Made by a program: the position numbers and the translations under genes
The notes under the pieces: model-generated
The model's database searches: none
What the model was told of the DNA's origin: nothing
What the model saw: the letters and a program-made list of their open reading frames with translations, nothing else
Source: a virus
Virus record (IMG/VR): IMGVR_UViG_3300043410_001072
Location: 1-31,752 of that record
Strand: one strand, 5' to 3'
Length of the DNA stretch: 31,752 bases
Shown here: positions 1 through 31,752 of the stretch, one piece after another
Layout of the letters: each line of letters opens with the position of its first letter
Numbering within the stretch: position 1 is the first letter of the stretch

Positions 1-21
1 ATGTACTTCAGATTAGTTTAT

Positions 22-96
22 GGCCAGGTGGCAGAGCGATTATGCGCTGGATTGCAAACCCGGTACAGGTAGGTTTAACTCCTACCCTGGCCTCCA
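22..96 (+). tRNA. tRNA-Cys (GCA)
   Basis: The acceptor stem (22-28 with 86-92) pairs perfectly. The anticodon loop TTGCAAA carries GCA, and a T-arm with a 7-base loop follows. The discriminator base is T (93), as expected for tRNA-Cys, and CCA is encoded (94-96). The anticodon stem has one weak pair. It is the first gene of the tRNA cluster, and nothing recognisable lies in bases 1-21. Confidence 0.93.
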
Positions 97-102
97 CGAA
101 TA

Positions 103-108
103 TAAATA
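103..108 (+). promoter_or_regulatory. TAAATA late-promoter-like element before tRNA-fMet
   Basis: The sequence reads TATAAATA at 101-108, identical to the T4 late promoter core. Counting five bases on, as at the protein-gene starts in this window, puts transcription start at 114, one base inside the tRNA, which begins at 113. It may drive the tRNA cluster. The function is inferred. Confidence 0.4.
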
Positions 109-112
109 GAAT

Positions 113-188
113 CGCAGAGTGTTAGAAGCGGTATCTGGCCAGGCTCATAACCTGGAGGTCGGGGGTTCGATTCCCTCCTCTGCAACCA
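113..188 (+). tRNA. Initiator tRNA-fMet (CAT)
   Basis: The first base C113 faces A184 at the end of an otherwise paired acceptor stem. This C1 x A72 mismatch is the hallmark of bacterial initiator tRNA. The anticodon arm GGCTCATAACC, the AGGTCG variable region and the ACCA end also follow the bacterial tRNA-fMet pattern. Two of the three usual G-C pairs next to the anticodon loop are present, and the third is A-U. The D-stem contains G-U pairs. It is therefore an initiator and not an elongator Met tRNA. Confidence 0.85.
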
Positions 189-194
189 AACAAT

Positions 195-277
195 GCCCTG
201 GTGGTGGAATTGGTAGACACGCTGGTCTTAGAAGCCAGTGCGCGAGCGTGACGGTTCGAGTCCGTCCTGGGGCACCA
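195..277 (+). tRNA. tRNA-Leu (TAG)
   Basis: This is a class II tRNA of 83 nt with a long variable arm (around TGCGCGAGCGT). The anticodon loop is CTTAGAA (anticodon TAG), the T-arm GACGG/CCGTC encloses TTCGAGT, the discriminator is A and CCA is encoded. The acceptor stem contains G-U pairs. It reads CUA and CUG leucine codons. Confidence 0.95.
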
Positions 278-331
278 CAATCACCATTACACACGGTGTA
301 CAATAGGATAAGTAGTGTGTAACGAATTTTA

Positions 332-407
332 GGGGGTGTAGCTCAGCTGGGAGAGCGGGTGCTTTGCAAGCATCAGGTAGCGGGTTCGAGTCCTGTCACC
401 TCCACCA
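332..407 (+). tRNA. tRNA-Ala (TGC)
   Basis: The acceptor stem 332-338/397-403 is paired with one G-U. The D-arm begins TAGCTCAG, the anticodon loop TTTGCAA gives TGC, and the T-loop is TTCGAGT. The discriminator is A and CCA is encoded. Confidence 0.96.
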
Positions 408-413
408 ATTTAT

Positions 414-489
414 TGTCCTGTAGTTCAGTCGGTAGAACGGCGGACTGTTAATCCGTATGTCGCTGGTTCGACCCCAGCCAGGACAGCCA
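414..489 (+). tRNA. tRNA-Asn (GTT)
   Basis: The acceptor TGTCCTG pairs with CAGGACA, and the anticodon loop CTGTTAA gives GTT. The discriminator is G, as in tRNA-Asn, with encoded CCA. The 6-base gap to tRNA-Ala suggests processing from a joint transcript. Confidence 0.95.
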
Positions 490-505
490 AGAATAAAAGG
501 AACTT

Positions 506-757
506 ATGAGTAAAGGTAGTAGACCAAGACCATATAGTGTTAGTCAAGACACATTTGCTAATAACTATGATGCAATTTTTAGAAAGAAAGATATGACACC
601 AAAAGTTGAAGACATGAAAAAAGGTACTTGCGGGTGTGGCCGTAGCCCAACAGGCGATTGCTGTGGTTGGCATGCCTTAACTGAAGAACAGTTTGAACAG
701 CGGAAAGAACTTTACGAAACAGGAAAAGTTGACCTCGGTGGTCGAGAGGTTAAATAA
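506..757 (+). CDS. Small cysteine-rich protein with CDGSH-like motif
   Basis: An 83-residue protein starting at ATG 506 behind a good ribosome site (AAGGA). The centre holds the run CGCGRSPTGDCCGWH (about residues 42-56), that is C-x-C-x2-S...C-x-G-x-H. This resembles the 3Cys-1His iron-sulfur ligand pattern of CDGSH proteins but is one residue shorter, with Cys in place of the Asp. A basic N-terminus and a charged helical tail surround it. It sits between tRNA-Asn and tRNA-Thr and was probably carried along in the tRNA cluster. A zinc site is an equally good reading, and the function is unknown. Confidence 0.7.
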   Translation: MSKGSRPRPYSVSQDTFANNYDAIFRKKDMTPKVEDMKKGTCGCGRSPTGDCCGWHALTEEQFEQRKELYETGKVDLGGREVK

Positions 758-764
758 GTTTATT

Positions 765-839
765 GCTGGATTAGCACAGTGGTAGTGCAATCGCCTTGTA
801 AGCGATAGGTCGATGGTTCGAATCCTTCATCCAGCACCA
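765..839 (+). tRNA. tRNA-Thr (TGT)
   Basis: Acceptor GCTGGAT/ATCCAGC, anticodon loop CTTGTAA giving TGT, T-loop TTCGAAT with one mismatch in its stem, discriminator A and encoded CCA. A TAAATA element (751-756) that overlaps the stop of the preceding gene lies close upstream. Confidence 0.94.
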
Positions 840-1138
840 GAAAACCCGGGATCCCATACTCGTTAGTAAATGGGGGTCAATTGTCTGTACCATAAAAGAC
901 ACTGTGCGTAAGATCTACAGCAAGGCCCGCTATATGGGCGACTTGAGAACATCTTAGGGGGGCGGCTATGCGACCCTACCAAAGGATAAATCGCAGTGGA
1001 CAGAGTAACAGCTCAGTCTAGGGCTTCTGTGGTGGGAGTAGCTAGACACTTTATTAAAATACATTTAACTTAAAACATAGTTTGAGTATGGGAAAGGCCT
1101 CCTTCTAGGAAAACGGCATAAATGTATTTTAATAAAGT
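840..1138 (+). ncRNA. Candidate structured non-coding RNA between tRNA-Thr and tRNA-Gly
   Basis: This is the only stretch near 300 nt without a gene, and no credible ORF is seen on either strand. It is rich in local complementarity. CCCAT/ATGGG (853-874) can pair. TAAGAT (909-914) pairs with ATCTTA (951-956) around nested CAAG/CTTG and GCCC/GGGC helices. TAGGG/CCCTA can pair around 956-978, and ACAGA/TCTGT around 1000-1030. The last part is a 21-bp inverted repeat (separate entry). I see no match to the cores of tmRNA, RNase P RNA, SRP RNA or group I introns. Large structured RNAs beside phage tRNA clusters are known (GOLLD, ROOL), but I cannot assign this one to a family. Confidence 0.45.
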
Positions 1139-1139
1139 G
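1047..1139 (+). repeat. 21-bp perfect inverted repeat with 51-nt loop abutting tRNA-Gly
   Basis: Bases 1047-1067 are the exact reverse complement of 1119-1139. The right arm ends on the first base of tRNA-Gly. The helix is AT-rich and uninterrupted, which is unlikely by chance. It could be a processing signal for the tRNA 5' end or the terminal helix of the RNA to its left. There is no T-run, so it is not a standard terminator. Confidence 0.85.
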
Positions 1140-1212
1140 CGGGGTTCGTATAGTGGTAATACCTTAGCCTTCCAAGCTAATGCTGAGAGTTCGATTCTCT
1201 TACCCCGCTCCA
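1139..1212 (+). tRNA. tRNA-Gly (TCC)
   Basis: Acceptor GCGGGGT/ACCCCGC, anticodon loop CTTCCAA giving TCC, T-arm GAGAG-TTCGATT-CTCTT, discriminator T and encoded CCA. Its first base is also the last base of the 21-bp inverted repeat upstream. Confidence 0.94.
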
Positions 1213-1217
1213 AGTTT

Positions 1218-1292
1218 GCATCCTTAGCTCAGCGGTAGAGCAACGCCCTTACAAGGCGAAGGTCCATGGTTCGATCCCGTGAGGATGCACCA
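1218..1292 (+). tRNA. tRNA-Val (TAC)
   Basis: Acceptor GCATCCT/AGGATGC, standard TAGCTCAG D-arm, anticodon loop CTTACAA giving TAC, T-loop TTCGATC, discriminator A and encoded CCA. It lies five bases behind tRNA-Gly. Confidence 0.95.
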
Positions 1293-1312
1293 ATATAGTT
1301 ATTATAGGTGTA

Positions 1313-1759
1313 ATGGTGTTACATTTAATTAAAAATCTTTCAGATTCTTTTTTTAGTTTGCTGTCTGAAGACCCGGTACGGCCTAATGTACCATATATCA
1401 ACAGAGTAGGCGAAAATAAAGATATATTTGTTCTTCGTGATGAAGATGATTCCGTCAAGGCTATCACGTGTGTTAGCTATCAAAATCTAATTCCTAAAAC
1501 TGAAGGCGAACTATTTAAATTATCAGGTCCTCCGGATACTGCTATCTTTTACACAATCTGGAGTTATAAGCCCGGTGCAGGCAGACAATTAATTTTCGAT
1601 GCAGTGCAATATATAAAAGAGTCTAAACCTGAGATTAAGAGATTTGTAACTTTAAGTCCAAAGACTGAAATGGCAAAGCGGTTCCATTTAAAGAACGGTG
1701 CTATTTCTTTTAGAGAAAATGACGAAACAGTTAATTACGAATATATTTTAAATATGTAA
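1313..1759 (+). CDS. GNAT-like acetyltransferase
   Basis: A 148-residue protein. The middle resembles the acetyl-CoA-binding part of GNAT enzymes: a beta strand (AIFYTIWSY, about 78-86), a PGAGRQLIFDAV turn-helix (about 88-99) in the position of the GNAT pyrophosphate loop, then a strand (RFVTLSP) and FHLKNGA near the C-terminus, a usual GNAT ending. The N-terminal half is less clear, and the substrate cannot be told. It sits between tRNA-Val and tRNA-Pro, starting 20 bases after the former, so it is probably co-transcribed with the tRNAs. Confidence 0.7.
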   Translation: MVLHLIKNLSDSFFSLLSEDPVRPNVPYINRVGENKDIFVLRDEDDSVKAITCVSYQNLIPKTEGELFKLSGPPDTAIFYTIWSYKPGAGRQLIFDAVQYIKESKPEIKRFVTLSPKTEMAKRFHLKNGAISFRENDETVNYEYILNM

Positions 1760-1765
1760 GAATAT

Positions 1766-1843
1766 CGGGGTGTAGCGCAGTCTGGTTAGCGCATCTGCTT
1801 TGGGAGCAGAGGGTCGTGAGTTCGAATCCCACCACCCCGACCA
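1766..1843 (+). tRNA. tRNA-Pro (TGG)
   Basis: Acceptor CGGGGTG/CACCCCG, anticodon loop TTTGGGA giving TGG, T-loop TTCGAAT, discriminator A and encoded CCA. The next gene starts only eight bases after the CCA. Confidence 0.95.
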
Positions 1844-1850
1844 ATTTTAA

Positions 1851-2486
1851 ATGAAAAATTATACCATCATCGAAGACTGTAGCCCATACTATATAAGATT
1901 TACATGGGATGGTCTTTCTGATCTAATTGCACTATGCAATACCTATCCATTTCCAGAAAGAAATGAATTTAATTTCAGGCATCATAGAATTCCTGATAAT
2001 TTTAGAATAAAGATTATGGAAAGGTTACCTATGTGTAACCGCATTCCTTTTAATATAAAAAGATTTTCTTTTTTTATTTCAGAACCCGGATTATACTATG
2101 GAGCACACAAAGATAGCATAGACCATAGATTTAGTCTAAACATTCCTATTATGATCCTAGATGATAAATGTGTTACTAGTTGGTATAGCGATGATGATTT
2201 AAAAGAATACACAATTACCACTTCAGAAAGACCATCATTAGATCCAAGTTTTATCGTTCCGGCAAATACAGCATCTCGAGAAATACTAAATTGGGATAGA
2301 ACAAAGCATCAGGCAATCAAGACCATGGTGGCTAGACCTAATGAAGCAATACTGTTCAATACGGACATTTTTCATGCTTGGGATAATGGTGGTTCTGACA
2401 AGAGAAGAATAGTGTTAACATTAAGGCATGAAAATCCAGCAAATGTCTATTTTGATGATGTTAAAAAAATACTGTTCGAGCTGTAA
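1851..2486 (+). CDS. 2OG-Fe(II) oxygenase-like protein
   Basis: A 211-residue protein with the double-stranded beta-helix oxygenase signature: the metal pair H86-x-D88 in GAHKD, a strand RFSLNIPIMI, a distal H175 in NTDIFHAWDN, and an arginine in RRIVLTLR (about 185-192) for 2-oxoglutarate. The layout fits the aspartyl/asparaginyl-hydroxylase and prolyl-hydroxylase superfamily. The substrate is unknown. ATG 1851 lies eight bases after tRNA-Pro with no Shine-Dalgarno, so cutting the tRNA off a joint transcript would leave an mRNA with a seven-base leader. The next gene begins two bases after its stop. Confidence 0.8.
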   Translation: MKNYTIIEDCSPYYIRFTWDGLSDLIALCNTYPFPERNEFNFRHHRIPDNFRIKIMERLPMCNRIPFNIKRFSFFISEPGLYYGAHKDSIDHRFSLNIPIMILDDKCVTSWYSDDDLKEYTITTSERPSLDPSFIVPANTASREILNWDRTKHQAIKTMVARPNEAILFNTDIFHAWDNGGSDKRRIVLTLRHENPANVYFDDVKKILFEL

Positions 2487-2488
2487 TA

Positions 2489-3505
2489 ATGGAAACTAAA
2501 GTATTTCAATTAGACAAACAGTATGCAGAGCTTGTAAATTTTATAAGAGATGCATATTTGAACAGTGGGCTCAATTATGGTTGGAAAGCAAACACCGACA
2601 CTACTTACGACTTCGGTCATTGGAATAAGCAGATATTAGAAAACAGTAAATATTTTCCATACGATCATACCGAGCTTCCTTATATTTCTGCCCATCCTAC
2701 TATTAAAATAGTATGGGACCTAATTAAAGAACAGATAGGAAATAAGAAACTTTTAAAGGTTTACATTAATGGTTACACTTATGGAACAGATGGATATGCT
2801 CATAGAGATGATGAAGATCTTTTAAAGGATAATATTTGTTATCCAGGTACAACATCCATTGTTTATTTGAACGAAAAGTGGAACATAGATTGGGCGGGAG
2901 AGACCGTACTCTTTAACAATGATAATGATATCGAGTTGTCCGTTATACCGAAATTTATGCGAGTACTGTCCTTTAACGGCCACCAACTACATGCCGCAAG
3001 GCCTGTATCCAGAGCATGTGGTGTATTAAGATCTGTTCTTGTATTCAAGACATTTGAACCAACTAACGACGTTGACCCAATTGCTTTTCTTTTAGAAAGA
3101 ACCAAAAATCACGGACATAGTGGAAAAACTTTCTTTGAACATTTATATAATACCATGTTCATTTTAGAAAAAGGTAAAGAAAATAAAGACCTGTGTGCCG
3201 CAGGATTATTTCATTCTATATACGGAACTGAATTTTATAAATTTAATGATCCTTCAATTACAAGAGATCAAGTTAGACACCTAATAGGTGATTATGCTGA
3301 AAGCCTTGTATTCGAATTCTGTATTTTATTTGATAGGTTCAACGTCTTAGTAAATAATACAAAAAATTATAATAAAAAATTTAGACGTGATCTAATAAAA
3401 ATAGAAATAGCAAACCTAATGGAGCAGAATGCATCCGGACAGTATAGCAAGCAAATAGAAATTTTAAGAAACATAATTTTTAAGGAAACAGAAAATGACA
3501 TGTAA
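2489..3505 (+). CDS. 2OG-Fe(II) oxygenase fused to HD-like (DUF6817-type) domain
   Basis: A 338-residue two-domain protein. Residues 1-190 are a prolyl-4-hydroxylase-like oxygenase: H105-x-D107 in YAHRDDED, the strand TTSIVYLNEKW, a GETVLF turn, distal H168 in HAARPVSR (H165 is the alternative), and R181 in a terminal strand. Residues from about 207 contain HSGKTFFEHLYNTMFIL and AGLFHSIYGTEFY, which match the small all-helical DUF6817 type with conserved His residues recalling HD hydrolases. The two parts are fused in one frame with a short link. The substrate is unknown. It follows the oxygenase at 1851 directly, so the pair may act on one molecule. Confidence 0.8.
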   Translation: METKVFQLDKQYAELVNFIRDAYLNSGLNYGWKANTDTTYDFGHWNKQILENSKYFPYDHTELPYISAHPTIKIVWDLIKEQIGNKKLLKVYINGYTYGTDGYAHRDDEDLLKDNICYPGTTSIVYLNEKWNIDWAGETVLFNNDNDIELSVIPKFMRVLSFNGHQLHAARPVSRACGVLRSVLVFKTFEPTNDVDPIAFLLERTKNHGHSGKTFFEHLYNTMFILEKGKENKDLCAAGLFHSIYGTEFYKFNDPSITRDQVRHLIGDYAESLVFEFCILFDRFNVLVNNTKNYNKKFRRDLIKIEIANLMEQNASGQYSKQIEILRNIIFKETENDM

Positions 3506-3656
3506 AGGATACGATCCCAGAGCAGTAAAAGTCCCTAAGTCTGTAAAAAGACTTGCCGCACGTAACCTCGATCCGCACAAACGCGGTGCCTTCATTCAGG
3601 ATTACGTTAGAATCCTAGAGAATCAAGGTAGAAGTTCTAAGAAAGACAGAGAGTAA
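3495..3656 (+). CDS. Small basic hypothetical protein
   Basis: A 53-residue ORF (MTCKGYDPRAVKVPKSVKRL..., ending in KKDRE) that overlaps the end of the preceding gene by 11 bases. It is rich in Lys and Arg and may bind nucleic acid. The reading frame fills the space between the oxygenase and the omega gene. I do not recognise a family. Confidence 0.6.
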   Translation: MTCKGYDPRAVKVPKSVKRLAARNLDPHKRGAFIQDYVRILENQGRSSKKDRE

Positions 3657-3665
3657 GGAACAAGA

Positions 3666-3893
3666 ATGAAAGTAAAAACTCTCAGCAGAGGTCCCGAGCT
3701 CGATGTTGACAAATGCACAGAAGCCATTGGAAACAGGTTTGATCTGGTGCTAGTTGCGTCTATACGTGCTAGAGAAATTTCTAGGCAACATAAAAATTCC
3801 GATAACAGGGGAAATATAAAATCTCCACTTACTGCACTTCTTGAAATTCAAGAAGGTAAAATTCAAAGAGAGTATCTAAAACGTATACGCTAA
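3666..3893 (+). CDS. rpoZ: RNA polymerase omega subunit (phage-encoded)
   Basis: A 75-residue protein. The block IGNRFDLVLVASIRAREI (21-38) is almost the E. coli omega sequence at the same place, and ALLEIQEGKI (about 58-67) matches ALREIEEGLI. Omega is the small subunit that wraps the beta-prime C-terminus. The conserved core is intact, but the N-terminus differs: the residues that align with E. coli Ala2-Thr5, which contact ppGpp at site 1, read Pro-Glu-Leu-Asp (10-13), and eight extra residues precede them. The C-terminal tail of bacterial omega is missing. A good ribosome site (AAGGA) precedes ATG 3666. Confidence 0.88.
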   Translation: MKVKTLSRGPELDVDKCTEAIGNRFDLVLVASIRAREISRQHKNSDNRGNIKSPLTALLEIQEGKIQREYLKRIR

Positions 3894-3903
3894 ATATTTT
3901 AGC

Positions 3904-3977
3904 GCGGGATTGGTGAAGTGGTATCTCGAGACCTTGCCAAGGTTTAGTGACGAGTTCGATTCTCGTATCCCGCTCCA
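3904..3977 (+). tRNA. tRNA-Gly (GCC)
   Basis: Acceptor GCGGGAT/ATCCCGC, anticodon loop TTGCCAA giving GCC, T-arm ACGAG-TTCGATT-CTCGT, discriminator T and encoded CCA. It is a second Gly isoacceptor, away from the main cluster, between omega and the release factor. A TAAATA element inside the palindrome GCTAAATATTTTAGC (3889-3903) lies just upstream. Confidence 0.95.
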
Positions 3978-3995
3978 GATTTAAAGGTAACACAA

Positions 3996-4712
3996 ATGAA
4001 AAGAGTAATAGAAATCCGTGCTGCCGAGGGCGGCGAAGACAGCAAACTATTTGCAAAAGATTTGGCCCAAGCATACATTCGCTTGGCTTCTCGCCACGGC
4101 TGAACTAGCCGCCTTATAAATGAGTACCTTGGCGAGATACATTTAGAAGTTGAGGGTACTGATTTATCAGGCTTAGAAAATGAACCCGGAGGACATCGCA
4201 TACAACGGGTTCCGCCCACCGAACGGAAAGGGCGTGTCCATACTAGCACCGTGACCGTTGCAATCGTAGATGCCGAGGGTCCAGCTAAACAGCAGACTAT
4301 ACCCAACTCTGATTTAAGAATTGAATGGTACAGTGGGACTGGGGCTGGTGGACAACATCGCAACAAGCATCAGAACTCCTGCAGGATTACCCACATCCCA
4401 ACAGGAATTGTAGCCACGGCGCAATGCCGTAGTCGGCAAAATAGTCTTGCCGAAGCCCTACAAACAATACAAACACAAGTTGACAACATAGCACAGACAG
4501 CATATAATAAAACAATAGCAGCCGATAGAAAACAACAAGTTGGTACAGGTATGAGAGGCGACAAGGTTAGGACTTATCGCTTTCAAGATGATCGTGTGCA
4601 AGATCATGTCACAGGCCGGAGTGCCAAATGTTCGGCTATTTTACGAGGAAACTTTGATTTATTATGGCAAAAGAAATCCCTGAACACAAAGACAAACTTG
4701 GAAAGCTACTAA
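3996..4712 (+). CDS. RF1-type peptide chain release factor with in-frame UGA
   Basis: The same frame runs from ATG 3996 (site AAAGGT) to TAA 4712, 238 residues if the UGA at 4101-4103 (codon 36) is read. Before it: IEIRAAEGGEDS (domain 2 start). After it: GGHRIQRV, the stop-reading motif P73-P74-T75 (PxT, the UAA/UAG reader of RF1, not the SPF of RF2), SGTGAGGQ with the catalytic GGQ at 118-120, and RTYRFQDDRVQDH. Domain 1, which contacts L11 and RF3 in full-length RFs, is absent. The UGA sits in RHG-stop-TSRL, where bacterial RF1 has G-W or G-F, so reading as Trp restores the family sequence. No in-frame ATG follows the UGA; GTG 4251 would be too late for the PxT motif. Confidence 0.8.
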
Positions 4713-4918
4713 GCGTAGGCGATGCAGTCTGCTATCCTAGCCATAATAGTTTGGAATTAGGAACCGTTAAGAAACTCAATCCCAAGATGGTTAAAGTATG
4801 GGAAGCAGGCCGTCACGGCAAGTGGTATACAGGTAGTAACAAATACCCACAAGATCTAGTTAAGGTAGAGGGCGCCGAGGTAACAATGTATCTCTTGAAA
4901 ATGAATTCTTCTGCCTAG
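4664..4918 (+). CDS. Small SH3/KOW-like phage protein
   Basis: An 84-residue protein whose first 49 bases overlap the end of the release factor in another frame. It contains LLSVGDAVCYPSHNSLELGT then VKKLNPKMVKVW, a short beta-rich pattern like a KOW or SH3 barrel. The same VGD-x-V start appears in two other small genes here (23664 and 25495). Its 3' end converges with the leftward gene ending at 4860, so the two overlap by 59 bases. The role is unknown. Confidence 0.65.
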   Translation: MAKEIPEHKDKLGKLLSVGDAVCYPSHNSLELGTVKKLNPKMVKVWEAGRHGKWYTGSNKYPQDLVKVEGAEVTMYLLKMNSSA

Positions 4919-5105
4919 CCTGTTCCAATCTTGCATCTAATTGAGATTGTATAATCCAATCTTCGGCAGCAACTTTGGACATCCAACCCATCATATAACC
5001 AATTTGAGCAGCCAAAGTTTCTCCTTTAGTTTCTCTTGCAAGATAGCCCAATAATTCATTAATATCATCAAGGGCCTGCTGTTGCCTGGTCTTTTTAGTA
5101 TTCAT
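4860..5105 (-). CDS. Hypothetical helical protein, leaderless start
   Basis: An 81-residue protein read leftward from ATG at 5105. The middle (ALDDINELLGYLARET...AAQIGYMMGWMSKVAAEDWI) looks like two amphipathic helices. The start at 5105 is preferred over the upstream in-frame ATG at 5129 because TAAATA stands exactly five bases before it on the same strand, as at five other genes, and the upstream start would lie inside the opposite-strand promoter. No Shine-Dalgarno is present. The C-terminus overlaps the convergent gene. I recognise no family. Confidence 0.6.
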   Translation of the reverse strand: MNTKKTRQQQALDDINELLGYLARETKGETLAAQIGYMMGWMSKVAAEDWIIQSQLDARLEQARQKNSFSRDTLLPRRPLP

Positions 5106-5110
5106 AATAC

Positions 5111-5116
5111 TATTTA
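5111..5116 (-). promoter_or_regulatory. TAAATA-N5-ATG late-type element (leftward)
   Basis: On the minus strand TAAATA is followed by GTATT and ATG (5105). By T4 late-promoter geometry the A of ATG would be the first transcribed base. It is divergent from, and about 6 bases away from, the sigma70-like promoter at 5122. Confidence 0.5.
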
Positions 5117-5121
5117 CTGAC

Positions 5122-5150
5122 TTGACCATTTGGTAAAACTATGCTATAAT
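5122..5150 (+). promoter_or_regulatory. Sigma70-like promoter with TGGTAAAA spacer element
   Basis: TTGACC, a 17-base spacer, then TATAAT, with TG one base before the -10 (extended -10). The spacer carries TGGTAAAA at 5131-5138. It drives the peptidase at 5185. Confidence 0.8.
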
Positions 5151-5184
5151 ATAGTCATGTTAGCAATAAATTTCGGAGTTTGCA

Positions 5185-5589
5185 ATGGAATTTAAAGTCA
5201 GTTCTCGCAGTAAACGGGTTCAAAAATTCATTGAGCACATAATGCCCAGTATGATCAAACAACTCGGTTTGGAAAATAGCCGTAAATTTGTTCTAATAGA
5301 AACTAGCCACTGTGGCGATAATTATGGATATACAGTACCGCTAGAAGGACTCGACTCCTTTGTTATTGTGTTGAAACCGAGAACTAAGTGGCAAGAAATG
5401 GGGGTTACCCTTGCACATGAAATGGTTCATGTTCGCCAACTGGCCAAGGGAATTCTTAAAGCAGAAAATGGTAAGAAATACTGGAGAGGTAAACTTTACA
5501 GTAAAAAGACAAAGTATTTAGACATGCCGTGGGAATTAGATGCTCTTGCAAAGCAAGACATTATTTTCCGCAGGGCTTTAGAAGATTAA
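5185..5589 (+). CDS. SprT-like zinc metallopeptidase
   Basis: A 134-residue protein. H78-E79-M-V-H82 in LAHEMVHVRQ is the zincin HExxH site, and E117 in PWELDA is the probable third ligand. The N-terminus is a short helix-strand region. It lacks the separate C-terminal zinc ribbon of SprT. It is a small cytoplasmic protease-like protein with a clear promoter (5122) and GGAG ribosome site. A longer paralogue with the same HExxHxRQ and E-x-DA pattern is at 20230. The substrate is unknown. Confidence 0.8.
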   Translation: MEFKVSSRSKRVQKFIEHIMPSMIKQLGLENSRKFVLIETSHCGDNYGYTVPLEGLDSFVIVLKPRTKWQEMGVTLAHEMVHVRQLAKGILKAENGKKYWRGKLYSKKTKYLDMPWELDALAKQDIIFRRALED

Positions 5590-5598
5590 GGAATTTTT

Positions 5599-5820
5599 AT
5601 GATTACAGGAGTTCGTTGGTACGCTGGTAAGGACTGCATTGGTATTGTTCAAGTAGTCCAAGATCATCAAAAAGATCAGTATCGCCAAACAGGAGAAGCT
5701 GATTTTAAATACTACATTGGAGTAGGTTGGGGAGACGATGAAAAGACTGACATGTCTTACATCGCAGAACATGGCGTTCCGTTTGACCGTAACGCAGGTA
5801 ACACTTTGTTTGGAATTTAA
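5599..5820 (+). CDS. Hypothetical phage protein
   Basis: A 73-residue protein with AAGGA six bases before ATG 5599. It has mixed beta strands (GVRWYAGKDCIGIVQVVQDH; FKYYIGVGWG) and no signal peptide or membrane segment. It is placed between the peptidase and the phosphatase, with a one-base gap to the latter, so it belongs to the same transcript. I recognise no family. Confidence 0.7.
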   Translation: MITGVRWYAGKDCIGIVQVVQDHQKDQYRQTGEADFKYYIGVGWGDDEKTDMSYIAEHGVPFDRNAGNTLFGI

Positions 5821-5821
5821 A

Positions 5822-6409
5822 ATGCCTTGGATTCAAAATATTGCACTCGTCGATGTTGCTCGTGGTCATCACATCCGTGTTGGCGAAAATTCTATGTTGA
5901 TCCAAATCGTGGATCCATGCATGGAGTTTCCGAAGCCTTTGCACAATTTCAAGGAAGTTCACCAATTTGAATTCCTCGATATCGAAGAAGATGGGTTGAC
6001 CAACAATGGTGATGGCACATGGACGGACATGAGCGAGTTTGCTATCACTGATGAGCAAGCTGACCGGTTAGTTGAACTGCTCGAACACGCACTGGCTAAC
6101 AGGATGGACGTAGTTGTTCACTGTCATGCCGGTGTATGCCGTAGTGGTGCAGTCTGTGAAGTTGGTGTCATGATGGGCTTTGACGATGCAGAGGCCTTCC
6201 GTAGTCCTAACTTGCTGGTCAAGCATAAGATGATGCGTAAGCTAGGTTGGACCTACGACGAAAACGAGCCGCACACTATCAATGGTGTAACGCTTCCTTC
6301 GGGCATTGTAGTTCCTCCTAAAGCAATTGACTGGACAACCCAAAACGAAAAAGTTTTTACACTGGCTCGAGAAAGAAAAGAGCGCAGAGAAAGAGAAGGA
6401 GATATTTAA
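5822..6409 (+). CDS. Dual-specificity/tyrosine-type protein phosphatase
   Basis: A 195-residue protein. The active-site loop is H100-C101-HAGVC-R107-S (the C-x5-R signature), with catalytic Cys101 and phosphate-binding Arg107. The aspartate-containing stretch around residues 58-80 could supply the general acid. The C-terminal tail is basic and charged (LARERKERREREGD). The start at 5822 follows the stop of the previous gene and gives the natural N-terminus MPWIQNIALVDVARG. It could dephosphorylate host proteins or RNA ends. TAATG overlap with the kinase gene downstream indicates coupled translation. Confidence 0.82.
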   Translation: MPWIQNIALVDVARGHHIRVGENSMLIQIVDPCMEFPKPLHNFKEVHQFEFLDIEEDGLTNNGDGTWTDMSEFAITDEQADRLVELLEHALANRMDVVVHCHAGVCRSGAVCEVGVMMGFDDAEAFRSPNLLVKHKMMRKLGWTYDENEPHTINGVTLPSGIVVPPKAIDWTTQNEKVFTLARERKERREREGDI

Positions 6410-6873
6410 TGCCTAAGTGCTATCAATTAATCGGCGTGCCCGGTGCGGGCAAATCTACTTGGATCGATAACCAAGACTGGGCATTGCCTTGCGCTAAAGT
6501 TAGCACAGACAAGTGGGTAGAAATTTATGCGAGAGAAGTAGGTAAGACCTACAATCAGGTATTTGTAGATTTTATGCCTACTGCTGTAGAACTTATGGCT
6601 AAAGAAGTAGTTGTGGCTCGTAGTATGGGTCGAGATATTATCTGGGATCAAACCAGTGTGTCTGAAAAGAGTCGACGCAAGAAGTTTAATATGTTGCCAG
6701 ACTACTATCACATTGCTGTAGTGTTTAAGACACCTGAGCACAAGGAATTGATGCGCCGGCTGATGAATCGTCCAGGCAAAGACATTCCGGATCACGTTAT
6801 TGCTAGTATGATTGCTAGCTTTGAAATGCCCTCTGAAGAAGAAGGCTTCAAGGAGATTTGGTACGCCAGTTGA
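6409..6873 (+). CDS. P-loop kinase (polynucleotide-kinase-like)
   Basis: A 154-residue protein with Walker A GVPGAGKST (9-17), a conserved STDKW segment, an internal IIWDQTSVS stretch and the C-terminal lid region RRLMNRPGKDIPDH. This is the AAA_33 / polynucleotide kinase 5'-kinase fold. A neighbouring RNA ligase (8491) and phosphoesterase suggest a place in RNA repair, but a nucleoside kinase cannot be excluded. Its stop TGA is part of the -35 box of the next promoter. The frame continues open beyond the TGA into the next gene. Confidence 0.8.
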   Translation: MPKCYQLIGVPGAGKSTWIDNQDWALPCAKVSTDKWVEIYAREVGKTYNQVFVDFMPTAVELMAKEVVVARSMGRDIIWDQTSVSEKSRRKKFNMLPDYYHIAVVFKTPEHKELMRRLMNRPGKDIPDHVIASMIASFEMPSEEEGFKEIWYAS

Positions 6874-6898
6874 CAGAAATGTCTTCTGGTGTTACAAT
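6870..6898 (+). promoter_or_regulatory. Sigma70-like promoter for a leaderless gene
   Basis: TTGACA, 17 bases, then TACAAT with an extended TGT. The -35 overlaps the stop of the kinase gene. Predicted start is at about 6905, two bases before ATG 6907, and there is no Shine-Dalgarno. Confidence 0.65.
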
Positions 6899-6906
6899 TA
6901 AAAATT

Positions 6907-7455
6907 ATGAGAACATTTATAACATCAGATTTACATTTCGGACACACAAACATCATGAAGTTCTGTCCACAATCACGTGCGCGGTTTCGCAATGACGTGA
7001 ACTATATGAACGAGCAAATGGTTGTAGAATGGAATAGCATCGTTGAACCAGAAGACTTGGTTTACATTTTGGGCGATGTAGCATTCTTGCCTGCCCAGAA
7101 GGCTGCTGAGTACGTAAACCGTTGTAACGGCACAAAGATTCTAGTTGAGGGCAATCACGACCGTAAGGCTTTAAATGACCCTACGTTCCGTAAATGCTTT
7201 AAGGAAGTCCACAAGTATTTGGATATCAACTACAACGGACACAAGTGCGTTATGTTCCACTATCCAATCGCAGAGTGGGATCAAATGCACCGCGGTGCAT
7301 TACATTTCCACGGACACTTACATGGCGGTATAAGTGGCTTAGAAAAGTACCGCGCTCGCGACATGGGCATGGATGCAACAGGAATGATTGTTGTCGAAAT
7401 GGAACGTGCAATCAACGATGCAATGACCGGGCAGGTTAAAGGGCATCATGTGTAA
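6907..7455 (+). CDS. Calcineurin-like metallophosphoesterase
   Basis: A 182-residue protein with the full metallophosphoesterase motif set: SDLHFGH near the N-terminus, GDVAF, GNHD, an H in MFHYPI, and GHLHGG. Two metal ions would be bound. Phage enzymes of this type can act on RNA or nucleotide phosphate ends. ATG 6907 (MRTFITSD) is chosen over the TTG at 6889 because the first motif starts right after it and the promoter at 6870 predicts transcription start almost on it, so the mRNA would be leaderless. It follows the kinase gene in the same frame. Confidence 0.9.
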   Translation: MRTFITSDLHFGHTNIMKFCPQSRARFRNDVNYMNEQMVVEWNSIVEPEDLVYILGDVAFLPAQKAAEYVNRCNGTKILVEGNHDRKALNDPTFRKCFKEVHKYLDINYNGHKCVMFHYPIAEWDQMHRGALHFHGHLHGGISGLEKYRARDMGMDATGMIVVEMERAINDAMTGQVKGHHV

Positions 7456-7458
7456 ATA
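7453..7458 (+). promoter_or_regulatory. TAAATA-N5-ATG late-type element
   Basis: TAAATA followed by AATGC and ATG at 7464, with no Shine-Dalgarno. It overlaps the stop codon of the phosphoesterase gene. Confidence 0.45.
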
Positions 7459-7463
7459 AATGC

Positions 7464-7691
7464 ATGAAATGGATTGATAACTTATTTAAACGTCCTGAAT
7501 CAGGAAAAGTAAAACTAAAGTTTATAGCCATAGACGAGGAGGGACAACCCTACGAGGATGTGGCTACAGTCCCCTATCATGACGGCTACAGCGAAGAAAA
7601 AGTCCGCAATGGATTTGCCCACTTTATGGAAGTAGGTCCTAAGCATAAAGTAGTAGAAATTATTATTCTAGAACGCACAATAAACCCTTGA
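7464..7691 (+). CDS. Hypothetical phage protein, leaderless start
   Basis: A 75-residue protein (MKWIDNLFKRPESGKVKLKF...). A beta-rich middle (KFIAIDEEGQPYEDVATVPY) and a helix-strand end give a compact soluble domain. No signal peptide or known motif is seen. Its only visible start signal is the TAAATA-N5-ATG element, and its TGA stop forms part of the TTGACA of the promoter for the HD gene. The function is unknown. Confidence 0.7.
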   Translation: MKWIDNLFKRPESGKVKLKFIAIDEEGQPYEDVATVPYHDGYSEEKVRNGFAHFMEVGPKHKVVEIIILERTINP

Positions 7692-7716
7692 CAATCTGGT
7701 AAAACCGTGTTATAAT
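7688..7716 (+). promoter_or_regulatory. Sigma70-like promoter with TGGTAAAA spacer element
   Basis: TTGACA, 17-base spacer, TATAAT, with extended TGT. TGGTAAAA is at 7697-7704, in the same spacer position as in the promoter at 5122. It drives the HD hydrolase gene at 7742, whose ribosome site is AAGGAG. Confidence 0.88.
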
Positions 7717-7741
7717 AAACGCAGTCGATAAGGAGAATAAC

Positions 7742-8278
7742 ATGGAAGGATTTACAATGGAACTTAGTGGAATGGATATCGTGCGTAAGGCACAGGTGTT
7801 CGCTACGGCTGCTCATGCGGCTGTTGGACAGAAGCGCAAGTACACCGGTGAGCCCTACATCGTTCACCCTGCAGAAGTTGCCAGTATCGTTGCAAGTGTA
7901 GAAGGTGCTACTTTTGATATGATTGCGGCTGCATGGCTTCACGATGTAATCGAAGACACTGGTTGCACTTTTACTGACGTCCACATGGCGTTTGGTATCG
8001 ACATCGCAACCCTTGTTGATTGGCTTACTGACGTTAGTCGTCCGGAAGATGGCAACAGAGCTACCCGGAAGGCTATTGACAGAGCGCACACTGCTCAAGC
8101 ACCTGCTGAAGCGCAAACAATCAAGTTGGCAGACTTAATCAGCAACAGCCGAAGCATCATGCAACACGATCCTGCTTTCGCTAAGACTTACTTAGAGGAA
8201 AAGAGATTGTTGTTAGAAGTAATGACAAAGGGCGATGCCGGATTAATGGCAGAAGCCCGCAAGTATATTGGAGATTGA
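7742..8278 (+). CDS. RelA/SpoT-type HD hydrolase (putative (p)ppGpp hydrolase)
   Basis: A 178-residue single-domain protein. It carries the hydrolase signatures of the RelA/SpoT HD domain: RKYTGEPYIVHP with H42, the H67-D68-x2-E71-D72 motif (HDxxED) in WLHDVIEDT, and D131 in KLADLISN. The HDxxED pair separates active hydrolases from synthetase-only members, and no synthetase domain is attached, so it is like the small alarmone hydrolases (MESH1-type). It would lower (p)ppGpp during infection. The best start is 7742 behind AAGGAG. Other nucleotides are possible substrates. Confidence 0.83.
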   Translation: MEGFTMELSGMDIVRKAQVFATAAHAAVGQKRKYTGEPYIVHPAEVASIVASVEGATFDMIAAAWLHDVIEDTGCTFTDVHMAFGIDIATLVDWLTDVSRPEDGNRATRKAIDRAHTAQAPAEAQTIKLADLISNSRSIMQHDPAFAKTYLEEKRLLLEVMTKGDAGLMAEARKYIGD

Positions 8279-8279
8279 A

Positions 8280-8498
8280 ATGAAATGGTTTTGGACCGAT
8301 GCGAAAGGCGTTAAGGCAGATGTCGAACGGCATCGTGCCAAAGAAGCCGAACTAGATGCTAGGATAGCAGAGCTCGAAGCTATTGCCGATCCTGGCCCTA
8401 TGGATATTGCTTGCCTAAGGACTTATCGTAGGTTCCGTGCGAGCCTGCTACAAAGCAAGGCAGAAGTAGTTACAAAGATTGGAAAGAAAAATGTTTAA
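8280..8498 (+). CDS. Hypothetical coiled-coil-like protein
   Basis: A 72-residue protein starting at ATG 8280, two bases after the HD gene stop. It is a helical, charged protein (VERHRAKEAELDARIAELEAIAD) that may form a short coiled coil, then a second helix. Its 3' end overlaps the RNA ligase start by 8 bases, so translation is coupled. It could be a small phage regulator, and no family is recognised. Confidence 0.68.
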   Translation: MKWFWTDAKGVKADVERHRAKEAELDARIAELEAIADPGPMDIACLRTYRRFRASLLQSKAEVVTKIGKKNV

Positions 8499-9390
8499 GG
8501 ATGAATTGAAGAAGTATGTTGCCGAATCTGGACTCGTGAATATGCGTCCTGCTGGCGACAATATCTTTGTCCTAAAGTACAAGAAGAAGGTGTTCTACGA
8601 TAACCTATGGAACGACTACATTGCAGAATGTCGTGGCTCCATTGTAGACGCCGACTTCAACTTAGTTGCATATCCTTTTACTAAGATCTATAACTATGGT
8701 ATCGAAAAGGAAGCACCAGTTCTGCCCGACTTTACACCAGTCACTGCATTCCGTAAGGTTAACGGCTTTATGGTATCTGCTACTTGGCATAATGGTGATG
8801 TCTTGGTGTCAACAACTGGCTCTACAGATAGCGACTACGTTGCTATGGCCAAGGAAATGATGCTGACTCATATGTGCTGGGCTGACTGGCAAATGGCATT
8901 CGCTAATGCAGATATGCAGGGCCTGACTGTAATGTTCGAATGTGTACATCCAAACGATCCACACATCGTTCCAGAAAAGGCTGGCATGTATGTGCTAGGC
9001 TATCGTGAAAACTCGTGGCGTTCAAAGGTAGGACACAATCCTAACGTTCTGAACATCATGAAGGAAGGGTTCAACTGTTTCGTGCCAGAACACTGGCGTG
9101 TTACAATGAGTGAACTTAAGACTATGGCCAAGGAATGTAAGCACGAAGGATTTGTATTCTATACTGAAAGCGGTGTGAGTGCTAAGATCAAGTCGCCATA
9201 CTACTTGACTTCAAAGTGGGTTGCTCGCAATCCACGTACAGACAAGTTGGTAGATTTGAACAAGGACATAAAGCACAATCTTGATGAAGAATACTACCCA
9301 CTAGTTGACGCTATCCGTGCTAACATTGTAGAGTACACAGCAATGGACGAGCAAGCTCGCCTAGCTTGGGTAAGGGAGCAACTAGCATGA
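8491..9390 (+). CDS. T4 Rnl1-type RNA ligase
   Basis: A 299-residue protein with the ordered motifs of ATP-dependent RNA ligase 1: the ECRGSIVD segment (46-53), motif I K89-V-N-G92 with the AMP-accepting lysine, FECVHP (motif IIIa region), EGFVFY (motif IV) and KIKSPYY (motif V). T4 Rnl1 is 374 residues, so the C-terminal tRNA-specific domain is shorter here. Such enzymes reseal tRNAs cut by host anticodon nucleases. With ten phage tRNAs, the kinase at 6409 and phosphoesterase at 6907, an RNA-repair role is likely. The next gene overlaps by ATGA. Confidence 0.9.
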   Translation: MFKDELKKYVAESGLVNMRPAGDNIFVLKYKKKVFYDNLWNDYIAECRGSIVDADFNLVAYPFTKIYNYGIEKEAPVLPDFTPVTAFRKVNGFMVSATWHNGDVLVSTTGSTDSDYVAMAKEMMLTHMCWADWQMAFANADMQGLTVMFECVHPNDPHIVPEKAGMYVLGYRENSWRSKVGHNPNVLNIMKEGFNCFVPEHWRVTMSELKTMAKECKHEGFVFYTESGVSAKIKSPYYLTSKWVARNPRTDKLVDLNKDIKHNLDEEYYPLVDAIRANIVEYTAMDEQARLAWVREQLA

Positions 9391-9596
9391 AGGACGAAAG
9401 TCATTTACCGGTAGCACAACAAAGCCTAGTATTTCGGTTACGGAAACGTGCCGAAATACGTAGGCAGATTCCCGGCCGTAAAAGCGTTGAGGAAGGGACG
9501 CCGGATCGTATAGCAGACCTGCTAGAAGAAGCGGCTGATGAGATTGAACGGTTAAAAGACACACTAGAAGAGTTTGATTCTCGTCCAGACTGTTGA
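9387..9596 (+). CDS. Small helical phage protein
   Basis: A 69-residue protein from ATG 9387, sharing ATGA with the ligase stop. It is basic at the start (RLRKRAEIRRQ) and has an acidic amphipathic end (RIADLLEEAADEIERLKDTLEE) of a kind common in short phage proteins next to regulatory or Ea-type genes. It probably forms coiled coils. No function can be assigned. Confidence 0.7.
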   Translation: MKDESHLPVAQQSLVFRLRKRAEIRRQIPGRKSVEEGTPDRIADLLEEAADEIERLKDTLEEFDSRPDC

Positions 9597-9604
9597 CCTG
9601 TCAA

Positions 9605-9610
9605 TAAATA
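9605..9610 (+). promoter_or_regulatory. TAAATA-N5-ATG late-type element (AATAAATAT)
   Basis: AATAAATAT, CTTC and ATG 9616. The same AATAAATAT-N4-ATG arrangement stands before 13953 and 16580 on the other strand. No Shine-Dalgarno is present. Confidence 0.6.
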
Positions 9611-9615
9611 TCTTC

Positions 9616-10530
9616 ATGAAGGTAACAAATATTCATGATGCATGGGGATCGATCATTGAGTTTGATGATCCCCATGATTTTTTTAAGTTCCCTAAAGGCT
9701 ACTGGAGAGATTTAATTTACCAGAGGAAACTGTTAATCTTTAAAAAGATGACCTTTGACCCGGTTCACTACGGAAAATTTTCTCATCACTTTGGTAGACC
9801 ATGGGAGTACGATGAATATTTTAATAGTGTAGAGAAACCTGTTAGTTTTTCTGACGGAAACTATGGTTACAGCTTTTCTGAATTCTTTAACGGACTACAC
9901 AAATCTAACAATCCAATTGGTGTCGACAATGACATGAATTGGCATGCTGACCTTCCAAACTACAAAGAAAAATCTTTTCCTTTTAGGGCGTTATGGATAG
10001 TTAAGAAACCTCAAAATTCTTCTGGAAATACTTTCTGGCTTAATGTAGAAAACTGCTTTGATCAATTAAGTCCAAATTTAAAAAGCCTTGCCCAAAGAAT
10101 AACAGTACTACAACAGAACTGGCATAGATACGGTACTGACAAGGACATATTTAATTTAATAAAAATTCATCCTGTTACAGGCAAGGAATCATTAAGGCTA
10201 AACTTTTACGCCAAACCCGATGTAAAGAATGCATGGATAATTAAAGTGTTTGTTGACGGTAAACCTCTTCCGGGGTGTAGCCTTATTCAAGAATATATTA
10301 ATGATCTGTTAAAACATAAAGAACTGTATCATTCACATACTTGGGATTTGCATGACATAGCAATCTACGACAATCACAGTTTTATACACGGAAGATCACC
10401 TGTAGAATTTAAAGATGATCCCGAGAACAATGAGAGAAAATTCTACCGAACTAACATTGATCACATGTCCGATATAGAATTTCAAAATGTAGAATTTCCC
10501 CCAGGTGTTTCAACATCAACAATTAAATGA
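9616..10530 (+). CDS. TauD/TfdA-type 2OG-Fe(II) dioxygenase
   Basis: A 304-residue protein. The early segment (LIFKKMTFDPVHYGKFSHHFG) is the family's N-terminal helix-strand region. Metal ligands are H110-x-D112 in NWHADLP and distal H258 in YDNHSFIHGRSP, and ERKFYRTNI carries the arginine for 2-oxoglutarate. TauD members hydroxylate small molecules such as sulfonates, amino-acid derivatives and natural-product intermediates. The substrate is unknown. The start is fixed by TAAATA five bases upstream. A strong hairpin follows the start at 9641-9676. The last 49 bases overlap the convergent hydroxylase gene. Confidence 0.87.
   Translation: MKVTNIHDAWGSIIEFDDPHDFFKFPKGYWRDLIYQRKLLIFKKMTFDPVHYGKFSHHFGRPWEYDEYFNSVEKPVSFSDGNYGYSFSEFFNGLHKSNNPIGVDNDMNWHADLPNYKEKSFPFRALWIVKKPQNSSGNTFWLNVENCFDQLSPNLKSLAQRITVLQQNWHRYGTDKDIFNLIKIHPVTGKESLRLNFYAKPDVKNAWIIKVFVDGKPLPGCSLIQEYINDLLKHKELYHSHTWDLHDIAIYDNHSFIHGRSPVEFKDDPENNERKFYRTNIDHMSDIEFQNVEFPPGVSTSTIK
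9641..9676 (+). repeat. 14-bp hairpin inside the start of the TauD gene
   Basis: CATGGGGATC (9641-9650) pairs with GATCCCCATG (9667-9676), extended by ATCA/TGAT across one bulged base, around a 7-base loop. It begins 25 bases after the ATG and would form in the mRNA close to the initiating ribosome. It may also be a DNA operator. Confidence 0.7.
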
Positions 10531-11057
10531 ATCCTTGCCTCATTACTTTCGTTAATTAATCCGTGATTACTCAAGTTGTTTAATCTGCATATGGTCTTAA
10601 CAGGCATGTGTTCTCGATTATTGTTACTATCAAAGAACTGAACTAACGGGTTGGTTATTAACGGAATATGATATCTTGAATGTTTTTCAAAGTAAGCGCC
10701 AGGATCAATATGCATGTTTATCTTTCCCTTTGGTTCGAGATGTACGATCATTATTCTGCCTAATTTTATTCCCTGCACTGTCGACATAATCCATTCAGCG
10801 GCTTTGTAATGTTCAGGAAACCTTTCTATAACTCCTTTATTATCAACGCAGTCAACAATAGATGAAAATTCGTCAATAGTCGTTGGCATCTTTGTAGATT
10901 TCGAAACATCGTGCGACCTAAGATGTATAGACGTGCTTGTTTTAAATACGCCTTGCTTTCTTCCATCTTGCACACGCTCCCAATCAATTTTCGATAATTC
11001 TGTTAAGCAATTATCAAAAATCTTATCAGGGACTTCTTTTATTACCTGAACTAACAT
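10482..11057 (-). CDS. Aspartyl/asparaginyl beta-hydroxylase-like oxygenase
   Basis: A 191-residue protein. RIMIVHLEPKGKINMHID (about 101-118) with H116-x-D118, RYHIPL (128-133) and NLSNHGL with distal H165, then R175 in EARIHLIVDV, match the Asp/Asn/Arg hydroxylase family of 2OG-Fe(II) enzymes. The ATG at 11057 is used. A TTG at 11087 is possible but would lie deeper in the upstream gene, which already overlaps by 32 bases. It is the last gene of the leftward transcript, and its 3' end runs 49 bases into the convergent TauD gene. Confidence 0.82.
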   Translation of the reverse strand: MLVQVIKEVPDKIFDNCLTELSKIDWERVQDGRKQGVFKTSTSIHLRSHDVSKSTKMPTTIDEFSSIVDCVDNKGVIERFPEHYKAAEWIMSTVQGIKLGRIMIVHLEPKGKINMHIDPGAYFEKHSRYHIPLITNPLVQFFDSNNNREHMPVKTICRLNNLSNHGLINESNEARIHLIVDVETPGGNSTF

Positions 11058-11925
11058 ATTTTTCTCGATATAATTTTTTCCACTCAACTAAACTTTCTTT
11101 AGCTTGGGCAGTTGTATCATTTAAATTAGACGTAGTATCTGTTACACCGTTTTCTTTAAAAATTCCCAATCCTCGTTGGTCCTTAGGAAAAATGAAGGCG
11201 AGTTTGTTTATTTTATTTAAAAAATCTAGAGTTGCAGAACTATTAGATACAATCAAATATTCGACAATAAACTTTTCCTGCACTCCTAAACATTCTTTCC
11301 AACTATTAATATTTTCAAACTTTTTATTCGAAGTGTTTGCTATCGCCACAGTGTCATTTCGAACATGTGCGGTGCCTATTGAAAAGGTAATGTCGATTCT
11401 ATCTCCAATTAAATCAACTAGCGCAGGCGAAACACCTCTGTACGGAACTTCGATAAAATTTTTATTTTTATTAATTATAAGTTCTGCCGCAGACGAACTT
11501 GCACTGTCTTTACCCGAAGTTCCGATAAAGAAATTTCTTTTATTATTTTTTAAATCGTTACAGGTTAAATTTCGTGTCCTACTTCCAATTAGAATGTAGG
11601 GAGTTTCTCCTATCATGCTCACTACAGCAAATTCATTTTCTTTAAAACTTCCTTTGACTATGTTTACAAAGTAAGAACTATTTGTGAACATCAATGTTTT
11701 GTTTGGGTTAGAAGAAAGCAATCTTTGGGTGCCAACTATTGACCCTGCACCTGTTACATTTTCTACAATCACTTCTTCACCTGCGTTAACTTCGATATAC
11801 CTTGCAAAGTTTCTTGCCATTTGGTCAACCGCTCCACCAGATGCAAACGGAACAATCATTTTAATCTGAGCCGTGGCAATTGAACAATATAATAAAATTG
11901 TAAAAATTAATAAATGTTTTTTCAT
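11026..11925 (-). CDS. Exported Bug/TctC-family solute-binding protein
   Basis: A 299-residue protein with a signal peptide (MKKHLLIFTILLYCSIATAQ; cleavage after TA or AQ). It then has the Bug signature: IVPFASGGAVDQMARNFARYI, VIVENVTGAGSIVGTQ, and a middle PYRGVSPALVDLIGDRIDITF. Family members are periplasmic binding proteins for carboxylates in tripartite tricarboxylate uptake, very numerous in betaproteobacteria. The length is close to the usual 320. The membrane partners TctA/B are absent here, so it may serve host transporters, or bind a metabolite or signal. It is a host-derived gene within a phage operon. Confidence 0.88.
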   Translation of the reverse strand: MKKHLLIFTILLYCSIATAQIKMIVPFASGGAVDQMARNFARYIEVNAGEEVIVENVTGAGSIVGTQRLLSSNPNKTLMFTNSSYFVNIVKGSFKENEFAVVSMIGETPYILIGSRTRNLTCNDLKNNKRNFFIGTSGKDSASSSAAELIINKNKNFIEVPYRGVSPALVDLIGDRIDITFSIGTAHVRNDTVAIANTSNKKFENINSWKECLGVQEKFIVEYLIVSNSSATLDFLNKINKLAFIFPKDQRGLGIFKENGVTDTTSNLNDTTAQAKESLVEWKKLYREKYVSSGNKRSP

Positions 11926-11939
11926 TGCATAAGACCTAA

Positions 11940-13154
11940 TTAAAATTTTAAAACTTTATGAGCATACCCTTTTATCGGAATCGAATTTGACGGAATACCA
12001 TCGGATAAAAAATGAAAATATGGTTCGTGATTTCTTAAAGCTACCTTTATTTTTTCAACAAACGCATTTCTATTAGGATGCTTGCTTCTAAAGAACCACG
12101 AATCCCGACTAGTAAAGAGTGCGCTACCTTTAATTTTATCATCTCCGAATTGTTCATGAGATACGTTTGGGTATATAATTTTTTCTAGTTCAGCTTTTTT
12201 AAGCCATCTTCCGGCGGCGTATTTTAAAGATGAATGGTGTTGAACAAAAGGCCCTGTATTAGCTAAATTATTATACTCTGTCAATCGTTGATCAGAATCT
12301 AAAATTTTAACAATCTCTTTAGAGACCATATGGGATTGCTTAATAGATATCTCTGGAAATTCTCGACTTATAAAAAATGCTTCATCGGTAAAGTTTTTTA
12401 AAGGATCTCCGTATATGTATTTTAAAAAATATGAGCGAGCACAGAAATCCTGGGCATAACTACAATATCTAAAAGAATAAAATTCATCATGAATTTCAAT
12501 ATGAGGTTTTTCCATCCCCCAGACATAAGCAATTTTTTTACCAGACTTACTGAGATTTAAATGATGCTCTTGTCTTATTTTTAACAAATGTGAACGTGCC
12601 GCCATTGCCCATGTGCTCATTACTCCATTACTAAAATAAAGAAAATTATCAAGGTAGTCCGAATCACCGTAGCAATCCTGTATAAGATCTCCTATATCAA
12701 ATATTGTGAATAGAGTATTTTTTAAATTTAAACTATTAACGTATGGAATTGCAGAGTTAAAGACTTCTTGATTAAATTTAGATGATTTATCTAAAAATTT
12801 TAAATTAGAAAAAGTTAAGATTTCATCTACTTCAATATTATTTTTTAAGAACGATTCTAAAACAACATGGCTATCGATACCACCACTGTATAGTACTACA
12901 ATATAATCATATTTTTCTCTTAACTGCTCTGCCCGTTTCTTATAGAGGCTGATTATATCTTCTGTGGGTTCTATTTGCCAATTTAACAACTTAGTATGAT
13001 CGTCATTGAAATTGAAATAAAGATCACTCAATGGAAGTTTATTGTTAAATGTGTGCTGCCAGGCTTCGTACTTGCTGAAGCTCTTGAAGTCGCCTACCTG
13101 ATAAAAACCAAACTTTGTTATTTCAGGATCATCAATAAAGAACCTAGGTTCCAA
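11940..13154 (-). CDS. PP-loop ATPase (asparagine-synthase-like)
   Basis: A 404-residue protein with the PP-loop S90-G-G-I-D-S95 in VVLYSGGIDSHVVLESF, the AMP/pyrophosphate-binding loop of N-type ATP pyrophosphatases. The rest resembles the synthetase half of asparagine synthase loosely; no N-terminal glutaminase (Cys2) domain is present. Such enzymes adenylate a carboxylate or base and add nitrogen or sulfur. It begins with TTG 13154, right after the desaturase stop, behind AGGAAG; no ATG is available. A second PP-loop enzyme lies at 14561, and the substrate is unknown. Confidence 0.8.
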   Translation of the reverse strand: MEPRFFIDDPEITKFGFYQVGDFKSFSKYEAWQHTFNNKLPLSDLYFNFNDDHTKLLNWQIEPTEDIISLYKKRAEQLREKYDYIVVLYSGGIDSHVVLESFLKNNIEVDEILTFSNLKFLDKSSKFNQEVFNSAIPYVNSLNLKNTLFTIFDIGDLIQDCYGDSDYLDNFLYFSNGVMSTWAMAARSHLLKIRQEHHLNLSKSGKKIAYVWGMEKPHIEIHDEFYSFRYCSYAQDFCARSYFLKYIYGDPLKNFTDEAFFISREFPEISIKQSHMVSKEIVKILDSDQRLTEYNNLANTGPFVQHHSSLKYAAGRWLKKAELEKIIYPNVSHEQFGDDKIKGSALFTSRDSWFFRSKHPNRNAFVEKIKVALRNHEPYFHFLSDGIPSNSIPIKGYAHKVLKF

Positions 13155-13155
13155 T

Positions 13156-13953
13156 TCATTTACTTCCTAGGAATGGTAAAAATATTTTACAAGGGTCAAA
13201 TTCCCACCACTTTCCACTGATTGATGTACCGAAGTCATATTGCTTGGGGTCGTAATGATGATTGTTATGCCATCCTTGCCCCCATCCTAGCAATCCGAAT
13301 ATAACATTATTCTGAGATCGGTCACTGGTCTCAAAGTTCCTATAACCTATTAACATCTTTGTATGGCCGAATATGTTAACTAGATTGTCTTGTAGAAGAG
13401 TCAATCCGGTAGGTAAACAGAAAAGAGCAAGACTTAACTTCCAGTCAACTAACGCTGTTACTAAAGGAACCAACCATAATATTTTCATTTGATGCTCATG
13501 GAACCAAAAATGATTCTTTTTACGCAGAATAGGACCTGCGTATTTTAAACTAAACCCTGGGTTATTCTCTGTTATCTTAGTTGCCCAACCGAAGAATGCA
13601 TGGTATAGACCTTTCGTAGGACTATGCATATCTCGTTCAGTGTCAGAAACATTATGATGATATCCTCTATGTATTGCTGACCAAGTTATACTAGAACCCT
13701 GACCGCTCATTGTGCCGAAGAACAATAATATATTTTCTTTCCACACTGGAAGATTTGGATGCGTATTATGAGAAAAAACTCTATGATATCCTACCGCAAC
13801 TCCCAATCCTGCCGTCAATGCCCACCCAGCAAGGGTAAACCATAAGTAGTATGTAGGAATAATTCCAACAACATATAACACAACCGTAAGTATTCCCAAT
13901 GCAACAAACGGAACGAAGCTAAACCATGAATACTTAGAGATATCTTTAAACAT
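13156..13953 (-). CDS. Membrane acyl desaturase (delta-9 type)
   Basis: A 265-residue integral membrane protein with the three histidine boxes of acyl-CoA/acyl-lipid desaturases: H57-RVFS-H62, H95-RGY-H99-H100 and H229-NN-H232-H233, plus H197 in NIFGH. Four hydrophobic segments (about 12-30, 35-55, 157-170, 173-185) place it in the inner membrane. It would introduce a double bond in host fatty acids using a di-iron centre, probably changing membrane fluidity or supplying an acyl group to the neighbouring GNATs. It has its own TAAATA start signal, which makes it the first gene of a second leftward transcript. Confidence 0.9.
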   Translation of the reverse strand: MFKDISKYSWFSFVPFVALGILTVVLYVVGIIPTYYLWFTLAGWALTAGLGVAVGYHRVFSHNTHPNLPVWKENILLFFGTMSGQGSSITWSAIHRGYHHNVSDTERDMHSPTKGLYHAFFGWATKITENNPGFSLKYAGPILRKKNHFWFHEHQMKILWLVPLVTALVDWKLSLALFCLPTGLTLLQDNLVNIFGHTKMLIGYRNFETSDRSQNNVIFGLLGWGQGWHNNHHYDPKQYDFGTSISGKWWEFDPCKIFLPFLGSK

Positions 13954-13958
13954 AATGA

Positions 13959-13964
13959 TATTTA
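13959..13964 (-). promoter_or_regulatory. TAAATA-N5-ATG late-type element (AATAAATAT)
   Basis: On the minus strand AATAAATAT, CATT and ATG 13953, with no Shine-Dalgarno. It sits at the end of the upstream gene, so the desaturase and the genes after it can be transcribed separately. Confidence 0.6.
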
Positions 13965-14564
13965 TTAGAGCCTACCTGCATGATATAGATTCTCTCTATA
14001 TTTCTGTTTTAAAAAAGTACACCTAACCATTGTGTCAACTGGTAACAGAGTTCTATTGTAAAGTATTTGCCACGGAAGTGAGAACTGGGCCTGGTGGCGA
14101 GATTCAACATAATACTCATCAAAATAATCATATCTCTCGCTAGCCGCTTTGCTAAATGCAAGTCGTCTATAAGTCTTGATGTACTTTGTAGGAAACATGC
14201 TGTAAAATTTAAACCTACCATTCTTCTCGTTATGTTCTAAAACTTTATCAAGGACCTGTTTAATATGTTGTATATTATTACCTGTTGTCCTAATATGGTT
14301 CCAATACCAACTAGCATCTTCGTTTGATTCATAGAACCCAATTGCTGTAGTAATAGTGCCTTGTTCATCCATATACCCATATGCATGATACGATTTCAGA
14401 TCCGTTAGGTACGTTTCCTTAAATGCTTCATAATAAAATTCCTCAAACTTTAATTCAGCACCTACAAAATAATTCTGATCAGTAGGGACTCCCATAAATT
14501 TAGGCAGTTTAAACAAAGGTCGAACACTGCTGGCATGTTCTTTACTTAATTTAAGTACGGTCAT
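13965..14564 (-). CDS. GNAT-like N-acyltransferase
   Basis: A 199-residue protein. The order of elements fits the GNAT fold: an N-terminal helix region, strands AYGYMDEQGTITTAIGFYE (about 61-79) and a helix with IQHIKQVLDKVLEHNEKNG, then FKFYSMFPTKYIKTYRRLAF as the late strand and helix. The usual Q/R-x2-G-x-G/A loop is only loosely kept, so the call rests on layout. Its start shares a 4-base ATGA overlap with the PP-loop gene, so the two are translated as a pair. The substrate is unknown. Confidence 0.6.
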   Translation of the reverse strand: MTVLKLSKEHASSVRPLFKLPKFMGVPTDQNYFVGAELKFEEFYYEAFKETYLTDLKSYHAYGYMDEQGTITTAIGFYESNEDASWYWNHIRTTGNNIQHIKQVLDKVLEHNEKNGRFKFYSMFPTKYIKTYRRLAFSKAASERYDYFDEYYVESRHQAQFSLPWQILYNRTLLPVDTMVRCTFLKQKYRENLYHAGRL

Positions 14565-15478
14565 TTCTTACCTCTTAACATTTTAATAACAGTATTATAT
14601 TCAATACCATCTACACTAGGTTCTAATCTCATAATTTGCTCATTGGCTAATTTTCTATAGGCTTCAAAGTTAAATCCTAGCAACTTTTCATAACCGTGTG
14701 TTTTTTTCCTAACACGAATATCAGGTAGTAGTCTTTTTAGAATGTCGTTTTTACTACTAACCGAAGATAGCTTATAATTAAATTTTGTTGTTACTAACTT
14801 ACGAATACCTTCATCTTCTAAATAATATAACATTAGTTCGGGTGTATAACTAAAATATTCATTAACTAATGGTATGTTGAATTTCTGTGTAAATCGCATG
14901 GCACTGGCATCTTCATTTTCTCTAATGCAATAATACCAGGAACTAGGATCGGTATTAATATTTCTTTTTAGTAACAACTCTCCTCCCATCACCGAGGGCA
15001 ATCCTAACTTTAAAATAGAATTATAGACCACCAGATATGTAACCTGCGTACACTGTAACTGTTTTCCAAATTCACTAGCTTCTCCACTGTAATAAAAATC
15101 TTTAACGTCGAAGTCAACTATTTTTAATGGAACATCTAATTCGTTTGCTAATTCAACAGCTTCGTTAACATCGCTAGCATTATAATCATCTTTAAACTTA
15201 ATAGTGTAACAGGTTGGTTTTATTCCGATTTCTAAAAAATTTCGTAAAACAATTTCGCTGTCTGTTCCACCACTTAGCCATATAGCTGTGTCTTTACCGA
15301 ATTCCTGATATATTAAATCTGCTGTACGTTTTAATTCTTTTGAAAAATTATTTTTCTTATAATACCCTGCGTCAATTCGACCCACTGTTAAATTATATTT
15401 TTCTAAAGAATTTTCTCTCCACCCAAACTCGCGTCCGCCAATTAAATACCGTAAATGATTCTTATGGGTAAAATTCAT
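14561..15478 (-). CDS. PP-loop ATPase (second copy)
   Basis: A 305-residue protein with the PP-loop S69-G-G-T-D-S74 in AIWLSGGTDSEIVLRNFL, followed by the CYTIKFKDD strand and a DVNEAVELANELDVPLKIVDFD helix-strand, the alternating fold of N-type ATP pyrophosphatases. It is shorter than the 13154 protein and also lacks a glutaminase domain. The second half contains VMGGELLL. It overlaps both neighbours by ATGA, fixing it in a four-gene operon. Members of this class amidate, thiolate or ligate carboxylates. The exact reaction is unknown, and it is not clearly QueC. Confidence 0.8.
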   Translation of the reverse strand: MNFTHKNHLRYLIGGREFGWRENSLEKYNLTVGRIDAGYYKKNNFSKELKRTADLIYQEFGKDTAIWLSGGTDSEIVLRNFLEIGIKPTCYTIKFKDDYNASDVNEAVELANELDVPLKIVDFDVKDFYYSGEASEFGKQLQCTQVTYLVVYNSILKLGLPSVMGGELLLKRNINTDPSSWYYCIRENEDASAMRFTQKFNIPLVNEYFSYTPELMLYYLEDEGIRKLVTTKFNYKLSSVSSKNDILKRLLPDIRVRKKTHGYEKLLGFNFEAYRKLANEQIMRLEPSVDGIEYNTVIKMLRGKK

Positions 15479-16068
15479 GTTGTACCTATTCTTAAAAATT
15501 TTTTAAAATAATCAAACTTTGCACCAAGACCGTATGTAATAAGATACCTAGGATTATCGCTCATTGCATTAACAGAATGCCATTCGTGCGTATTCACCAG
15601 ATATCCATAACCGTCTTTTAAAATTGTTTTCGAATGAGTTTTATAAAATTCTTCTCTGGGAATATCAGACGCACCCATGCAGGTGACAGCTTCAGAAGAA
15701 TTCTTAAGCCCTATGTTGATACAGGTTAATCTACCAGCTTCATCTCGATGTATAGGAATATCTCCTTTTGTTCTAATTAAATGAACTCTGTTTATTTCTG
15801 GTTCATATTTTTCAGGGAAGATAGGTCTTAACACATCTGCAACCTTTTTAGACATTTCAGATAGGATAGGATGTTTTCCCGTATGTCTAGAAAAACTAAT
15901 GCTCCCTGTTATCCCACCTTCATTTTTATATTCGATCCAACAGGGATAATCTGGTACTACGGTATTTCCTCCGTACTTATGTATTATAGTTTCTAGTCCT
16001 TCGGCTGCTTCAATGTAAGAAGTAAACTCCTCAGGATCTATTAACCTTCCTAGCTCTAGAATATTCAT
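15475..16068 (-). CDS. 2OG-Fe(II) oxygenase-like protein
   Basis: A 197-residue protein. VHLIRTKGDIPIHRDEAGRL supplies H107-x-D109, and DGYGYLVNTHEWHSVNAM the distal H164 (H161 is possible), with R174 in NPRYLITYGLG. This is the facial triad of a small double-stranded beta-helix oxygenase. It is likely to hydroxylate a small molecule or peptide made by the operon. The gene sits between a GNAT and a PP-loop gene and overlaps each by ATGA, so the group is tightly coupled. Confidence 0.8.
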   Translation of the reverse strand: MNILELGRLIDPEEFTSYIEAAEGLETIIHKYGGNTVVPDYPCWIEYKNEGGITGSISFSRHTGKHPILSEMSKKVADVLRPIFPEKYEPEINRVHLIRTKGDIPIHRDEAGRLTCINIGLKNSSEAVTCMGASDIPREEFYKTHSKTILKDGYGYLVNTHEWHSVNAMSDNPRYLITYGLGAKFDYFKKFLRIGTT

Positions 16069-16580
16069 CTTTTATACTCTGCCACATATTGTTCTGTGTA
16101 ATAAACTATCTTTTTTCCAATAGGAACAAATTTCTTATAAACATCCGGCCAAGGTGTTGATGCTTTACCCTGAGACAACCGTGTTAATGCTTGATAGATG
16201 GTAAAATTATAATCATTACAGGTGATCCATAACCTGTTGTAATTTTCGGTTTCGCTAAACATAACAGGTAGTAAGTACTTAGCCATGTTAAACCTGCCCC
16301 GTAATTCTTTAGGTACAAACGCCCTTGTTAAGATCAATGCAATACCTTCATAGTCGTTCCAGCCAGCACTTCCGAAATATTTTCCATCTTCTTCCATTAC
16401 CAAATAGTTTCCAATCGAATATCTCCCTTCATTGAGGATTCGAAAAAAATTTCCCGGAACAGATTCAAAATCAGGGTGGTAATTTGCTAAAATTGTTTCA
16501 TCAGAAATTTTAGAAAATTCCTTTTTAAGAAGGTTGACTGCAACAGAATTTGACAGATCTTTAACAGAGTGTATAATCAT
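16065..16580 (-). CDS. GNAT-like acetyltransferase, first gene of leftward operon
   Basis: A 171-residue protein. NYLVMEEDGKYFGSAGWNDYEGIALILTRAFVPKELRGRFNMAKYLLPVMF (about 58-108) is the typical GNAT strand-turn-strand-helix order, with RGRFN in the acetyl-CoA pyrophosphate loop. WITCNDYNFTIYQALTRL is the late strand and helix. The start ATG 16580 carries TAAATA five bases upstream and no Shine-Dalgarno. The gene opens the operon GNAT - oxygenase - PP-loop - GNAT. Confidence 0.72.
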   Translation of the reverse strand: MIIHSVKDLSNSVAVNLLKKEFSKISDETILANYHPDFESVPGNFFRILNEGRYSIGNYLVMEEDGKYFGSAGWNDYEGIALILTRAFVPKELRGRFNMAKYLLPVMFSETENYNRLWITCNDYNFTIYQALTRLSQGKASTPWPDVYKKFVPIGKKIVYYTEQYVAEYKR

Positions 16581-16585
16581 TAAAA

Positions 16586-16591
16586 TATTTA
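16586..16591 (-). promoter_or_regulatory. TAAATA-N5-ATG late-type element for the leftward operon
   Basis: On the minus strand AATAAATAT, TTTA and ATG 16580. It touches the palindrome at 16591-16611, which could be an operator. Confidence 0.6.
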
Positions 16592-16611
16592 TTTGGTGTT
16601 TAGTACCAAAT
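16591..16611. promoter_or_regulatory. Palindrome between divergent operons
   Basis: ATTTGGT-GTTTAGT-ACCAAAT: two perfect 7-base arms around 7 bases, in the 68-base gap between the leftward (16580) and rightward (16649) transcripts. Spacing and position suit a dimeric regulator. No regulator gene is recognised nearby, and the sigma70-like elements for 16649 are weak. Confidence 0.5.
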
Positions 16612-16648
16612 TACATTTTTATAAAACTTAGTTTGAATAACTACAGTC

Positions 16649-17671
16649 ATGCCGACACTTCACATCTTAAGCTCTCCTTATAATCCAGTTCATGTTAAGA
16701 GAAGAACAGATCCCTTTTCTATCGCGGTCATAAAGTTTGTTGAGAATATGCAGCCACTTGGTTGGAATTGTATACATTATGGAATAACAGGATGTGAGGT
16801 TCCTTGCGAGACTGTGTTATGCTTAGATGGAATTTACAACGATACAGCCGTTAATATTTCAACATACAATAAAAATGCGGCGCTGGAAATTGAAAAGCGC
16901 AAAGAGCCCGGGGATTTAATTATGTGTTTTCATGGTTGGGAAAATCGTGAGGCCGCAGAACATAATAAAGATTTAACCATTGTTGAGCCCAGCATAGGTT
17001 ACGATACAAAGGCAGTGTTTGCTCCATTTCGAGTATTTGTCAGTTATGCACAGATGCACATGTTCTACGGCGAACGAGGAATGTTAATGACTCCAAGTTG
17101 GTACGATTCTGTTATTCCTAATGCATTTAGTCCAGAAGAGTTTGAATACTCAGAAACTAAAAAAGATTATGTGTTGTACTTTGGTCGTATTGTAGAAAGC
17201 AAAGGTCTGCATATTGCAATACAAGCAACAGAAAAAGCAGGGCAGAAATTAATAATAGCAGGACCCGGTTCATTGTCAGACATTGGTTACCACAATATCC
17301 CAGACCACGTCGAAGTGTTTGGCATTGCAAACGTCGAACAAAGAAAAATACTAATGAGAGATGCTCGTGCTATTATAGGACCTACATATTATGTAGAACC
17401 GTTTGGTAACATGGTTGTGGAGGGTTACTTTTCGGGAACTCCGGCAATCACAACAGACTGGGGCGGTTTCACAGAAACTGTGGTACAGGGCGTAACAGGA
17501 TTTCGATGCAGAGAATTTAAAGACTTTGTCAATGCATTAACAAATATAGATCAAATAAAACCTATCGATTGCAGGAAATGGGCTGAACAGAACTATTCAG
17601 ATGTTGTGGTTCATCAACAATTTGACAGGTATTTAAAAAGAATACAAGCAAGAGATTTTTACAGATCATGA
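16649..17671 (+). CDS. GT4-type glycosyltransferase
   Basis: A 340-residue GT-B-fold protein. The C-terminal nucleotide-sugar half carries VLYFGRIVESKGLHIAIQATEKA, LIIAGPGS, and EPFGNMVVEGYFSGTPAI, whose E-x7-E pair is the family's retaining-transferase mark, followed by DWGGFTETV and GVTGF. The N-terminal half is less conserved, as usual. It would transfer a sugar onto a cytoplasmic acceptor. It starts the rightward group and overlaps the next gene by ATGA. The acceptor is unknown. Confidence 0.88.
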   Translation: MPTLHILSSPYNPVHVKRRTDPFSIAVIKFVENMQPLGWNCIHYGITGCEVPCETVLCLDGIYNDTAVNISTYNKNAALEIEKRKEPGDLIMCFHGWENREAAEHNKDLTIVEPSIGYDTKAVFAPFRVFVSYAQMHMFYGERGMLMTPSWYDSVIPNAFSPEEFEYSETKKDYVLYFGRIVESKGLHIAIQATEKAGQKLIIAGPGSLSDIGYHNIPDHVEVFGIANVEQRKILMRDARAIIGPTYYVEPFGNMVVEGYFSGTPAITTDWGGFTETVVQGVTGFRCREFKDFVNALTNIDQIKPIDCRKWAEQNYSDVVVHQQFDRYLKRIQARDFYRS

Positions 17672-18429
17672 AAACAGCATTCGTTATTTCAAGCGTTATT
17701 GACATAGATAACACACATCCCCTTACCTATAGCAAGACTCGAACACATTTCTCGAGTGAAGAAAGATTAAATCAAACGATTTACAGCATTGCATCTTTAG
17801 ATATGTTAGGGAAAGAAGATGACACCATATTTCTACTCGATGCATCGGAGAACTATGAAAAATACAAAGAAGTTTTAAAGTACCAGAAAAATTTAGTATT
17901 TGTTTCAATTAGAGATGAGTTTCCGGAAATATACCAGACTGTCAGAAGCCATCCTAATAAAAGCTACTGCGAATCATTAATATTGTTTAATTTCTTTAAA
18001 AAATACAGGACGGAATTAGAAGCATATGATTTCTTCTTTAAATTAAGTGGTCGGTATTTCTTAGACGGAAGTTTTAAGTCTAATATTTTAATCGAAGAAA
18101 ACCTAGATAAAATATTTTTTAAAGAATCTCTTAAATTTGAGTGGAGTGATGCATGGAATTATCAAATGGTTGATCGCCGTGCCATACAAGGAGACAACAA
18201 ACTATATCAATACTCTAGTGTATTTCATGGATGGGGCAGAATGAACCTCGATAGGATGGTTGACATATATCGAGTGATTATAGAAATTACAGGCCATCCT
18301 AGTGGTGCAGGCTACGATGTAGAAACACTGCTACATTATTTTACAAGAGTGTATGAAGAAAATATAATCGAAACTGATTGGAAAGTTTATGGTTGGAACG
18401 GAGTGACTGGAATATTTGTAAGGTATTAA
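17668..18429 (+). CDS. Putative glycosyltransferase
   Basis: A 253-residue soluble protein, overlapping the GT4 gene by ATGA. MKTAFVISSVIDID opens with a Rossmann-like strand, TIFLLDAS follows, and FFFKLSGRYFLDG (about 124-136) is the conserved block seen in several viral and bacterial sugar-transferase-like proteins, next to the strand IFFKESLKFEW. There is no clear DxD. The position between two transferase genes and the KLSGRY block point to glycosyl transfer, but the family is not certain. Confidence 0.5.
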   Translation: MKTAFVISSVIDIDNTHPLTYSKTRTHFSSEERLNQTIYSIASLDMLGKEDDTIFLLDASENYEKYKEVLKYQKNLVFVSIRDEFPEIYQTVRSHPNKSYCESLILFNFFKKYRTELEAYDFFFKLSGRYFLDGSFKSNILIEENLDKIFFKESLKFEWSDAWNYQMVDRRAIQGDNKLYQYSSVFHGWGRMNLDRMVDIYRVIIEITGHPSGAGYDVETLLHYFTRVYEENIIETDWKVYGWNGVTGIFVRY

Positions 18430-18430
18430 T

Positions 18431-18979
18431 ATGAATTTAGAACTTTTAATTGTTGATAATTTTTATGAAGATCCGGATGCCGTAAGAGAATATGCATTAA
18501 GACAAGAGTTTGATGTTACGGGAAATTTTCCCGGTGTAAGGACTAAACCGTATCTGCCAGACGATGTTAAGGCAGCTATAGAATATTGGATGAGTTTCGC
18601 TGGACCAGTTACTAATTGGTTTGAAGATTCTGGGTATACTGGATCATTTCAACTGGCAACGGCAGAAGATAGAACATGGATTCATCCTGACCATTTTAAT
18701 AAGTGGGCCGCCGTTTGTTACTTAACTCCTGATGCACCGCATACAGCTGGCACTGGATTATTCAGACACAGGTCTACAGGCGAACATAGAAGAGTAGAAG
18801 GCCTACACGAAGGATATGATCTTACCAAATGGGACTTGTTTGACGTTGTAGGAAACAAGTATAATAGACTTGTAATATATAGAGGTGATCTTTTCCATGC
18901 AAGTTTAAATTATTTTGGCGATAGTAAAGAAAACGGAAGGTTGTTCCAAACATTCTTCTTTGATACAGAGCGTGTATGA
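18431..18979 (+). CDS. 2OG-Fe(II) oxygenase (DUF6445-like)
   Basis: A 182-residue protein. The start VDNFYEDPDAVREYALRQEF and GNFPGVRTK are typical of the DUF6445 type. H85-x-D87 in WIHPDHFNKWAAVCYL, distal H156 in YRGDLFHAS and R170 in NGRLFQTFFF form the 2OG-Fe(II) site. In bacteria such genes often sit among tryptophan halogenase or natural-product genes. Here it stands between glycosyltransferase genes and overlaps the next by ATGA. The substrate is unknown. Confidence 0.8.
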   Translation: MNLELLIVDNFYEDPDAVREYALRQEFDVTGNFPGVRTKPYLPDDVKAAIEYWMSFAGPVTNWFEDSGYTGSFQLATAEDRTWIHPDHFNKWAAVCYLTPDAPHTAGTGLFRHRSTGEHRRVEGLHEGYDLTKWDLFDVVGNKYNRLVIYRGDLFHASLNYFGDSKENGRLFQTFFFDTERV

Positions 18980-19728
18980 CATATAAAATTTGTCAAGTTG
19001 TATTCTCTACAAATAGGTTGGAATATCTAATTCCTACACTAAAGTCTCAGAGTAACTTAAATTTCTACGGATGTGAGGTCCATAAAATTTTTATCGACGA
19101 TTACCCTAAGACAAGAAACGATCTGTTAATCTCAGCATTGGTTAATCTATATGGATACGATGAATTAATCTTGCACAAAGAGAATTTAGGGCTAAGTGCT
19201 ACATGGACTGAATTCTGGAATTTAGTAAAAGATCGCGACTATGATTACATCTTTCATATGGAAGATGATGTAGAGATCCTAGAGCCCGTGTTGGTAACCG
19301 ACCTGATAGAACTGTTAGAACAAGACAATGAAATAAGTCAAGTACAACTAGCAAGGCAAGCATGGTATTTTACAGATATTGATCCTGAAAGTTTAGAAAC
19401 AGACATTGTATATAAAAATTTTAGATACGAAAAAGGGCATAGAATCTTTTCTCCTATGGCAAGTTTATATCCATTATCTATTACAAAGATACCTTATAAA
19501 AATTACTACGAGCACAATCATAATGAAGGAGCAGTTGCAGGTATTCTAGCAAACTACTACGGAAAAACTTCAGCTAAGGTTAAGAATTTTTACGGTAGAA
19601 AAATTATTAATCACATAGGTGACTGGTTTGTGGGTAAAAGAGTCTTACCAAATGAGCCCGGGTATGAACAATTTTCGCACTATGATCCTGATGTAAAATA
19701 TAATTCAAAAGACGGAAGCAAATATTAA
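18976..19728 (+). CDS. GT-A type glycosyltransferase (GT2-like)
   Basis: A 250-residue protein. VVFSTNRLEYLIPTLKSQ is the nucleotide-binding start of GT-A proteins, KENLGLSATWTEFW lies before the metal-binding stretch, and HMEDDVEIL (about 95-103) is the DxD-like motif. A late conserved AVAGILANYYG follows. It would be a retaining or inverting transferase on a glycan or protein. It overlaps both neighbours by one to four bases. Confidence 0.78.
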   Translation: MTYKICQVVFSTNRLEYLIPTLKSQSNLNFYGCEVHKIFIDDYPKTRNDLLISALVNLYGYDELILHKENLGLSATWTEFWNLVKDRDYDYIFHMEDDVEILEPVLVTDLIELLEQDNEISQVQLARQAWYFTDIDPESLETDIVYKNFRYEKGHRIFSPMASLYPLSITKIPYKNYYEHNHNEGAVAGILANYYGKTSAKVKNFYGRKIINHIGDWFVGKRVLPNEPGYEQFSHYDPDVKYNSKDGSKY

Positions 19729-20162
19729 TGAAAGAAAAATTTATTCGATTGTACATGGACTGGGCTAGTCGGGTAGCCGAAATGAGCCACGCACGCCGGT
19801 TACATGTTGGAGCTGTTATTGTCAAAGACGATACGGTTATCAGCTATGGATACAATGGTATGCCGGCAGGCTGGGATAATAATTGTGAAGACGAGTTTAA
19901 ATGGCCTAATGGGCACATTGCACACCTGAAAACAAAGCCAGAAGTCCTGCACGCCGAATCAAATGCGATTGCAAAACTGGCAAGATCTAGCAATAGCGGA
20001 CTTGGAGCAGATTTGTTTATTACTCACAGCCCGTGTCTCGAATGTGCCAAGCTAATTTACCAGTCCGGAATACGAAAAGTGTACTTTGGAGAAGCATATC
20101 GTGACGATTCTGGTATAGATTTCCTAAAAAAATCAAACGTTGAAGTGGTAAAAGTTGACTAA
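19728..20162 (+). CDS. dCMP deaminase
   Basis: A 144-residue protein of the zinc-dependent cytidine/deoxycytidylate deaminase family. LHAESNAIAKLA gives the His zinc ligand and catalytic Glu, and HSPCLECAKLIY the two Cys ligands. The dCMP-type insertion (CEDEFKWPNGHIAHLKTK) lies before them. It turns dCMP into dUMP and feeds dTMP synthesis, as in T4. The start at 19728 overlaps the preceding stop by one base. Its tail encodes VVKVD-stop, whose bases hold TGGTAAAA and TTGACT of the next promoter. Confidence 0.93.
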   Translation: MKEKFIRLYMDWASRVAEMSHARRLHVGAVIVKDDTVISYGYNGMPAGWDNNCEDEFKWPNGHIAHLKTKPEVLHAESNAIAKLARSSNSGLGADLFITHSPCLECAKLIYQSGIRKVYFGEAYRDDSGIDFLKKSNVEVVKVD

Positions 20163-20185
20163 CGCCCATTAAGTATGCATATAAT
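20155..20185 (+). promoter_or_regulatory. Possible sigma70-like promoter
   Basis: TTGACT and TATAAT separated by 19 bases, longer than the usual 17. TGGTAAAA (20146-20153) precedes the -35. It would drive the peptidase at 20230. A weak call because of the spacing. Confidence 0.45.
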
Positions 20186-20229
20186 AGAACTGTTAAAAAC
20201 AGATAACTATGTATACTGAAGGGTGATTT

Positions 20230-20964
20230 ATGACAGCACCAAAGGTAAAGTTTAATTGGTCCGTCCTGGACAGGGAAACTATTTTTAGTTTCATGCACTC
20301 TCTTGCACCGGAAGTTGTTAATCAGAAACTATCCATCACTGATTTCCATAAAAAAATAACAAATCATCTAAAGAAGTTTGTTCCTATTAGATTTAAAAAG
20401 GGATTTAACAATAAAGTCGAGCCAAATCTTTGTTGGGTAGGTGGAACTTATTATAGTGACCGCGATATGGATAAGGCCAAGAGCATTGAAATATTATTCG
20501 AATACCCTGCCTACAGCAAGACTATATGTATTACAGGTAAACGATTTAGAGGAACATGTTATACCATAGCAGATACTCTATTGCACGAAATTATTCACAT
20601 GCGGCAATATAGACGTAGGAAATTTAAAATTCTCCCCGATTACGCAAGTACAGCAGAAAAGACAGAATTAAGACAAGAACAAAGCTATCTAGGTTGCAGT
20701 GATGAAATAGATGCTTACAGTTTCAATATTGCCTGTGAGCTAGTTGACAAATTTGGAAGAAATCAAACAAGAATCATTAATTATCTAAATGAGAATCAAA
20801 AGGGAAAGCGTCGCAGACATAACAGCTGGAGAATGTATTTAAAGGCGTTTCAACACGATCATAACCATCCAATTATTCAACGAGTCAAAAAGAAAATAGT
20901 TCGATATCTAGCGGCTGCAGAAATGGGTCGCCCTTATAGAAATAAAGATTGGATTGATCGTTAA
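20230..20964 (+). CDS. SprT-like zinc metallopeptidase (paralogue)
   Basis: A 244-residue protein with H119-E120-I-I-H123 in LLHEIIHMRQYRRRKF and E159 in CSDEIDAY as the probable third zinc ligand. The HExxHxRQ and E-x-DA pattern matches the shorter peptidase at 5185, though the rest differs. The C-terminal part is basic and helical (KGKRRRHNSW). A DNA-binding or nucleoprotein-processing protease is possible. It has its own predicted promoter and an AGGG ribosome site. Confidence 0.77.
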   Translation: MTAPKVKFNWSVLDRETIFSFMHSLAPEVVNQKLSITDFHKKITNHLKKFVPIRFKKGFNNKVEPNLCWVGGTYYSDRDMDKAKSIEILFEYPAYSKTICITGKRFRGTCYTIADTLLHEIIHMRQYRRRKFKILPDYASTAEKTELRQEQSYLGCSDEIDAYSFNIACELVDKFGRNQTRIINYLNENQKGKRRRHNSWRMYLKAFQHDHNHPIIQRVKKKIVRYLAAAEMGRPYRNKDWIDR

Positions 20965-20993
20965 TTGACAATCAAATGTCATATGTGTTATCT
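20965..20993 (+). promoter_or_regulatory. Sigma70-like promoter with start on the ATG
   Basis: TTGACA, 17 bases, TTATCT. Seven bases beyond the -10 lies A21000, the first base of the next gene's ATG. No Shine-Dalgarno is seen, so a leaderless mRNA is expected. Confidence 0.55.
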
Positions 20994-20999
20994 TAACAT

Positions 21000-21824
21000 A
21001 TGACTAACTCATTTTTTCCCATGGAATCTATCGGAATCATCGGCCTCGGCTATGTAGGGGCAGCAATATACGAGTCATTCTTTCCATTAGTCGGAGAAGT
21101 CTCAATTATAATAAGAGATCCTAAGGCAGGGTATGATACTTCATATGATAAATTTAAAGATTGCGACGGTATATTTGTATGTGTGCCCACTCCGAGAACA
21201 GAAGATGGCAAATGTGATACTAGCGTCTTAAAAGATGTATTATGTAACCTTAAGAATATTAATTTCAATGGCGTTATCATAAGCAAATGCACTGCAACTC
21301 CGGATGAATACACACTTCTACAGGCAGAATTTCCTAACCTGGTACACGTTCCTGAGTTTTTAACAGCCAATAACGCACAGGCAGATTATGTAAATTCTAA
21401 ATTTGCTATTATAGGTGGAAACGTAAAGGCCTATGTCAAAGAAGCAGAACGATTGATCAAAATTAGCCAACCATCTATTCAAGATATTGCGATGTGTTCT
21501 ATTGAAGAAGCAGCCTTAGCCAAATATACCATTAACAGTTTCTTAGCCACTAAAGTTGTTTTTATGAATGAGATTGCTAGATTAGCCGAATCCATGAATA
21601 TAGACTTCAGCCATGTTGCAAGACTAATTAAGTTAGATTCGAGAATAGGAAATTCACATTTAAAGGTTCCGGGCCCGGACGGAAGTTATGGGTTTGGAGG
21701 GCACTGTTTTCCAAAAGATACCGAAGCATTGTTGCACCTTTCGAAAGAAAAAAACGAAACAATGCAGGTTCTGGAGGCAGCTATTAAGAAAAATACTTTA
21801 CTAAGGTTGACAAATTCTAAATAA
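21000..21824 (+). CDS. Short UDP-glucose/GDP-mannose dehydrogenase-like protein
   Basis: A 274-residue protein. SIGIIGLGYVGAAIYESF is the NAD-binding GxGxxG start, IFVCVPTPR and VISKCTATPDEY follow, and YGFGGHCFPKD holds the catalytic Cys of UDP-sugar dehydrogenases. The normal enzymes are 390-450 residues; the C-terminal sugar-nucleotide-binding domain is missing here, so the protein ends about where domain 2 ends. It could act with another subunit or on a different substrate. The start is 21000 (leaderless promoter) or ATG 21021 (MESIGIIG). It supports a glycan pathway with the transferases. Confidence 0.8.
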   Translation: MTNSFFPMESIGIIGLGYVGAAIYESFFPLVGEVSIIIRDPKAGYDTSYDKFKDCDGIFVCVPTPRTEDGKCDTSVLKDVLCNLKNINFNGVIISKCTATPDEYTLLQAEFPNLVHVPEFLTANNAQADYVNSKFAIIGGNVKAYVKEAERLIKISQPSIQDIAMCSIEEAALAKYTINSFLATKVVFMNEIARLAESMNIDFSHVARLIKLDSRIGNSHLKVPGPDGSYGFGGHCFPKDTEALLHLSKEKNETMQVLEAAIKKNTLLRLTNSK

Positions 21825-21835
21825 CAATGTACTAT
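21807..21835 (+). promoter_or_regulatory. Sigma70-like promoter for folE
   Basis: TTGACA, 17 bases, TACTAT, overlapping the end of the dehydrogenase gene. The ribosome site CGGAG precedes ATG 21879. Confidence 0.55.
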
Positions 21836-21878
21836 TGTACAGGCAATCCACTGCCTTAACATCGGAGAATTAAAATAA

Positions 21879-22625
21879 ATGACAGATAAAAAAGAAACAG
21901 CGTTAGACGCAATGGCCGGGGACGGCGGATATAAAGAAGCATATCTAGGTGACCACCTTCGTTCTGTAATGAAACGTGAACGTAAACGTTTCTGGGCTGG
22001 AGACAACATTAGCGAATATGTTTCAGAAGAAGATAAAGAGATCCTGATAGAAGAAGCAACAGAAGCATTTGAACTAGTGCTCGACCGGTTGCTAATTGAT
22101 CGTGAGAATGATCCTAACTCGCATGGTACAGCGAGACGACTAGCTAAAATGTACTTCAACGAAATTATGGCAGGAAGATATGACCCAGCACCAGACGCAA
22201 CATCATTTCCAAACGACTCGCAGGACCGTTACGAAGGTATGCTGGTTGTTCGTAGTGAGCTTCGCAGTATGTGTAGCCATCATCACCAACCCGTTAGTGG
22301 CGTTGCTTATATTGGTATTATTGCGGCTCAGAAACTCATCGGACTTAGCAAGTATACGAGGATCGCTCAGTGGTGTGCCCGTCGAGGTACTCTCCAGGAG
22401 GAACTTTGTAATGACATTGCTAGGGAAATCGAGAAAGCCACAGGAGCCAAAGATCTAGGCGTGTATATTCAGGCCACCCACGGATGCTGTGAAAATCGAG
22501 GAATTATGGCACATAGTTCGTTGACACAAACTACGGTATTAAAAGGTGCGTTTAGAGACGATCCGGGCACCAAGAAAGAATTCTTTGATAACATTAAAAT
22601 GCAACAAGAATTTGCTCCAAGATAA
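21879..22625 (+). CDS. folE: GTP cyclohydrolase I
   Basis: A 248-residue protein. LRSMCSHHHQPVSGVAYIGIIA holds the first zinc Cys and His and the catalytic histidine, LIGLSKYTRIAQWCARR the substrate region, and ATHGCCENRGIMAHSS the second zinc Cys. The enzyme turns GTP into dihydroneopterin triphosphate for folate or for 7-deazaguanine (preQ0) synthesis. No queC, queD or queE is visible in the window, so folate supply and DNA modification both remain open. The first 60 residues are an acidic N-terminal extension. Confidence 0.93.
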   Translation: MTDKKETALDAMAGDGGYKEAYLGDHLRSVMKRERKRFWAGDNISEYVSEEDKEILIEEATEAFELVLDRLLIDRENDPNSHGTARRLAKMYFNEIMAGRYDPAPDATSFPNDSQDRYEGMLVVRSELRSMCSHHHQPVSGVAYIGIIAAQKLIGLSKYTRIAQWCARRGTLQEELCNDIAREIEKATGAKDLGVYIQATHGCCENRGIMAHSSLTQTTVLKGAFRDDPGTKKEFFDNIKMQQEFAPR

Positions 22626-22626
22626 T

Positions 22627-22646
22627 GAGCAAAAAATCATTTGCTC
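22627..22646 (+). promoter_or_regulatory. 7-bp dyad overlapping the -35 of the next promoter
   Basis: GAGCAAA and TTTGCTC are perfect complements around six bases. The right arm overlaps TTGCTC (22641-22646), the -35 of the promoter before 22686. It may be an operator; there is no T-run to make it a terminator. Confidence 0.45.
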
Positions 22647-22669
22647 TTACATATAAAAAATAATATAAT
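22641..22669 (+). promoter_or_regulatory. Sigma70-like promoter
   Basis: TTGCTC, 17 bases, TATAAT, then AAAGGA before ATG 22686. The -35 is weak but the -10 is perfect. Confidence 0.55.
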
Positions 22670-22685
22670 AACTTAAAGGACCACA

Positions 22686-23486
22686 ATGAAAAAAGGTAAA
22701 CTGAATATTCCAAATGCCGCTAATAAGGCTGCTCCTGCTACACAGCCAGCATTTAACCGACCTCCGCCGGGTGCTCCGGGTGCTCCGGGTAGTATGCCAA
22801 CTTCATACCTAAATAGAGTCAATCCCCAATCGCAGAGTCAACCTCAGGGCCAGCCAGGAAAACCTCCTAGCATTATGATTGCTGTTCCAGCAATGGAAAT
22901 GGTTAATGCAGAGTTTGCCCAGCATTTGGCCATGTCAGCCGCTAACATGGTTGCACATGGTATTAAAATCAATTGTGCGTTTAACATCGGTAGTGTTATT
23001 ACTATTGCTCGTCGCAATCTAGTTGATATTTTCTTAAAGAGTGATTTCGATTATATCTGGTGGGTTGACAGCGATATGAAATTCCCCATCGATGCACCAT
23101 TGCGTTTGCTCAAGCGCAACAAAGACATTGTCGGATGTAACTATCGTCGCCGCAGATTCCCCAATCCTAATTTTACAGGAATGTCAGGAGTTGCAGGACA
23201 ATTTAAAGAATTCCAAACAACAGACAATAGTCCCCCAATGGAATTAATCGATGTGTTGCCGCATGGATGCGTTCTTGTAAAAAGACACGTTTACGAAAAG
23301 ATGCCGCAACCGCACTACCTACAAGAATTTATTCCATCATTGAATCTAGAAATTGGTGAAGATATTTTCTTCTGTCAACAGGCACAAAAGGCCGGTTTCG
23401 AAGTATGGTGTGATCAAGAATTAAGTAGAGAAGTTGCACATATTGGTATTTTCCACTTTAATTACAATTTGAGTGTACCACAATAA
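22686..23486 (+). CDS. GT-A glycosyltransferase with Pro-rich N-terminus
   Basis: A 266-residue protein. Residues 1-60 are a low-complexity linker rich in Pro, Gln and Gly. The rest is a GT-A transferase: IMIAVPAMEMVN, IARRNLVDIFLKSDFDYIWWVDSDMKFP with the DxD metal motif, DIVGCNYRRRRFP, and GEDIFFCQQAQKAGFEVW with a late E-D pair. Such genes in large phages decorate virion proteins or DNA, or act on surface glycans. The acceptor is unknown. Confidence 0.82.
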   Translation: MKKGKLNIPNAANKAAPATQPAFNRPPPGAPGAPGSMPTSYLNRVNPQSQSQPQGQPGKPPSIMIAVPAMEMVNAEFAQHLAMSAANMVAHGIKINCAFNIGSVITIARRNLVDIFLKSDFDYIWWVDSDMKFPIDAPLRLLKRNKDIVGCNYRRRRFPNPNFTGMSGVAGQFKEFQTTDNSPPMELIDVLPHGCVLVKRHVYEKMPQPHYLQEFIPSLNLEIGEDIFFCQQAQKAGFEVWCDQELSREVAHIGIFHFNYNLSVPQ

Positions 23487-23497
23487 AGGTGAGATAT

Positions 23498-23674
23498 ATG
23501 TTTGAGTCTATTGAAATTCGCAAGGTCAAAAACGGAGTCGTTGTGACTTTGCGGACCGAAGACGAAGACGCAGAATACGTTTACGATACTGATAGAAAAG
23601 CTATTAAGTTCATCAAGGACCTTTTAGAATCTAAAAGTTCTGTAAATGTTAGAGAGAAACAACATGACAGTTAA
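23498..23674 (+). CDS. Hypothetical small phage protein
   Basis: A 58-residue protein from ATG 23498 with AGGTGAG in front (a GTG at 23489 is possible). It has a beta-rich first half (IEIRKVKNGVVVTLRTED) and a helical end (RKAIKFIKDLLES). The last 11 bases overlap the next gene. No family is recognised; it is perhaps a small accessory protein of the same operon. Confidence 0.65.
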   Translation: MFESIEIRKVKNGVVVTLRTEDEDAEYVYDTDRKAIKFIKDLLESKSSVNVREKQHDS

Positions 23675-24116
23675 AAAAGAATATGCTGTCGGTGATGCTG
23701 TATGGATATACGGCATCAGCCGCAGTAATACTAAACCTACCAAAGGTAAGGTTATTAAAGTAGTTGATTTAAGCGATTCTGGGCACACCGCAGGCCCGCA
23801 CTATGTTATAAGTATTCCTACGCATATTGAAGATTTGTTAGAAATCAGGACCTGGCACAACATAAGCCAAGATGAACAAGGTCCTGTAGGTAGTTTGAGA
23901 GAAATAGGAAATATCGAATCTACAATTAAATTTGCCGGAACTGTAGGTTTTGCTTTTGACGATGACCCAACACTTGACACCGACGATGATGAGATCAGCC
24001 CTGATCAAATTCATGCCGCATTAGAAAAAAGCCAACAAGACGTAACACACGCACCACTTAATCTTAAACCAGAAAAACCGAAAAGAAAATACTTTTCTAA
24101 GAAAAAGAAAACATGA
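23664..24116 (+). CDS. SH3/KOW-like phage protein
   Basis: A 150-residue protein. EYAVGDAVWIYGISRSNTKPTKGKVIKVVDL is a VGD-x-V beta-barrel start like those at 4664 and 25495, continued by HYVISIPTHIEDLLEIRTW. The second half is acidic (FDDDPTLDTDDDE) and the C-terminus strongly basic (KPEKPKRKYFSKKKK). The start at 23664 is the ATG behind GAGAGAAA. The next gene overlaps by ATGA. The role is unknown. Confidence 0.66.
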   Translation: MTVKKEYAVGDAVWIYGISRSNTKPTKGKVIKVVDLSDSGHTAGPHYVISIPTHIEDLLEIRTWHNISQDEQGPVGSLREIGNIESTIKFAGTVGFAFDDDPTLDTDDDEISPDQIHAALEKSQQDVTHAPLNLKPEKPKRKYFSKKKKT

Positions 24117-24442
24117 ATCGTGTAGACCCTTGGATTCATGTTCTCGAACAACTTGAACCAGATTATCATAAACTAAAAGATACATTGAACACCGGTCCTA
24201 AGATATTTGCTGACCTAAGTCAAAGAGGCAGATGGTGGTGCATAACCTTACAAGAAGATCCAAACATGACATTTAATTTTCCAAGTACGGGTAAATTAGA
24301 CGAACGAGTAGATTGGACCGTAGGGCAATTAGCAGATTGGCCAAATATTAAACGAATGGCACACGACATGTGGTATTTTAAATACAAACGCGATGCCGAA
24401 AAATTCCAAACTCTATACAATCTAAAATGGGCCTCGGAGTAA
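24113..24442 (+). CDS. Hypothetical phage protein
   Basis: A 109-residue soluble protein overlapping its neighbour by ATGA at 24113. It has many aromatic residues (RGRWWCITLQED; AHDMWYFKYKRD) and ends KFQTLYNLKWASE. It resembles a short alpha/beta protein without known motifs. The last 16 bases are shared with the next gene in another frame, so the operon is compact. Confidence 0.7.
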   Translation: MNRVDPWIHVLEQLEPDYHKLKDTLNTGPKIFADLSQRGRWWCITLQEDPNMTFNFPSTGKLDERVDWTVGQLADWPNIKRMAHDMWYFKYKRDAEKFQTLYNLKWASE

Positions 24443-24735
24443 GATGTCAGGTTCGAGTAGACGGTGACCAACACATCGTTGACGAAATACATAAAACTGT
24501 TGTTCATCGGTTTGATCTAGGGGACGTCGATGATCCAGAAATCTATGCCGCGCAGCCTATATGGGAATGGCAACAAACTGATGCTGGCAAATTTGTAATG
24601 GAGAATGCCATAGAAACTCCGGTATTCCATAAGTACATGGATCCGATGTTTCTAGGTTATCGGTTTGTCATAACAGCAGAATTAGAAAAAAAGAAGCTAT
24701 CTGAGTTTCTTCTTAGATTTGGTCCTATTAAATAA
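24427..24735 (+). CDS. Hypothetical phage protein
   Basis: A 102-residue protein starting inside the end of the preceding gene. It has alternating strands (VRCQVRVDGDQHIVDEIHKTV; GYRFVITAELEKKKLSEFLLRF) with several acidic residues (DLGDVDDPEIYA). No signal peptide is present. The end contains TATTAAATAAGTGT, the start signal for the next gene. I recognise no family. Confidence 0.68.
   Translation: MGLGVRCQVRVDGDQHIVDEIHKTVVHRFDLGDVDDPEIYAAQPIWEWQQTDAGKFVMENAIETPVFHKYMDPMFLGYRFVITAELEKKKLSEFLLRFGPIK
24729..24734 (+). promoter_or_regulatory. TAAATA-N5-ATG late-type element
   Basis: TAAATA, AGTGT, ATG 24740, with no Shine-Dalgarno. It confirms 24740 as the start, where the signal peptide begins. 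Confidence 0.5.
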
Positions 24736-24739
24736 GTGT

Positions 24740-25486
24740 ATGAGAATCCTTATATACCTTCTTCTATGGGCATCTATTGGTGCAAATGCAACTTCCCTGG
24801 CATTGTACAACTTTACCACAGCAAATTTAGAATCACATCTTCGGCATCAAGAAGTTGTTCCTATTGCCAGTGTTACTAAACTTTTTACAGCGGCGGCTGT
24901 CTTAGAAAGCGATTTAAACCTAGATGAAAAAATAAAAGTACAGGGCAAAACCTCCGGCAGATTTAATCAAGGTGAAATGGTCTCCAGACGTGAGCTGTTA
25001 AAAGCTATGCTAATTGCTAGCGATAATCGAGCAGCCGACAGTTTAGCTCATTCGTACCCCGGGGGGTATGATGCTTTTATTAAATATGTGAATGATTACA
25101 TAGGATATGTTGGTCTTAAAAATACAGAGATTGTAGATGCTAGTGGTATACATTCTGGAAATAAAAGTACAGCAGAAGACCTTGTTAACTTTGTCTGGTG
25201 GTTAAGAAAATATCCTTTAATTAAAGAGATAAGTTCTAAGGCAGAGGATCAATTAGAGTTTGACAATAAGAAACATAAGACTGTAACATTAAAAATAAGA
25301 AATACGAACCCTGACATTTCAAAATACAATATTCTAATAAGCAAGACAGGGTTTACAAATGCCGCAGGCAGATGTCTTGTGATGTTGATAGAAAAAGAAA
25401 AAGAGATGATAGGTGTTGTAGTTCTTGGATTTAAAAATCCTAAAACAAGATCAGATGCTATTAAACAATTAATTAACATATCATAA
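24740..25486 (+). CDS. Exported D-Ala-D-Ala carboxypeptidase-like protein (peptidase S11)
   Basis: A 248-residue protein with a signal peptide (MRILIYLLLWASIGANA) and the three serine-transpeptidase motifs: S44-V-T-K47 (SxxK), S94-D-N96 (SxN) and K202-T-G204 (KTG). It corresponds to the catalytic domain of DacA/PBP5 without the C-terminal domain and membrane anchor. It would trim peptidoglycan stem peptides in the periplasm, modifying the wall during infection or helping lysis. It is also a possible beta-lactam-binding protein. The start is fixed by the TAAATA element. Confidence 0.9.
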   Translation: MRILIYLLLWASIGANATSLALYNFTTANLESHLRHQEVVPIASVTKLFTAAAVLESDLNLDEKIKVQGKTSGRFNQGEMVSRRELLKAMLIASDNRAADSLAHSYPGGYDAFIKYVNDYIGYVGLKNTEIVDASGIHSGNKSTAEDLVNFVWWLRKYPLIKEISSKAEDQLEFDNKKHKTVTLKIRNTNPDISKYNILISKTGFTNAAGRCLVMLIEKEKEMIGVVVLGFKNPKTRSDAIKQLINIS

Positions 25487-25494
25487 GGAAAATA

Positions 25495-25680
25495 ATGGAA
25501 GCACAATTCAACGTTGGAGACAAAGTAGAAAAAGTTAGCGGGTACAAATGGCCCGGAGTTGTAGTATCCACATTTGATACCCTATCAGGCGAACGCAGAA
25601 TTGTAGTAGAATGCACAACTCCAGAAGTTGCAGGCGCACTACATATCTACAATGAAAAACAAGTAGCATTGGTAAAATAA
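25495..25680 (+). CDS. Small SH3/KOW-like protein
   Basis: A 61-residue protein. FNVGDKVEKVSGYKWPGVVVSTFDTLSGERRIVVEC has the VGD-x-V beta-barrel beginning found in two other small genes here (4664, 23664). It starts behind AAGGA, eight bases after the carboxypeptidase stop, and leaves one base before the next gene. Probably a small nucleic-acid- or protein-binding module. Confidence 0.72.
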   Translation: MEAQFNVGDKVEKVSGYKWPGVVVSTFDTLSGERRIVVECTTPEVAGALHIYNEKQVALVK

Positions 25681-25681
25681 A

Positions 25682-26080
25682 ATGACCAACCCATTCCGTG
25701 ATCAAGAAAAATTTATGAAAGCCTGTGACCAAAGTGTCACAGGTGACGAAAAGCAGTTTGATATGTATTTGAATCTAATTAGAGAAGAATACAAGGAACT
25801 GTTAGTAGCTCAGGGGCTAGATGACGACCATGAACGAGTCGGTGAAGTTGATCCAGTTGAAACTGTAGATGCACTTATTGACATTCTAGTTGTTACCATC
25901 GGTGCTCTGCACAGTATGGGCGCAGATGCCGAAGGCGCATGGAAGGAAGTTATGCGTACTAACTTTTCCAAAATTGATATCAAAACAGGTAAAGTTCGTA
26001 AGCGTGAAGATGGCAAGGTGCTAAAACCGCTAGGTTGGGTTCCTCCAAATCTAGTTCCGTTTATTACAAAGGAGAAATAA
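25682..26080 (+). CDS. MazG-like nucleotide pyrophosphohydrolase
   Basis: A 132-residue all-helical protein. LIREEYKELLVAQ gives the first E-x2-E pair, and VETVDALIDILVVTIGALH the E...D helix that together bind magnesium in MazG/HisE-type enzymes. The C-terminal KVRKREDGKVLKPLGWVPPNL is a usual tail in phage members. It would hydrolyse (d)NTPs to monophosphates and may tune nucleotide pools; MazG has also been linked to ppGpp levels. Confidence 0.82.
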   Translation: MTNPFRDQEKFMKACDQSVTGDEKQFDMYLNLIREEYKELLVAQGLDDDHERVGEVDPVETVDALIDILVVTIGALHSMGADAEGAWKEVMRTNFSKIDIKTGKVRKREDGKVLKPLGWVPPNLVPFITKEK

Positions 26081-26773
26081 ATGCTCGATGCAACATATGA
26101 TAATACAAATTACAGGACCGCAGGCGAGTTAAACTCTGCAATGGGTCGAGTCTATGGCAATATGAGTTTAGCTGTTTTTACATCAATGGTAATCAGTTAC
26201 CTCGTAGGAACCAGTCCAGAATTACTTCAATTCTTTTTTACAGGAATTATGAAATGGATTGTTATATTTTCTCCGCTGGTGGCTGTATTTGGAATAAGTT
26301 TTATCCTATCAGAAGAGGGACTCGATAGAAAGGTCTACCATCTTTGTCTGCACGTATTTGCCGCACTTATGGGATTGAGCTTTGCAACAATATTTGCTAT
26401 ATTTAAAATGGGAAGTATTGTGAATGCATTTATGAGTGCAACTATATTATTTGCAGTAATGAGCGGGTACGGCTATTTTACCAAAAAGAGTCTAGACAGT
26501 ATTGGAAAATGGTTATTTGTGGGGTTGATTTCTATTATCATTGCTAGTATAATCAATGTATTCGTTGGAAGTAGCGCATTTCAAATGGTTATTTCTGCAC
26601 TGGCTATTGTTATTTTTCTTGGCTTAACTGCGTATGACACACAGAATATCAGAGAAGAGCTAAGTGTTAATACAGGAACGGCAGCAGAAGTTCGAGGCGC
26701 ACTTTCTTTATACTTAAATTTCATTAACCTTTTTATTAATCTACTTCAACTCTTTGGTGATAAAAAAGAATAA
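26081..26773 (+). CDS. BAX inhibitor-1 / YccA family membrane protein
   Basis: A 230-residue protein with seven hydrophobic segments, roughly at 30-45, 58-75, 88-105, 111-127, 141-160, 165-184 and 206-222. The end LGLTAYDTQNIREE holds the conserved family block. YccA-type proteins interact with the FtsH protease and modulate membrane quality control, and FtsH affects phage decisions in lambda. Here the protein probably sits in the host inner membrane. The start is ATG 26081 behind AAGGAG. Confidence 0.9.
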   Translation: MLDATYDNTNYRTAGELNSAMGRVYGNMSLAVFTSMVISYLVGTSPELLQFFFTGIMKWIVIFSPLVAVFGISFILSEEGLDRKVYHLCLHVFAALMGLSFATIFAIFKMGSIVNAFMSATILFAVMSGYGYFTKKSLDSIGKWLFVGLISIIIASIINVFVGSSAFQMVISALAIVIFLGLTAYDTQNIREELSVNTGTAAEVRGALSLYLNFINLFINLLQLFGDKKE

Positions 26774-27615
26774 TGCGTAATCATTACTGGACCTGTAGCA
26801 AATTTGCCGATTGGCTCCGCGGTACTACTAAACTAAAATGTGGGACTAGCGAAGAATGGGCAGAGTGGGAAGATCGTGCTAAACGCGACTATCCTGTTCG
26901 CTGGTGGCTAGCCGAAGAAGGCCTTGACTATTTACAAAGGATTGTGTACTGGCCCACAGATAAACTTTATGCTTGCAAGTATTATATTAATAATCGCTAC
27001 ATTACTAGGACTCATTGTCTTACTGCCCACCCATCCGACATTAAACGGGGTGAGTGGCGTGATGTGGGTAATCGTTTTTTGCCTTGTCTTTTTAATGAGC
27101 TCCGTGATTTTGTTGAAGTAGAATTAGCTTGGTGGCATCTCGCTTGGAGTCCTGAAGAAAGACACAAGTATAATATGCCTTGGTGGGCAGTCGGCTGGTG
27201 GAGAGTCCGCACGTGGCGTTGCCCACAAGCAGGCCTTGACAACCTCAAGTGGCAAAGTGAACTTCGTCATTCGGTAGACGATGGCTGGGAAGAAGGTGAT
27301 CCAAATGTAGGAAAACCTACTCCTCAAGCTGAACGAGCATTGGAAATCCTTGCGCTCTACAAGTGGTGGACTGAAGTTTACCCTAACCGTCCAGATCCTC
27401 ACGATGCTAGCGGTTGGAGTGAGTACTGCGATCGTATGCGTCAGGAGAAGGGCGAAGGAATCCGCTGGATTGGTGTTGAATCTAGTGTTAAGGAAACTAA
27501 AGCACTAGGTAAAAAGGCCCTTAAACTTGTTCACAAGATCGAGCAAGATTATGAAAAAGAAGATGAGCAAATGATGATTCGTCTTATTAAGGTAAGGCAT
27601 GCACTCTGGACATAA
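26773..27615 (+). CDS. Trp-rich conserved phage protein
   Basis: A 280-residue protein with 23 tryptophans, all coded TGG. It starts TCSKFADWLRGTTK, followed by ATSEEW-like sequence SEEWAEWEDRAK. The sequence fits a conserved group of hypothetical proteins in large phages. No catalytic motif is visible. The Trp-rich segments (VELAWWHLAW; MPWWAVGWWRVRTW) may pack as an amphipathic or membrane-facing bundle. The overlap with the preceding gene is TAATG. Confidence 0.75.
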   Translation: MRNHYWTCSKFADWLRGTTKLKCGTSEEWAEWEDRAKRDYPVRWWLAEEGLDYLQRIVYWPTDKLYACKYYINNRYITRTHCLTAHPSDIKRGEWRDVGNRFLPCLFNELRDFVEVELAWWHLAWSPEERHKYNMPWWAVGWWRVRTWRCPQAGLDNLKWQSELRHSVDDGWEEGDPNVGKPTPQAERALEILALYKWWTEVYPNRPDPHDASGWSEYCDRMRQEKGEGIRWIGVESSVKETKALGKKALKLVHKIEQDYEKEDEQMMIRLIKVRHALWT

Positions 27616-27775
27616 ATGCGAAGACTACAAACAATACTCAGAAGAGTATGATGCCTATTATTGCCCCCAGTGCGATGAATGGCTCGAAGACATTTGCAAC
27701 GACAGAGAATGTTATTATTGTAACAATAGACCAATTAAACCAAATGGACAATCCCAGCAAGAGCCCGAAACGTAA
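27599..27775 (+). CDS. Small zinc-ribbon protein
   Basis: A 58-residue protein overlapping the end of the preceding gene. YYCPQCDEWLEDICNDRECYYCNN has a CxxC knuckle, a single Cys, and a C-x2-C knuckle after four residues, which fits a compact zinc-binding fold found in large-phage genomes. The tail is polar. The ribosome site is AAGG. It overlaps the next gene, which begins at 27744, by 32 bases. Confidence 0.75.
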   Translation: MHSGHKCEDYKQYSEEYDAYYCPQCDEWLEDICNDRECYYCNNRPIKPNGQSQQEPET

Positions 27776-28304
27776 TACCTTCCAGAAGGAAAAGTATCTC
27801 GAGCGGCAGGCCGAAAAAGGTAAGACACCCGAGAATGACGAAGATACTCGAGCTATGCTAGAGTATTATGAAAGTTGTGACATCGAAGAAGATCGTCGAG
27901 AAGCAGATCCAGAATGGCGCAAAGAAAATCTCGAGTGGGATTTGCGTACCACAGATTGGATTTTAGAGAAAGCTCGTGCTAACGATTACTATGCTCAAAA
28001 TATCTATGCGGCATTGTGTAACAACAGCTTTATTAAGTTAGATGTAATTCCAATCCTAACTGAAAAGGAATGGTCTTGTTCCTGGCGTTATGCAGGGGGG
28101 ATTGTTGCTCATATGTTAGGCAAAGGTGATTATATTGATTGGTATTGTAGCGGTATTCGTAACGATGGTTACCAAGATAACTTAGACACCGTAACTCCAC
28201 AGCAATACGTATCTGAAGGTTTGATTACTGAAGAAATTCGTGCAGACTTCCAAAAATTAGGTTGGGTGCCTGCCAAGGGCGGAGATTGGGAGCACTTTGA
28301 CTAA
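27744..28304 (+). CDS. Conserved phage hypothetical protein
   Basis: A 186-residue protein; the start ATG 27744 is preferred, since the zinc-ribbon gene occupies the upstream frame. The body DWILEKARANDYYAQNIYAALCNNSFIKLD and WSCSWRYAGGIVAHML...DYIDWYCSGI is a conserved block in many phages. Charged helices fill the first 60 residues. No function is known. The next gene overlaps by 8 bases. Confidence 0.78.
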   Translation: MDNPSKSPKRNTFQKEKYLERQAEKGKTPENDEDTRAMLEYYESCDIEEDRREADPEWRKENLEWDLRTTDWILEKARANDYYAQNIYAALCNNSFIKLDVIPILTEKEWSCSWRYAGGIVAHMLGKGDYIDWYCSGIRNDGYQDNLDTVTPQQYVSEGLITEEIRADFQKLGWVPAKGGDWEHFD

Positions 28305-28578
28305 GCCACTTACACTTTCCGAACCAAAATGGAATCTGCTTCGTGAACGCCTTCTACAGGATTACCCAAAAAGTGTCATGTTAGTATCCAGAAAAACCCG
28401 AGAAGTCCTTGGGTTTACTGTCCGATATCATGAATGGTTTGAAATAGATCAGCAAACTTATAAAAATAGATATAAGCATCATGTATGTTTGGATTTCTAC
28501 AACGAGCCGAAACGGACTATGTTTATGCTAAAATATTCGGAATATTTGGATAAAACTGGTAAAACAGATCTTGACTAA
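28297..28578 (+). CDS. Hypothetical phage protein (TTG start)
   Basis: A 93-residue protein from TTG 28297, eight bases before the previous stop, with GGGAG upstream. The next ATG would cut 27 residues. It has a helix (LRERLLQDYP) and strands (VMLVSRKTREVLGFTVRYHEWFE). Its stop region TTGACTAA contains the -35 of the promoter for 28631. The function is unknown. Confidence 0.65.
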   Translation: MTKPLTLSEPKWNLLRERLLQDYPKSVMLVSRKTREVLGFTVRYHEWFEIDQQTYKNRYKHHVCLDFYNEPKRTMFMLKYSEYLDKTGKTDLD

Positions 28579-28599
28579 ACTGGTAAAATGCTCTATAAT
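28571..28599 (+). promoter_or_regulatory. Sigma70-like promoter with double TGGTAAAA
   Basis: TTGACT, 17 bases, TATAAT. TGGTAAAA is in the spacer (28581-28588) and again upstream (28557-28564), 24 bases apart. It drives the gene at 28631, with AAAGGAG as ribosome site. Confidence 0.82.
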
Positions 28600-28630
28600 A
28601 TAACTATACTGAAACACAAAGGAGCACTAA

Positions 28631-29818
28631 ATGGCTACGAAACTTAAACAAGCAAGCATCGCAATCCGCACCAACAAGGGTCGCGATATGAGCCCTAAGT
28701 GGGACGGTTCTGACGAGTGGGATGGCGATAAGTTTACTGCCCATTTTCGTCGTAGTATGGAATGGTATCGTCTCGATTCTAGCGTTAAAGAACTCAAACC
28801 TAAACTGGTAGAATGGATGCACAGTGCCGGTTATGATAAGTCAGACATTAATACTATCCGCAAGACCAAAGACAAGTATTTTAACGGCACCATGGTCGGT
28901 GTTGCGGCATGCCTTGTTAAAGGTATGCCCGAAGTCCACGACGGTTTCAACAGCGGTAAGGATACCAGTGCTTGGTTGCGTAACGAAATTGAAAAAGTTA
29001 TGCGTGAAGGTGCTAACGACCTCGACGAAGACGATGACGCACCTAAGAAAGTTGAAAAGGTTGCAGTAGTTGTTCCTACAATCCAAGATCGTCTGCGTGA
29101 TGCCGCAGGTGATATGAGTGAAGAATTAGACTACGCCATTGACAGCTTTATCACCGACCCCGATGCGTTTGATCCAAAGGCATTTAAAGTTGTTAACCTG
29201 TTGCGTGGCAAGGGCGCCAAGGCCGCTCACGCTCGTTACATCAAAGGCTTCTTCAAGCGCGGTCATGATGAATTGATAGAGCTCGCTAGTGGTAATGCCG
29301 ACGAACAACTGCGTGAAGCATACAAGCACCTGCCCCGTAAGAATGTTAAAAAGTTGATCGAGTTCTACGAAAGCATTATGGCCGCTTGTGAGCAGATTGC
29401 CGCAGAAGCTAAGGTTCTCAAGAAGCCTCGTGCTAAAAAGGTCAAGCCCGCAGAACAAATTGTTGCTAAACTCAAGTTCTGTATCAAAGACGATAAGTTG
29501 GGCATTGTGTCAACCCCGCCTGCACAGATTGTCGGCGCTCAAGGTATTGCTCTTTACAATGTTAAGACTCGTAAGATTGGCTACTACATTAGCAAGAGCT
29601 CCGAAGGCTTCAGTGTTAAAGGCACAAGCCTGCTGAACTTCTCCGACAAGAGTTTCCAAAAGACTCTGCGTAAACCCGCTGAACAACTTAAAGAGTTCAA
29701 AGAGCAGAACACGCAGAAACGATTCGAAACTTGGTTTAGCAAGAGTGTCAAGACAACTGAGACTGCATTGAATGGTCGATTCAATGAAGATATTGTGATT
29801 CTAAAAGTGTTTAAATGA
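28631..29818 (+). CDS. Large conserved phage protein of unknown function
   Basis: A 395-residue soluble protein, the longest gene of the right half. The first half is mixed charged and aromatic (WDGSDEWDGDKFTAHFRRSMEWYRLDSS), with an acidic loop (DLDEDDDAPKK) at about 128. The second half has basic helices (KKPRAKKVKPAEQIVAKLKF) and a beta-rich region (ALYNVKTRKIGYYISKSSEGFSVKGTSLLNF). It has a strong promoter and ribosome site and more GC-rich third positions than its neighbours, suggesting high expression. I do not recognise a family. Confidence 0.8.
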   Translation: MATKLKQASIAIRTNKGRDMSPKWDGSDEWDGDKFTAHFRRSMEWYRLDSSVKELKPKLVEWMHSAGYDKSDINTIRKTKDKYFNGTMVGVAACLVKGMPEVHDGFNSGKDTSAWLRNEIEKVMREGANDLDEDDDAPKKVEKVAVVVPTIQDRLRDAAGDMSEELDYAIDSFITDPDAFDPKAFKVVNLLRGKGAKAAHARYIKGFFKRGHDELIELASGNADEQLREAYKHLPRKNVKKLIEFYESIMAACEQIAAEAKVLKKPRAKKVKPAEQIVAKLKFCIKDDKLGIVSTPPAQIVGAQGIALYNVKTRKIGYYISKSSEGFSVKGTSLLNFSDKSFQKTLRKPAEQLKEFKEQNTQKRFETWFSKSVKTTETALNGRFNEDIVILKVFK

Positions 29819-30006
29819 AGCAACTGCTGGTTTTCACTGTATTGTTTGTAACCTGCGTAGGCCTTATAATTAGTGTACTGAATCTAATTCCTGCACCTGA
29901 ATATAGGGTCTACGATTGCAGTCTAGCAGAATTCCATCCGGACTTTCCAAAAGAAGTTCGAGAGGAATGCCGGAGAGTTAGATCAAATAAAGTAATAAGG
30001 ATATAA
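29815..30006 (+). CDS. Small membrane-anchored phage protein
   Basis: A 63-residue protein with one N-terminal hydrophobic segment (LLVFTVLFVTCVGLIISVL, about 4-22), then a polar domain with two Cys (DCSLAEFHPDFPKEVREECRRV). The AEFHPDFP...EC pattern recurs in phage genomes. It is probably a single-pass inner membrane or secreted protein. It overlaps the preceding gene by ATGA. Confidence 0.75.
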   Translation: MKQLLVFTVLFVTCVGLIISVLNLIPAPEYRVYDCSLAEFHPDFPKEVREECRRVRSNKVIRI

Positions 30007-30007
30007 T

Positions 30008-30322
30008 ATGGCAAACGAGTTGGCAAAGTATCTTAATTCGCGTCGCCGGCAGAAGGATGAAAATGCTATTAAGAAGCAGGCAAAGATAGCCAAACAACAT
30101 AGAGTAAGCGAATACAATCCGGGTGAAGTAAAACAACCACATCGTTTTAATAAACACCATGCTATGGATTGCGGTAATCCTGAATGTTATCTATGCGGCA
30201 ATCCACGTAAGACACACAAAGATAAACTTACAGCACAAGAAAAAAGACTATTTCAAGACATCGACAAAACTACAGACCGACACAGCAATGGATTGAAAAA
30301 TGACGAAGAAGATCTTCTATGA
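30008..30322 (+). CDS. Zinc-binding phage protein (CGNPRK motif)
   Basis: A 104-residue protein. HRFNKHHAMDCGNPECYLCGNPRKTHKDKLTAQEKRLFQD is a conserved block of phage hypotheticals, with three Cys and several His that suit one zinc site. The start is basic and helical. Its end overlaps the following gene by 23 bases in another frame. AAGGA precedes the start. The function is unknown. Confidence 0.78.
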   Translation: MANELAKYLNSRRRQKDENAIKKQAKIAKQHRVSEYNPGEVKQPHRFNKHHAMDCGNPECYLCGNPRKTHKDKLTAQEKRLFQDIDKTTDRHSNGLKNDEEDLL

Positions 30323-30782
30323 AAAGAAGGGGCGGCGATATGTGCCAGTCTCTGAATACGATAGTGACTGGATTGACAGTTACCCAAAAGGTACACACAT
30401 TGTAATCTGCAGGCCAGGTGTTACTAGTCGTAGATTTAATATTGATCCTAATTATGCGGCTCTAATTGCGGCTGCTCATGTTGCCGAAGATGCTATGGCT
30501 AAAGCATTAGTAAAAGCAGGGGAACTGCGTATGCAACGGCAGGATCGTGAATGTAAGCTCACACCTGAAGAGAAAGAAGCCTGGGATAATCTTGTTCGAG
30601 TGTTTGGTGACAGCGCCAGGCAGCTCGAATGGCCGAGTGCTAGAGAAGTTGCCGAAGCAGGCGCAAAGGCTTTACAAGAGGAGGCAGATATGCTATACTC
30701 TAATGATGCAGTTCGTAAATCATACGAACATTTTATTCTAATGTGCAAACTAACCAAAGAGGCTAAAAATGCTGACGCTTAA
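30300..30782 (+). CDS. Conserved phage hypothetical protein
   Basis: A 160-residue protein. KKIFYEKKGRRYVPVSEYDSDWIDSYPKGTHIVICRPG and SRRFNIDPNYAALIAAAHVAEDAMAKAL form the conserved N-terminal half seen in many phage genomes. A helical second half follows (VAEAGAKALQEEADMLY). No catalytic motif is seen. It is cytoplasmic. Its 3' end overlaps the next gene by 14 bases. Confidence 0.82.
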   Translation: MTKKIFYEKKGRRYVPVSEYDSDWIDSYPKGTHIVICRPGVTSRRFNIDPNYAALIAAAHVAEDAMAKALVKAGELRMQRQDRECKLTPEEKEAWDNLVRVFGDSARQLEWPSAREVAEAGAKALQEEADMLYSNDAVRKSYEHFILMCKLTKEAKNADA

Positions 30783-31347
30783 AGACTGGATGGAAATTGT
30801 CGATTACCGTATTACCGAAGGTAGCGAATACGGGTGGAACTGCTACGGGCATAAAGCCTATATGCTGGATTCGTGGAATGGTGAGCAGGACGGACATAGC
30901 TTTACTATCATCTTTGACACCGAAACCCAAATAGTCTATGAAGTCCAAGCACATGATTATGTCCATAATCGTGCTTACCGAATAATTAATCCCTTGCACA
31001 AGGACGCACACGGCAAGAAAGCCAAAGAGATGGGTTATTTTTCCGATATGGCATGGGACGATATTAACTATACTGACCTCGAAGTAGACGACGATTTTAT
31101 CCAGAAGGCTATTGCGATTGCTAATGGCGAAGACTACGATACTCGTGTTAGCATTCCTGTTGACTTTACTGATGAAGAATTGCTAAAATATATGACATTG
31201 GCTCATGAACGTGATATGACATTTAACCAGTTCATTGAAGAAGCACTTCGTCATGCAATCGAAGAGCATCAACGTGACCCTGAAGGCGCTAAGGCCAAAG
31301 CTGAAAAGTGGAAGGCTGGACGTGATCAAGAAACGCCGTATTTCTAA
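30769..31347 (+). CDS. Conserved phage protein with RHH-like tail
   Basis: A 192-residue protein. LKDWMEIVDYRITEGSEYGWNCYG and SWNGEQDGHSFTIIFDTETQIVYEVQAHDY are a widely shared phage domain. The C-terminal FTDEELLKYMTLAHERDMTFNQFIEEALRHAIEEH resembles a ribbon-helix-helix unit (strand, helix, turn, helix). This would allow DNA binding, although dimer contacts are not certain. Confidence 0.82.
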   Translation: MLTLKDWMEIVDYRITEGSEYGWNCYGHKAYMLDSWNGEQDGHSFTIIFDTETQIVYEVQAHDYVHNRAYRIINPLHKDAHGKKAKEMGYFSDMAWDDINYTDLEVDDDFIQKAIAIANGEDYDTRVSIPVDFTDEELLKYMTLAHERDMTFNQFIEEALRHAIEEHQRDPEGAKAKAEKWKAGRDQETPYF

Positions 31348-31360
31348 TAGTAGGTTTGAT

Positions 31361-31615
31361 ATGACATTGCCTGATGAACGATATCGTGCCGTAATGTGGG
31401 CAAAAAGGTTCTTAACTGAACTAGCTACTGACAGTAAAAAGTATCCCCGTATTTCTAAACAGGTTAGGCAGGAAGCGTATAGCATTATGCGCCACTTTCC
31501 TAATGATTGGGATATGAAACGTGTGTCAGATGCTAGTCCAGAAGTTTTTCAAGAACGCATGGAACCTTTGTACCGAATGGTAAAAGCCTACGAACAGGAT
31601 AAAGAAAATGAGTGA
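31361..31615 (+). CDS. BPSL0761-type small protein
   Basis: An 84-residue protein from ATG 31361. TLPDERYRAVMWAKRFLTELA, PRISKQVRQEAYSIMRHFPNDWDMKRVSDASPEVFQERM matches the BPSL0761 small-protein pattern (PDERYRAV ... LRHYP ... PEVF) known from Burkholderia and from mobile elements. A longer ORF in the same frame starts further up, but only inside the previous gene. The biological function is unknown. Its 3' end overlaps the next small gene by 8 bases. Confidence 0.82.
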   Translation: MTLPDERYRAVMWAKRFLTELATDSKKYPRISKQVRQEAYSIMRHFPNDWDMKRVSDASPEVFQERMEPLYRMVKAYEQDKENE

Positions 31616-31730
31616 ACAATTTATCCGTAGCCAAATAGAATACTATAGACGAAATCTAAACTGTGGGCCTTCGCGTGATTGGAATCAGATCCTTGGCTTG
31701 TATCACTATTATAAAGGATTACTGAAATGA
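31608..31730 (+). CDS. Short hypothetical protein
   Basis: A 40-residue ORF (MSEQFIRSQIEYYRRNLNC... ending YYKGLLK) starting inside the end of the preceding gene, with AAAG nearby, and ending in an ATGA shared with the next start. It is rich in Tyr and Arg. It is a real candidate because the overlaps on both sides are those seen throughout the window. Confidence 0.6.
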   Translation: MSEQFIRSQIEYYRRNLNCGPSRDWNQILGLYHYYKGLLK

Positions 31731-31752
31731 GAACTGAAGAAGAATACGACGA
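31727..31752 (+). CDS. Start of a further gene (cut by window end)
   Basis: ATG 31727 shares ATGA with the preceding stop and opens MRTEEEYD..., running off the window. Nothing more can be said. Confidence 0.4.

What the first reader, a model, noticed from the sequence alone, without database searches (positions are those of the whole stretch)
3996..4712. RF1-type release factor interrupted by UGA at the conserved Trp position
The frame before and after UGA (4101-4103) is one continuous RF1 domain 2-4 protein. It has the PxT stop-reading motif (UAA/UAG), GGQ, and no domain 1. The UGA replaces the conserved aromatic in the G-W/F position of RF1, so only Trp-like readthrough restores the protein. 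RF1 does not read UGA, so RF2 and readthrough would set its level: a possible feedback switch. A small GGCT...AGCC hairpin has the UGA in its loop. Other genes use TGA as normal stop.
Basis: partly seen in the sequence, partly recalled or inferred. Interest (0 to 1): 0.82.

Follow-up and report, generated by a model that had tools for sequence, protein, structure and literature searches.

The report
Phage release factor gated by UGA
Giant phages and some bacterial plasmids carry a shortened release factor 1 gene that is almost always interrupted by a stop codon, usually UGA followed by a conserved RNA hairpin, so the ribosome must read through or shift frame to make the protein; this looks like a recoding switch on a termination factor that published surveys do not describe.

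Summary
The window's RF1-like gene (3996-4712) has one in-frame UGA at 4101-4103. It is not an error or a private mutation: 122 distinct relatives from IMG/VR, isolate genomes and megaplasmids (93 clusters at 90% aa) all have exactly one in-frame stop in this stretch, always TGA, 117 at the same codon. The next base is never T. A long stem-loop starting 7 nt after the UGA is conserved by compensatory changes (13 of 18 pairs; 0/500 shuffles), with depressed synonymous change there. In the wider superfamily, 163 of 170 scorable clusters are recoded: 137 with same-frame UGA, 3 with UAG alone, 23 with a prfB-type +1 site CTT-TGA or CTT-TAG; TAA never; 7 have no stop. Carriers use TGA as an ordinary stop and those tested lack SelB, so neither an alternative code nor selenocysteine explains it. 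Best explanation: programmed UGA readthrough (probably Trp) gates synthesis of a domain-1-less RF1, making it respond to RF2/termination capacity. The gate is strongly supported; the RF2-sensing logic is inferred.

The parts
3904..3977 (+). tRNA-Gly(GCC) just upstream; the gene lies in a tRNA array
   Evidence: ARAGORN
3983..3987 (+). probable ribosome-binding site (AAAGG), 8 nt before the ATG
   Evidence: sequence; inference
3996..4100 (+). first part of the RF1-like frame (35 codons): start of domain 2
   Evidence: translation; dN/dS 0.10 in relatives
4101..4103 (+). in-frame UGA at the RF1 Trp position, followed by A
   Evidence: one in-frame TGA in 122/122 members, +4 base never T
4111..4130 (+). 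5' arm of the conserved 3' stem-loop, beginning 7 nt after the UGA
   Evidence: covariation; window fold -24.1 kcal/mol, z -4.0
4153..4172 (+). 3' arm of the conserved 3' stem-loop
4104..4709 (+). second part of the RF1-like frame: rest of domain 2 with PxT (VPPTE) and domain 3 with GGQ
   Evidence: AlphaFold model pLDDT 89, TM 0.86 to ribosome-bound RF1
4710..4712 (+). terminal stop TAA
   Evidence: sequence; 107 of 121 members with a visible end finish in TAA

Best explanation
This is a viral/mobile-element RF1 (domains 2-4 only) whose synthesis is gated by programmed stop-codon recoding. Ribosomes reach UGA at codon 36. Most are expected to terminate through RF2; a fraction insert an amino acid (most likely Trp by near-cognate tRNA-Trp(CCA)), helped by the UGA-A/G/C context and a long stem-loop that starts 7 nt downstream, and then make the full factor. 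Since UGA is decoded only by RF2, output should rise when RF2, or termination at UGA in general, is limiting. The RF1-type product would then take over UAA/UAG termination (UAA is the commonest stop in these phages) and free RF2 for UGA, which closes the gate again. Shown by comparison: the conserved UGA, the unbroken reading frame, the conserved stem-loop, and its exchange with prfB-type frameshift sites. Inferred: readthrough level, amino acid, codon specificity of the product, and the RF2-sensing loop (the loop itself about 0.5; the confidence given is for the recoding gate).
For: One in-frame stop, always TGA, in 122/122 distinct members, 93 clusters, including isolates Gemmobacter caeni, Jiella and Thalassospira and plasmids of Rhizobium, Bosea and Variovorax. 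+4 base never T in 93 clusters (p about 4e-6 against first-codon-base use). Protein constraint continues after the UGA: dN/dS 0.10 before, 0.26 in the next 26 codons, 0.05-0.13 beyond; pS falls to 0.24 (against 0.34-0.49 elsewhere) over the stem (codon-level). Stem: 85% of cells paired, 13 of 18 pairs with both-side changes, 60 compensatory cells against 18.6 shuffled (0/500), slid registers 31-52% paired. Fold z-score minimum at +6..+72 after the UGA: -3.77 in the main clade, -1.57 in others. Superfamily: 163/170 clusters recoded; all 24 frameshift members carry CTT-TGA or CTT-TAG, most with an upstream GGAGG-like SD. TGA is a normal stop genome-wide. RF1 fold, TM 0.86.
Against: No expression or protein data exist for any member. 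RF1 is not expected to read UGA, so most members cannot regulate themselves directly as prfB does; the loop must run through RF2. Seven clusters have no stop, so the gate can be lost or was never gained there. The long covarying stem is clear in the main phage clade; other clades have other, weaker hairpins.
Confidence: 0.82

Rival explanations
1. The stop codon is a fixed dose limiter: leaky UGA keeps a potentially harmful RF at a few percent, without sensing anything.
For: RF overexpression lowers fitness in B. subtilis (PMC12421855). Readthrough and frameshifting are interchangeable in the family, as would be expected if any attenuator does.
Against: A weak start site would limit dose more simply. 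TAA is never used, and the stops are only the two that are each read by a single release factor, which points to sensing. The prfB-type site in 23 clusters is a known sensor.
Confidence: 0.3
2. Direct self-regulation: the product reads its own recoding stop, as RF2 does in prfB.
For: Ten clusters use TAG (5 frameshift, 3 readthrough, 2 with TGA plus TAG), which an RF1 would read.
Against: The other recoded clusters use TGA only, and the RF1 recognition motifs (PxT, HTS, the Gln before PxT) are kept in the window's clade.
Confidence: 0.08
3. Selenocysteine insertion at UGA.
For: UGA with a downstream stem-loop superficially resembles bacterial Sec genes.
Against: No SelB above cut-off in five bacterial carriers or four jumbo phages; ARAGORN found no tRNA-Sec in the three tiled phage genomes; the position is aromatic in RF1; other clades move the UGA or frameshift.
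Confidence: 0.01
4. The phages read UGA as Trp throughout (code 4).
For: UGA lies at a Trp position in the main clade.
Against: TGA ends 24-34% of genes, with ATGA start/stop overlaps and normal coding density under code 11 (huge phages); only tRNA-Trp(CCA), no UCA anticodon.
Confidence: 0.01
5. Pseudogene, sequencing error, or two separate products (a short peptide plus an internally started C-terminal piece).
For: Annotation pipelines split or miss the gene (Variovorax, Bosea).
Against: Same codon in independent assemblies and isolates; purifying selection through the stop; 64 of 122 have no in-frame start between the UGA and GGHR and only 3 have ATG.
Confidence: 0.02

Closest known systems
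Autoregulatory +1 frameshift in prfB (RF2)
   Same: A release factor gene whose early in-frame stop must be bypassed. 23 clusters of this superfamily have the same kind of site (CTT-TGA/TAG, usually with a GGAGG-like SD), all +1.
   Different: Here the product is RF1-type, viral or plasmid-borne, without domain 1; most members use same-frame readthrough with a 3' stem-loop; some sites carry UAG, which the 2025 survey found in none of 8,164 genomes (PMC12421855). That survey and Atkins 2016 (PMC5009743) report no such programmed recoding in RF1 genes.
Mimivirus/Megavirus class-I RF (R726/mg280), UGA readthrough plus frameshift
   Same: A giant virus release factor made by reading through an in-frame UGA, Trp proposed (PMC3521657).
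   Different: Eukaryotic/archaeal-type RF, unrelated to bacterial RFs, eukaryotic host; there two events in series, here one (occasionally two stops), with a conserved hairpin and over 160 phage/bacterial clusters.
Bacterial RF1 (prfA)
   Same: PCRF and RF-1 domains, PxT, GGQ, RF1 fold.
   Different: No domain 1, GGQHRNKHQN instead of GGQHVNTTDS, RF1 models score half the cut-off; separate clade; in-frame stop.
PrfH (RtcB2-PrfH)
   Same: RF lacking domain 1.
   Different: Only 32-61 bits to the PrfH model against 145-204 for RF1; keeps PxT.

Membership tests
RF1 (prfA) release factors | PxT stop-recognition motif and GGQ motif | tested here: met
   VPPTE and GGQ; P73, E76 and GGQ invariant in 24 aligned members, P74 and T75 at 90% or more
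RF1 (prfA) release factors | RF1 domain 2-3 fold | tested here: met
   AlphaFold pLDDT 89, TM 0.86 to ribosome-bound RF1
RF1 (prfA) release factors | Domain 1 and model cut-off | tested here: not met
   starts at domain 2; 204 bits against cut-offs of 400/423
RF1 (prfA) release factors | releases peptide at UAA/UAG, not UGA | not testable with these tools
   needs an in vitro release assay
prfB-type autoregulatory frameshift | +1 frameshift at CUU-UGA with upstream SD | tested here: not met
   window and all 122 same-frame members keep one frame; 23 clusters of the superfamily do have it
programmed stop-codon readthrough | conserved in-frame stop with continuous coding on both sides | tested here: met
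programmed stop-codon readthrough | leaky context and 3' RNA structure | tested here: met
   +4 never T; covarying stem
programmed stop-codon readthrough | measured readthrough product | not testable with these tools
   no expression data
selenoprotein | SelB in the organism | tested here: not met
alternative genetic code (UGA=Trp) | TGA absent as a stop, UCA tRNA | tested here: not met
PrfH | scores above the PrfH model cut-off | tested here: not met
   43 bits against 167

The most novel reading that the evidence does not exclude
A cross-factor feedback circuit: mobile elements carry an RF1 that is switched on by shortage of the other factor, RF2, through UGA readthrough (or a prfB-type slip site), so that a phage tunes the whole termination capacity of its host during infection. 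Evolution has swapped readthrough, frameshift, and single or double stops while keeping the gate.
Probability: 0.5. Interest if true: 0.92.

Novelty: new variant of a known kind. Interest (0 to 1): 0.87.

Why it matters
A 2016 review states that same-frame readthrough control of bacterial release factor genes was considered before sequencing but never found, and a 2025 survey finds no recoding control of RF1 genes (PMC5009743, PMC12421855). Here is a large family, in the biggest known phages (up to 735 kb) and in cultured bacteria, where it is nearly universal. It offers many natural readthrough cassettes with a defined stem-loop in bacteria, a ready comparison of readthrough with frameshift on one gene, and a test of whether phages sense and rebalance host RF1/RF2. 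It also shows why the gene is missed: pipelines split it or annotate the opposite strand.

Tried and rejected
DNA-level matches in the phage collection: none. A single consensus RNA fold over all 67 ungapped clusters: none; the stem shows when the main clade is folded or pairs are counted. tRNA-Trp with A24 (Hirsh-suppressor-like, from memory) as the cause: seen in all four tRNA-Trp of the three tiled phages, but only 29 of 49 distinct tRNA-Trp genes have U11-A24, so not general. 4-bp anticodon stem in tRNA-Trp: not seen, all four drawn have 5 bp. A bacterial core gene: rejected, 1 of 385 alphaproteobacterial genomes (the known carrier) matches GGQHRNKHQN, and bacterial copies nest among viral ones.

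Full report
OBSERVATION. The window is a 31,752-base IMG/VR virus record. The frame 3996-4712 is open except for TGA at 4101-4103. It sits directly behind tRNA-Gly in a tRNA array. Read through, it is an RF1-type release factor with PCRF and RF-1 domains, RF1 models clearly ahead of RF2 and PrfH, and no domain 1. An AlphaFold model (pLDDT 89) superposes on ribosome-bound RF1 with TM 0.86. The UGA aligns with the Trp of solved RF1s.

CONSERVATION. The IMG/VR search used peptide patterns that do not include the stop. It gave 80 loci; every locus that covers the codon has TGA (79 of 79 counting the window). Alphaproteobacterial relatives at about 50% identity (Jiella, Gemmobacter caeni, Thalassospira, a Sphingomonas MAG) have it too, as do plasmids of R. 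leguminosarum and Bosea; a Variovorax megaplasmid has TGA 11 codons later. Among 122 distinct members with the family motifs, all have exactly one stop in the stretch and all are TGA, 117 at the same codon. They form 93 clusters at 90% aa.

EXCEPTIONS. The two members of that first set without a same-frame stop have +1 frameshifts at or near the same place: a Hahella MAG with CTT-TAG-C and L238 with GGAGGGG-T-CTT-TGA. Huge phages in GenBank show more: LR756502 (642 kb) and LR756504 (636 kb) have one TGA at other sites, LR756501 (735 kb) and LR745206 (635 kb) have two, LR745208 (485 kb) has a prfB-like CTT-TGA site, and LR756511 has none. Three further scans brought the superfamily to 202 members, 171 clusters: 129 single TGA, 6 double TGA, 2 TGA+TAG, 3 TAG, 18 +1 at CTT-TGA, 5 +1 at CTT-TAG, 7 no stop, 1 truncated. 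TAA never occurs there, although it is the commonest terminal stop. All 24 frameshift members carry CTT-TGA or CTT-TAG. On a tree, the three states readthrough, frameshift and none need at least 7 changes; in the smaller tree bacterial members lie among viral ones.

RNA SIGNALS. The base after the UGA is A, G or C but never T. Synonymous sites are constrained from codon -1 to about +23 around the UGA, and pS drops to 0.24 there against 0.34-0.49 elsewhere, while dN/dS stays well below 1, so this stretch is both translated and under an RNA constraint. The segment +6 to +72 is the only one in the gene with strongly excessive folding stability (z -3.77 in the main clade, -1.57 in 26 other clusters). 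The stem (window 4111-4130 with 4153-4172) is supported by compensatory changes: 13 of 18 pairs, 60 cells against 18.6 expected, 0 of 500 shuffles, and all slid registers far worse (main subclade). The shuffle control ignores relatedness, so the slid registers are the safer comparison. The window's own fold is -24.1 kcal/mol, z -4.0.

ALTERNATIVES. Alternative code: excluded in the window, three jumbo phages and four huge-phage segments. Selenocysteine: no SelB in the carriers tested. Restart inside the gene: more than half of the members have no start codon available. Pseudogene or error: excluded by conservation and selection. The bacterial carriers each have four RF-1 domain genes, those read including ordinary RF1 and RF2, and 18 phage contigs each hold only this one RF-1 domain gene.

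MECHANISM. Shown by comparison: a conserved stop, an unbroken frame, a favourable context and a 3' stem-loop, which together are the hallmarks of programmed readthrough. Inferred: Trp insertion, readthrough level, and regulation. The use of single-factor stops only (UGA mostly, UAG sometimes, never UAA) and the exchange with the prfB-type slip site suggest sensing of release factor supply rather than a mere brake. For UGA members the sensed factor is RF2; the RF1-type product would relieve RF2 by taking UAA, which is an indirect negative loop (confidence about 0.5).

LITERATURE. Atkins et al. 2016 state that same-frame early stops in RF2 genes are not found and that the RF1 counterpart is unknown, with the giant virus exception (PMC5009743; Mimivirus PMC3521657). 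The 2025 prfB survey finds no programmed recoding in prfA and no TAG in the prfB motif (PMC12421855). Huge-phage papers mention release factors without this feature in the passages searched (PMC7162821, PMC7824862, PMC13037316). Subscription papers and preprints could not be searched.

Noticed in passing
L091:7515-7589 and L091:876-1270 (jumbo phage G002, about 187 kb and 181 kb): The phage that carries this RF1 also has a tRNA with CTA anticodon (called tRNA-Pyl by ARAGORN, possibly an amber suppressor) and a tmRNA.
   Followed up: no
L122:9918-10226 and 10599-10916: R. leguminosarum pRlX5 has two further, decayed partial copies of the RF1-like gene downstream of the full one.
   Followed up: partly
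L123:7995-8627; L124:7959-8129 and 8145-8663: Annotation hides the gene: in Bosea the opposite strand is called a hypothetical protein, in Variovorax the gene is split into two coding sequences around the UGA.
   Followed up: yes
L309, L336, L374, L442, L467, L469, L470: Seven clusters of domain-1-less viral RF1 have no stop; useful natural controls for loss or absence of the gate.
   Followed up: partly
L312 (Prevotella phage Lak-C1): The Lak phage release factor is an RF2-type protein with upstream domain and no internal stop in the stretch read, a contrast to this family.
   Followed up: partly
window 8479-9387: T4 Rnl1-like RNA ligase in the same record; with the tRNA array it suggests tRNA repair.
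   Followed up: no
window 4664-4918: An 84-codon frame starts inside the 3' end of the RF1-like gene, overlapping it by 49 bases.
   Followed up: no
phage tRNA-Trp genes (G002, G012, G013): These tRNA-Trp(CCA) have A24 in the D stem, as in the E. coli Hirsh UGA suppressor (from memory); 29 of 49 distinct tRNA-Trp genes in the fetched loci have U11-A24.
   Followed up: partly

Follow-up and report, generated by a model that had tools for sequence, protein, structure and literature searches.

Do the tandem genes on one strand of a viral DNA record form a biosynthetic unit, and if so, what might they make? The window, by which we mean the whole stretch analysed, is a 31,752-base IMG/VR virus record (IMGVR_UViG_3300043410_001072:1-31752). 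A first-pass annotation of this sequence had proposed a four-gene operon encoding a GNAT protein, a 2OG-Fe(II) oxygenase, a PP-loop ATPase and a second GNAT protein, and had taken it for a possible new phage-encoded biosynthesis reminiscent of the beta-lactams. Based on the analyses described below, we conclude that there is a genuine and recurrent cassette in phages, that it probably has a biosynthetic role, and that its core differs from the four genes originally proposed.

Gene layout in the window

Four minus-strand ORFs, A, B, C and D, occupy positions 16580-13965, and adjacent ORFs overlap by exactly 4 bases (ATGA) at A/B, B/C and C/D, just as the first-pass annotation had described. It had also placed a desaturase, a second PP-loop enzyme, a Bug protein and another hydroxylase next on the same strand, and these identities were borne out by Pfam matches for E, G and H and by the PP-loop motif of F (Table 1).

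Table 1. Genes A to H of the window, with coordinates and the basis of each assignment.
Gene	Product	Position	Strand	Basis
A	GNAT-like protein 1 (171 aa); operon's first gene; canonical acetyl-CoA loop degenerate	16065..16580	-	ORF, Pfam matches of relatives, family alignment
B	Putative tailoring 2OG-Fe(II) oxygenase, 197 aa; not in every cassette	15475..16068	-	Conserved motif, 4-bp overlap with A
C	Glutaminase-free PP-loop synthetase of the AsnB type (305 aa)	14561..15478	-	SGGTDSE motif, model, matches of relatives
D	GNAT-fold protein 2 (199 aa)	13965..14564	-	Model; 3' of C in 55/55 untruncated cassettes
E	Fatty acid desaturase of the membrane type (265 aa) with Delta9/DesC-like His boxes	13156..13953	-	PF00487 3.6e-12
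F	Second PP-loop protein (404 aa, SGGIDSH); start codon TTG uncertain	11940..13154	-	Associated; no fixed cassette member
G	Bug/TctC-type periplasmic solute-binding protein	11026..11925	-	PF03401 8.7e-9; associated
H	Aspartyl/asparaginyl beta-hydroxylase (Asp/Arg hydroxylase) family; start codon TTG uncertain	10482..11087	-	PF05118 2.6e-10; associated

On the opposite strand, from 16649 on, there are glycosyltransferases, a further 2OG-like gene, and dCMP deaminase-like and UDP-glucose dehydrogenase-like genes. The window also contains ten tRNA genes and an RNA ligase/tail-fibre-attachment gene, a content compatible with a large tailed phage; a T4-type gp23 capsid gene was not found within its 31.7 kb. 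The window genes are under protein-level constraint, as, relative to locus L068, differences are 1.3-2.5 times as frequent at the third codon position as at the first. Judged by eye from motifs, the window seems to have, in addition to B and H, no fewer than four further 2OG/hydroxylase-like proteins (1851-2486, 2489-3505, 9574-10530 and 18431-18979), the one at 9574-10530 being TauD-like in appearance.

Conservation and distribution of the cassette

C and D are neighbors in almost all viral relatives. We scanned viral contigs with C and D and obtained more than 120 loci; removal of near copies at 95% identity of C left 64 non-redundant cassettes, 55 of them untruncated. D was the next gene after C in 57 of the 59 non-redundant loci that have a next gene, and a single gene was inserted between C and D in the remaining two. 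This co-occurrence is far above chance. Among the untruncated cassettes, D followed C in all 55, E flanked C/D in 51, A was nearby in 35, and B was found in 11.

The cassettes had two main architectures. In the first, A-(ACP)-C-D-E, where ACP is an acyl carrier protein described below, E comes after D (38/55), and A was recognisable in 35 of these. In the second, E'-C-D (13/55), E comes before C, and both A and ACP are absent. On a tree of C, the architecture and ACP traits were clustered yet had been gained or lost several times, with at least seven changes of the ACP label. We conclude that the conserved core is A-(ACP)-C-D-E, that B is optional and movable, and that F, G and H lie outside the fixed set. 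The idea of a biosynthetic-type unit thus held up insofar as the genes are co-inherited in phages, and it was the choice of A to D as the natural unit that did not. The first-pass annotation had also suggested looking for the same gene order in other phages and had raised the possibility that homologues never co-occur; the order was found in the counts for C-D, and the counts for D and E contradict that possibility.

Other genes are found around the core with lower frequency. The F family was present in 20/64 loci and a family comparable to H in 22/64, and the F-G adjacency was also seen in L015. Bug/TctC proteins occur in phages of this group (family in 14/64 loci; window:11026-11925 and L012:4873-5808), hinting at Burkholderiales-like hosts or genes. 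Radical SAM enzymes of three families, one with SPASM, were near the cassette in 14-15 of the 64 loci each (L119:10453-11937, L086:10969-12222, L005:389-1285 and relatives). Distant paralogues of C directly adjoin F-type PP-loop genes (L014:1739-3795, L010:4538-6633, L086:4456-6582), and these C/F pairs constitute a second PP-loop module.

For several large records, the cassette belongs to large uncultured phages. A T4-type gp23 capsid gene (PF07068, E ~1e-98) was present in five cassette-bearing records of 133-524 kb (G004, G006, G007, G009 and G011). Searches of 50,697 records of isolate phages with B, C and D, and of 72,556 plasmids with C, returned no match; desaturase matches in these collections were remote (26%). 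In 84,980 cellular species genomes, scanned via one short motif with which distant relatives may be missed, there were only four distant relatives of C, none with the A-C-D-E order. Two were in a Nitrososphaerales bin, on contigs resembling phage DNA, and the other two were in Bdellovibrionota and lacked A/D/E partners. The Nitrososphaerales-binned L130 and L132 (JANWKP010000208.1 and JANWKP010000389.1) are densely packed with genes closely resembling those of the phages (desaturases, fatty acid hydroxylase, GNAT, PP-loop, Bug and family III CoA-transferase), and are probably mis-binned phage DNA. A locus from a Bdellovibrionota bin (L133:9023-11500) encodes an 825-aa protein with a C-like PP-loop domain and adjoins a second C-like gene.

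Protein families, folds and the carrier protein

As single sequences, A, B and D had no match in Pfam or NCBIfam and nothing above the cut-off in PHROGs, and C and F gave nothing above the cut-off in any of the three libraries. Because of these results, we assembled families from the viral relatives.

C is predicted with high confidence to have an asparagine-synthetase/beta-lactam-synthetase fold without the glutaminase domain. S69-G70-G71 of its PP-loop motif is invariant across the family, and among the 51 members QueC was matched by 40, Asn_synthase by 25, MnmA by 24, and NAD_synthase by 16. When the AlphaFold model of C (pLDDT 94.5) was compared to the PDB with VIA-align, the top match was asparagine synthetase (Z 15.0, 254 residues, rmsd 3.8 A), followed by beta-lactam synthetase (14.9) and carbapenam synthetase (14.1), with LarE (10.7), QueC (9.2), TilS/MesJ (9.1) and the nitrile synthetase ArtA (8.7) more distant. 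The likeness to beta-lactam-type synthetases, and the lack of a glutaminase domain, are in line with the first-pass annotation. C also aligned with E. coli AsnB by hhalign (E 1.1e-4) over residues 46-167, the ATP-binding half. The model could be aligned to AsnB only from residue 117-119 on, and the N-terminal class II glutaminase(-like) domain is absent; with a length of 305 aa, C therefore has no room for one.

K243 and K259 are invariant in the C family. We could not assign a counterpart in C of the catalytic K449 of E. coli AsnB from sequence, because the C-terminal pairwise alignment was no better than that of shuffled sequences. A PDB sequence search with the C profile returned the PP-loops of NAD synthetase, MnmA and QueC, and matches to gp120 were dismissed as chance. 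In a viral structure library, C was matched best (E 2.8e-24) by an unnamed protein from an uncultured phage of the Caudovirales.

The two GNAT-like proteins have altered acetyl-CoA loops. The A family matched PF00583 (3.9e-5), and PF13508 was matched in 8 of 33 members. Compared with acetyltransferases, the AlphaFold model of D (pLDDT 80.5) has a GNAT fold (VIA Z 14.7, rmsd 2.8 over 153 residues). Profiles of A, D and F retrieved nothing meaningful from the PDB by sequence. The loop R/Q-x-x-G-x-G/A is lost in A (R94-GRFNM), where the glycines are missing family-wide, and is half retained in D (R92-xx-G-x-N). Such weakened or altered loops would be expected if the acyl donor were something other than ordinary acetyl-CoA. 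In L119, A is fused in frame to the ACP.

E has the conserved His boxes HRVFSH, HRGYHH and HNNHH, which are of the Delta9 type. B is a putative 2OG-Fe(II) oxygenase, judging from conserved residues: H107-x-D109, H164 and R174 (an HxD...H triad with the Arg ten residues past the distal His) were invariant in 8/8 aligned sequences, and two distant relatives of B matched PF05118 (best 9.4e-6). The HMM search that the first-pass annotation had recommended thus gave matches for E, G and H directly and for A, C and B through relatives; as single sequences, A, B, C, D and F had no match that passed the cut-off. The names GNAT, 2OG and PP-loop, which did not come out of single-sequence library matches, were supported by the families of A and C, the model of D, and the motif of B.

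Many relatives encode an acyl carrier protein between A and C. A gap of ~215 bases at this position contains an ORF of 71-82 aa that has the phosphopantetheine motif GLDSLDxVELQ and matches PF00550 above the curated cut-off, and there are stop-start overlaps at A/ACP and ACP/C. By profile search, the ACP gene was just upstream of C in 27/64 non-redundant loci; it was missing from 33/55 untruncated cassettes, and was not found by profile in the window. In five large records (68-264 kb), the sole PF00550 (PP-binding) match falls within the cassette, and in 4/5 it passes the cut-off (that in G013 does not). In the converse test, viral contigs scanned with the ACP alone gave 32 loci, most of which have C-D(-E) adjoining; those without an adjoining cassette were L161, L163-L165, L171 and L174-L176.

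We searched the large records and the window for a dedicated PPTase and found none; host AcpS would therefore have to act. The architecture with E before C does without both A and ACP, so the ACP is dispensable; and because the window and many other cassettes have no ACP gene, the pathway may rely on a host ACP or be carrier-free.

L161, L163, L164, L165 and L171 (~4000-8600) contain a second type of phage ACP operon, with no C, D or A nearby. After the ACP gene in this operon come one for a conserved, unnamed protein of 272-468 aa (MQS..DEFYKxLIKPIRD...) and a number of 2OG-like genes, and in L161 and L171 there is a radical SAM-type gene upstream.

A candidate pathway, its rivals and known systems

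We believe, with about even confidence, that the cassette specifies a carrier-protein-linked pathway, carried by phages, in which an acyl or amino-acyl group is activated, desaturated and coupled as an amide, the product being a small acylated amide. C would adenylate a carboxylate with ATP, like asparagine and beta-lactam synthetases, and would hand the activated carboxylate either to an amine or to the carrier protein, at its phosphopantetheine thiol; host AcpS would load the cofactor on the carrier. E would then desaturate the acyl chain by one double bond, the GNAT-like proteins A and D would transfer the acyl group between carrier and amine (N-acylation), and B or a different 2OG enzyme, if there is one, may hydroxylate the product. 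A phage that has no ACP gene, as in the fragment that is the window, would use a host ACP or an unsequenced one. We infer that the steps could follow this order, that the product could be an unsaturated N-acyl or amide lipid, and that it might serve as a signal, an antibiotic against competitors, or a membrane modifier.

Several points count against this pathway, among them the lack of an ACP gene in the window and in 33/55 cassettes, the architecture with E before C and no A or ACP, the absence of a PPTase match in the large records, and the unplaced catalytic Lys of AsnB. Membrane desaturases of E's class usually act on acyl-CoA or acyl-lipid. In addition, acyl-activating AMP-binding enzymes (PF00501) are found in only two of the large records and far from the cassette (~190 kb away in G005 and ~55 kb in G007). 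These enzymes (L145 in G005 and L144 in G007) are short, ~360 aa, and convergent with an SGNH-hydrolase-like gene, and in L145 a radical SAM-like gene adjoins the AMP-binding gene. In a bolder version, which we regard as unlikely, C would be an AsnB-type PP-loop enzyme that acts as a carrier-protein ligase of a new kind, transferring an acyl or amino-acyl adenylate to the phosphopantetheine of the phage ACP, the pathway would be a virus-evolved route to a secondary metabolite with no cellular counterpart, and the unsaturated N-acyl amide would be a signal or weapon during infection.

The enzymes might instead remodel membrane lipids, which we think unlikely. E would desaturate host acyl chains, the GNATs would N-acylate an amino acid, the oxygenases would hydroxylate, and C would amidate the head group, giving an aminolipid (ornithine-lipid-like) or altered host membranes. 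The FA_desaturase match with its typical His boxes and the GNAT fold are consistent with such a role, as are the several desaturase paralogues and PF05118-type hydroxylases held by the same phages and the lipid desaturases of cyanophages cited in PMC11480375, but simple acyl-lipid desaturation needs neither a dedicated ACP nor an AsnB-type ligase, and no PlsC-type lipid acyltransferase came to notice, short of a directed search. The closeness of the fold of C to asparagine, beta-lactam and carbapenam synthetases, and the 2OG-like gene next to it in the window, point to a beta-lactam- or clavam-type amide or lactam made on free substrates, in which C would close a ring or amidate a carboxylate and the 2OG oxygenase would tailor the product. 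This is distinctly improbable, given that B is in so few cassettes (11/55), that the constant partners are GNATs, the desaturase and often the ACP, that no ring-precursor enzymes were noticed, and that C is without the N-terminal domain that beta-lactam synthetases keep. The beta-lactam-like pathway of the first-pass annotation is accordingly not supported, as we found nothing specific to a beta-lactam.

Hypermodification of tRNA or phage DNA, by a QueC/MnmA/TilS-like PP-loop enzyme together with GNATs and oxygenases, would fit the commonest weak matches of the C family, which are to tRNA-modification PP-loops (QueC 40/51, MnmA 24/51), and such pathways are phage-encoded elsewhere. Nonetheless, we find it very doubtful: the fold of C is nearer to AsnB/beta-lactam synthetase (Z 14-15) than to QueC or TilS, and there is no place in it for a membrane desaturase or an ACP. 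It is highly unlikely that the genes act with the neighboring glycosyltransferases to modify a sugar chain or the phage surface. The opposite strand of the window does have glycosyltransferases and a UDP-glucose dehydrogenase, and bacterial amidino-sugar pathways contain PP-loop and GNAT enzymes, but among the 64 loci glycosyltransferases do not form a conserved part of the surroundings, and an ACP and a desaturase are ill-fitting. Finally, unrelated auxiliary genes might lie together by chance in a plastic region, as is suggested by F, G, H and the many oxygenase, radical SAM and PP-loop genes that vary freely around the cassette. As a general explanation this is scarcely credible, and for A, C, D and E it is refuted by the constancy of C-D (55/55) and E (51/55) in divergent cassettes, the overlaps indicative of translational coupling, and the A-ACP fusion.

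We found no paper in the open-access literature that combines phage, PP-loop and desaturase. Our results suggest that the cassette is previously undescribed and common to dozens of large uncultured phages, and that it carries the enzymes, and in many of these phages the ACP, for assembling a small lipid-like or amide-like molecule, so that these viruses may produce their own chemical while they infect. Phage auxiliary genes mostly supplement a host pathway; here there is a conserved set of enzymes, four of its families unnamed in public libraries, often with its own carrier. If a defined small molecule is made, then there are viruses with their own dedicated biosynthetic line, and an AsnB-type synthetase that lacks the glutaminase domain and works beside an ACP would be a new enzyme arrangement.

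Asparagine-synthetase-like enzymes form lactams, amides and nitriles in natural products (PMC13060819). C has the predicted synthetase-domain fold and PP-loop of AsnB, beta-lactam and carbapenam synthetases and ArtA, and differs from them in having no N-terminal glutaminase-type domain, only 10-15% identity, and other genomic partners. The jamABC-type alkyne/polyyne starter cassette of bacteria consists of a fatty acyl-AMP ligase, a membrane desaturase and an ACP (PMC8406139). As in that cassette, a putative ATP-dependent activating enzyme and a membrane-bound fatty acid desaturase are encoded together in the phages, in some of them with a stand-alone ACP. In contrast, the phage activating enzyme is an AsnB-type PP-loop protein rather than an ANL-type ligase (PF00501), of which there is none in the phage cassette; two GNAT-like proteins are added; and the ACP is found in 27/64 loci and is absent from the window and 33/55.

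A reference in PMC4897644 describes FeeM, a GNAT-like N-acyl amino acid synthase studied with its own ACP. The linkage of a GNAT-like acyltransferase to an ACP is shared with the phage cassette, in which our alignment indicates a weakened canonical CoA loop in A, whereas no sequence match to FeeM was found and the phage cassette has a ligase, a desaturase and two GNAT proteins. ACP genes, with an unclear role, have been described in Erythrobacter phage vB_EliS-R6L and Vibrio phage R16F (PMC5463345, PMC10152775). These phage ACPs and the cyanophage desaturases are the same types of genes as those described here, reported there as single auxiliary genes and not as a conserved multi-enzyme cassette.
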